64,000 bases of DNA from Loxodes magnus (Eukaryota > Ciliophora > Karyorelictea > Loxodida > Loxodidae): positions 1 to 64,000 of the forward strand of contig CAMPDV010002386.1 in NCBI GenBank assembly GCA_946699065.1, written 5' to 3'. The notes under the pieces were generated by a model that saw only the letters and a program-made list of their open reading frames with translations, searched no databases and had not been told where the DNA came from. Shown in pieces: positions 1 through 64,000 of the stretch (positions within the stretch are counted from its first letter, which is position 1; every line of letters begins with the position of its first letter). The position numbers and the translations under genes were made by a program.

Positions 1-80
1 TATGATCTTCAGACTCTTTTACTTCTTTTTCACTTCACTGTTCTTATAAATCTAATCTCCCTCATTTTATTACTTTCAAT
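1..80 (+). repeat. Variant monomer, 'acttctttttcacttc' type
   Basis: The usual acttgcttttctacttc is replaced by acttctttttcacttc, one base shorter. This variant is common in the first ~8.4 kb, nearly absent from about 9 to 28.8 kb apart from a copy near 20,540, and common again from 28.9 to about 50 kb. It is usually followed by a monomer with agatttttat (here 81-160). The two variants therefore move together as a dimer, which is useful for tracing block duplications. Confidence 0.8.
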
Positions 81-325
81 TATGATCTTCAGATTTTTAT
101 ACTTGCTTTTCTACTTCACTTTTCTTTGAAATCTCATCTCTCTCATTTATTACTTTCATATATGATCTTCAGACTCTTTTACTTGCTTTTCTACCTCACT
201 TTTCTTATAAATCTAATCTCTTTCTCATTTTATTACTTTCAATTATGATCTTCAGACTTTTTTACTTGCTTTTTCTACTTCACTGTTCTTATAAATCTAA
301 TCTCTCTCATTTTATTACTTTCAAT

Positions 326-406
326 TATGATCTTCAGACTCTTTTACTTGCTTTTCTACTTCACTGTTCTTTGAAATCTCATCTCTCTCATTTTATTACT
401 TTCAAT
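326..406 (+). repeat. Reference 81-bp monomer (commonest form)
   Basis: This copy shows the commonest form. By my count it has 41 T, 19 C, 16 A and 5 G, so it is about 30% G+C and 74% pyrimidine on this strand. It contains one GATC site at its start and no CpG. The length is a multiple of three, and one + strand frame has no stop, giving a 27-residue repeating translation (KSHLSHFITFNYDLQ followed by TLLLAFLLHCSL). I regard this as a by-product of length and composition, not a coding signal. Confidence 0.9.
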
Positions 407-1294
407 TATGATCTTCAGATTTTTATACTTGCTTTTCTACTTCACTGTTCTTTGAAATCTCATCTCTCTCATTTATTACTTTCATATATGATCTTCAGAC
501 TCTTTTACTTGCTTTTCTACTTCACTTTTCTTTGAAATCTCATCTCTTTCTCATTTTATTACTTTCATATATGATCTTCAGACTCTTTTACTTCTTTTTC
601 ACTTCACTGTTCTTATAAATCTAATCTCTCTCATTTTATTACTTTCAATTATGATCTTCAGATTTTTATACTTGCTTTTCTACTTCACTTTTCTTTGAAA
701 TCTCATCTCTCTAATTTTATTACTTTCATTTATGATCTTCAGACTCTTTTACTTGCTTTTCTACTTCACTGTTCTTATAAATCTAATCTCTCTCATTTAT
801 TACTTTCATATATGATCTTCAGACTCTTTTACTTCTTTTTCACTTCACTTTTCTTTGAAATCTCATCTCTCTCATTTTATTACTTTCAATTATGATCTTC
901 AGACTCTTTTACTTTCTTTTCTACTTCACTGTTCTTTGAAATCTCATCTCTTTCTCATTTTATGACTTTCATATATTATCTTCAGACTCTTTTACTTGCT
1001 TTTCTACTTCATTGTTCTTTGAAATCTCATCTCTCTCATTTTATTACTTTCAATTATGATCTTCAGACTCTTTTACTTGCTTTTCTACTTCACTGTTCTT
1101 ATAAATCTAATCTCTCTCATTTATTACTTTCAATTATGATCTTCAGACTCTTTTACTTGCTTTTCTACTTCACTGTTCTTATAAATCTAATCTCTCTCAT
1201 TTATTACTTTCAATTATGATCTTCAGACTCTTTTACTTGCTTTTCTACTTCACTTTTCTTATAAATCTAATCTCTCACATTTATTACTTTCATA

Positions 1295-1373
1295 TATGAT
1301 CTTCAGATTTCTTTGCTTTTCTACTTCACTGTTCTTTGAAATTTCATCTCTTTCTCATTTTATTACTTTCAAT
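1295..1373 (+). repeat. Variant monomer, 'agatttctttgc' 4-bp deletion type
   Basis: The stretch agactcttttacttgc is shortened to agatttctttgc, a net loss of 4 bp. This copy is 79 bp only because it also carries the +2 'ctctttctc' insertion. The variant recurs dozens of times in the array, nearly always after a monomer with the cttataaatctaatc variant and the 'catttatt' one-base deletion. It is thus a fixed part of the higher-order units. It breaks the 81-bp frame and ends many apparent open frames. Confidence 0.8.
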
Positions 1374-2752
1374 TATGATCTTCAGACTCTTTTACTTGCT
1401 TTTCTACTTCACTTTTCTTTGAAATCTCATCTCTCTCATTTTATTACTTTCAATTATGATCTTCAGACTCTTTTACTTGCTTTTCTACTTCACTGTTCTT
1501 TGAAATCTCATCTCTCTCATTTTATTACTTTCAATTATGATCTTTAGACTCTTTTACTTGCTTTTCTACTTCACTGTTCTTTGAAATCTAATCTCTCTCA
1601 TTTTATTACTTTCAATTATGATCTTCAGACTCTTTTACTTGCTTTTCTACTTCAATGTTCTTTGAAATCTCATCTCTCTCATTTTATGACTTTCAATTAT
1701 GATCTTCAGACTCTTTTACTTCTTTTTCACTTCACTGTTCTTATAAATCTAATCTCTCTCATTTTATTACTTTCAATTATGATCTTCAGATTTTTATACT
1801 TGCTTTTCTACTTCACTTTTCTTTGAAATCTCATCTCTCTCATTTTATTACTTTCAATTATGATCTTTAGACTCTTTTACTTGCTTTTCTACTTCACTGT
1901 TCTTTGAAATCTCATCTCTTTCATTTTATGACTTTCATATATGATCTTCAGACTCTTTTACTTGCTTTTTCTACTTCACTGTTCTTTGAAATCTCATCTC
2001 TCTCATTTTATTACTTTCAATTATGATCTTCAGACTCTTTTACTTCTTTTTCACTTCACTGTTCTTATAAATCTAATCTCTCTCATTTTATTACTTTCAA
2101 TTATGATCTTCAGATTTTTATACTTGCTTTTCTACTTCACTTTTCTTTGAAATCTCATCTCTCTCATTTATTACTTTCATATATGATCTTCAGACTCTTT
2201 TACTTGCTTTTCTACCTCACTTTTCTTTGAAATCTCATCTCTTTCTCATTTTATTACTTTCAATTATGATCTTCAGACTCTTTTACTTGCTTTTTCTACT
2301 TCACTGTTCTTATAAATCTAATCTCTCTCATTTTATTACTTTCAATTATGATCTTCAGACTCTTTTACTTGCTTTTCTACTTCACTGTTCTTTGAAATCT
2401 CATCTCTCTCATTTTATTACTTTCAATTATGATCTTCAGATTTTTATACTTGCTTTTCTACTTCACTTTTCTTTGAAATCTCATCTCTCTCATTTTATTA
2501 CTTTCATATATGATCTTCAGACTCTTTTACTTGCTTTTCTACTTCACTTTTCTTTGAAATCTCATCTCTTTCTCATTTTATTACTTTCATATATGATCTT
2601 CAGACTCTTTTACTTCTTTTTCACTTCACTGTTCTTATAAATCTAATCTCTCTCATTTTATTACTTTCAATTATGATCTTCAGATTTTTATACTTGCTTT
2701 TCTACTTCACTTTTCTTTGAAATCTCATCTCTCTAATTTTATTACTTTCATT

Positions 2753-5350
2753 TATGATCTTCAGACTCTTTTACTTGCTTTTCTACTTCACTGTTCTTAT
2801 AAATCTAATCTCTCTCATTTATTACTTTCATATATGATCTTCAGACTCTTTTACTTCTTTTTCACTTCACTTTTCTTTGAAATCTCATCTCTCTCATTTT
2901 ATTACTTTCAATTATGATCTTCAGACTCTTTTACTTGCTTTTCTACTTCACTGTTCTTTGAAATCTCATCTCTTTCTCATTTTATGACTTTCATATATTA
3001 TCTTCAGACTCTTTTACTTGCTTTTCTACTTCATTGTTCTTTGAAATCTCATCTCTCTCATTTTATTACTTTCAATTATGATCTTCAGACTCTTTTACTT
3101 GCTTTTCTACTTCACTGTTCTTATAAATCTAATCTCTCTCATTTATTACTTTCATATATGATCTTCAGACTCTTTTACTTGCTTTTCTACTTCACTGTTC
3201 TTATAAATCTAATCTCTCTCATTTATTACTTTCAATTATGATCTTCAGACTCTTTTACTTGCTTTTCTACTTCACTTTTCTTATAAATCTAATCTCTCAC
3301 ATTTATTACTTTCATATATGATCTTCAGATTTCTTTGCTTTTCTACTTCACTGTTCTTTGAAATTTCATCTCTTTCTCATTTTATTACTTTCAATTATGA
3401 TCTTCAGACTCTTTTACTTGCTTTTCTACTTCACTTTTCTTTGAAATCTCATCTCTCTCATTTTATTACTTTCAATTATGATCTTCAGACTCTTTTACTT
3501 GCTTTTCTACTTCACTGTTCTTTGAAATCTCATCTCTCTCATTTTATTACTTTCAATTATGATCTTTAGACTCTTTTACTTGCTTTTCTACTTCACTGTT
3601 CTTTGAAATCTCATCTCTCTCATTTTATTACTTTCAATTATGATCTTCAGACTCTTTTACTTGCTTTTCTACTTCAATGTTCTTTGAAATCTCATCTCTC
3701 TCATTTTATTACTTTCAATTATGATCTTTAGACTCTTTTACTTGCTTTTCTACTTCACTGTTCTTTGAAATCTCATCTCTCTCATTTTATTACTTTCAAT
3801 TATGATCTTCAGACTCTTTTACTTCTTTTTCACTTCACTTTTCTTATAAATCTAATCTCTCTCATTTTATTACTTTCAATTATGATCTTCAGATTTTTAT
3901 ACTTGCTTTTCTACTTCACTTTTCTTTGAAATCTCATCTCTCTCATTTTATTACTTTCAATTATGATCTTTAGACTCTTTTACTTGCTTTTCTACTTCAC
4001 TGTTCTTTGAAATCTCATCTCTTTCATTTTATGACTTTCATATATGATCTTCAGACTCTTTTACTTGCTTTTCTACTTCACTGTTCTTATAAATCTAATC
4101 TCTCTCATTTATTACTTTCATATATGATCTTCAGACTCTTTTACTTCTTTTTCACTTCACTTTTCTTTGAAATCTCATCTCTCTCATTTTATTACTTTCA
4201 ATTATGATCTTCAGACTCTTTTACTTGCTTTTCTACTTCACTGTTCTTTGAAATCTCATCTCTTTCTCATTTTATGACTTTCATATATTATCTTCAGACT
4301 CTTTTACTTGCTTTTCTACTTCATTGTTCTTTGAAATCTCATCTCTCTCATTTTATTACTTTCAATTATGATCTTCAGACTCTTTTACTTGCTTTTCTAC
4401 TTCACTGTTCTTATAAATCTAATCTCTCTCATTTATTACTTTCATATATGATCTTCAGACTCTTTTACTTGCTTTTCTACTTCACTGTTCTTATAAATCT
4501 AATCTCTCTCATTTATTACTTTCAATTATGATCTTCAGACTCTTTTACTTGCTTTTCTACTTCACTTTTCTTATAAATCTAATCTCTCACATTTATTACT
4601 TTCATATATGATCTTCAGATTTCTTTGCTTTTCTACTTCACTGTTCTTTGAAATTTCATCTCTTTCTCATTTTATTACTTTCAATTATGATCTTCAGACT
4701 CTTTTACTTGCTTTTCTACTTCACTTTTCTTTGAAATCTCATCTCTCTCATTTTATTACTTTCAATTATGATCTTCAGACTCTTTTACTTGCTTTTCTAC
4801 TTCACTGTTCTTTGAAATCTCATCTCTCTCATTTTATTACTTTCAATTATGATCTTTAGACTCTTTTACTTGCTTTTCTACTTCACTGTTCTTTGAAATC
4901 TCATCTCTCTCATTTTATTACTTTCAATTATGATCTTCAGACTCTTTTACTTGCTTTTCTACTTCAATGTTCTTTGAAATCTCATCTCTCTCATTTTATT
5001 ACTTTCAATTATGATCTTTAGACTCTTTTACTTGCTTTTCTACTTCACTGTTCTTTGAAATCTCATCTCTCTCATTTTATTACTTTCAATTATGATCTTC
5101 AGACTCTTTTACTTCTTTTTCACTTCACTTTTCTTATAAATCTAATCTCTCTCATTTTATTACTTTCAATTATGATCTTCAGATTTTTATACTTGCTTTT
5201 CTACTTCACTTTTCTTTGAAATCTCATCTCTCTCATTTTATTACTTTCAATTATGATCTTTAGACTCTTTTACTTGCTTTTCTACTTCACTGTTCTTTGA
5301 AATCTCATCTCTTTCATTTTATGACTTTCATATATGATCTTCAGACTCTT
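2753..5350 (+). repeat. Higher-order repeat, 1,290-bp unit in two tandem copies
   Basis: Monomer variants at 2,753-4,042 recur in the same order at 4,043 to about 5,350 with constant spacing of 1,290 bp (2,984 with 4,274; 3,318 with 4,608; 3,569 with 4,859). This unit of about 16 monomers overlaps the 2,022-bp repeat, so it was copied after or across it. The copies break register near 5,350, where the later one has an extra T in cttgctttttctac. Confidence 0.8.
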
Positions 5351-5495
5351 TTACTTGCTTTTTCTACTTCACTGTTCTTATAAATCTAATCTCTCTCATT
5401 TTATTACTTTCAATTATGATCTTCAGACTCTTTTACTTGCTTTTCTACTTCACTGTTCTTTGAAATCTCATCTCTCTCATTTTATTACTTTCATA

Positions 5496-5575
5496 TATGA
5501 TCTTCAGACTCTTTTACACACTATTCTACTTCACTTTTCTTTGAAATCTCATCTCTCTCATTTATTACTTTCAAT
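5496..5575 (+). repeat. Variant monomer, 'acacactattctac' type
   Basis: The segment acttgcttttctac is replaced by acacactattctac, four clustered substitutions with no length change. I see the same cluster near 17,890, 20,462, 28,672, 31,082, 32,926, 35,344, 37,838, 39,774, 42,190, 44,843, 46,769, 48,777, 49,664, 60,508, 60,832 and 60,911. Clustered shared changes suggest a single origin followed by spread with larger blocks. Most copies fall at HOR-equivalent positions in the 28-50 kb domain. Confidence 0.75.
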
Positions 5576-6059
5576 TATGATCTTCAGACTCTTTTACTTC
5601 TTTTTCACTTCACTGTTCTTATAAATCTAATCTCTCTCATTTTATTACTTTCAATTATGATCTTCAGACTCTTTTACTTGCTTTTCTACTTCACTTTTCT
5701 TATAAATCTCATCTCTCTCATTTTATTACTTTCAATTATGATCTTTAGACTCTTTTACTTGCTTTTCTACTTCACTTTTCTTATAAATCTCATCTCTCTC
5801 ATTTTATTACTTTCAATTATGATCTTCAGACTCTTTTACTTCTTTTTCACTTCACTGTTCTTATAAATCTAATCTCTCTCATTTTATTACTTTCAATTAT
5901 GATCTTCAGATTTTTATACTTGCTTTTCTACTTCACTTTTCTTTGAAATCTCATCTCTCTCATTTTATTACTTTCAATTATGATCTTTAGACTCTTTTAC
6001 TTGCTTTTCTACTTCACTTTTCTTATAAATCTAATCTCTCTCATTTATTACTTTCATAT

Positions 6060-7020
6060 ATGATCTTCAGATTTCTTTGCTTTTCTACTTCACTGTTCTT
6101 TGAAATCTCATCTCTTTCTCATTTTATTACTTTCAATTATGATCTTCAGACTCTTTTACTTGCTTTTCTACTTCACTGTTCTTATAAATCTAATCTCTCT
6201 CATTTATTACTTTCATATATGATCTTCAGACTCTTTTACTTGCTTTTCTACTTCACTGTTCTTTGAAATCTCATCTCTCTCATTTTATTACTTTCAATTA
6301 TGATCTTCAGACTCTTTTACTTGCTTTTCTACTTCAATGTTCTTTGAAATCTCATCTCTCTCATTTTATTACTTTCAATTATGATCTTTAGACTCTTTTA
6401 CTTGCTTTTCTACTTCACTGTTCTTTGAAATCTCATCTCTCTCATTTTATTACTTTCAATTATGATCTTCAGACTCTTTTACTTCTTTTTCACTTCACTT
6501 TTCTTATAAATCTAATCTCTCTCATTTTATTACTTTCAATTATGATCTTCAGACTCTTTTACTTCTTTTTCACTTCACTGTTCTTATAAATCTAATCTCT
6601 CTCATTTTATTACTTTCAATTATGATCTTCAGATTTTTATACTTGCTTTTCTACTTCACTTTTCTTTGAAATCTCATCTCTCTCATTTTATTACTTTCAA
6701 TTATGATCTTTAGACTCTTTTACTTGCTTTTCTACTTCACTTTTCTTATAAATCTAATCTCTCTCATTTATTACTTTCATATATGATCTTCAGATTTCTT
6801 TGCTTTTCTACTTCACTTTTCTTTGAAATCTCATCTCTCTCATTTATTACTTTCAATTATGATCTTCAGACTCTTTTACTTGCTTTTCTACTTCACTGTT
6901 CTTATAAATCTAATCTCTCTCATTTATTACTTTCATATATGATCTTCAGACTCTTTTACTTGCTTTTCTACTTCACTGTTCTTTGAAATCTCATCTCTCT
7001 CATTTTATTACTTTCAATTA
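6060..7020 (+). repeat. Higher-order repeat, ~720-bp spacing (about 9 monomers)
   Basis: A run starting with the 'agatttctttgc' monomer at about 6,060 recurs at about 6,783, and the order of variants matches on past 6,266/6,986. Spacing changes from 723 to 720 bp because the first copy has the longer ctctttctcatttta form and the second the ctctctcattta form. Monomers further on keep the same order to about 6,480/7,200, then diverge. Confidence 0.65.
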
Positions 7021-8869
7021 TGATCTTCAGACTCTTTTACTTGCTTTTCTACTTCAATGTTCTTTGAAATCTCATCTCTCTCATTTTATTACTTTCAATT
7101 ATGATCTTTAGACTCTTTTACTTGCTTTTCTACTTCACTGTTCTTTGAAATCTCATCTCTCTCATTTTATTACTTTCAATTATGATCTTCAGACTCTTTT
7201 ACTTCTTTTTCACTTCACTTTTCTTATAAATCTAATCTCTCTCATTTTATTACTTTCAATTATGATCTTCAGATTTTTATACTTGCTTTTCTACTTCACT
7301 TTTCTTTGAAATCTCATCTCTCTCATTTTATTACTTTCAATTATGATCTTTAGACTCTTTTACTTGCTTTTCTACTTCACTGTTCTTTGAAATCTCATCT
7401 CTTTCATTTTATGACTTTCATATATGATCTTCAGACTCTTTTACTTGCTTTTTCTACTTCACTGTTCTTATAAATCTAATCTCTCTCATTTTATTACTTT
7501 CAATTATGATCTTCAGACTCTTTTACTTGCTTTTCTACTTCACTTTTCTTATAAATCTCATCTCTCTCATTTTATTACTTTCAATTATGATCTTCAGACT
7601 CTTTTACTTCTTTTTCACTTCACTGTTCTTATAAATCTAATCTCTCTCATTTTATTACTTTCAATTATGATCTTCAGATTTTTATACTTGCTTTTCTACT
7701 TCACTTTTCTTTGAAATCTCATCTCTCTCATTTTATTACTTTCAATTATGATCTTTAGACTCTTTTACTTGCTTTTCTACTTCACTTTTCTTATAAATCT
7801 AATCTCTCTCATTTATTACTTTCATATATGATCTTCAGATTTCTTTGCTTTTCTACTTCACTGTTCTTTGAAATCTCATCTCTTTCTCATTTTATTACTT
7901 TCAATTATGATCTTCAGACTCTTTTACTTGTTTTTACTTCACTGTTCTTTGAAATCTCATCTCTTTCTCATTTTATGACTTTCATATATTATCTTCAGAC
8001 TCTTTTACTTGCTTTTGTACTTCATTGTTCTTTGAAATCTCATCTCTCTCATTTTATCACTTTCAATTATGATCTTCAGACTCTTTTACTTGCTTTTCTA
8101 CTTCACTTTTCTTTGAAATCTCATCTCTCTCATTTTATTACTTTCAATTATGATCTTCAGACTCTTTTACTTGCTTTTCTACTTCAATGTTCTTTGAAAT
8201 CTCATCTCTCTCATTTTATTACTTTCAATTATGATCTTCAGACTCTTTTACTTGCTTTTCTACTTCACTTTTCTTATAAATCTCATCTCTCTCATTTATT
8301 ACTTTCAATTATGATCTTCAGACTCTTTTACTTCTTTTTCACTTCACTGTTCTTATAAATCTAATCTCTCTCATTTTATTACTTTCAATTATGATCTTCA
8401 GATTTTTATACTTGCTTTTCTACTTCACTTTTCTTTGAAATCTCATCTCTCTCATTTTATTACTTTCAATTATGATCTTTAGACTCTTTTACTTGCTTTT
8501 CTACTTCACTTTTCTTATAAATCTAATCTCTCTCATTTATTACTTTCATATATGATCTTCAGATTTCTTTGCTTTTCTACTTCACTTTTCTTTGAAATCT
8601 CATCTCTCTCATTTATTACTTTCATATATGATCTTCAGACTCTTTTACTTGCTTTTCTACTTCACTGTTCTTATAAATCTAATCTCTCTCATTTATTACT
8701 TTCATATATGATCTTCAGACTCTTTTACTTGCTTTTCTACTTCACTTTTCTTATAAATCTAATCTCTTTCTCATTTTATTACTTTCAATTATGATCTTCA
8801 GACTCTTTTACTTGCTTTTCTACTTCACTTTTCTTTGAAATCTCATCTCTCTCATTTTATTACTTTCAA

Positions 8870-10869
8870 TTATGATCTTCAGACTCTTTTACTTGCTTTT
8901 CTACTTCACTTTTCTTTGAAATCTCATCTCTCTCGTTTTATTACTTTCAATTATGATCTTTAGACTCTTTTACTGCTTTTCTACTTCACTTTTCTTATAA
9001 ATCTAATCTCTCTCATTTATTACTTTCATATATGATCTTCAGATTTCTTTGCTTTTCTACTTCACTGTTCTTTGAAATCTCATCTCTTTCTCATTTTATT
9101 ACTTTCAATTATGATCTTCAGACTCTTTTACTTGCTTTTCTACTTCACTTTTCTTTGAAATCTCATCTCTTTCTCATTTTATTACTTTCAATTATGATCT
9201 TCAGACTCTTTTACTTGCTTTTCTACTTCACTGTTCTTTGAAATCTCATCTCTCTCATTTTATTACTTTCAATTATGATCTTTAGACTCTTTTACTTGCT
9301 TTTCTACTTCACTGTTCTTTGAAATCGCATCTCTTTCTCATTTTATTACTTTCAATTATGATCTTCAGACTCTTTTACTTGCTTTTCTACTTCAATGTTC
9401 TTTGAAATCTAATCTCTCTCATTTATTACTTTCATATATGATCTTCAGATTTCTTTGCTTTTCTACTTCACTGTTCTTTGAAATCTCATCTCTTTCTCAT
9501 TTTATTACTTTCAATTATGATCTTCAGACTCTTTTACTTGCTTTTCTACTTCACTGTTCTTTGAAATCTCATCTCTTTCTCATTTTATTACTTTCAATTA
9601 TGATCTTCAGACTCTTTTACTTGCTTTTCTACTTCATTGTTCTTTGAAATCTCATCTCTCTCATTTTATCACTTTCAATTATGATCTTCAGACTCTTTTA
9701 CTTGCTTTTCTACTTCACTGTTCTTATAAATCTAATCTCTCTCATTTATTACTTTCATATATGATCTTCAGACTCTTTTACTTGCTTTTCTACTTCACTG
9801 TTCTTATAAATCTAATCTCTCTCATTTATTACTTTCATATATGATCTTCAGACTCTTTTACTTGCTTTTCTACTTCACTTTTCTTTGAAATCTCATCTCT
9901 CTCATTTTATTACTTTCAATTATGATCTTCAGACTCTTTTACTTGCTTTTCTACTTCACTGTTCTTTGAAATCTCATCTCTCTCATTTTATGACTTTCAA
10001 TTATGATCTTCAGACTCTTTTACTTGCTTTTCTACTTCACTGTTCTTTGAAATCTCATCTCTCTCATTTTATTACTTTCAATTATGATCTTTAGACTCTT
10101 TTACTTGCTTTTCTACTTCACTGTTCTTTGAAATCTCATCTCTCTCATTTATTACTTTCATATATGATCTTCAGATTTCTTTGCTTTTCTACTTCACTGT
10201 TCTTTGAAATCTCATCTCTTTCTCATTTTATTACTTTCAATTATGATCTTCAGACTCTTTTACTTGCTTTTCTACTTCACTGTTCTTTGAAATCTCATCT
10301 CTTTCTCATTTTATTACTTTCAATTATGATCTTCAGACTCTTTTACTTGCTTTTCTACTTCACTTTTCTTTGAAATCTCATCTCTCTCGTTTTATTACTT
10401 TCAATTATGATCTTTAGACTCTTTTACTGCTTTTCTACTTCACTTTTCTTATAAATCTAATCTCTCTCATTTATTACTTTCATATATGATCTTCAGATTT
10501 CTTTGCTTTTCTACTTCACTGTTCTTTGAAATCTCATCTCTTTCTCATTTTATTACTTTCAATTATGATCTTCAGACTCTTTTACTTGCTTTTCTACTTC
10601 ACTTTTCTTTGAAATCTCATCTCTTTCTCATTTTATTACTTTCAATTATGATCTTCAGACTCTTTTACTTGCTTTTCTACTTCACTGTTCTTTGAAATCT
10701 CATCTCTCTCATTTTATTACTTTCAATTATGATCTTTAGACTCTTTTACTTGCTTTTCTACTTCACTGTTCTTTGAAATCGCATCTCTTTCTCATTTTAT
10801 TACTTTCAATTATGATCTTCAGACTCTTTTACTTGCTTTTCTACTTCAATGTTCTTTGAAATCTAATCT
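8870..10869 (+). repeat. Block duplication, 1,454-bp spacing, tagged by rare single-base variants
   Basis: About 546 bp at 8,870-9,415 recur at 10,324-10,869. Two rare CpG-creating changes occur in both copies at the same spacing: tctcgtttt (8,934 and 10,388) and aaatcgcatc (9,326 and 10,780). A rare one-base loss, ttttactgctttt, is also shared (near 8,972 and 10,426). Three private markers at one fixed distance make this a copy by descent rather than chance sharing of common variants. Confidence 0.85.
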
Positions 10870-13800
10870 CTCTCATTTTATTACTTTCAATTATGATCTT
10901 CAGACTCTTTTACTTGCTTTTCTACTTCAATGTTCTTTGAAATCTCATCTCTCTCATTTTATTACTTTCAATTATGATCTTCAGACTCTTTTACTTGCTT
11001 TTCTACTTCACTGTTCTTTGAAATCTCATCTCTTTCTCATTTTATTACTTTCAATTATGATCTTCAGACTCTTTTACTTGCTTTTTCTACTTCACTGTTC
11101 TTATAAATCTAATCTCTCTCATTTTATCACTTTCAATTATGATCTTCAGACTCTTTTACTTGCTTTTCTACTTCACTGTTCTTTGAAATCTCATCTCTTT
11201 CTCATTTTATGACTTTCATATATTATCTTCAGACTCTTTAACTTGCTTTTCTACTTCATTGTTCTTTGAAATCTCATCTCTCTCATTTTATTACTTTCAA
11301 TTATGATCTTCAGACTCTTTTACTTGCTTTTCTACTTCACTGTTCTTATAAATCTAATCTCTCTCATTTATTACTTTCATATATGATCTTCAGACTCTTT
11401 TACTTGCTTTTCTACTTCACTGTTCTTATAAATCTAATCTCTCTCATTTATTACTTTCATATATGATCTTCAGACTCTTTTACTTGCTTTTCTACTTCAT
11501 TGTTCTTTGAAATCTCATCTCTCTCATTTTATGACTTTCATATATTATCTTCAGACTCTTTTACTTGCTTTTCTACTTCATTGTTCTTTGAAATCTCATC
11601 TCTCTCATTTTATTACTTTCAATTATGATCTTTAGACTCTTTTACTTGCTTTTCTACTTCACTGTTCTTTGAAATCTCATCTCTCTCATTTTATTACTTT
11701 CAATTATGATCTTCAGACTCTTTTACTTGCTTTTCTACTTCAATGTTCTTTGAAATCTCATCTCTCTCATTTTATTACTTTCAATTATGATCTTCAGACT
11801 CTTTTACTTGCTTTTCTACCTCACTGTTCTTATAAATCTAATCTCTCTCATTTATTACTTTCATATATGATCTTCAGACTCTTTTACTTGCTTTTCTACT
11901 TCACTGTTCTTATAAATCTAATCTCTCTCATTTATTACTTTCATATATGATCTTCAGACTCTTTTACTTGCTTTTCTACTTCACTTTTCTTTGAAATCTC
12001 ATCTCTTTCTCATTTTATTACTTTCAATTATGATCTTCAGACTCTTTTACTTGCTTTTCTACTTCACTGTTCTTTGAAATCTCATCTCTTTCTCATTTTA
12101 TGACTTTCATATATTATCTTCAGACTCTTTAACTTGCTTTTCTACTTCATTGTTCTTTGAAATCTCATCTCTTTCTCATTTTATTACTTTCAATTATGAT
12201 CTTCAGACTCTTTTACTTGCTTTTCTACTTCACTGTTCTTTGAAATCTCATCTCTTTCTCATTTTATGACTTTCAATTATGATCTTCAGACTCTTTTACT
12301 TGCTTTTCTACTTCACTGTTCTTTGAAATCTCATCTCTCTCATTTTATTACTTTCAATTATGATCTTTAGACTCTTTTACTTGCTTTTCTACTTCACTGT
12401 TCTTTGAAATCTCATCTCTCTCATTTTATTACTTTCAATTATGATCTTCAGACTCTTTTACTTGCTTTTCTACTTCAATGTTCTTTGAAATCTCATCTCT
12501 CTCATTTTATTACTTTCAATTATGATCTTCAGACTCTTTTACTTGCTTTTCTACCTCACTGTTCTTATAAATCTAATCTCTCTCATTTATTACTTTCATA
12601 TATGATCTTCAGACTCTTTTACTTGCTTTTCTACTTCACTGTTCTTATAAATCTAATCTCTCTCATTTATTACTTTCATATATGATCTTCAGACTCTTTT
12701 ACTTGCTTTTCTACTTCACTTTTCTTTGAAATCTCATCTCTTTCTCATTTTATTACTTTCAATTATGATCTTCAGACTCTTTTACTTGCTTTTCTACTTC
12801 ACTGTTCTTTGAAATCTCATCTCTTTCTCATTTTATGACTTTCATATATTATCTTCAGACTCTTTAACTTGCTTTTCTACTTCATTGTTCTTTGAAATCT
12901 CATCTCTCTCATTTTATTACTTTCAATTATGATCTTCAGACTCTTTTACTTGCTTTTCTACTTCACTTTTCTTTGAAATCTCATCTCTCTCATTTTATTA
13001 CTTTCAATTATGATCTTCAGACTCTTTTACTTGCTTTTCTACTTCACTTTTCTTTGAAATCTCATCTCTCTCATTTTATTACTTTCAATTATGATCTTCA
13101 GACTCTTTTACTTGCTTTTCTACTTCACTTTTCTTATAAATCTAATCTCTCTCATTTATTACTTTCATATATGATCTTCAGATTTCTTTGCTTTTCTACT
13201 TCACTGTTCTTTGAAATCTCATCTCTTTCTCATTTTATTACTTTCAATTATGATCTTCAGACTCTTTTACTTGCTTTTCTACTTCACTTTTCTTTGAAAT
13301 CTCATCTCTCTCATTTTATTACTTTCAATTATGATCTTCAGACTCTTTTACTTGCTTTTCTACTTCAATGTTCTTTGAAATCTCATCTCTCTCATTTTAT
13401 TACTTTCAATTATGATCTTCAGACTCTTTTACTTGCTTTTCTACCTCACTGTTCTTATAAATCTAATCTCTCTCATTTATTACTTTCATATATGATCTTC
13501 AGATTTCTTTGCTTTTCTACTTCACTGTTCTTTGAAATCTCATCTCTTTCTCATTTTATTACTTTCAATTATGATCTTCAGACTCTTTTACTTGCTTTTC
13601 TACTTCACTTTTCTTTGAAATCTCATCTCTTTCATTTTATTACTTTCAATTATGATCTTCAGACTCTTTTACTTGCTTTTCTACTTCACTGTTCTTTGAA
13701 ATCTCATCTCTTTCTCATTTTATGACTTTCAATTATGATCTTCAGACTCTTTTACTTGCTTTTCTACTTCACTGTTCTTTGAAATCTCATCTCTCTCATT

Positions 13801-16005
13801 TTATTACTTTCAATTATGATCTTTAGACTCTTTTACTTGCTTTTCTACTTCACTGTTCTTTGAAATCTCATCTCTTTCTCATTTTATTACTTTCAATTAT
13901 GATCTTCAGACTCTTTTACTTGCTTTTCTACTTCAATGTTCTTTGAAATCTCATCTCTCTCATTTTATTACTTTCATATATGATCTTCAGACTCTTTTAC
14001 TTGCTTTTCTACCTCACTGTTCTTTGAAATCTCATCTCTTTCTCATTTTATTACTTTCAATTATGATCTTCAGACTCTTTTACTTGCTTTTCTACTTCAC
14101 TGTTCTTATAAATCTAATCTCTCTCATTTATTACTTTCATATATGATCTTCAGACTCTTTTACTTGCTTTTCTACTTCACTTTTCTTTGAAATCTCATCT
14201 CTTTCTCATTTTATTACTTTCAATTATGATCTTCAGACTCTTTTACTTGCTTTTCTACTTCACTGTTCTTTGAAATCTCATCTCTTTCTCATTTTATTAC
14301 TTTCAATTATGATCTTCAGACTCTTTTACTTGCTTTTCTACTTCACTGTTCTTTGAAATCTCATCTCTTTCTCATTTTATGACTTTCAATTATGATCTTC
14401 AGACTCTTTTACTTGCTTTTCTACTTCACTGTTCTTTGAAATCTCATCTCTCTCATTTTATTACTTTCAATTATGATCTTTAGACTCTTTTACTTGCTTT
14501 TCTACTTCACTGTTCTTATAAATCTAATCTCTCTCATTTATTACTTTCATATATGATCTTCAGATTTCTTTGCTTTTCTACTTCACTGTTCTTTGAAATC
14601 TCATCTCTTTCTCATTTTATTACTTTCAATTATGATCTTCAGACTCTTTTACTTGCTTTTCTACTTCACTGTTCTTTGAAATCTCATCTCTTTCTCATTT
14701 TATGACTTTCAATTATGATCTTCAGACTCTTTTACTTGCTTTTCTACTTCACTGTTCTTTGAAATCTCATCTCTCTCATTTTATTACTTTCAATTATGAT
14801 CTTTAGACTCTTTTACTTGCTTTTCTACTTCACTGTTCTTTGAAATCTCATCTCTCTCATTTTATTACTTTCAATTATGATCTTCAGACTCTTTTACTTG
14901 CTTTTCTACTTCAATGTTCTTTGAAATCTCATCTCTCTCATTTTATTACTTTCAATTATGATCTTCAGACTCTTTTACTTGCTTTTCTACCTCACTGTTC
15001 TTATAAATCTAATCTCTCTCATTTATTACTTTCATATATGATCTTCAGACTCTTTTACTTGCTTTTCTACTTCACTGTTCTTATAAATCTAATCTCTCTC
15101 ATTTATTACTTTCATATATGATCTTCAGACTCTTTTACTTGCTTTTCTACTTCACTGTTCTTTGAAATCTCATCTCTTTCTCATTTTATTACTTTCAATT
15201 ATGATCTTCAGACTCTTTTACTTGCTTTTCTACTTCACTGTTCTTTGAAATCTCATCTCTTTCTCATTTTATGACTTTCATATATTATCTTCAGACTCTT
15301 TAACTTGCTTTTCTACTTCATTGTTCTTTGAAATCTCATCTCTCTCATTTTATTACTTTCAATTATGATCTTCAGACTCTTTTACTTGCTTTTCTACTTC
15401 ACTTTTCTTTGAAATCTCATCTCTCTCATTTTATTACTTTCAATTATGATCTTCAGACTCTTTTACTTGCTTTTCTACTTCACTTTTCTTTGAAATCTCA
15501 TCTCTCTCATTTTATTACTTTCAATTATGATCTTCAGACTCTTTTACTTGCTTTTCTACTTCACTTTTCTTATAAATCTAATCTCTCTCATTTATTACTT
15601 TCATATATGATCTTCAGATTTCTTTGCTTTTCTACTTCACTGTTCTTTGAAATCTCATCTCTTTCTCATTTTATTACTTTCAATTATGATCTTCAGACTC
15701 TTTTACTTGCTTTTCTACTTCACTTTTCTTTGAAATCTCATCTCTCTCATTTTATTACTTTCAATTATGATCTTCAGACTCTTTTACTTGCTTTTCTACT
15801 TCACTTTTCTTTGAAATCTCATCTCTCTCATTTTATTACTTTCAATTATGATCTTCAGACTCTTTTACTTGCTTTTCTACTTCACTTTTCTTATAAATCT
15901 AATCTCTCTCATTTATTACTTTCATATATGATCTTCAGATTTCTTTGCTTTTCTACTTCACTGTTCTTTGAAATCTCATCTCTTTCTCATTTTATTACTT
16001 TCAAT
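10870..16005 (+). repeat. ~5.1-kb block, copy 1 of a near-identical long-range duplication
   Basis: This block matches 20,904-25,956. Spacing is 10,034 bp in its left part (11,266 with 21,300; 12,892 with 22,926; 13,943 with 23,977) and 9,951 bp in its right part (14,840 with 24,791; 15,328 with 25,279). The 83-bp step is one extra monomer in this copy, near 14,270-14,352. Apart from that I noticed only isolated base differences, for example actgttcttata here and acttttcttata there, near 14,102/24,136. A characteristic member is the tctttaacttgc monomer, seen near 11,235, 12,128, 12,860 and 15,299. Confidence 0.85.
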
Positions 16006-16036
16006 TATGATCTTCAGACTCTTTTACTTGCTTTTC
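12160..16036 (+). repeat. Nested higher-order repeat, 2,436-bp spacing
   Basis: Within the 5.1-kb block, about 1.44 kb at 12,160-13,600 recur at 14,596-16,036 (12,404 with 14,840; 12,892 with 15,328). A shorter run also repeats at 735 bp (11,669 with 12,404). The same nesting appears in copy 2 (22,438 with 24,791, shortened by the one-monomer loss), so the inner repeat predates the 10-kb duplication. Confidence 0.75.
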
Positions 16037-19000
16037 TACTTCACTTTTCTTATAAATCTAATCTCTCTCATTTATTACTTTCATATATGATCTTCAGATT
16101 TCTTTGCTTTTCTACTTCACTGTTCTTTGAAATCTCATCTCTTTCTCATTTTATTACTTTCAATTATGATCTTCAGACTCTTTTACTTGCTTTTCTACTT
16201 CACTTTTCTTTGAAATCTCATCTCTTTCTCATTTTATTACTTTCAATTATGATCTTTAGACTCTTTTACTTGCTTTTCTACTTCACTGTTCTTTGAAATC
16301 TCATCTCTCTCATTTTATTACTTTCAATTATGATCTTCAGACTCTTTTACTTGCTTTTCTACTTCAATGTTCTTTGAAATCTCATCTCTCTCATTTTATT
16401 ACTTTCATATATGATCTTCAGACTCTTTTACTTGCTTTTCTACCTCACTGTTCTTTGAAATCTCATCTCTTTCTCATTTTATTACTTTCAATTATGATCT
16501 TCAGACTCTTTTACTTGCTTTTCTACTTCACTGTTCTTATAAATCTAATCTCTCTCATTTATTACTTTCATATATGATCTTCAGACTCTTTTACTTGCTT
16601 TTCTACTTCACTTTTCTTTGAAATCTCATCTCTTTCATTTTATTACTTTCAATTATGATCTTCAGACTCTTTTACTTGCTTTTCTACTTCACTGTTCTTT
16701 GAAATCTCATCTCTTTCTCATTTTATGACTTTCAATTATGATCTTCAGACTCTTTTACTTGCTTTTCTACTTCACTGTTCTTTGAAATCTCATCTCTCTC
16801 ATTTTATTACTTTCAATTATGATCTTTAGACTCTTTTACTTGCTTTTCTACTTCACTGTTCTTTGAAATCTCATCTCTCTCATTTTATTACTTTCAATTA
16901 TTATCTTCAGACTCTTTTACTTGCTTTTCTACTTCATTGTTCTTTGAAATCTCATCTCTCTCATTTTATTACTTTCAATTATGATCTTCAGACTCTTTTA
17001 CTTGCTTTTCTACTTCACTGTTCTTATAAATCTAATCTCTCTCATTTATTACTTTCATATATGATCTTCAGACTCTTTTACTTGCTTTTCTACTTCACTG
17101 TTCTTATAAATCTAATCTCTCTCATTTATTACTTTCATATATGATCTTCAGACTCTTTTACTTGCTTTTCTACTTCACTGTTCTTTGAAATCTCATCTCT
17201 TTCTCATTTTATTACTTTCAATTATGATCTTCAGACTCTTTTACTTGCTTTTCTACTTCACTTTTCTTTGAAATCTCATCTCTCTCATTTTATTACTTTC
17301 AATTATGATCTTCAGACTCTTTTACTTGCTTTTCTACTTCACTTTTCTTTGAAATCTCATCTCTCTCATTTTATTACTTTCAATTATGATCTTCAGACTC
17401 TTTTACTTGCTTTTCTACTTCACTTTTCTTATAAATCTAATCTCTCTCATTTATTACTTTCATATATGATCTTCAGATTTCTTTGCTTTTCTACTTCACT
17501 GTTCTTTGAAATCTCATCTCTTTCTCATTTTATTACTTTCAATTATGATCTTCAGACTCTTTTACTTGCTTTTCTACTTCACTTTTCTTTGAAATCTCAT
17601 CTCTTTCTCATTTTATTACTTTCAATTATGATCTTCAGACTCTTTTACTTGCTTTTCTACTTCACTGTTCTTTGAAATCTCATCTCTCTCATTTTATTAC
17701 TTTCAATTATGATCTTTAGACTCTTTTACTTGCTTTTCTACTTCACTTTTCTTTGAAATCTCATCTCTCTCATTTTATGACTTTCATATATTATCTTCAG
17801 ACTCTTTTACTTGCTTTTCTACTTCATTGTTCTTTGAAATCTCATCTCTCTCATTTTATCACTTTCAATTATGATCTTCAGACTCTTTTACACACTATTC
17901 TACTTCACTTTTCTTTGAAATCTCATCTCTCTCATTTATTACTTTCATATATGATCTTCAGACTCTTTTACTTGCTTTTCTACTTCACTTTTCTTTGAAA
18001 TCTCATCTCTTTCTCATTTTATTACTTTCAATTATGATCTTTAGACTCTTTTACTTGCTTTTCTACTTCACTTTTCTTATAAATCTCATCTCTCTCATTT
18101 TATTACTTTCAATTATGATCTTCAGACTCTTTTACTTGCTTTTCTACTTCAATGTTCTTTGAAATCTAATCTCTCTCATTTTATTACTTTCAATTATGAT
18201 CTTCAGATTTTTATACTTGCTTTTCTACTTCACTTTTCTTTGAAATCTCATCTCTCTCATTTTATTACTTTCAATTATGATCTTTAGACTCTTTTACTTG
18301 CTTTTCTACTTCACTTTTCTTATAAATCTAATCTCTCTCATTTATTACTTTCATATATGATCTTCAGATTTCTTTGCTTTTCTACTTCACTGTTCTTTGA
18401 AATCTCATCTCTTTCTCATTTTATTACTTTCAATTATGATCTTCAGACTCTTTTACTTGCTTTTCTACTTCACTGTTCTTTGAAATCTCATCTCTTTCTC
18501 ATTTTATGACTTTCATATATTATCTTCAGACTCTTTTACTTGCTTTTGTACTTCATTGTTCTTTGAAATCTCATCTCTCTCATTTTATCACTTTCAATTA
18601 TGATCTTCAGACTCTTTTACTTGCTTTTCTACTTCACTGTTCTTATAAATCTAATCTCTCTCATTTATTACTTTCATATATGATCTTCAGATTTCTTTGC
18701 TTTTCTACTTCACTTTTCTTTGAAATCTCATCTCTCTCATTTATTACTTTCATATATGATCTTCAGACTCTTTTACTTGCTTTTCTACTTCACTGTTCTT
18801 ATAAATCTAATCTCTCTCATTTATTACTTTCATATATGATCTTCAGATTTCTTTGCTTTTCTACTTCACTGTTCTTTGAAATCTCATCTCTTTCTCATTT
18901 TATTACTTTCAATTATGATCTTCAGACTCTTTTACTTGCTTTTCTACTTCACTTTTCTTTGAAATCTCATCTCTTTCTCATTTTATTACTTTCAATTATG

Positions 19001-20903
19001 ATCTTCAGACTCTTTTACTTGCTTTTCTACTTCAATGTTCTTTGAAATCTCATCTCTCTCATTTTATTACTTTCAATTATGATCTTCAGACTCTTTTACT
19101 TGCTTTTCTACCTCACTGTTCTTATAAATCTAATCTCTCTCATTTTATGACTTTCATATATTATCTTCAGACTCTTTTACTTGCTTTTCTACTTCATTGT
19201 TCTTTGAAATCTCATCTCTCTCATTTTATCACTTTCAATTATGATCTTCAGACTCTTTTACTTGCTTTTCTACTTCACTGTTCTTATAAATCTAATCTCT
19301 CTCATTTATTACTTTCATATATGATCTTCAGATTTCTTTGCTTTTCTACTTCACTGTTCTTTGAAATCTCATCTCTCTCATTTTATTACTTTCAATTATG
19401 ATCTTCAGACTCTTTTACTTGCTTTTCTACTTCACTGTTCTTATAAATCTAATCTCTCTCATTTATTACTTTCATATATGATCTTCAGACTCTTTTACTT
19501 GCTTTTCTACTTCACTGTTCTTATAAATCTAATCTCTCTCATTTATTACTTTCATATATGATCTTCAGACTCTTTTACTTGCTTTTCTACTTCACTGTTC
19601 TTTGAAATCTCATCTCTTTCTCATTTTATTACTTTCAATTATGATCTTCAGACTCTTTTACTTGCTTTTCTACTTCACTTTTCTTTGAAATCTCATCTCT
19701 CTCATTTTATTACTTTCAATTATGATCTTCAGACTCTTTTACTTGCTTTTCTACTTCACTTTTCTTTGAAATCTCATCTCTCTCATTTTATTACTTTCAA
19801 TTATGATCTTCAGACTCTTTTACTTGCTTTTCTACTTCACTTTTCTTATAAATCTAATCTCTCTCATTTATTACTTTCATATATGATCTTCAGATTTCTT
19901 TGCTTTTCTACTTCACTGTTCTTTGAAATCTCATCTCTTTCTCATTTTATGACTTTCATATATTATCTTCAGACTCTTTTACTTGCTTTTCTACTTCATT
20001 GTTCTTTGAAATCTCATCTCTCTCATTTTATCACTTTCAATTATGATCTTCAGACTCTTTTACTTGCTTTTCTACTTCACTTTTCTTTGAAATCTCATCT
20101 CTCTCATTTTATTACTTTCAATTATGATCTTCAGACTCTTTTACTTGCTTTTCTACTTCACTTTTCTTTGAAATCTCATCTCTCTCATTTTATTACTTTC
20201 AATTATGATCTTCAGACTCTTTTACTTGCTTTTCTACTTCACTTTTCTTATAAATCTAATCTCTCTCATTTATTACTTTCATATATGATCTTCAGATTTC
20301 TTTGCTTTTCTACTTCAATGTTCTTTGAAATCTCATCTCTCTCATTTTATGACTTTCATATATTATCTTCAGACTCTTTTACTTGCTTTTCTACTTCATT
20401 GTTCTTTGAAATCTCATCTCTCTCATTTTATCACTTTCAATTATGATCTTCAGACTCTTTTACACACTATTCTACTTCACTTTTCTTTGAAATCTCATCT
20501 CTCTCATTTATTACTTTCATATATGATCTTCAGACTCTTTTACTTCTTTTTCACTTCACTGTTCTTATAAATCTAATCTCTCTCATTTTATTACTTTCAT
20601 ATATGATCTTCAGACTCTTTTACTTGCTTTTCTACTTCACTTTTCTTTGAAATCTCATCTCTCTCATTTTATTACTTTCAATTATGATCTTCAGACTCTT
20701 TTACTTGCTTTTCTACTTCACTGTTCTTTGAAATCTCATCTCTCTCATTTTATTACTTTCAATTATGATCTTCAGACTCTTTTACTTGCTTTTCTACTTC
20801 ACTGTTCTTTGAAATCTCATCTCTCTCATTTTATTACTTTCAATTATGATCTTTAGACTCTTTTACTTGCTTTTCTACTTCACTGTTCTTTGAAATCTCA
20901 TCT

Positions 20904-23900
20904 CTCTCATTTTATTACTTTCAATTATGATCTTCAGACTCTTTTACTTGCTTTTCTACTTCAATGTTCTTTGAAATCTCATCTCTCTCATTTTATTACT
21001 TTCAATTATGATCTTCAGACTCTTTTACTTGCTTTTCTACTTCACTGTTCTTTGAAATCTCATCTCTTTCTCATTTTATTACTTTCAATTATGATCTTCA
21101 GACTCTTTTACTTGCTTTTTCTACTTCACTGTTCTTATAAATCTAATCTCTCTCATTTTATCACTTTCAATTATGATCTTCAGACTCTTTTACTTGCTTT
21201 TCTACTTCACTGTTCTTTGAAATCTCATCTCTTTCTCATTTTATGACTTTCATATATTATCTTCAGACTCTTTAACTTGCTTTTCTACTTCATTGTTCTT
21301 TGAAATCTCATCTCTCTCATTTTATTACTTTCAATTATGATCTTCAGACTCTTTTACTTGCTTTTCTACTTCACTGTTCTTATAAATCTAATCTCTCTCA
21401 TTTATTACTTTCATATATGATCTTCAGACTCTTTTACTTGCTTTTCTACTTCACTGTTCTTATAAATCTAATCTCTCTCATTTATTACTTTCATATATGA
21501 TCTTCAGACTCTTTTACTTGCTTTTCTACTTCATTGTTCTTTGAAATCTCATCTCTCTCATTTTATGACTTTCATATATTATCTTCAGACTCTTTTACTT
21601 GCTTTTCTACTTCATTGTTCTTTGAAATCTCATCTCTCTCATTTTATTACTTTCAATTATGATCTTTAGACTCTTTTACTTGCTTTTCTACTTCACTGTT
21701 CTTTGAAATCTCATCTCTCTCATTTTATTACTTTCAATTATGATCTTCAGACTCTTTTACTTGCTTTTCTACTTCAATGTTCTTTGAAATCTCATCTCTC
21801 TCATTTTATTACTTTCAATTATGATCTTCAGACTCTTTTACTTGCTTTTCTACCTCACTGTTCTTATAAATCTAATCTCTCTCATTTATTACTTTCATAT
21901 ATGATCTTCAGACTCTTTTACTTGCTTTTCTACTTCACTGTTCTTATAAATCTAATCTCTCTCATTTATTACTTTCATATATGATCTTCAGACTCTTTTA
22001 CTTGCTTTTCTACTTCACTTTTCTTTGAAATCTCATCTCTTTCTCATTTTATTACTTTCAATTATGATCTTCAGACTCTTTTACTTGCTTTTCTACTTCA
22101 CTGTTCTTTGAAATCTCATCTCTTTCTCATTTTATGACTTTCATATATTATCTTCAGACTCTTTAACTTGCTTTTCTACTTCATTGTTCTTTGAAATCTC
22201 ATCTCTTTCTCATTTTATTACTTTCAATTATGATCTTCAGACTCTTTTACTTGCTTTTCTACTTCACTGTTCTTTGAAATCTCATCTCTTTCTCATTTTA
22301 TGACTTTCAATTATGATCTTCAGACTCTTTTACTTGCTTTTCTACTTCACTGTTCTTTGAAATCTCATCTCTCTCATTTTATTACTTTCAATTATGATCT
22401 TTAGACTCTTTTACTTGCTTTTCTACTTCACTGTTCTTTGAAATCTCATCTCTCTCATTTTATTACTTTCAATTATGATCTTCAGACTCTTTTACTTGCT
22501 TTTCTACTTCAATGTTCTTTGAAATCTCATCTCTCTCATTTTATTACTTTCAATTATGATCTTCAGACTCTTTTACTTGCTTTTCTACCTCACTGTTCTT
22601 ATAAATCTAATCTCTCTCATTTATTACTTTCATATATGATCTTCAGACTCTTTTACTTGCTTTTCTACTTCACTGTTCTTATAAATCTAATCTCTCTCAT
22701 TTATTACTTTCATATATGATCTTCAGACTCTTTTACTTGCTTTTCTACTTCACTTTTCTTTGAAATCTCATCTCTTTCTCATTTTATTACTTTCAATTAT
22801 GATCTTCAGACTCTTTTACTTGCTTTTCTACTTCACTGTTCTTTGAAATCTCATCTCTTTCTCATTTTATGACTTTCATATATTATCTTCAGACTCTTTA
22901 ACTTGCTTTTCTACTTCATTGTTCTTTGAAATCTCATCTCTCTCATTTTATTACTTTCAATTATGATCTTCAGACTCTTTTACTTGCTTTTCTACTTCAC
23001 TTTTCTTTGAAATCTCATCTCTCTCATTTTATTACTTTCAATTATGATCTTCAGACTCTTTTACTTGCTTTTCTACTTCACTTTTCTTTGAAATCTCATC
23101 TCTCTCATTTTATTACTTTCAATTATGATCTTCAGACTCTTTTACTTGCTTTTCTACTTCACTTTTCTTATAAATCTAATCTCTCTCATTTATTACTTTC
23201 ATATATGATCTTCAGATTTCTTTGCTTTTCTACTTCACTGTTCTTTGAAATCTCATCTCTTTCTCATTTTATTACTTTCAATTATGATCTTCAGACTCTT
23301 TTACTTGCTTTTCTACTTCACTTTTCTTTGAAATCTCATCTCTCTCATTTTATTACTTTCAATTATGATCTTCAGACTCTTTTACTTGCTTTTCTACTTC
23401 AATGTTCTTTGAAATCTCATCTCTCTCATTTTATTACTTTCAATTATGATCTTCAGACTCTTTTACTTGCTTTTCTACCTCACTGTTCTTATAAATCTAA
23501 TCTCTCTCATTTATTACTTTCATATATGATCTTCAGATTTCTTTGCTTTTCTACTTCACTGTTCTTTGAAATCTCATCTCTTTCTCATTTTATTACTTTC
23601 AATTATGATCTTCAGACTCTTTTACTTGCTTTTCTACTTCACTTTTCTTTGAAATCTCATCTCTTTCATTTTATTACTTTCAATTATGATCTTCAGACTC
23701 TTTTACTTGCTTTTCTACTTCACTGTTCTTTGAAATCTCATCTCTTTCTCATTTTATGACTTTCAATTATGATCTTCAGACTCTTTTACTTGCTTTTCTA
23801 CTTCACTGTTCTTTGAAATCTCATCTCTCTCATTTTATTACTTTCAATTATGATCTTTAGACTCTTTTACTTGCTTTTCTACTTCACTGTTCTTTGAAAT

Positions 23901-25956
23901 CTCATCTCTTTCTCATTTTATTACTTTCAATTATGATCTTCAGACTCTTTTACTTGCTTTTCTACTTCAATGTTCTTTGAAATCTCATCTCTCTCATTTT
24001 ATTACTTTCATATATGATCTTCAGACTCTTTTACTTGCTTTTCTACCTCACTGTTCTTTGAAATCTCATCTCTTTCTCATTTTATTACTTTCAATTATGA
24101 TCTTCAGACTCTTTTACTTGCTTTTCTACTTCACTTTTCTTATAAATCTAATCTCTCTCATTTATTACTTTCATATATGATCTTCAGACTCTTTTACTTG
24201 CTTTTCTACTTCACTTTTCTTTGAAATCTCATCTCTTTCTCATTTTATTACTTTCAATTATGATCTTCAGACTCTTTTACTTGCTTTTCTACTTCACTGT
24301 TCTTTGAAATCTCATCTCTTTCTCATTTTATGACTTTCAATTATGATCTTCAGACTCTTTTACTTGCTTTTCTACTTCACTGTTCTTTGAAATCTCATCT
24401 CTCTCATTTTATTACTTTCAATTATGATCTTTAGACTCTTTTACTTGCTTTTCTACTTCACTGTTCTTATAAATCTAATCTCTCTCATTTATTACTTTCA
24501 TATATGATCTTCAGATTTCTTTGCTTTTCTACTTCACTGTTCTTTGAAATCTCATCTCTTTCTCATTTTATTACTTTCAATTATGATCTTCAGACTCTTT
24601 TACTTGCTTTTCTACTTCACTGTTCTTTGAAATCTCATCTCTTTCTCATTTTATGACTTTCAATTATGATCTTCAGACTCTTTTACTTGCTTTTCTACTT
24701 CACTGTTCTTTGAAATCTCATCTCTCTCATTTTATTACTTTCAATTATGATCTTTAGACTCTTTTACTTGCTTTTCTACTTCACTGTTCTTTGAAATCTC
24801 ATCTCTCTCATTTTATTACTTTCAATTATGATCTTCAGACTCTTTTACTTGCTTTTCTACTTCAATGTTCTTTGAAATCTCATCTCTCTCATTTTATTAC
24901 TTTCAATTATGATCTTCAGACTCTTTTACTTGCTTTTCTACCTCACTGTTCTTATAAATCTAATCTCTCTCATTTATTACTTTCATATATGATCTTCAGA
25001 CTCTTTTACTTGCTTTTCTACTTCACTGTTCTTATAAATCTAATCTCTCTCATTTATTACTTTCATATATGATCTTCAGACTCTTTTACTTGCTTTTCTA
25101 CTTCACTTTTCTTTGAAATCTCATCTCTTTCTCATTTTATTACTTTCAATTATGATCTTCAGACTCTTTTACTTGCTTTTCTACTTCACTGTTCTTTGAA
25201 ATCTCATCTCTTTCTCATTTTATGACTTTCATATATTATCTTCAGACTCTTTAACTTGCTTTTCTACTTCATTGTTCTTTGAAATCTCATCTCTCTCATT
25301 TTATTACTTTCAATTATGATCTTCAGACTCTTTTACTTGCTTTTCTACTTCACTTTTCTTTGAAATCTCATCTCTCTCATTTTATTACTTTCAATTATGA
25401 TCTTCAGACTCTTTTACTTGCTTTTCTACTTCACTTTTCTTTGAAATCTCATCTCTCTCATTTTATTACTTTCAATTATGATCTTCAGACTCTTTTACTT
25501 GCTTTTCTACTTCACTTTTCTTATAAATCTAATCTCTCTCATTTATTACTTTCATATATGATCTTCAGATTTCTTTGCTTTTCTACTTCACTGTTCTTTG
25601 AAATCTCATCTCTTTCTCATTTTATTACTTTCAATTATGATCTTCAGACTCTTTTACTTGCTTTTCTACTTCACTTTTCTTTGAAATCTCATCTCTCTCA
25701 TTTTATTACTTTCAATTATGATCTTCAGACTCTTTTACTTGCTTTTCTACTTCACTTTTCTTTGAAATCTCATCTCTCTCATTTTATTACTTTCAATTAT
25801 GATCTTCAGACTCTTTTACTTGCTTTTCTACTTCACTTTTCTTTGAAATCTAATCTCTCTCATTTATTACTTTCATATATGATCTTCAGATTTCTTTGCT
25901 TTTCTACTTCACTGTTCTTTGAAATCTCATCTCTTTCTCATTTTATTACTTTCAAT
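20904..25956 (+). repeat. ~5.1-kb block, copy 2 of the long-range duplication
   Basis: Second copy of the 10,870-16,005 block, one monomer shorter. The tctttaacttgc monomers recur at matching places (near 21,269, 22,161, 22,894 and 25,250). Register is lost at the right end near 25,956/16,005, where this copy moves to a 'gatctttagac' monomer. The copies are separated by about 4.9 kb of different array, so this is not simple adjacent tandem duplication unless later exchange replaced the sequence between them. Confidence 0.85.
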
Positions 25957-28900
25957 TATGATCTTTAGACTCTTTTACTTGCTTTTCTACTTCACTTTTC
26001 TTTGAAATCTCATCTCTTTCATTTTATTACTTTCAATTATGATCTTCAGACTCTTTTACTTGCTTTTCTACTTCACTGTTCTTTGAAATCTCATCTCTTT
26101 CTCATTTTATTACTTTCAATTATGATCTTCAGACTCTTTTACTTGCTTTTCTACTTCACTGTTCTTTGAAATCTCATCTCTTTCTCATTTTATGACTTTC
26201 AATTATGATCTTCAGACTCTTTTACTTGCTTTTCTACTTCACTGTTCTTTGAAATCTCATCTCTCTCATTTTATTACTTTCAATTATGATCTTTAGACTC
26301 TTTTACTTGCTTTTCTACTTCACTTTTCTTTGAAATCTCATCTCTTTCATTTTATTACTTTCAATTATGATCTTCAGACTCTTTTACTTGCTTTTCTACT
26401 TCACTGTTCTTTGAAATCTCATCTCTTTCTCATTTTATTACTTTCAATTATGATCTTCAGACTCTTTTACTTGCTTTTCTACTTCAATGTTCTTTGAAAT
26501 CTCATCTCTCTCATTTTATTACTTTCATATATGATCTTCGGACTCTTTTACTTGCTTTTCTACCTCACTGTTCTTTGAAATCTCATCTCTTTCTCATTTT
26601 ATTACTTTCAATTATGATCTTCAGACTCTTTTACTTGCTTTTCTACTTCACTGTTCTTATAAATCTAATCTCTCTCATTTATTACTTTCATATATGATCT
26701 TCAGACTCTTTTACTTGCTTTTCTACTTCACTTTTCTTTGAAATCTCATCTCTTTCTCATTTTATTACTTTCAATTATGATCTTCAGACTCTTTTACTTG
26801 CTTTTCTACTTCACTGTTCTTTGAAATCTCATCTCTTTCTCATTTTATTACTTTCAATTATGATCTTCAGACTCTTTTACTTGCTTTTTCTACTTCACTG
26901 TTCTTATAAATCTAATCTCTCTCATTTTATCACTTTCAATTATGATCTTCAGACTCTTTTACTTGCTTTTCTACTTCACTGTTCTTTGAAATCTCATCTC
27001 TTTCTCATTTTATTACTTTCAATTATGATCTTCAGACTCTTTTACTTGCTTTTCTACTTCACTGTTCTTTGAAATCTCATCTCTTTCTCATTTTATGACT
27101 TTCAATTATGATCTTCAGACTCTTTTACTTGCTTTTCTACTTCACTGTTCTTATAAATCTAATCTCTCTCATTTATTACTTTCATATATGATCTTCAGAC
27201 TCTTTTACTTGCTTTTCTACTTCACTGTTCTTATAAATCTAATCTCTCTCATTTATTACTTCATATATGATCTTCAGACTCTTTTACTTGCTTTTCTACT
27301 TCACTGTTCTTTGAAATCTCATCTCTTTCTCATTTTATTACTTTCAATTATGATCTTCAGACTCTTTTACTTGCTTTTCTACTTCACTTTTCTTTGAAAT
27401 CTCATCTCTCTCATTTTATTACTTTCAATTATGATCTTCAGACTCTTTTACTTGCTTTTCTACTTCACTTTTCTTTGAAATCTCATCTCTCTCATTTTAT
27501 TACTTTCAATTATGATCTTCAGACTCTTTTACTTGCTTTTTCTACTTCACTTTTCTTATAAATCTAATCTCTCTCATTTATTACTTTCATATATGATCTT
27601 CAGATTTCTTTGCTTTTCTACTTCACTGTTCTTTGAAATCTCATCTCTTTCTCATTTTATTACTTTCAATTATGATCTTCAGACTCTTTTACTTGCTTTT
27701 CTACTTCACTTTTCTTTGAAATCTCATCTCTTTCTCATTTTATTACTTTCAATTATGATCTTCAGACTCTTTTACTTGCTTTTCTACTTCACTGTTCTTT
27801 GAAATCTCATCTCTTTCTCATTTTATTACTTTCAATTATGATCTTCAGACTCTTTTACTTGCTTTTTCTACTTCACTGTTCTTATAAATCTAATCTCTCT
27901 CATTTTATCACTTTCAATTATGATCTTCAGACTCTTTTACTTGCTTTTCTACTTCACTGTTCTTTGAAATCTCATCTCTTTCTCATTTATGACTTTCATA
28001 TATTATCTTCAGACTCTTTTACTTGCTTTTCTACTTCATTGTTCTTTGAAATCTCATCTCTCTCATTTTATTACTTTCAATTATGATCTTCAGACTCTTT
28101 TACTTGCTTTTCTACTTCACTGTTCTTATAAATCTAATCTCTCTCATTTTATTACTTTCAATTATGATCTTCAGACTCTTTTACTTGCTTTTCTACTTCA
28201 CTTTTCTTATAAATCTAATCTCTCTCATTTATTACTTTCATATATGATCTTCAGATTTCTTTGCTTTTCTACTTCACTGTTCTTTGAAATCTCATCTCTT
28301 TCTCATTTTATTACTTTCAATTATGATCTTCAGACTCTTTTACTTGCTTTTCTACTTCACTTTTCTTTGAAATCTCATCTCTTTCTCATTTTATTACTTT
28401 CAATTATGATCTTCAGACTCTTTTACTTGCTTTTCTACTTCAATGTTCTTTGAAATCTCATCTCTCTCATTTTATTACTTTCAATTATGATCTTTAGACT
28501 CTTTTACTTGCTTTTCTACTTCACTTTTCTTTGAAATCTCATCTCTCTCATTTTATGACTTTCATATATTATCTTCAGACTCTTTTACTTGCTTTTCTAC
28601 TTCATTGTTCTTTGAAATCTCATCTCCTCTCATTTTATCACTTTCAATTATGATCTTCAGACTCTTTTACACACTATTCTACTTCACTTTTCTTTGAAAT
28701 CTCATCTCTCTCATTTATTACTTTCATATATGATCTTCAGACTCTTTTACTTGCTTTTCTACTTCACTTTTCTTTGAAATCTCATCTCTTTCTCATTTTA
28801 TTACTTTCAATTATGATCTTTAGACTCTTTTACTTGCTTTTCTACTTCACTTTTCTTATAAATCTCATCTCTCTCATTTTATTACTTTCAATTATGATCT

Positions 28901-30499
28901 TCAGACTCTTTTACTTCTTTTTCACTTCACTGTTCTTATAAATCTAATCTCTCTCATTTTATTACTTTCAATTATGATCTTCAGATTTTTATACTTGCTT
29001 TTCTACTTCACTTTTCTTTGAAATCTCATCTCTCTCATTTTATTACTTTCAATTATGATCTTCAGACTCTTTTACTTGCTTTTTCTACTTCACTTTTCTT
29101 ATAAATCTAATCTCTCTCATTTATTACTTTCATATATGATCTTCAGATTTCTTTGCTTTTCTACTTCACTGTTCTTTGAAATCTCATCTCTTTCTCATTT
29201 TATTACTTTCAATTATGATCTTCAGACTCTTTTACTTGCTTTTCTACTTCACTGTTCTTTGAAATCTCATCTCTTTCTCATTTTATGACTTTCATATATT
29301 ATCTTCAGACTCTTTTACTTGCTTTTGTACTTCATTGTTCTTATAAATCTAATCTCTCTCATTTTATCACTTTCAATTATGATCTTCAGACTCTTTTACT
29401 TGCTTTTCTACTTCACTGTTCTTATAAATCTAATCTCTCTCATTTATTACTTTCATATATGATCTTCAGATTTCTTTGCTTTTCTACTTCACTTTTCTTT
29501 GAAATCTCATCTCTCTCATTTATTACTTTCATATATGATCTTCAGACTCTTTACTTGCTTTTCTACTTCACTGTTCTTATAAATCTAATCTCTCTCATTT
29601 ATTACTTTCATATATGATCTTCAGATTTCTTTGCTTTTCTACTTCACTGTTCTTTGAAATCTCATCTCTTTCTCATTTTATTACTTTCAATTATGATCTT
29701 CAGACTCTTTTACTTGCTTTTCTACTTCACTTTTCTTTGAAATCTCATCTCTTTCTCATTTTATTACTTTCAATTATGATCTTCAGACTCTTTTACTTGC
29801 TTTTCTACTTCACTTTTCTTTGAAATCTCATCTCTCTCATTTTATTACTTTCAATTATGATCTTCAGACTCTTTTACTTGCTTTTCTACTTCACTTTTCT
29901 TATAAATCTAATCTCTCTCATTTATTACTTTCATATATGATCTTCAGATTTCTTTGCTTTTCTACTTCACTGTTCTTTGAAATCTCATCTCTTTCTCATT
30001 TTATTACTTTCAATTATGATCTTCAGACTCTTTTACTTGCTTTTCTACTTCACTGTTCTTATAAATCTAATCTCTCTCATTTATTACTTTCATATATGAT
30101 CTTCAGATTTCTTTGCTTTTCTACTTCACTGTTCTTTGAAATCTCATCTCTCTCATTTTATTACTTTCAATTATGATCTTCAGACTCTTTTACTTGCTTT
30201 TCTACTTCACTGTTCTTATAAATCTAATCTCTCTCATTTATTACTTTCATATATGATCTTCAGACTCTTTTACTTGCTTTTCTACTTCACTGTTCTTATA
30301 AATCTAATCTCTCTCATTTATTACTTTCATATATGATCTTCAGACTCTTTTACTTGCTTTTCTACTTCACTGTTCTTTGAAATCTCATCTCTTTCTCATT
30401 TTATTACTTTCAATTATGATCTTCAGACTCTTTTACTTGCTTTTCTACTTCACTTTTCTTTGAAATCTCATCTCTCTCATTTTATTACTTTCAATTATG

Positions 30500-32255
30500 A
30501 TCTTCAGACTCTTTTACTTGCTTTTCTACTTCAATGTTCTTTGAAATCTCATCTCTCTCATTTTATTACTTTCAATTATGATCTTCAGACTCTTTTACTT
30601 GCTTTTCTACTTCACTTTTCTTATAAATCTAATCTCTCTCATTTATTACTTTCATATATGATCTTCAGATTTCTTTGCTTTTCTACTTCACTGTTCTTTG
30701 AAATCTCATCTCTTTCTCATTTTATTACTTTCAATTATGATCTTCAGACTCTTTTACTTGCTTTTCTACTTCACTTTTCTTTGAAATCTCATCTCTTTCT
30801 CATTTTATTACTTTCAATTATGATCTTCAGACTCTTTTACTTGCTTTTCTACTTCAATGTTCTTTGAAATCTCATCTCTCTCATTTTATTACTTTCAATT
30901 ATGATCTTTAGACTCTTTTACTTGCTTTTCTACTTCACTTTCTTTGAAATCTCATCTCTCTCATTTTATGACTTTCATATATTATCTTCAGACTCTTTTA
31001 CTTGCTTTTCTACTTCATTGTTCTTTGAAATCTCATCTCTCTCATTTTATCACTTTCAATTATGATCTTCAGACTCTTTTACACACTATTCTACTTCACT
31101 TTTCTTTGAAATCTCATCTCTCTCATTTATTACTTTCATATATGATCTTCAGACTCTTTTACTTGCTTTTCTACTTCACTTTTCTTTGAAATCTCATCTC
31201 TTTCTCATTTTATTACTTTCAATTATGATCTTTAGACTCTTTTACTTGCTTTTCTACTTCACTTTTCTTATAAATCTCATCTCTCTCATTTTATTACTTT
31301 CAATTATGATCTTCAGACTCTTTTACTTCTTTTTCACTTCACTGTTCTTATAAATCTAATCTCTCTCATTTTATTACTTTCAATTATGATCTTCAGATTT
31401 TTATACTTGCTTTTCTACTTCACTTTTCTTTGAAATCTCATCTCTCTCATTTTATTACTTTCAATTATGATCTTTAGACTCTTTTACTTGCTTTTCTACT
31501 TCACTTTTTTTATAAATCTAATCTCTCTCATTAATTACTTTCATATATGATCTTCAGATTTCTTTGCTTTTCTACTTCACTGTTCTTTGAAATCTCATCT
31601 CTTTCTCATTTTATTACTTTCAATTATGATCTTCAGACTCTTTTACTTGCTTTTCTACTTCACTTTTCTTTGAAATCTCATCTCTCTCATTTTATTACTT
31701 TCAATTATGATCTTCAGACTCTTTTACTTGCTTTTGTACTTCATTGTTCTTTGAAATCTCATCTCTCTCATTTTATCACTTTCAATTATGATCTTCAGAC
31801 TCTTTTACTTGCTTTTCTACTTCACTGTTCTTATAAATCTAATCTCTCTCATTTATTACTTTCATATATGATCTTCAGATTTCTTTGCTTTTCTACTTCA
31901 CTTTTCTTTGAAATCTCATCTCTCTCATTTATTACTTTCATATATGATCTTCAGACTCTTTTACTTGCTTTTCTACTTCACTGTTCTTATAAATCTAATC
32001 TCTCTCATTTATTACTTTCATATATGATCTTCAGATTTCTTTGCTTTTCTACTTCACTGTTCTTTGAAATCTCATCTCTTTCTCATTTTATTACTTTCAA
32101 TTATGATCTTCAGACTCTTTTACTTGCTTTTCTACTTCACTTTTCTTTGAAATCTCATCTCTTTCTCATTTTATTACTTTCAATTATGATCTTCAGACTC
32201 TTTTACTTGCTTTTCTACTTCAATGTTCTTTGAAATCTCATCTCTCTCATTTTAT
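30500..32255 (+). repeat. Block duplicated at 15,688-bp distance, copy 1
   Basis: Monomer order from about 30,500 to 32,255 recurs at about 46,190-47,943 (30,944 with 46,632; 31,547 with 47,235; 32,233 with 47,921, all 15,688 apart). Both copies contain the rare 'cattaattac' variant (near 31,531 and 47,219), where most monomers have catttattac. This copy also has a private one-base loss, cactttctttg, near 30,937, and a ctttttttata run near 31,504. Confidence 0.75.
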
Positions 32256-32649
32256 GACTTTCATATATGATCTTCAGATTTCTTTGCTTTTCTACTTCAC
32301 TGTTCTTTGAAATCTCATCTCTCTCATTTTATTACTTTCATATATTATCTTCAGACTCTTTTACTTGCTTTTCTACTTCATTGTTCTTTGAAATCTCATC
32401 TCTCTCATTTTATCACTTTCAATTATGATCTTCAGACTCTTTTACTTGCTTTTCTACTTCACTGTTCTTATAAATCTAATCTCTCTCATTTATTACTTTC
32501 ATATATGATCTTCAGATTTCTTTGCTTTTCTACTTCACTGTTCTTTGAAATCTCATCTCTCTCATTTTATTACTTTCAATTATGATCTTCAGACTCTTTT
32601 ACTTGCTTTTCTACTTCACTTTTCTTTGAAATCTCATCTCTTTCTCATT

Positions 32650-35600
32650 TTATTACTTTCAATTATGATCTTCAGACTCTTTTACTTGCTTTTCTACTTC
32701 AATGTTCTTTGAAATCTCATCTCTCTCATTTTATTACTTTCAATTATGATCTTTAGACTCTTTTACTTGCTTTTCTACTTCACTTTTCTTTGAAATCTCA
32801 TCTCTCTCATTTTATGACTTTCATATATTATCTTCAGACTCTTTTACTTGCTTTTCTACTTCATTGTTCTTTGAAATCTCATCTCTCTCATTTTATCACT
32901 TTCATATATTATCTTCAGACTCTTTTACACACTATTCTACTTCACTTTTCTTTGAAATCTCATCTCTCTCATTTATTACTTTCATATATGATCTTCAGAC
33001 TCTTTTACTTGCTTTTCTACTTCACTTTTCTTTGAAATCTCATCTCTTTCTCATTTTATTACTTTCAATTATGATCTTTAGACTCTTTTACTTGCTTTTC
33101 TACTTCACTTTTCTTATAAATCTCATCTCTCTCATTTTATTACTTTCAATTATGATCTTCAGACTCTTTTACTTCTTTTTCACTTCACTGTTCTTATAAA
33201 TCTAATCTCTCTCATTTTATTACTTTCAATTATGATCTTCAGATTTTTATACTTGCTTTTCTACTTCACTTTTCTTTGAAATCTCATCTCTCTCATTTTA
33301 TTACTTTCAATTATGATCTTTAGACTCTTTTACTTGCTTTTCTACTTCACTTTTCTTATAAATCTAATCTCTCTCATTTATTACTTTCATATATGATCTT
33401 CAGATTTCTTTGCTTTTCTACTTCACTGTTCTTTGAAATCTCATCTCTTTCTCATTTTATTACTTTCAATTATGATCTTCAGACTCTTTTACTTGCTTTT
33501 CTACTTCACTGTTCTTTGAAATCTCATCTCTTTCTCATTTTATGACTTTCATATATTATCTTCAGACTCTTTTACTTGCTTTTGTACTTCATTGTTCTTT
33601 GAAATCTCATCTCTCTCATTTTATCACTTTCAATTATGATCTTCAGACTCTTTTACTTGCTTTTCTACTTCACTGTTCTTATAAATCTAATCTCTCTCAT
33701 TTATTACTTTCATATATGATCTTCAGATTTCTTTGCTTTTCTACTTCACTTTTCTTTGAAATCTCATCTCTCTCATTTATTACTTTCATATATGATCTTC
33801 AGACTCTTTTACTTGCTTTTCTACTTCACTGTTCTTATAAATCTAATCTCTCTCATTTATTACTTTCATATATGATCTTCAGATTTCTTTGCTTTTCTAC
33901 TTCACTGTTCTTTGAAATCTCATCTCTTTCTCATTTTATTACTTTCAATTATGATCTTCAGACTCTTTTACTTGCTTTTCTACTTCACTTTTCTTTGAAA
34001 TCTCATCTCTTTCTCATTTTATTACTTTCAATTATGATCTTCAGACTCTTTTACTTGCTTTTCTACTTCAATGTTCTTTGAAATCTCATCTCTCTCATTT
34101 TATTACTTTCAATTATGATCTTTAGACTCTTTTACTTGCTTTTCTACTTCACTTTTCTTTGAAATCTCATCTCTCTCATTTTATGACTTTCATATATTAT
34201 CTTCAGACTCTTTTACTTGCTTTTCTACTTCATTGTTCTTTGAAATCTCATCTCTCTCATTTTATCACTTTCAATTATGATCTTCAGACTCTTTTACTTG
34301 CTTTTCTACTTCACTGTTCTTATAAATCTAATCTCTCTCATTTATTACTTTCATATATGATCTTCAGATTTCTTTGCTTTTCTACTTCACTGTTCTTTGA
34401 AATCTCATCTCTCTCATTTTATTACTTTCAATTATGATCTTCAGACTCTTTTACTTGCTTTTCTACTTCACTGTTCTTATAAATCTAATCTCTCTCATTT
34501 ATTACTTTCATATATGATCTTCAGACTCTTTTACTTGCTTTTCTACTTCACTGTTCTTATAAATCTAATCTCTCTCATTTTATCACTTTCAATTATGATC
34601 TTCAGACTCTTTTACTTGCTTTTCTACTTCACTGTTCTTTGAAATCTCATCTCTTTCTCATTTTATTACTTTCAATTATGATCTTCAGACTCTTTTACTT
34701 GCTTTTCTACTTCACTTTTCTTTGAAATCTCATCTCTCTCATTTTATTACTTTCAATTATGATCTTCAGACTCTTTTACTTGCTTTTCTACTTCACTTTT
34801 CTTTGAAATCTCATCTCTCTCATTTTATTACTTTCAATTATGATCTTCAGACTCTTTTACTTGCTTTTCTACTTCACTTTTCTTATAAATCTAATCTCTC
34901 TCATTTATTACTTTCATATATGATCTTCAGATTTCTTTGCTTTTCTACTTCACTGTTCTTTGAAATCTCATCTCTTTCTCATTTTATTACTTTCAATTAT
35001 GATCTTCAGACTCTTTTACTTGCTTTTCTACTTCACTTTTCTTTGAAATCTCATCTCTTTCTCATTTTATTACTTTCAATTATGATCTTCAGACTCTTTT
35101 ACTTGCTTTTCTACTTCAATGTTCTTTGAAATCTCATCTCTCTCATTTTATTACTTTCAATTATGATCTTTAGACTCTTTTACTTGCTTTTCTACTTCAC
35201 TTTTCTTTGAAATCTCATCTCTCTCATTTTATGACTTTCATATATTATCTTCAGACTCTTTTACTTGCTTTTCTACTTCATTGTTCTTTGAAATCTCATC
35301 TCTCTCATTTTATCACTTTCAATTATGATCTTCAGACTCTTTTACACACTATTCTACTTCACTTTTCTTTGAAATCTCATCTCTCTCATTTATTACTTTC
35401 ATATATGATCTTCAGACTCTTTTACTTCTTTTTCACTTCACTGTTCTTATAAATCTAATCTCTCTCATTTTATTACTTTCAATTATGATCTTCAGATTTT
35501 TATACTTGCTTTTCTACTTCACTTTTCTTTGAAATCTCATCTCTCTCATTTTATTACTTTCAATTATGATCTTTAGACTCTTTTACTTGCTTTTCTACTT

Positions 35601-37320
35601 CACTTTTCTTATAAATCTAATCTCTCTCATTTATTACTTTCAATTATGATCTTCAGACTCTTTTACTTCTTTTTCACTTCACTGTTCTTATAAATCTAAT
35701 CTCTCTCATTTTATTACTTTCAATTATGATCTTCAGATTTTTATACTTGCTTTTCTACTTCACTTTTCTTTGAAATCTCATCTCTCTCATTTTATTACTT
35801 TCAATTATGATCTTCAGACTCTTTTACTTGCTTTTCTACTTCACTTTTCTTTGAAATCTCATCTCTTTCTCATTTTATTACTTTCAATTATGATCTTCAG
35901 ACTCTTTTACTTGCTTTTCTACTTCACTGTTCTTTGAAATCTCATCTCTTTCTCATTTTATGACTTTCATATATTATCTTCAGACTCTTTTACTTGCTTT
36001 TGTACTTCATTGTTCTTTGAAATCTCATCTCTCTCATTTTATCACTTTCAATTATGATCTTCAGACTCTTTTACTTGCTTTTCTACTTCACTGTTCTTAT
36101 AAATCTAATCTCTCTCATTTATTACTTTCATATATGATCTTCAGATTTCTTTGCTTTTCTACTTCACTTTTCTTTGAAATCTCATCTCTCTCATTTATTA
36201 CTTTCATATATGATCTTCAGACTCTTTTACTTGCTTTTCTACTTCACTGTTCTTATAAATCTAATCTCTCTCATTTATTACTTTCATATATGATCTTCAG
36301 ATTTCTTTGCTTTTCTACTTCACTGTTCTTTGAAATCTCATCTCTTTCTCATTTTATTACTTTCAATTATGATCTTCAGACTCTTTTACTTGCTTTTCTA
36401 CTTCACTTTTCTTTGAAATCTCATCTCTTTCTCATTTTATTACTTTCAATTATGATCTTCAGACTCTTTTACTTGCTTTTCTACTTCAATGTTCTTTGAA
36501 ATCTCATCTCTCTCATTTTATTACTTTCAATTATGATCTTTAGACTCTTTTACTTGCTTTTCTACTTCACTTTTCTTTGAAATCTCATCTCTCTCATTTT
36601 ATGACTTTCATATATTATCTTCAGACTCTTTTACTTGCTTTTCTACTTCATTGTTCTTTGAAATCTCATCTCTCTCATTTTATCACTTTCAATTATGATC
36701 TTCAGACTCTTTTACTTGCTTTTCTACTTCACTGTTCTTATAAATCTAATCTCTCTCATTTATTACTTTCATATATGATCTTCAGATTTCTTTGCTTTTC
36801 TACTTCACTGTTCTTTGAAATCTCATCTCTCTCATTTTATTACTTTCAATTATGATCTTCAGACTCTTTTACTTGCTTTTCTACTTCACTGTTCTTATAA
36901 ATCTAATCTCTCTCATTTATTACTTTCATATATGATCTTCAGACTCTTTTACTTGCTTTTCTACTTCACTGTTCTTATAAATCTAATCTCTCTCATTTAT
37001 TACTTTCATATATGATCTTCAGACTCTTTTACTTGCTTTTCTACTTCACTGTTCTTTGAAATCTCATCTCTTTCTCATTTTATTACTTTCAATTATGATC
37101 TTCAGACTCTTTTACTTGCTTTTCTACTTCACTTTTCTTTGAAATCTCATCTCTCTCATTTTATTACTTTCAATTATGATCTTCAGACTCTTTTTACTTG
37201 CTTTTCTACTTCACTTTTCTTTGAAATCTCATCTCTCTCATTTTATTACTTTCAATTATGATCTTCAGACTCTTTTACTTGCTTTTCTACTTCACTTTTC
37301 TTATAAATCTAATCTCTCTC
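32650..37320 (+). repeat. ~4.7-kb block, copy 1 (spacing ~6,847 bp)
   Basis: Variant order matches 39,497-44,164 at 6,847 bp (32,790 with 39,637; 33,542 with 40,389; 34,159 with 41,006), drifting to 6,846 and 6,844 bp further right (35,207 with 42,053; 36,815 with 43,659) through small length changes. Inside it, a ~2,418-bp inner repeat is seen (33,542 with 35,960; 34,159 with 36,577). One local difference is at 34,570, where this copy has an extra ctctctcattttatcac monomer stretch not in its partner. Confidence 0.75.
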
Positions 37321-39496
37321 ATTTATTACTTTCATATATGATCTTCAGATTTCTTTGCTTTTCTACTTCACTGTTCTTTGAAATCTCATCTCTTTCTCAT
37401 TTTATTACTTTCAATTATGATCTTCAGACTCTTTTACTTGCTTTTCTACTTCACTTTTCTTATAAATCTAATCTCTCTCATTTATTACTTTCATATATGA
37501 TCTTCAGATTTCTTTGCTTTTCTACTTCACTGTTCTTTGAAATCTCATCTCTTTCTCATTTTATTACTTTCAATTATGATCTTCAGACTCTTTTACTTGC
37601 TTTTCTACTTCAATGTTCTTTGAAATCTCATCTCTCTCATTTTATTACTTTCAATTATGATCTTTAGACTCTTTTACTTGCTTTTCTACTTCACTTTTCT
37701 TTGAAATCTCATCTCTCTCATTTTATGACTTTCATATATTATCTTCAGACTCTTTTACTTGCTTTTCTACTTCATTGTTCTTTGAAATCTCATCTCTCTC
37801 ATTTTATCACTTTCAATTATGATCTTCAGACTCTTTTACACACTATTCTACTTCACTTTTCTTTGAAATCTCATCTCTCTCATTTATTACTTTCATATAT
37901 GATCTTCAGACTCTTTTACTTGCTTTTCTACTTCACTTTTCTTTGAAATCTCATCTCTTTCTCATTTTATTACTTTCAATTATGATCTTTAGACTCTTTT
38001 ACTTGCTTTTCTACTTCACTTTTCTTATAAATCTCATCTCTCTCATTTTATTACTTTCAATTATGATTTTCAGACTCTTTTACTTCTTTTTCACTTCACT
38101 GTTCTTATAAATCTAATCTCTCTCATTTTATTACTTTCAATTATGATCTTCAGACTCTTTTACTTGCTTTTCTACTTCACTGTTCTTTGAAATCTCATCT
38201 CTTTCTCATTTTATTACTTTCAATTATGATCTTCAGACTCTTTTACTTGCTTTTCTACTTCACTGTTCTTTGAAATCTAATCTCTCTCATTTTATCACTT
38301 TCAATTATGATCTTCAGACTCTTTTACTTGCTTTTTCTACCTCACTGTTCTTTGAAATCTCATCTCTCTCATTTTATTACTTTCAATTATGATCTTCAGA
38401 CTCTTTTACTTGCTTTTCTACTTCACTGTTCTTTGAAATCTCATCTCTTTCTCATTTTATTACTTTCAATTATGATCTTCAGACTCTTTTACTTGCTTTT
38501 CTACTTCACTGTTCTTATAAATCTAATCTCTCTCATTTATTACTTTCATATATGATCTTCAGATTTCTTTGCTTTTCTACTTCACTTTTCTTTGAAATCT
38601 CATCTCTCTCATTTATTACTTTCATATATGATCTTCAGACTCTTTTACTTGCTTTTCTACTTCACTGTTCTTATAAATCTAATCTCTCTCATTTATTACT
38701 TTCATATATGATCTTCAGATTTCTTTGCTTTTCTACTTCACTGTTCTTTGAAATCTCATCTCTTTCTCATTTTATTACTTTCAATTATGATCTTCAGACT
38801 CTTTTACTTGCTTTTCTACTTCACTTTTCTTTGAAATCTCATCTCTTTCTCATTTTATTACTTTCAATTATGATCTTCAGACTCTTTTACTTGCTTTTCT
38901 ACTTCAATGTTCTTTGAAATCTCATCTCTCTCATTTTATTACTTTCAATTATGATCTTTAGACTCTTTTACTTGCTTTTCTACTTCACTTTTCTTTGAAA
39001 TCTCATCTCTCTCATTTTATGACTTTCATATATTATCTTCAGACTCTTTTACTTGCTTTTCTACTTCATTGTTCTTTGAAATCTCATCTCTCTCATTTTA
39101 TCACTTTCAATTATGATCTTCAGACTCTTTTACTTGCTTTTCTACTTCACTGTTCTTATAAATCTAATCTCTCTCATTTATTACTTTCATATATGATCTT
39201 CAGATTTCTTTGCTTTTCTACTTCACTTTTCTTTGAAATCTCATCTCTCTCATTTTATTACTTTCAATTATGATCTTCAGACTCTTTTACTTGCTTTTCT
39301 ACTTCACTTTTCTTATAAATCTAATCTCTCTCATTTATTACTTTCATATATGATCTTCAGATTTCTTTGCTTTTCTACTTCACTGTTCTTTGAAATCTCA
39401 TCTCTTTCTCATTTTATTACTTTCAATTATGATCTTCAGACTCTTTTACTTGCTTTTCTACTTCACTTTTCTTTGAAATCTCATCTCTTTCTCATT

Positions 39497-42400
39497 TTAT
39501 TACTTTCAATTATGATCTTCAGACTCTTTTACTTGCTTTTCTACTTCAATGTTCTTTGAAATCTCATCTCTCTCATTTTATTACTTTCAATTATGATCTT
39601 TAGACTCTTTTACTTGCTTTTCTACTTCACTTTTCTTTGAAATCTCATCTCTCTCATTTTATGACTTTCATATATTATCTTCAGACTCTTTTACTTGCTT
39701 TTCTACTTCATTGTTCTTTGAAATCTCATCTCTCTCATTTTATCACTTTCATATATTATCTTCAGACTCTTTTACACACTATTCTACTTCACTTTTCTTT
39801 GAAATCTCATCTCTCTCATTTATTACTTTCATATATGATCTTCAGACTCTTTTACTTGCTTTTCTACTTCACTTTTCTTTGAAATCTCATCTCTTTCTCA
39901 TTTTATTACTTTCAATTATGATCTTTAGACTCTTTTACTTGCTTTTCTACTTCACTTTTCTTATAAATCTCATCTCTCTCATTTTATTACTTTCAATTAT
40001 GATCTTCAGACTCTTTTACTTCTTTTTCACTTCACTGTTCTTATAAATCTAATCTCTCTCATTTTATTACTTTCAATTATGATCTTCAGATTTTTATACT
40101 TGCTTTTCTACTTCACTTTTCTTTGAAATCTCATCTCTCTCATTTTATTACTTTCAATTATGATCTTTAGACTCTTTTACTTGCTTTTCTACTTCACTTT
40201 TCTTATAAATCTAATCTCTCTCATTTATTACTTTCATATATGATCTTCAGATTTCTTTGCTTTTCTACTTCACTGTTCTTTGAAATCTCATCTCTTTCTC
40301 ATTTTATTACTTTCAATTATGATCTTCAGACTCTTTTACTTGCTTTTCTACTTCACTGTTCTTTGAAATCTCATCTCTTTCTCATTTTATGACTTTCATA
40401 TATTATCTTCAGACTCTTTTACTTGCTTTTGTACTTCATTGTTCTTTGAAATCTCATCTCTCTCATTTTATCACTTTCAATTATGATCTTCAGACTCTTT
40501 TACTTGCTTTTCTACTTCACTGTTCTTATAAATCTAATCTCTCTCATTTATTACTTTCATATATGATCTTCAGATTTCTTTGCTTTTCTACTTCACTTTT
40601 CTTTGAAATCTCATCTCTCTCATTTATTACTTTCATATATGATCTTCAGACTCTTTTACTTGCTTTTCTACTTCACTGTTCTTATAAATCTAATCTCTCT
40701 CATTTATTACTTTCATATATGATCTTCAGATTTCTTTGCTTTTCTACTTCACTGTTCTTTGAAATCTCATCTCTTTCTCATTTTATTACTTTCAATTATG
40801 ATCTTCAGACTCTTTTACTTGCTTTTCTACTTCACTTTTCTTTGAAATCTCATCTCTTTCTCATTTTATTACTTTCAATTATGATCTTCAGACTCTTTTA
40901 CTTGCTTTTCTACTTCAATGTTCTTTGAAATCTCATCTCTCTCATTTTATTACTTTCAATTATGATCTTTAGACTCTTTTACTTGCTTTTCTACTTCACT
41001 TTTCTTTGAAATCTCATCTCTCTCATTTTATGACTTTCATATATTATCTTCAGACTCTTTTACTTGCTTTTCTACTTCATTGTTCTTTGAAATCTCATCT
41101 CTCTCATTTTATCACTTTCAATTATGATCTTCAGACTCTTTTACTTGCTTTTCTACTTCACTGTTCTTATAAATCTAATCTCTCTCATTTATTACTTTCA
41201 TATATGATCTTCAGATTTCTTTGCTTTTCTACTTCACTGTTCTTTGAAATCTCATCTCTCTCATTTTATTACTTTCAATTATGATCTTCAGACTCTTTTA
41301 CTTGCTTTTCTACTTCACTGTTCTTATAAATCTAATCTCTCTCATTTATTACTTTCATATATGATCTTCAGACTCTTTTACTTGCTTTTCTACTTCACTG
41401 TTCTTATAAATCTAATCTCTCTCATTTATTACTTTCATATATGATCTTCAGACTCTTTTACTTGCTTTTCTACTTCACTGTTCTTTGAAATCTCATCTCT
41501 TTCTCATTTTATTACTTTCAATTATGATCTTCAGACTCTTTTACTTGCTTTTCTACTTCACTTTTCTTTGAAATCTCATCTCTCTCATTTTATTACTTTC
41601 AATTATGATCTTCAGACTCTTTTACTTGCTTTTCTACTTCACTTTTCTTTGAAATCTCATCTCTCTCATTTTATTACTTTCAATTATGATCTTCAGACTC
41701 TTTTACTTGCTTTTCTACTTCACTTTTCTTTGAAATCTCATCTCTCTCATTTATTACTTTCATATATGATCTTCAGATTTCTTTGCTTTTCTACTTCACT
41801 GTTCTTTGAAATCTCATCTCTTTCTCATTTTATTACTTTCAATTATGATCTTCAGACTCTTTTACTTGCTTTTCTACTTCACTTTTCTTTGAAATCTCAT
41901 CTCTTTCTCATTTTATTACTTTCAATTATGATCTTCAGACTCTTTTACTTGCTTTTCTACTTCAATGTTCTTTGAAATCTCATCTCTCTCATTTTATTAC
42001 TTTCAATTATGATCTTTAGACTCTTTTACTTGCTTTTCTACTTCACTTTTCTTTGAAATCTCATCTCTCTCATTTTATGACTTTCATATATTATCTTCAG
42101 ACTCTTTTACTTGCTTTTCTACTTCATTGTTCTTTGAAATCTCATCTCTCTCATTTTATCACTTTCAATTATGATCTTCAGACTCTTTTACACACTATTC
42201 TACTTCACTTTTCTTTGAAATCTCATCTCTCTCATTTATTACTTTCATATATGATCTTCAGACTCTTTTACTTCTTTTTCACTTCACTGTTCTTATAAAT
42301 CTAATCTCTCTCATTTTATTACTTTCAATTATGATCTTCAGATTTTTATACTTGCTTTTCTACTTCACTTTTCTTTGAAATCTCATCTCTCTCATTTTAT

Positions 42401-44164
42401 TACTTTCAATTATGATCTTTAGACTCTTTTACTTGCTTTTCTACTTCACTTTTCTTATAAATCTAATCTCTCTCATTTATTACTTTCAATTATGATCTTC
42501 AGACTCTTTTACTTCTTTTTCACTTCACTGTTCTTATAAATCTAATCTCTCTCATTTTATTACTTTCAATTATGATCTTCAGATTTTTATACTTGCTTTT
42601 CTACTTCACTTTTCTTTGAAATCTCATCTCTCTCATTTTATTACTTTCAATTATGATCTTCAGACTCTTTTACTTGCTTTTCTACTTCACTTTTCTTATA
42701 AATCTAATCTCTCTCATTTTATTACTTTCAATTATGATCTTCAGACTCTTTTACTTGCTTTTCTACTTCACTGTTCTTTGAAATCTCATCTCTTTCTCAT
42801 TTTATGACTTTCATATATTATCTTCAGACTCTTTTACTTGCTTTTGTACTTCATTGTTCTTTGAAATCTCATCTCTCTCATTTTATCACTTTCAATTATG
42901 ATCTTCAGACTCTTTTACTTGCTTTTCTACTTCACTGTTCTTATAAATCTAATCTCTCTCATTTATTACTTTCATATATGATCTTCAGATTTCTTTGCTT
43001 TTCTACTTCACTTTTCTTTGAAATCTCATCTCTCTCATTTATTACTTTCATATATGATCTTCAGACTCTTTTACTTGCTTTTCTACTTCACTGTTCTTAT
43101 AAATCTAATCTCTCTCATTTATTACTTTCATATATGATCTTCAGATTTCTTTGCTTTTCTACTTCACTGTTCTTTGAAATCTCATCTCTTTCTCATTTTA
43201 TTACTTTCAATTATGATCTTCAGACTCTTTTACTTGCTTTTCTACTTCACTTTTCTTTGAAATCTCATCTCTTTCTCATTTTATTACTTTCAATTATGAT
43301 CTTCAGACTCTTTTACTTGCTTTTCTACTTCAATGTTCTTTGAAATCTCATCTCTCTCATTTTATTACTTTCAATTATGATCTTTAGACTCTTTTACTTG
43401 CTTTTCTACTTCACTTTTCTTTGAAATCTCATCTCTCTCATTTTATGACTTTCATATATTATCTTCAGACTCTTTTACTTGCTTTTCTACTTCATTGTTC
43501 TTTGAAATCTCATCTCTCTCATTTTATCACTTTCAATTATGATCTTCAGACTCTTTTACTTGCTTTTCTACTTCACTGTTCTTATAAATCTAATCTCTCT
43601 CATTTATTACTTTCATATATGATCTTCAGATTTCTTTGCTTTTCTACTTCACTGTTCTTTGAAATCTCATCTCTCTCATTTTATTACTTTCAATTATGAT
43701 CTTCAGACTCTTTTACTTGCTTTTCTACTTCACTGTTCTTATAAATCTAATCTCTCTCATTTATTACTTTCATATATGATCTTCAGACTCTTTTACTTGC
43801 TTTTCTACTTCACTGTTCTTATAAATCTAATCTCTCTCATTTATTACTTTCATATATGATCTTCAGACTCTTTTACTTGCTTTTCTACTTCACTGTTCTT
43901 TGAAATCTCATCTCTTTCTCATTTTATTACTTTCAATTATGATCTTCAGACTCTTTTACTTGCTTTTCTACTTCACTTTTCTTTGAAATCTCATCTCTCT
44001 CATTTTATTACTTTCAATTATGATCTTCAGACTCTTTTACTTGCTTTTCTACTTCACTTTTCTTTGAAATCTCATCTCTCTCATTTTATTACTTTCAATT
44101 ATGATCTTCAGACTCTTTTACTTGCTTTTCTACTTCACTTTTCTTATAAATCTAATCTCTCTCA
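39497..44164 (+). repeat. ~4.7-kb block, copy 2 (spacing ~6,847 bp)
   Basis: Partner of 32,650-37,320. Its inner repeat is at 2,415 bp (40,389 with 42,804; 41,006 with 43,421). It includes the doubled tatatt/acacac arrangement near 39,750 also found near 32,903 and 48,754. At the right end the partners part where this copy has ctctcattttattac and the first ctctcatttattac. Confidence 0.75.
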
Positions 44165-46835
44165 TTTTATTACTTTCATATATGATCTTCAGATTTCTTT
44201 GCTTTTCTACTTCACTGTTCTTTGAAATCTCATCTCTCTCATTTTATTACTTTCAATTATGATCTTCAGACTCTTTTACTTGCTTTTCTACTTCACTTTT
44301 CTTTGAAATCTCATCTCTCTCATTTTATGACTTTCATATATTATCTTCAGACTCTTTTACTTGCTTTTCTACTTCATTGTTCTTTGAAATCTCATCTCTC
44401 TCATTTTATTACTTTCATATATGATCTTCAGATTTCTTTGCTTTTCTACTTCACTGTTCTTTGAAATCTCATCTCTCTCATTTTATTACTTTCAATTATG
44501 ATCTTCAGACTCTTTTACTTGCTTTTCTACTTCACTTTTCTTTGAAATCTCATCTCTTTCTCATTTTATTACTTTCAATTATGATCTTCAGACTCTTTTA
44601 CTTGCTTTTCTACTTCAATGTTCTTTGAAATCTCATCTCTCTCATTTTATTACTTTCAATTATGATCTTTAGACTCTTTTACTTGCTTTTCTACTTCACT
44701 TTTCTTTGAAATCTCATCTCTCTCATTTTATGACTTTCATATATTATCTTCAGACTCTTTTACTTGCTTTTCTACTTCATTGTTCTTTGAAATCTCATCT
44801 CTCTCATTTTATCACTTTCAATTATGATCTTCAGACTCTTTTACACACTATTCTACTTCACTTTTCTTTGAAATCTCATCTCTCTCATTTATTACTTTCA
44901 TATATGATCTTCAGATTTCTTTGCTTTTCTACTTCACTTTTCTTTGAAATCTCATCTCTCTCATTTATTACTTTCATATATGATCTTCAGACTCTTTTAC
45001 TTGCTTTTCTACTTCACTGTTCTTATAAATCTAATCTCTCTCATTTATTACTTTCATATATGATCTTCAGATTTCTTTGCTTTTCTACTTCACTGTTCTT
45101 TGAAATCTCATCTCTTTCTCATTTTATTACTTTCAATTATGATCTTCAGACTCTTTTACTTGCTTTTCTACTTCACTTTTCTTTGAAATCTCATCTCTTT
45201 CTCATTTTATTACTTTCAATTATGATCTTCAGACTCTTTTACTTGCTTTTCTACTTCAATGTTCTTTGAAATCTCATCTCTCTCATTTTATTACTTTCAA
45301 TTATGATCTTTAGACTCTTTTACTTGCTTTTCTACTTCACTTTTCTTTGAAATCTCATCTCTCTCATTTTATGACTTTCATATATTATCTTCAGACTCTT
45401 TTACTTGCTTTTCTACTTCATTGTTCTTTGAAATCTCATCTCTCTCATTTTATCACTTTCAATTATGATCTTCAGACTCTTTTACTTGCTTTTCTACTTC
45501 ACTGTTCTTATAAATCTAATCTCTCTCATTTATTACTTTCATATATGATCTTCAGATTTCTTTGCTTTTCTACTTCACTGTTCTTTGAAATCTCATCTCT
45601 CTCATTTTATTACTTTCAATTATGATCTTCAGACTCTTTTACTTGCTTTTCTACTTCACTGTTCTTATAAATCTAATCTCTCTCATTTATTACTTTCATA
45701 TATGATCTTCAGACTCTTTTACTTGCTTTTCTACTTCACTGTTCTTATAAATCTAATCTCTCTCATTTATTACTTTCATATATGATCTTCAGACTCTTTT
45801 ACTTGCTTTTCTACTTCACTGTTCTTTGAAATCTCATCTCTTTCTCATTTTATTACTTTCAATTATGATCTTCAGACTCTTTTACTTGCTTTTCTACTTC
45901 ACTTTTCTTTGAAATCTCATCTCTCTCATTTTATTACTTTCAATTATGATCTTCAGACTCTTTTACTTGCTTTTCTACTTCACTTTTCTTTGAAATCTCA
46001 TCTCTCTCATTTTATTACTTTCAATTATGATCTTCAGACTCTTTTACTTGCTTTTCTACTTCACTTTTCTTATAAATCTAATCTCTCTCATTTTATTACT
46101 TTCATATATGATCTTCAGATTTCTTTGCTTTTCTACTTCACTGTTCTTTGAAATCTCATCTCTCTCATTTTATTACTTTCAATTATGATCTTCAGACTCT
46201 TTTACTTGCTTTTCTACTTCACTTTTCTTTGAAATCTCATCTCTCTCATTTTATGACTTTCATATATTATCTTCAGACTCTTTTACTTGCTTTTCTACTT
46301 CATTGTTCTTTGAAATCTCATCTCTCTCATTTTATTACTTTCATATATGATCTTCAGATTTCTTTGCTTTTCTACTTCACTGTTCTTTGAAATCTCATCT
46401 CTCTCATTTTATTACTTTCAATTATGATCTTCAGACTCTTTTACTTGCTTTTCTACTTCACTTTTCTTTGAAATCTCATCTCTTTCTCATTTTATTACTT
46501 TCAATTATGATCTTCAGACTCTTTTACTTGCTTTTCTACTTCAATGTTCTTTGAAATCTCATCTCTCTCATTTTATTACTTTCAATTATGATCTTTAGAC
46601 TCTTTTACTTGCTTTTCTACTTCACTTTTCTTTGAAATCTCATCTCTCTCATTTTATGACTTTCATATATTATCTTCAGACTCTTTTACTTGCTTTTCTA
46701 CTTCATTGTTCTTTGAAATCTCATCTCTCTCATTTTATCACTTTCAATTATGATCTTCAGACTCTTTTACACACTATTCTACTTCACTTTTCTTTGAAAT
46801 CTCATCTCTCTCATTTATTACTTTCATATATGATC
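42975..46835 (+). repeat. Higher-order repeat, 1,926-bp unit in two adjacent copies (about 24 monomers each)
   Basis: Two adjacent units, about 42,975-44,900 and 44,901-46,835, match at a constant 1,926 bp (43,421 with 45,347; 43,659 with 45,585; 43,983 with 45,909; 44,222 with 46,148; 44,706 with 46,632). I saw no internal register change and no clear base difference in the stretches compared by eye. That makes it the cleanest recent tandem duplication in the window. Confidence 0.85.
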
Positions 46836-47943
46836 TTCAGACTCTTTTACTTGCTTTTCTACTTCACTTTTCTTTGAAATCTCATCTCTTTCTCATTTTA
46901 TTACTTTCAATTATGATCTTTAGACTCTTTTACTTGCTTTTCTACTTCACTTTTCTTATAAATCTCATCTCTCTCATTTTATTACTTTCAATTATGATCT
47001 TCAGACTCTTTTACTTCTTTTTCACTTCACTGTTCTTATAAATCTAATCTCTCTCATTTTATTACTTTCAATTATGATCTTCAGATTTTTATACTTGCTT
47101 TTCTACTTCACTTTTCTTTGAAATCTCATCTCTCTCATTTTATTACTTTCAATTATGATCTTTAGACTCTTTTACTTGCTTTTCTACTTCACTTTTCTTA
47201 TAAATCTAATCTCTCTCATTAATTACTTTCATATATGATCTTCAGATTTCTTTGCTTTTCTACTTCACTGTTCTTTGAAATCTCATCTCTTTCTCATTTT
47301 ATTACTTTCAATTATGATCTTCAGACTCTTTTACTTGCTTTTCTACTTCACTTTTCTTTGAAATCTCATCTCTCTCATTTTATTACTTTCAATTATGATC
47401 TTCAGACTCTTTTACTTGCTTTTGTACTTCATTGTTCTTTGAAATCTCATCTCTCTCATTTTATCACTTTCAATTATGATCTTCAGACTCTTTTACTTGC
47501 TTTTCTACTTCACTGTTCTTATAAATCTAATCTCTCTCATTTATTACTTTCATATATGATCTTCAGATTTCTTTGCTTTTCTACTTCACTTTTCTTTGAA
47601 ATCTCATCTCTCTCATTTATTACTTTCATATATGATCTTCAGACTCTTTTACTTGCTTTTCTACTTCACTGTTCTTATAAATCTAATCTCTCTCATTTAT
47701 TACTTTCATATATGATCTTCAGATTTCTTTGCTTTTCTACTTCACTGTTCTTTGAAATCTCATCTCTTTCTCATTTTATTACTTTCAATTATGATCTTCA
47801 GACTCTTTTACTTGCTTTTCTACTTCACTTTTCTTTGAAATCTCATCTCTTTCTCATTTTATTACTTTCAATTATGATCTTCAGACTCTTTTACTTGCTT
47901 TTCTACTTCAATGTTCTTTGAAATCTCATCTCTCTCATTTTAT
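46190..47943 (+). repeat. Block duplicated at 15,688-bp distance, copy 2
   Basis: Partner of 30,500-32,255. Register is lost on the right where this copy continues with tattactttcaattatgatctt while the first has tatgactttcatatatgatc. The left part overlaps the second unit of the 1,926-bp tandem repeat, so the block boundary was set by more than one exchange. Confidence 0.7.
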
Positions 47944-48364
47944 TACTTTCAATTATGATCTTTAGACTCTTTTACTTGCTTTTCTACTTCACTTTTCTTT
48001 GAAATCTCATCTCTCTCATTTTATGACTTTCATATATTATCTTCAGACTCTTTTACTTGCTTTTCTACTTCATTGTTCTTTGAAATCTCATCTCTCTCAT
48101 TTTATCACTTTCAATTATGATCTTCAGACTCTTTTACTTGCTTTTCTACTTCACTGTTCTTATAAATCTAATCTCTCTCATTTATTACTTTCATATATGA
48201 TCTTCAGATTTCTTTGCTTTTCTACTTCACTTTTCTTTGAAATCTCATCTCTCTCATTTTATTACTTTCAATTATGATCTTCAGACTCTTTTACTTGCTT
48301 TTCTACTTCACTTTTCTTATAAATCTAATCTCTCTCATTTATTACTTTCATATATGATCTTCAG

Positions 48365-50040
48365 ATTTCTTTGCTTTTCTACTTCACTGTTCTTTGAAAT
48401 CTCATCTCTTTCTCATTTTATTACTTTCAATTATGATCTTCAGACTCTTTTACTTGCTTTTCTACTTCACTTTTCTTTGAAATCTCATCTCTTTCTCATT
48501 TTATTACTTTCAATTATGATCTTCAGACTCTTTTACTTGCTTTTCTACTTCAATGTTCTTTGAAATCTCATCTCTCTCATTTTATTACTTTCAATTATGA
48601 TCTTTAGACTCTTTTACTTGCTTTTCTACTTCACTTTTCTTTGAAATCTCATCTCTCTCATTTTATGACTTTCATATATTATCTTCAGACTCTTTTACTT
48701 GCTTTTCTACTTCATTGTTCTTTGAAATCTCATCTCTCTCATTTTATCACTTTCATATATTATCTTCAGACTCTTTTACACACTATTCTACTTCACTTTT
48801 CTTTGAAATCTCATCTCTCTCATTTATTACTTTCATATATGATCTTCAGACTCTTTTACTTGCTTTTCTACTTCACTTTTCTTTGAAATCTCATCTCTTT
48901 CTCATTTTATTACTTTCAATTATGATCTTTAGACTCTTTTACTTGCTTTTCTACTTCACTTTTCTTATAAATCTCATCTCTCTCATTTTATTACTTTCAA
49001 TTATGATCTTCAGACTCTTTTACTTCTTTTTCACTTCACTGTTCTTATAAATCTAATCTCTCTCATTTTATTACTTTCAATTATGATCTTCAGATTTTTA
49101 TACTTGCTTTTCTACTTCACTTTTCTTTGAAATCTCATCTCTCTCATTTTATTACTTTCATATATGATCTTCAGATTTCTTTGCTTTTCTACTTCACTTT
49201 TCTTTGAAATCTCATATCTCTCATTAATTACTTTCATATATGATCTTCAGATTTCTTTGCTTTTCTACTTCACTGTTCTTTGAAATCTCATCTCTTTCTC
49301 ATTTTATTACTTTCAATTATGATCTTCAGACTCTTTTACTTGCTTTTCTACTTCACTTTTCTTTGAAATCTCATCTCTTTCTCATTTTATTACTTTCAAT
49401 TATGATCTTCAGACTCTTTTACTTGCTTTTCTACTTCAATGTTCTTTGAAATCTCATCTCTCTCATTTTATTACTTTCAATTATGATCTTTAGACTCTTT
49501 TACTTGCTTTTCTACTTCACTTTTCTTTGAAATCTCATCTCTCTCATTTTATGACTTTCATATATTATCTTCAGACTCTTTTACTTGCTTTTCTACTTCA
49601 TTGTTCTTTGAAATCTCATCTCTCTCATTTTATCACTTTCATATATTATCTTCAGACTCTTTTACACACTATTCTACTTCACTTTTCTTTGAAATCTCAT
49701 CTCTCTCATTTATTACTTTCATATATGATCTTCAGACTCTTTTACTTGCTTTTCTACTTCACTTTTCTTTGAAATCTCATCTCTTTCTCATTTTATTACT
49801 TTCAATTATGATCTTTAGACTCTTTTACTTGCTTTTCTACTTCACTTTTCTTATAAATCTCATCTCTCTCATTTTATTACTTTCAATTATGATCTTCAGA
49901 CTCTTTTACTTCTTTTTCACTTCACTGTTCTTATAAATCTAATCTCTCTCATTTTATTACTTTCAATTATGATCTTCAGATTTTTATACTTGCTTTTCTA
50001 CTTCACTTTTCTTTGAAATCTCATCTCTCTCATTTTATTA
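48365..50040 (+). repeat. Higher-order repeat, 886-bp unit in two adjacent copies (about 11 monomers each)
   Basis: The order of variants at 48,365-49,150 recurs at 49,251-50,040 with 886-bp spacing (48,563 with 49,449; 48,641 with 49,527; 48,715 with 49,601; 49,050 with 49,936). The junction, about 49,150-49,250, holds a short chimeric stretch with ctcatatctctcattaatt, found again only near 52,038. The unit therefore ends at an unusual monomer. Confidence 0.8.
49158..49260 (+). repeat. Rare 'ctcatatctctcattaatt' monomer at an HOR junction
   Basis: This short-form monomer carries two uncommon changes together, ctcatatctc for ctcatctctc and cattaattac for catttattac. The same pair flanked by the same 'agatttctttgc' monomers occurs once more at about 51,985-52,085, 2,827 bp away. 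It lies between the two 886-bp units and again shortly inside the less ordered right domain, so it marks an exchange between those regions. Confidence 0.7.
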
Positions 50041-53000
50041 CTTTCAATTATGATCTTTAGACTCTTTTACTTGCTTTTCTACTTCACTTTTCTTATAAAT
50101 CTAATCTCTCTCATTTATTACTTTCATATATGATCTTCAGATTTCTTTGCTTTTCTACTTCACTGTTCTTTGAAATCTCATCTCTCTCATTTTATTACTT
50201 TCAATTATGATCTTCAGACTCTTTTACTTGCTTTTCTACTTCACTTTTCTTTGAAATCTCATCTCTTTCTCATTTTATTACTTTCAATTATGATCTTCAG
50301 ACTCTTTTACTTGCTTTTCTACTTCAATGTTCTTTGAAATCTCATCTCTCTCATTTTATTACTTTCAATTATGATCTTTAGACTCTTTTACTTGCTTTTC
50401 TACTTCACTTTTCTTTGAAATCTCATCTCTCTCATTTTATGACTTTCATATATTATCTTCAGACTCTTTTACTTGCTTTTCTACTTCATTGTTCTTTGAA
50501 ATCTCATCTCTCTCATTTTATCACTTTCAATTATGATCTTCAGACTCTTTTACTTGCTTTTCTACTTCACTGTTCTTATAAATCTAATCTCTCTCATTTA
50601 TTACTTTCATATATGATCTTCAGACTCTTTTACTTGCTTTTCTACTTCACTTTTCTTTGAAATCTCATCTCTTTCTCATTTTATTACTTTCAATTATGAT
50701 CTTCAGACTCTTTTACTTGCTTTTCTACTTCACTTTTCTTTGAAATCTCATCTCTCTCATTTTATTACTTTCAATTATGATCTTCAGACTCTTTTACTTG
50801 CTTTTCTACTTCACTTTTCTTTGAAATCTCATCTCTTTCTCATTTTATTACTTTCAATTATGATCTTTAGACTCTTTTACTGCTTTTCTACTTCACTTTT
50901 CTTATAAATCTAATCTCTCTCATTTATTACTTTCATATATGATCTTCAGATTTCTTTGCTTTTCTACTTCACTGTTCTTTGAAATCTCATCTCTCTCATT
51001 TTATTACTTTCAATTATGATCTTCAGACTCTTTTACTTGCTTTTCTACTTCACTTTTCTTTGAAATCTCATCTCTCTCATTTTATTACTTTCAATTATGA
51101 TCTTCAGACTCTTTTACTTGCTTTTCTACTTCACTGTTCTTTGAAATCTCATCTCTTTCTCATTTTATTACTTTCAATTATGATCTTCAGACTCTTTTAC
51201 TTGCTTTTCTACTTCACTGTTCTTTGAAATCTCATCTCTTTCTCATTTTATTACTTTCAATTATGATCTTCAGACTCTTTTACTTGCTTTTCTACTTCAT
51301 TGTTCTTTGAAATCTCATCTCTCTCATTTTATCACTTTCAATTATGATCTTCAGACTCTTTTACTTGCTTTTCTACTTCATTGTTCTTTGAAATCTCATC
51401 TCTCTCATTTTATTACTTTCAATTATGATCTTCAGACTCTTTTACTTACTTTTCTACTTCACTGTTCTTATAAATCTAATCTCTCTCATTTATTACTTTC
51501 AATTATGATCTTCAGACTCTTTTACTTTCTTTTCTACTTCACTGTTCTTTGAAATCTCATCTCTCTCGTTTTATCACTTTCAATTATGATCTTCAGACTC
51601 TTTTACTTGCTTTTCTACTTCAATTTTCTTTGAAATCTCATCTCTCTCATTTATTACTTTCAATTATGATCTTCAGACTCTTTTACTTGCTTTTCTACTT
51701 CACTTTTCTTTGAAATCTCATCTCTCTCATCTTATTACTTTCAAATATGATCTTTAGACTCTTTTACTTGCTTTTCTACTTCACTTTTCTTTGAAATCTC
51801 ATCTCTTTCTCATTTTATTACTTTCATATATGATCTTCAGACTCTTTTACTTCTTTTTCACTTCACTGTTCTTATAAATCTAATCTCTCTCATTTTATTA
51901 CTTTCAATTATGATCTTCAGATTTTTATACTTGCTTTTCTACTTCACTGTTCTTATAAATCTAATCTCTCTCATTTTATTACTTTCATATATGATCTTCA
52001 GATTTCTTTGCTTTTCTACTTCACTTTTCTTTGAAATCTCATATCTCTCATTAATTACTTTCATATATGATCTTCAGATTTCTTTGCTTTTCTACTTCAC
52101 TGTTCTTTGAAATCTCATCTCTTTCTCATTTTATTACTTTCAATTATGATCTTCAGACTCTTTTACTTGCTTTTCTACTTCACTTTTCTTTGAAATCTCA
52201 TCTCTCTCATTTTATTACTTTCAATTATGATCTTCAGACTCTTTTACTTGCTTTTCTACTTCAATGTTCTTTGAAATCTCATCTCTCTCATTTTATTACT
52301 TTCAATTATGATCTTTAGACTCTTTTACTTGCTTTTCTACTTCACTGTTCTTTGAAATCTCATCTCTTTCTCATTTTATTACTTTCAATTATGATCTTCA
52401 GACTCTTTTACTTGCTTTTCTACTTCACTGTTCTTTGAAATCTCATCTCTTTCTCATTTTATTACTTTCAATTATGATCTTCAGACTCTTTTACTGACTT
52501 TTCTACTTCACTGTTCTTTGAAATCTCATCTCTCTCATTTTATTACTTTCAATTATGATCTTCAGACTCTTTTACTTCTTTTTCACTTCACTGTTCTTTG
52601 AAATCTCATCTCTTTCTCATTTTATTACTTTCAATTATGATCTTCAGACTCTTTTACTTGCTTTTCTACTTCACTGTTCTTTGAAATCTCATCTCTTTCT
52701 CATTTTATTACTTTCAATTATGATCTTCAGACTCTTTTACTTTCTTTTCTACTTCACTTTTCTTATAAATCTCATCTCTTTCTCATTTTATTACTTTCAA
52801 TTATGATCTTCAGACTCTTTTACTTGCTTTTCTACTTCACTTTTCTTTGAAATCTCATCTCTCTCATTTTATTACTTTCAATTATGATCTTCAGACTCTT
52901 TTACTTGCTTTTCTACTTCACTGTTCTTTGAAATCTCATCTCTTTCTCATTTTATTACTTTCAATTATGATCTTCAGATTTTTATACTTGCTTTTCTACT

Positions 53001-53573
53001 TCACTGTTCTTTGAAATCTCATCTCTCTCATTTATTACTTTCATATATGATCTTCAGATTTCTTTGCTTTTCTACTTCACTGTTCTTTGAAATCTCATCT
53101 CTCTCATTTTATTACTTTCAATTATGATCTTCAGACTCTTTTACTTGCTTTTCTACTTCACTGTTCTTTGAAATCTCATCTCTCTCATTTTATTACTTTC
53201 AATTATGATCTTCAGACTCTTTTACTTGCTTTTCTACTTCACTGTTCTTTGAAATCTCATCTCTTTCTCATTTTATTACTTTCAATTATGATCTTCAGAC
53301 TCTTTTACTTGCTTTTCTACTTCACTTTTCTTTGAAATCTCATCTCTCTCATTTTATTACTTTCAATTATGATCTTCAGACTCTTTTACTTCTTTTTCAC
53401 TTCACTGTTCTTTGAAATCTCATCTCTTTCTCATTTTATTACTTTCAATTATGATCTTCAGACTCTTTTACTTGCTTTTCTACTTCAATGTTCTTTGAAA
53501 TCTCATCTCTCTCGTTTTATCACTTTCAATTATGATCTTCAGACTCTTTTACTTGCTTTTCTACTTCACTTTT

Positions 53574-54065
53574 CTTATAAATCTCATCTCTTTCTCATTT
53601 TATTACTTTCAATTATGATCTTCAGACTCTTTTACTTTCTTTTCTACTTCACTTTTCTTATAAATCTAATCTCTCTCATTTATTACTTTCAATTATGATC
53701 TTCAGACTCTTTTACTTTCTTTTCTACTTCACTGTACTTATAAATCTCATCTCTTTCTCATTTTATTACTTTCAATTATGATCTTCAGACTCTTTTACTT
53801 GCTTTTCTACTTCACTTTTCTTATAAATCTCATCTCTTTCTCATTTTATTACTTTCAATTATGATCTTCAGACTCTTTTACTTTCTTTTCTACTTCACTT
53901 TTCTTATAAATCTAATCTCTCTCATTTATTACTTTCAATTATGATCTTCAGACTCTTTTACTTTCTTTTCTACTTCACTGTACTTATAAATCTCATCTCT
54001 TTCTCATTTTATTACTTTCAATTATGATCTTCAGACTCTTTTACTTGCTTTTCTACTTCACTTTT
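53574..54065 (+). repeat. Short higher-order repeat, 246-bp trimer in two tandem copies
   Basis: A three-monomer unit repeats at 246 bp; the rare ctgtacttata change lies at 53,733 and again at 53,979. Each trimer contains two ttactttctttt monomers and one ttacttgctttt monomer. A third copy of the diagnostic monomer lies at 55,617, 1,638 bp on. Confidence 0.75.
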
Positions 54066-57000
54066 CTTATAAATCTAATCTCTCTCATTTATTACTTTCA
54101 TATATGATCTTCAGACTCTTTTACTTTCTTTTCTACTTCAAAGTTCTTTGAAATCTCATCTCTTTCTCATTTTATTACTTTCAATTATGATCTTCAGACT
54201 CTTTTACTTGCTTTTCTACTTCACTGTTCTTTGAAATCTCATCTCTTTCTCATTTTATTACTTTCAATTATGATCTTCAGACTCTTTTACTTGCTTTTCT
54301 ACTTCAATGTTCTTTGAAATCTCATCTCTTTCTCATTTTATTACTTTCAATTATGATCTTCAGATTTTTATACTTGCTTTTCTACTTCACTGTTCTTTGA
54401 AATCTCATCTCTCTCATTTTATTACTTTCAATTATGATCTTCAGACTCTTTTACTTGCTTTTCTACTTCACTTTTCTTATAAATCTCATCTCTTTCTCAT
54501 TTTATTACTTTCAATTATGATCTTCAGACTCTTTTACTTTCTTTTCTACTTCACTTTTCTTATAAATCTCATCTCTTTCTCATTTTATTACTTTCAATTA
54601 TGATCTTCAGACTCTTTTACTTTCTTTTCTACTTCACTGTTCTTTGAAATCTAATCTCTCTCATTTATTACTTTCAATTATGATCTTCAGACTCTTTTAC
54701 TTTCTTTTCTACTTCATTGTTCTTTGAAATCTCATCTCTCTCATTTTATTACTTTCAATTATGATCTTCAGACTCTTTTACTTTCTTTTCTACTTCACTT
54801 TTCTTATAAATCTCATCTCTCTCATTTTATTACTTTCATATATGATCTTCAGACTCTTTTACTTGCTTTTCTACTTCACTTTTCTTTGAAATCTCATCTC
54901 TCTCATTTTATTACTTTCAATTATGATCTTCAGACTCTTTTACTTGCTTTTCTACTTCAATGTTCTTTGAAATCTCATCTCTCTCATTTTATTACTTTCA
55001 ATTATGATCTTTAGACTCTTTTACTTGCTTTTTCTACCTCACTGTTCTTTGAAATCTCATCTCTTTCTCATTTTATTACTTTCAATTATGATCTTCAGAC
55101 TCTTTTACTTGCTTTTCTACTTCACTGTTCTTTGAAATCTCATCTCTTTCTCATTTTATTACTTTCAATTAGGATCTTCAGACTCTTTTACTTGCTTTTC
55201 TACTTCACTGTTCTTTGAAATCTCATCTCTCTCATTTTATTACTTTCATATATGATCTTCAGATTTTTATACTTGCTTTTCTACTTCACTTTTCTTATAA
55301 ATCTCATCTCTTTCTCATTTTATTACTTTCAATTAATATCTTCAGACTCTTTTACTTTCTTTTCTACTTCACTTTTCTTTGAAATCTCATCTCTCTCATT
55401 TTATTACTTTCAATTATGATCTTCAGACTCTTTTACTTGCTTTTCTACTTCACTTTTCTTTGAGATCTCATCTCTCTCTCATTTTATCACTTTCAATTAT
55501 GATCTTCAGACTCTTTTACTTTCTTTTCTACTTCACTTTTCTTATAAATCTAATCTCTCTCATTTATTACTTTCAATTATGATCTTCAGACTCTTTTACT
55601 TTCTTTTCTACTTCACTGTACTTATAAATCTCATCTCTTTCTCATTTTATTACTTTCAATTATGATCTTCAGACTCTTTTACTTGCTTTTCTACTTCACT
55701 GTTCTTATAAATCTAATCTCTCTCATTTATTACTTTCATATATGATCTTCAGACTCTTTTACTTTCTTTTCTACTTCACTTTTCTTATAAATCTCATCTC
55801 TCTCATTTTATTACTTTCAATTATGATCTTTAGACTCTTTTACTTGCTTTTTCTACCTCACTGTTCTTTGAAATCTCATCTCTCTCATTTTATTACTTTC
55901 AATTATGATCTTCAGACTCTTTTACTTGCTTTTCTACTTCACTTTTCTTATAAATCTAATCTCTCTCATTTATTACTTTCATATATGATCTTCAGACTCT
56001 TTTACTTTCTTTTCTACTTCAAAGTTCTTTGAAATCTCATCTCTTTCTCATTTTATTACTTTCAATTATGATCTTCAGACTCTTTTACTTGCTTTTCTAC
56101 TTCATTGTTCTTTGAAATCTCATCTCTCTCATTTTATTACTTTCAATTATGATCTTCAGACTCTTTTACTTTCTTTTCTACTTCACTTTTCTTATAAATC
56201 TCATCTCTTTCTCATTTTATTACTTTCAATTATGATCTTCAGACTCTTTTACTTGCTTTTCTACTTCACTTTTCTTATAAATCTCATCTCTTTCTCATTT
56301 TATTACTTTCAATTATGATCTTCAGATTTTTATACTTGCTTTTCTACTTCACTGTTCTTTGAAATCTCATCTCTCTCATTTTATTACTTTCATATATGAT
56401 CTTCAGACTCTTTTACTTGCTTTTCTACTTCACTTTTCTTTGAAATCTCATCTCTCTCATTTTATTACTTTCAATTATGATCTTCAGACTCTTTTACTTG
56501 CTTTTCTACTTCACTGTTCTTTGAAATCTCATCTCTTTCTCATTTTATTACTTTCAATTAATATCTTCAGACTCTTTTACTTGCTTTTTCTACTTCACTT
56601 TTCTTTGAAATCTCATCTCTCTCATTTTATTACTTTCAATTATGATCTTCAGACTCTTTTACTTGCTTTTCTACTTCACTTTTCTTTGAGATCTCATCTC
56701 TCTCTCATTTTATCACTTTCAATTATGATCTTCAGACTCTTTTACTTGCTTTTTCTACCTCACTGTTCTTTGAAATCTCATCTCTCTCATTTTATTACTT
56801 TCAATTATGATCTTCAGACTCTTTTACTTGCTTTTCTACTTCACTTTTCTTTGAGATCTCATCTCTCTCTCATTTTATCACTTTCAATTATGATCTTCAG
56901 ACTCTTTTACTTGCTTTTTCTACCTCATTGTTCTTTGAAATCTCATCTCTCTCATTTTATTACTTTCAATTATGATCTTCAGACTCTTTTACTTGCTTTT

Positions 57001-60000
57001 CTACTTAACTTTTCTTTGAAATCTCATCTTTCTCATTCTATTACTTTCAATTATGATCTTCAGACTCTTTTACTTGCTTTTCTACTTCACTTTTCTTTGA
57101 AATCTCATCTCTCTCATTTTATTACTTTCAATTATGATCTTCAGACTCTTTTACTTGCTTTTCTACTTCACTTTTCTTATAAATCTAATCTCTCTCATTT
57201 ATTACTTTCAATTATGATCTTCAGACTCTTTTACTTGCTTTTTCTACCTCACTGTTCTTTGAAATCTCATCTCTCTCATTTTATTACTTTCATATATGAT
57301 CTTCAGATTTTTATACTTGCTTTTCTACTTCACTGTTCTTTGAAATCTCATCTCTTTCTCATTTTATTACTTTCAATTATGATCTTCAGACTCTTTTACT
57401 TGCTTTTCTACTTCAATGTTCTTTGAAATCTCATCTCTCTCATTTTATTACTTTCAATTATGATCTTCAGACTCTTTTACTTGCTTTTCTACTTCACTTT
57501 TCTTTGAAATCTCATCTCTTTCTCATTTTATTACTTTCAATTATGATCTTCAGACTCTTTTACTTGCTTTTCTACTTCATTGTTCTTTGAAATCTCATCT
57601 CTCTCATTTTATTACTTTCAATTATGATCTTCAGACTCTTTTACTTTCTTTTCTACTTCACTTTTCTTATAAATCTCATCTCTTTCTCATTTTATTACTT
57701 TCAATTATGATCTTCAGACTCTTTTACTTGCTTTTCTACTTCACTGTTCTTTGAAATCTCATCTCTCTCATTTTATTACTTTCAATTATGATCTTTAGAC
57801 TCTTTTACTTGCTTTTTCTACCTCACTGTTCTTTGAAATCTCATCTCTCTCATTTTATTACTTTCAATTATGATCTTCAGACTCTTTTACTTGCTTTTCT
57901 ACTTCACTGTTCTTTGAAATCTCATCTCTTTCTCATTTTATTACTTTCAATTATGATCTTCAGACTCTTTTACTTGCTTTTCTACTTCACTGTTCTTTGA
58001 AATCTCATCTCTTTCTCATTTTATTACTTTCAATTAATATCTTCAGACTCTTTTACTTGCTTTTTCTACTTCACTTTTCTTTGAAATCTCATCTCTCTCA
58101 TTTTATTACTTTCAATTATGATCTTCAGACTCTTTTACTTGCTTTTCTACTTCACTGTTCTTTGAAATCTCATCTCTCTCATTTTATTACTTTCAATTAT
58201 GATCTTCAGACTCTTTTACTTGCTTTTCTACTTCACTTTTCTTTGAGATCTCATCTCTCTCTCATTTTATCACTTTCAATTATGATCTTCAGACTCTTTT
58301 ACTTGCTTTTCTACTTAACTTTTCTTTGAAATCTCATCTTTCTCATTCTATTACTTTCAATTATGATCTTCAGACTCTTTTACTTGCTTTTCTACTTCAC
58401 TGTTCTTTGAAATCTCATCTCTCTCATTTTATTACTTTCAATTATGATCTTCAGACTCTTTTACTTTCTTTTCTACTTCAATGTTCTTTGAAATCTCATC
58501 TCTCTCATTTTATTACTTTCAATTATGATCTTTAGACTCTTTTACTTGCTTTTCTACTTCACTTTTCTTTGAAATCTCATCTCTTTCTCATTTTATTACT
58601 TTCAATTAGGATCTTCAGACTCTTTTACTTGCTTTTCTACTTCACTGTTCTTTGAAATCTCATCTCTCTCATTTTATTACTTTCATATATGATCTTCAGA
58701 TTTTTATACTTGCTTTTCTACTTCACTGTTCTTTGAAATCTCATCTCTTTCTCATTTTATTACTTTCAATTAGGATCTTCAGACTCTTTTACTTGCTTTT
58801 CTACTTCACTTTTATTTGAAATCTCATCTCTTTCTCATTTTATTACTTTCAATTATGATCTTTAGACTCTTTTACTTGCTTTTTCTACCTCACTGTTCTT
58901 ATAAATCTCATCTCTCTCATTTTATTACTTTCATATATGATCTTCAGATTTTTATACTTGCTTTTCTACTTCACTTTTCTTTGAAATCTCATCTCTCTCA
59001 TTTTATTACTTTCATATATGATCTTCAGACTCTTTTACTTGCTTTTCTACTTCACTTTTCTTTGAAATCTCATCTCTCTCATTTTATTACTTTCAATTAT
59101 GATCTTCAGACTCTTTTACTTGCTTTTCTACTTCACTTTTCTTTGAAATCTCATCTCTTTCTCATTTTATTACTTTCATATATGATCTTCAGACTCTTTT
59201 ACTTGCTTTTCTACTTCACTGTTCTTTGAAATCTCATCTCTTTCTCATTTTATTACTTTCAATTATGATCTTCTGACTCTTTTACTTCTTTTTCTACTTC
59301 ACTGTTCTTTGAAATATCATCTTTCTCATTTTATTAATTTCAATTATGATCTTCAGACTCTTTTACTTGCTTTTTCTACCTCACTGTTCTTTGAAATCTC
59401 ATCTCTCTCATTTTATTACTTTCAATTATGATCTTTAGACTCTTTTACTTGCTTTTTCTACCTCACTGTTCTTATAAATCTCATCTCTCTCATTTTATTA
59501 CTTTCATATATGATCTTCAGATTCTTTTACTAGCTTTTTCTACCTCACTGTTCTTTGAAATTTTATCTCTTTCTCATTATATTACTTTCAATTATGATCT
59601 TCAGACTCTTTTACTTTCTTTTCTACTTCAAAGTTCTTTGAAATCTCATCTCTCTCTCATTTTATTACTTTCAATTATGATCTTCAGACTCTTTTACTTG
59701 CTTTTTCTACCTCACTGTTCTTTGAAATCTAATCTCTCTCATTTCATTACTTTCATATATGATCTTCAGATTTTTATACTTGCTTTTCTACTTCACTTTT
59801 CTTATAAGACTAATCTCTCTCATTTTATTACTTTCAATTATGATCTTCAGACTCTTTTACTTGCTTTTCTACTTCACTTTTCTTATAAATCTAATCTCTC
59901 TCATTTTATTACTTTCAATTATGATCTTCAGATTTTTATACTTGCTTTTCTACTTCACTTTTCTTATAAATCTAATCTCTCTCATTTTATTACTTTCAAT

Positions 60001-61052
60001 TATGATCTTCAGACTCTTTTACTTGCTTTTTCTACCTCACTGTTCTTTGAAATCTCATCTCTCTCATTTTATTACTTTCAATTATGATCTTCAGACTCTT
60101 TTACTTGCTTTTCTACTTCACTTTTCTTTGAAATCTCATCTCTTTCTCATTTTATTACTTTCATATATGATCTTCAGACTCTTTTACTTGCTTTTCTACT
60201 TCACTGTTCTTATAAATCTCATCTCTTTCTCATTTTATTACTTTCAATTATGATCTTCAGACTCTTTTACTTCTTTTTCTACTTCACTTTTATTTGAAAT
60301 ATCATCTTTCTCATTTTATTAATTTCAATTATGATCTTCAGACTCTTTTACTTGCTTTTTCTACCTCACTGTTCTTTGAAATCTCATCTCTCTCATTTTA
60401 TTACTTTCATATATGATCTTCAGATTTCTTTGCTTTTCTACTTCACTGTTCTTTGAAATCTCATCTCTCTCATTTTATTACTTTCATATATGATCTTCAG
60501 ACTCTTTTACACACTATTCTACTTCACTTTTCTTTGAAATCTCATCTCTCTCATTTTATTACTTTCAATTATGATCTTCAGACTCTTTTACTTGCTTTTC
60601 TACTTCACTGTTCTTTGAAATCTCATCTCTCTCATTTTATTACTTTCAATTATGATCTTCAGACTCTTTTACTTCTTTTTCACTTCACTGTTCTTATAAA
60701 TCTCATCTCTCTCATTTTATTACTTTCAATTATGATCTTCAGACTCTTTTACTTGCTTTTCTACTTCAATGTTCTTTGAAATCTCATCTCTCTCATTTTA
60801 TTACTTTCAAATATGATCTTCAGACTCTTTTACACACTATTCTACTTCACTTTTCTTTGAAATCTCATCTCTCTCATTTATTACTTTCAATTATGATCTT
60901 CAGACTCTTTTACACACTATTCTACTTCACTTTTCTTTGAAATCTCATCTCTCTCATTTTATTACTTTCAATTATGATCTTCAGACTCTTTTACTTCTTT
61001 TTCACTTCAATGTTCTTATAAATCTAATCTCTCTCATTTTATTACTTTCAAT

Positions 61053-61145
61053 TATGATCTTCAGACTCTTTTACTTGCTTCTTCTACTTCATGATCTTCA
61101 GACTGTTCTTTGAAATCTCATCTCTCTCATTTTATTACTTTCAAA
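61053..61145 (+). repeat. Chimeric 93-bp monomer near the array edge
   Basis: This monomer is 93 bp, the longest I found. After ttctacttc a second atgatcttcagact segment (about 61,091-61,104) is inserted before the normal gttctttgaaatc. The inserted bases equal the start of a monomer, so the change looks like slippage or exchange between out-of-register copies. The next monomer (from 61,146) is also a hybrid: agactttttatac combines the agactctttt and agatttttat forms. Confidence 0.85.
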
Positions 61146-61239
61146 TATGATCTTCAGACTTTTTATACTTGCTTTTCTACTTCACTTTTCTTTGAAATCT
61201 CATCTCTTTCTCATTTTATTACTTTCATATATGATCTTC

Positions 61240-61290
61240 AGACTCTTTTACTTAATTTTTCTGCATTATTTATAAGTTTAAACTTTTTTT
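61240..61290. other. Right boundary of the satellite array
   Basis: The last recognisable monomer begins at about 61,230 and reads normally through cagactcttttactt (to about 61,254). Then it departs from the consensus: aatttttctgcattatttataag could be a badly eroded monomer continuation (compare ttttctacttcac and cttataaatc), after which no match remains. No target-site duplication, transposon end or other junction signature is visible. Confidence 0.8.
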
Positions 61291-61930
61291 TTTACTTTAT
61301 TTTTTTTTAATTAAATTTTGATAGTTTTGATTTATTTATTTTATTTATTCTTTTTGTTTTTTCTTATTATCAATGTTTTTTTTGCTTTTGATTTTTTTAT
61401 ATTGATATGAATGGCTTTAACATAAATTGAATTTTTTATGTTTTTTCTTACTTTCATATTATTTTTTTGTCATTTTTTATTTTTTTTTTTATTTTTTTTT
61501 AATCATTAAGTTTTTTTTATTAAAATTATATATAAATATTTCTGATTTCATTTTTCTTCTCGTTTAAACTGTTTTTTATGACAATATTATATATTTTTTT
61601 TATATTTGTATTTCTGTTTATCATAACTTACAATTTTTTTCACATCTTTTTAATTTAAACTCAATTTTTTTTTCGAAGTTTCGTCCCAAATTTTTCATGG
61701 ATTGTTAATTTTGTACAAAAAAAGACTTTTGTCATTTTCCCTTATTTTCGAATTTTTTTAACTTCTTGTTTGAGCATTTTTTTTTAATTTTCACTGCTTT
61801 AAAGCTTATTATTTTTTTTTTGGCTCGTTACTTCCCGAAAATCTTTTGTAGTGCAAAACTCTTAGCGAAATAATGCTTTAACTTTTTTTCCAAACAATTT
61901 TTTTTCTTTAAGATTTCCAAATTACATTTA
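61255..61930. other. T-rich AT spacer, no gene seen
   Basis: Long T runs dominate the + strand, with scattered more complex bits (for example ttcgtcccaaatttttcatgg near 61,680, and cccgaaaatcttttgtagtgc near 61,833). I see no open frame worth calling and no RNA gene. The pyrimidine excess on this strand continues that of the satellite but is not periodic. Confidence 0.6.
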
Positions 61931-62040
61931 AAAATGAAATCTCAGTTCAAAATTCTAAGTTTATTCTGTCCGAAAAAAGTCTTGCAGTGTAAAAAGCTGA
62001 GCAAAAAAACAAAATTATTTTTTTCACGATTTAATGCTTT
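61833..62040 (+). repeat. Degenerate partial copies of the flank module
   Basis: Two weak relatives of the better-preserved module downstream. At 61,833-61,885 the order cccgaaaa, tagtgcaaaactcttagcgaaa, aatgcttta is seen; at 61,967-62,040 the order gtccgaaaa, cagtgtaaaaagctgagc, ttttcacgattt, aatgcttta. Spacing of the common gtgNaaaa core is about 136 bp between these two and about 326 bp to the next copy. The relationship is inferred from order and short matches, so confidence is moderate. Confidence 0.45.
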
Positions 62041-62200
62041 AGATACTCTTTTTTGCATTCTTTTGGCTCTAAAATTCGAAAAAAAAAACCAAAATACAAT
62101 TCTTAAAGATTTGAATGACCAAAATCAGCATATTATAAAATCAAAAAGATTCAAAACCAAAATCAAAAAAAAATGTTCAAAAAATTTTATTTTTCCCATT

Positions 62201-62342
62201 TTTTTCAAAAACCTTTTCACTTTAAAATTTTTTCTCAAAAAAATTTATTCCTTTCTGACCTTATTTCAATCCCGAAATCCCCCAGTTTGTTCCGTCCCAA
62301 CTCAGACCTATAGTGTAAAACGTTGAGCAAAAAAAGGCTTTC
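62201..62342 (+). repeat. ~142-bp flank module, copy 1
   Basis: This stretch matches 62,695-62,836 at a constant 494 bp with a few substitutions and compensating small gaps. Shared landmarks in order: tttttcaaaaacctttt, ctttaaaattttttctc, ttcctttctgacc, cccgaaatcccccag, ttgttccgtcccaactca, cctatagtgtaaaacg and tgagcaaaaaaaggctttc. The C-rich landmarks stand out against AT-rich surroundings. I do not recognise the family. It could be part of a decayed mobile element or a locally duplicated spacer unit. Confidence 0.85.
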
Positions 62343-62454
62343 ACACTTTTTCAATTTAAAGCTGCTCGTCATCTTATTTTTCCTTTTAATTAACTCTACA
62401 AATGAAATTTTAAAAAAATTTCGGAATCAAATCGAAAAATTTTTATCACAACCC

Positions 62455-62668
62455 GTTCAAAAACAATTATTATAACCAAAATCAAAAAAAATTTGAACAC
62501 TGGATCAAAAAAAATTTAAAGTCCAAACTAAAAAAAATTTCCAAATCCAAAATCAAAATTTTCAAATCCATTATCAAAATTTTTTAAAACCAAACTCAAA
62601 ATTTTCAAATCCAAAACTAAAATTTTCAAAACCAAAACTAAAATTTTCAAAACCAATATCAAAAGGGA
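62455..62668 (+). repeat. Degenerate ~21-bp AT-rich minisatellite
   Basis: A run of imperfect copies of aaaattttcaaaaccaaaact, best preserved from about 62,540 to 62,660 where four or five units of 20-22 bp can be aligned. Earlier units are looser (caaaaaaaatttgaac, caaaaaaaatttaaag). It fills most of the space between the two flank-module copies. Slippage on a simple motif explains it. Confidence 0.7.
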
Positions 62669-62694
62669 TGGTCTTTATTTTTTTATTCACATTT

Positions 62695-62836
62695 TTTTTC
62701 AAAAACCTTTTATACTTTAAAATTTTTTCTCAAAAAATTTATTCCTTTCTGACCCTCTACTTATCCCGAAATCCCCCAGCTTGTTCCGTCCCAACTCACC
62801 CCTATAGTGTAAAACGCTGAGCAAAAAAAGGCTTTC
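62695..62836 (+). repeat. ~142-bp flank module, copy 2
   Basis: Second copy of 62,201-62,342. It differs in a few places (ctctacttatcccg against ttatttcaatcccg, cagcttgtt against cagtttgtt, aaacgctgagc against aaacgttgagc). Downstream it continues gcgtttttcacgatttctgg, of which only ttttcacgattt is also found after the weaker copy near 62,021. The full repeat unit is thus probably longer than the part both copies keep. Confidence 0.85.
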
Positions 62837-63019
62837 GCGTTTTTCACGATTTCTGGGCTTCTACCTCATGAAATTTTAATCTGCTATCCTTCAAATGTAG
62901 TATTTTAAATTTTTCCTATCGTAAAAAACTCATTATGCATCTTAAAAGTAATAATAATAAGCTTAAAACAAACGTAAACAAATTTTATAAATAAATAAAA
63001 AAATGTAATTGCACGCTGC
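62837..63019. other. AT-rich spacer, nothing recognised
   Basis: Mixed AT-rich sequence without a usable open frame, periodicity or RNA-gene signature. It includes short A/T runs and aataataataagc near 62,951. Confidence 0.5.
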
Positions 63020-63300
63020 TCGAAAATTTTCTAGCACTGTACTATAAAATTCAAAATTTTTTAACTCTAGTACTTACTTCAAAAAATTTTCTGACACTTC
63101 GAAAATTTAAAATTTTTTAACTTTGAAACATACTCCTAGAAAAATTTAAAAAAAAATTCCAAACACTAGAAAAATTTAAAATTTTTTAACTCTAAAGCAT
63201 ACTCCAAAAAATTCCTAGTACTTGAAAAATTTAGAAATTTTTTGAACTCTAAAACATATTCCAAAAAATTTTCTAACACTTGAAACATTTAAAAATTTCT
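63020..63300 (+). repeat. Degenerate ~57-bp tandem repeat, about five units
   Basis: The order gaaaatttaaaattttttaact, then ctaaaacatactcc, then aaaaaattttctaacactt recurs. The 'taac' after the T run falls at 63,062, 63,118, 63,187 and (as gaac) 63,244, giving spacings of 56, 69 and 57 bp. The 69-bp unit contains an extra aaatttaaaaaaaaattcc stretch. Divergence between units suggests an old, inactive repeat. Confidence 0.65.
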
Positions 63301-63490
63301 CTAAACACTTTTTTTAAATCTAAACTTTTGTTTAAAAAAATACTAAATTCAGAAAAGACTTTGAAAAAAAATTCTAAAACGTAGAAAAAATTTTTTTTGA
63401 ATTTTATAACAAAAAAAATACTTCTTTAGAATTGAATAATTAACAAAATTTTATATTCTTAAATATAATATTTAAATAGTTTAAATTCAT
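63301..63490. other. AT-rich spacer, nothing recognised
   Basis: A-rich sequence grading into even composition from about 63,490. If the minus-strand gene remnant to the right is real, this lies 3' of it. I see no definite polyadenylation signal or terminator. Confidence 0.5.
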
Positions 63491-63678
63491 AATGATCACT
63501 TGATGTATCTCTACTTGTCCTCCATGCTCAGTGTTACATTAGACATAGTACAATTCTAAAAACTTAATCCATAGTCAGCGTATACTTTGCTCCAGTCAGT
63601 CTATATAATTAATTGGTAGATTCGAACTTACCTATTGTTAGTTGTTAGTATCTACTCCATTCAATAACCTTCCTAATT

Positions 63679-64000
63679 TCATCTTCGAATGACGTAATTA
63701 TTCGTTGAACTTCCATTCCATTTATCACCTGTACTCGATACCAACCAATTGTTGTCCTTAGATAATGATAGACTTCCTGCATAGTCAGAATTATTTAAGA
63801 TACATACACATTATCCATTATTGATATTTCATATTCTTATGGTCTTGTCATAGTGATCCAGATAAGATATACTTGTTGTTACTTGAGAATATTACCGATA
63901 AGACAAAACGAGAATGTCCAGAAAGAACCTTTGTACATTATTATGTCTTAGAGTTCCATAGTCTCACCCTATTATCTACACTTCCCGATACGATGAACTC
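63679..64000 (-). pseudogene. WD40-repeat protein fragment, about three blades, interrupted (pseudogene, or gene in a stop-reassigned code)
   Basis: Reading leftward from 64,000, the minus strand encodes FIVSGSVDNRVRLWN, the end of one blade. After a short linker with two adjacent TAA codons (63,943-63,938) come VLSGHSRFVLSVIF and NNKYILSGSL, a full second blade with its Gly-His pair. At 63,850 one extra base shifts the frame, and DKTIRI follows with TGA where the blade's Trp belongs (63,831-63,829), then NINNG, TAA (63,813-63,811), CVCIL, and a weaker third blade (SLSLSKDNNWLVSSTGD). The structural Asp residues are 42 and about 41 codons apart, as in WD40 proteins, if the stop codons are counted as residues. 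The fragment runs off the window, so the start and total length are unknown. WD40 proteins are beta-propeller scaffolds for protein-protein contacts; the specific protein cannot be named. WD40 identity is fairly sure; whether it is dead or recoded is open. Confidence 0.7.

Follow-up and report, generated by a model that had tools for sequence, protein, structure and literature searches.

The WD40 gene fragment at one end of a 64,000-nucleotide stretch of the Loxodes magnus assembly, hereafter called the window, belongs to a large gene family with a conserved architecture. Taken together, we put the probability at roughly two in three that three things hold jointly: a host with recoded stop codons, a damaged family member in the window, and propellers diversified at hotspot positions that would form a recognition repertoire like that of the fungal HNWD receptors. 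The hypervariable family to which the blades belong is not visible from the window.

To describe the family, the assembly was searched as a whole (705,730,643 bases, 7,843 contigs). A 21-base signature, picked for being kept across aligned copies, gave 72 exact matches including the window and none with the reversed control; a few of these matches may be duplicate contigs. A 500-base query from the window returned 962 first-pass candidates, 40 of which were scored. From the 39 scored matches besides the window, 20 other copies were picked by hand, mostly high-scoring ones, and aligned; the 19 left out include C320, whose coordinates are those of C744. Three pairs of contigs of unequal length (C43/C417, C81/C449 and C744/C320) have identical starts over the 300-400 bases compared. 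These are possibly duplicate or haplotype contigs, and the family counts may include such duplicates.

A single reading frame runs from the ATG to the intron in 16 of the 20 fetched copies (733-898 codons). The exceptions are L031, L037, L046 and L042, the last of which is truncated where its contig ends and is also frame-broken in its blades; the window copy does not keep a single frame either. Within the 3'-end region, L031 and L046 have frame-breaking indels of their own, and L042 has three additional bases with the frame kept.

Sequence and model together give the members the same order of parts: a RING-like finger, a helical Gln-rich middle, pentapeptide repeats and usually seven WD40 blades. 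Eight Cys/His residues in RING-like spacing were invariant in 15/15 aligned in-frame copies (L040 left out). Pfam scans of the N-terminal part covered six of the 16 available proteins, with E values up to 1 and filters that drop most matches above 0.1. In these scans, pentapeptide matches above the cut-off were found in five of six proteins and RING-type matches remained below it in all six (best E per protein 0.026-0.58), and neither NACHT or HET domains nor a B-box were listed for any of the six. One member, L036, was followed to the structural level. Compared with the PDB, it gave a weak match to the TRIM32 RING (E 0.38-0.59), and the WD40 profile PF00400 matched with an E value of 3.1e-75. 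In the AlphaFold2 model of this protein the seven-bladed WD40 part reached a pLDDT of about 90 and the N-terminal half was poor. Foldseek placed the propeller near WDR5, PkwA and a designed seven-bladed protein, with TM-scores of up to 0.94 (target length).

The interior blade is a 41-codon unit repeated at a step of 123 nt. Among the 16 in-frame copies, the number of interior units is five in 14, seven in one and four in one; with the two C-terminal blades this makes seven blades as a rule. The interior blades are near-identical down to their silent sites, and the exceptions fall chiefly at positions 2, 3, 5, 21 and 23 of 41. This was described in a filtered set of 77 interior blades out of 88 selected, from 20 of the 21 copies and with the window copy included. 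Among the first 29 positions, entropy exceeded 1 bit only at 2, 3, 5, 6, 21 and 23, position 6 being nearly two-state (Ala or Ser). The five variable residues occurred in 71 different combinations among the 77 blades. Because the residue filter fixes some framework residues, the 16 in-frame copies were counted again with no filter applied.

The hotspot codons change far faster than silent sites. In the unfiltered set (65 blades from 16 copies, first blades omitted), pN was 0.438 and pS 0.124 at positions 2, 3, 5, 21 and 23, a ratio of 3.5 in which pN is inflated, as these five positions were chosen by entropy from the same data. At positions 3, 5 and 21, hotspots known and fixed beforehand, pN was 0.506 and pS 0.173 (ratio 2.9). 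The other blade codons of the same 65 blades, with position 6 set aside, had a pN of 0.018 and a pS of 0.040. When first blades were included (81 blades), pN/pS was 1.82 at the five positions, 2.11 at 3, 5 and 21 and 0.33 in the framework; the ratios are lower because the first blades have diverged as a whole. Little excess was seen in the blades of rank four from the C-terminal end, which are mostly first blades (pN 0.530, pS 0.458). In the filtered set, pN at positions 2, 3, 5, 6, 21 and 23 was greater than framework pS in 200/200 resamples, with the reservation that family copies are related, not independent, and P values are overstated.

Regarding the location of these positions, the top-face hotspots of WD40 propellers, R1-2, R1 and D-1, correspond in G-beta to residues 16, 18 and 34 according to the available part of PMC3419727. 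Positions 3, 5 and 21 share the spacings of 2 and 16 between these hotspots as given there, as well as the V-R1-R2-V signature. Judging from this spacing, the variable positions probably lie at or beside top-face binding hotspots. A second reference is provided by the HET-D/E repeats of Podospora, which are classed in the accessible text of PMC12222747 by seven positions with high dN/dS (10, 11, 12, 14, 30, 32 and 39); the same text puts the number of codon positions under diversifying selection at four. With a shift of 9, positions 2, 3, 5, 21 and 23 coincide with HET-D/E positions 11, 12, 14, 30 and 32 of that numbering. An overlap of five positions arose by chance in 42 of 100,000 random sets, the best shift being allowed.

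It could be argued that the variable residues are non-adaptive, so that free drift or a local mutator acts on them and gene conversion homogenises the framework. We regard this as unlikely, and it is the explanation that competes best with selection. The near-identical framework codons do imply conversion. Moreover, pS is 0.12 at the variable codons and 0.04 in the framework, about three times as high, so that a locally raised mutation rate is possible. However, free drift would not lift pN to about ten times the framework pS, conversion should homogenise the variable codons as well, and the variable positions coincide with binding hotspots.

Block-wise exchange between copies, which would also suit a non-adaptive origin, is indicated by the loci on C840 (L032) and C2153 (L033). 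Ahead of the blades, these show no mismatch in windows over 3.75 kb and no difference in 1,548 nt; likewise, no mismatch was found in the 285 nt that follow the interior blades or in about the last 1 kb compared. The blade array itself has 29 mismatches, and the block around the intron and the 3' end has 13 mismatches and 13 gap columns. Within the array, 14/25 variable residues differ, compared to 8/540 of the other blade nucleotides. Blade exchange or replacement would leave this pattern, the alternative being a chimeric assembly. A milder form of it was found between L034 and L038 (18/25 variable residues, 18/540 other blade nucleotides, 62/1,320 nucleotides before the blades).

Further evidence against a non-adaptive origin comes from a second kind of WD40 array. 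The contig C1503 (104,612 bp) carries a 126-bp array that encodes 42-residue WD40 blades. In 186 units of this type, taken from eight overlapping loci and thus not all distinct, entropy was 1.0-1.6 bits at positions 3, 5 and 21 and 0.5 at position 23. The second array therefore varies at 3, 5 and 21 too, though variation is also found off the hotspots (1.2 at 39 and 40, 0.9 at 42). Position 3 is a TGA codon in 97/186 units. Long WD40 arrays are present on C1503, C119, C9, C1832, C620, C272 and C6957, with matches that step by 126 bp or multiples of it, and their open frames under the standard code reach 2,099 codons (C119) and 2,899 codons (C6957). WD40 blades thus seem to have become satellite-scale arrays. 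Arrays of 123 bp with the same blade type as the family lie downstream of gene copies at C1443:50000 (L073), C1443:101000 (L089) and C968:9000 (L087), and it is possible that they serve as blade reservoirs for exchange.

The surroundings of the gene copies were sampled at downstream points only, about 5 kb from 40 gene copies (L077-L116) and less at contig starts. A satellite was present at the sampled point in 25/40 copies, with units of about 77-96 bp, and in 25/25 of these the G-rich strand ran along the gene. An exact 31-base core occurs in 15/116 loci. Of the remaining points, 11/40 were non-repeated, three lay in WD40-like repeats (C968, C1443 and, as judged by period and eye, C80), and the C16 sample, taken at the start of the contig no more than 2.2 kb past the gene, had no satellite. 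A coding reading of the 81-bp satellite of the window was set aside on inspection by eye, in which the satellite drifts in phase when laid out in rows of 81 bases. Many gene copies are situated close to the end of a contig and face outward into a satellite, and Loxodes telomeres have eluded detection as far as the available text of PMC11441545 goes. The satellites downstream of the gene are nevertheless weak candidates for chromosome ends, because of the 11 non-repeated and three WD40-like samples and the satellite-free C16.

These surroundings bear on a reading in which the gene does not serve as a receptor and is carried along by a dispersed repeat, up to 7 kb long, that spreads together with satellite arrays. 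In most of the 20 copies flanking sequence is indeed repeated as well as the gene, over up to 7 kb (a shorter stretch in L035 and L041), and the uniform orientation of the 25 satellites would suit such a unit. What makes it improbable is the coding sequence itself: pN/pS elsewhere in the gene (15 copies) was 0.37 in the RING-like part, 0.51 in the middle, 0.25 in the pentapeptide part and 0.29 in the C-terminal blades, a range of 0.25-0.51 across the other protein parts, and one frame is kept in most copies (16/20).

Turning to the window itself, the minus strand of 63,501-64,000 was translated with stops read as residues and matched PF00400 with an E value of 2.9e-10 and 40.7 bits (cut-off 27 bits; main-frame match in two stretches), which confirms that the original prediction had named the right protein family. 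The second frame of this region gave an E value of 5.5e-4 and 20.8 bits, below the cut-off, and the product of the whole window-copy gene gave 4.9e-62. The ATG of this gene is at contig position 66,079, beyond the window, and the contig runs to 71,778. The features of the gene end are collected in Table 1.

Table 1. Features of the WD40 gene end and its downstream satellite in the window
Feature	Position	Strand	Basis
81-bp satellite array, 757 units, downstream of the gene	1..61253	.	Tandem Repeats Finder
3' end of RING-like/pentapeptide/WD40 gene	63496..64000	-	Pfam WD40, reading frame, 20-copy alignment
Stop codon TGA	63496..63498	-	TGA in 21/21 copies
Putative phase-0 intron, 31 nt, GTAAGT...TAG	63601..63631	-	21-copy alignment
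Missing base, private, restores family frame	63672..63678	-	0/20 other copies
TGA = Trp, not in the earlier list	63679..63681	-	21 copies: TGG 15, TGA 6
TAA = Gln in Gly-x-Cys	63811..63813	-	21 copies: CAA 11, TAA 6, TAG 3, CAG 1
TGA at conserved WD40 Trp	63829..63831	-	21 copies: TGA 19, TTA 2
Extra base, +1 frame change, private	63851..63855	-	0/20 other copies
Two adjacent TAA = Gln-Gln	63938..63943	-	21 copies: TAA 16/TAG 3/CAA 2; TAA 19/CAA 2

The in-frame TAA TAA, TAA and TGA codons were read from the sequence exactly where they had been placed before, and the one-base frame change reported at 63,850 is present as one extra base. A second frame change, the base missing at ~63,675, had gone unreported. 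The window copy is therefore broken or misassembled, since both the frame change and the one-base deletion are private to it: it is one damaged member of the family, either through mutation in a dying copy or through an assembly error. We reject as extremely unlikely that a programmed +1 shift or an intron conserved in the family lies at 63,850. Ciliates such as Euplotes do shift frames, according to a published abstract, but the extra base occurs in none of the 20 other copies, and the frame is regained further downstream through a private deletion.

The putative intron further along measures 28-35 nt across the 21 copies, not always in multiples of three, with the donor GTAAGT in 20/21 and the acceptor TAG in 20/21 as aligned. 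According to the accessible text of PMC11441545, Loxodes magnus introns have a mean of 19.3 bp and 93% of them are at most 25 bp, so that 31 nt is long for Loxodes on these figures. The flank past the TGA stop has many indels among the copies. Upstream of the gene and outside the window, the motif AAGAGCTGCGCACCAA...GTGCTACG(C/T)GCTCTATAATC was observed twice, on C2386 at ~67,683-67,725 and at 68,065-68,105.

In this host UAA and UAG stand for Gln, and UGA within genes for Trp, as shown by actin matches, Gln-tRNA-like genes and the interchange of codons in the 20 other copies. Concerning actin, a conserved gene elsewhere of the kind that had been suggested for checking, 96/96 matches listed carry in-frame TAA/TAG and some also in-frame TGA, many of the 96 being equal-score duplicates or fragments. 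Actin matches with equal score cluster on C266, C524, C707, C711, C1162, C1812 and C437; apparently, actin is another amplified family. For tRNAs, a Gln-tRNA pattern made of the anticodon and T arms gave 474 matches in the genome and none with the reversed control. Among the 100 listed of these 474, tallied by eye and matching by pattern without a tRNA-model score, the anticodons were UUA in 28, CUA in 41, UUG in 18 and CUG in 13. Candidates for the suppressor tRNAs proposed as a check were found for the Gln type (UUA/CUA); a tRNA-Trp pattern for a UGA suppressor gave 0 matches in the assembly, which has little weight. The tRNA-like genes stand in tandem on C130, C112, C154, C103 and C158, and C130 has a unit with a CUA-anticodon Gln-tRNA-like gene every 588 bp. 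In the window gene family (21 copies), TGA and TGG are swapped at alignment columns 278 (6/15) and 366 (3/18). TGA is also the stop codon in 21/21 of these copies.

Regarding the code itself, nothing here is new: table 27 is already known. In the available part of PMC11441545, the Loxodes magnus MAC assembly is described as 706 Mbp, rich in tandem repeat and read with code table 27, the karyorelict table in which UAR is Gln and UGA is Trp or stop. The original prediction had left two branches open for the stops, and it is the reassigned code that was borne out, by actin, the Gln-tRNA pattern and the 20 other gene copies; a gene decaying by several transitions does not account for stops that occupy the same columns in most of the 21 copies. 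A standard-code pseudogene whose four stops are mutations could point to the two private one-base indels, and is for the stops ruled out as practically negligible by the actin matches, the UUA/CUA-anticodon Gln-tRNA-like genes, the column-matched stops with CAA, CAG or TGG as alternatives, and the purifying selection outside the variable codons. Such recoded genes resemble pseudogenes under the standard code, which is a warning for annotation.

Next, codon use at the variable positions was counted in exon 1 of the 16 in-frame copies, which are related, so that P values are overstated. Gln at variable positions was encoded by TAA/TAG in 42/42 cases with no CAA/CAG, and in the N-terminal part by 938 TAA/TAG versus 402 CAA/CAG. 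Similarly, Trp at variable positions was TGA in 18/18 cases, and the other codons comprised 28 TGA and 129 TGG. The cause may be a simple one, as TAT, TCA, TTA, TGA, TAA and TAG are close neighbours. Recoded stops would put Gln and Trp one change from Tyr, Ser and Leu codons. Adenine mutagenesis of the DGR type is disfavoured; the variable codons differ at all bases.

In comparison to known systems, the family would be HNWD-like in its working and is not a member of HNWD, because no NACHT or HET match was listed in the six proteins scanned. The Podospora HNWD proteins (HET-D, HET-E, HET-R) likewise have near-identical WD40 repeats in variable number, and the Loxodes family shares with them high internal conservation and diversifying positions that, by their spacing, would lie on the top face. 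HNWD proteins combine NACHT and HET domains; in the six Loxodes proteins scanned no such Pfam match was listed, and a RING-like finger and pentapeptides are found instead. HNWD proteins usually have 11 repeats of 42 amino acids and are fungal, whereas the Loxodes family mostly has seven blades of 41 amino acids, counts 72 signature matches in one assembly and belongs to a ciliate. Positions 10 and 39 of the published HNWD numbering, as far as available, lack a variable counterpart in Loxodes, and the two-state position 6 lacks one in HNWD.

TRIM proteins such as TRIM32 consist of a RING, a B-box, a coiled coil and an NHL propeller. The Loxodes family resembles them in having a RING-like finger, a helical middle and a C-terminal propeller, and differs in that no B-box match was listed in the six proteins scanned, the propeller is WD40 and not NHL, and pentapeptides are added.

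WD40 proteins that are highly repetitive (HR) and have diverse hotspots are already known (Hu et al. 2017, PMC5587647), amounting in the available text of that article to some 2% in Fungi and Protista. The Loxodes family has the same high internal identity and diverse hotspot sites as described there, and stands apart from the HR set in its large size, its single architecture and the pN/pS values measured for it. The word 'ciliate' has 0 occurrences in the text of PMC5587647 as available, and the open literature searched, including the accessible parts of PMC12222747, PMC4986451, PMC3419727 and PMC5587647, gave no report of WD40 hypervariability in ciliates or Loxodes, with absence unproven. 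Hotspot diversity of WD40 proteins is itself known, and the fungal HNWD receptors are the example that has been studied in detail.

A possible mode of action can be sketched from these features. The variable top face of each member would bind a different protein. Blades would be shuffled and replaced between copies, so that diversity would result from blade exchange plus selection. The N-terminal part would convert binding to a response, perhaps ubiquitylation, the RING-like finger having either itself or the bound partner as its target. Defence, whether against ingested bacteria or viruses or against mobile elements, would fit as well as self/non-self recognition during mating.

To our knowledge, little is known about non-self recognition in single-celled eukaryotes other than fungi. 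The most far-reaching version of our reading is tentative, and we hold it at somewhat less than even odds. It is that a free-living ciliate keeps dozens of RING-like WD40 proteins as an immune-like or self/non-self recognition repertoire, that their blades are swapped and mutated at the positions used in fungal incompatibility, and that recoded stops supply Trp and Gln, giving a wider one-mutation reach on the binding surface. If expressed, the family would be a test case of a large, internally conserved, surface-diversified, receptor-like set in a ciliate, one that has apparently converged on the same individual positions as the incompatibility receptors of fungi. In that case it would also link a variant genetic code with receptor diversification.
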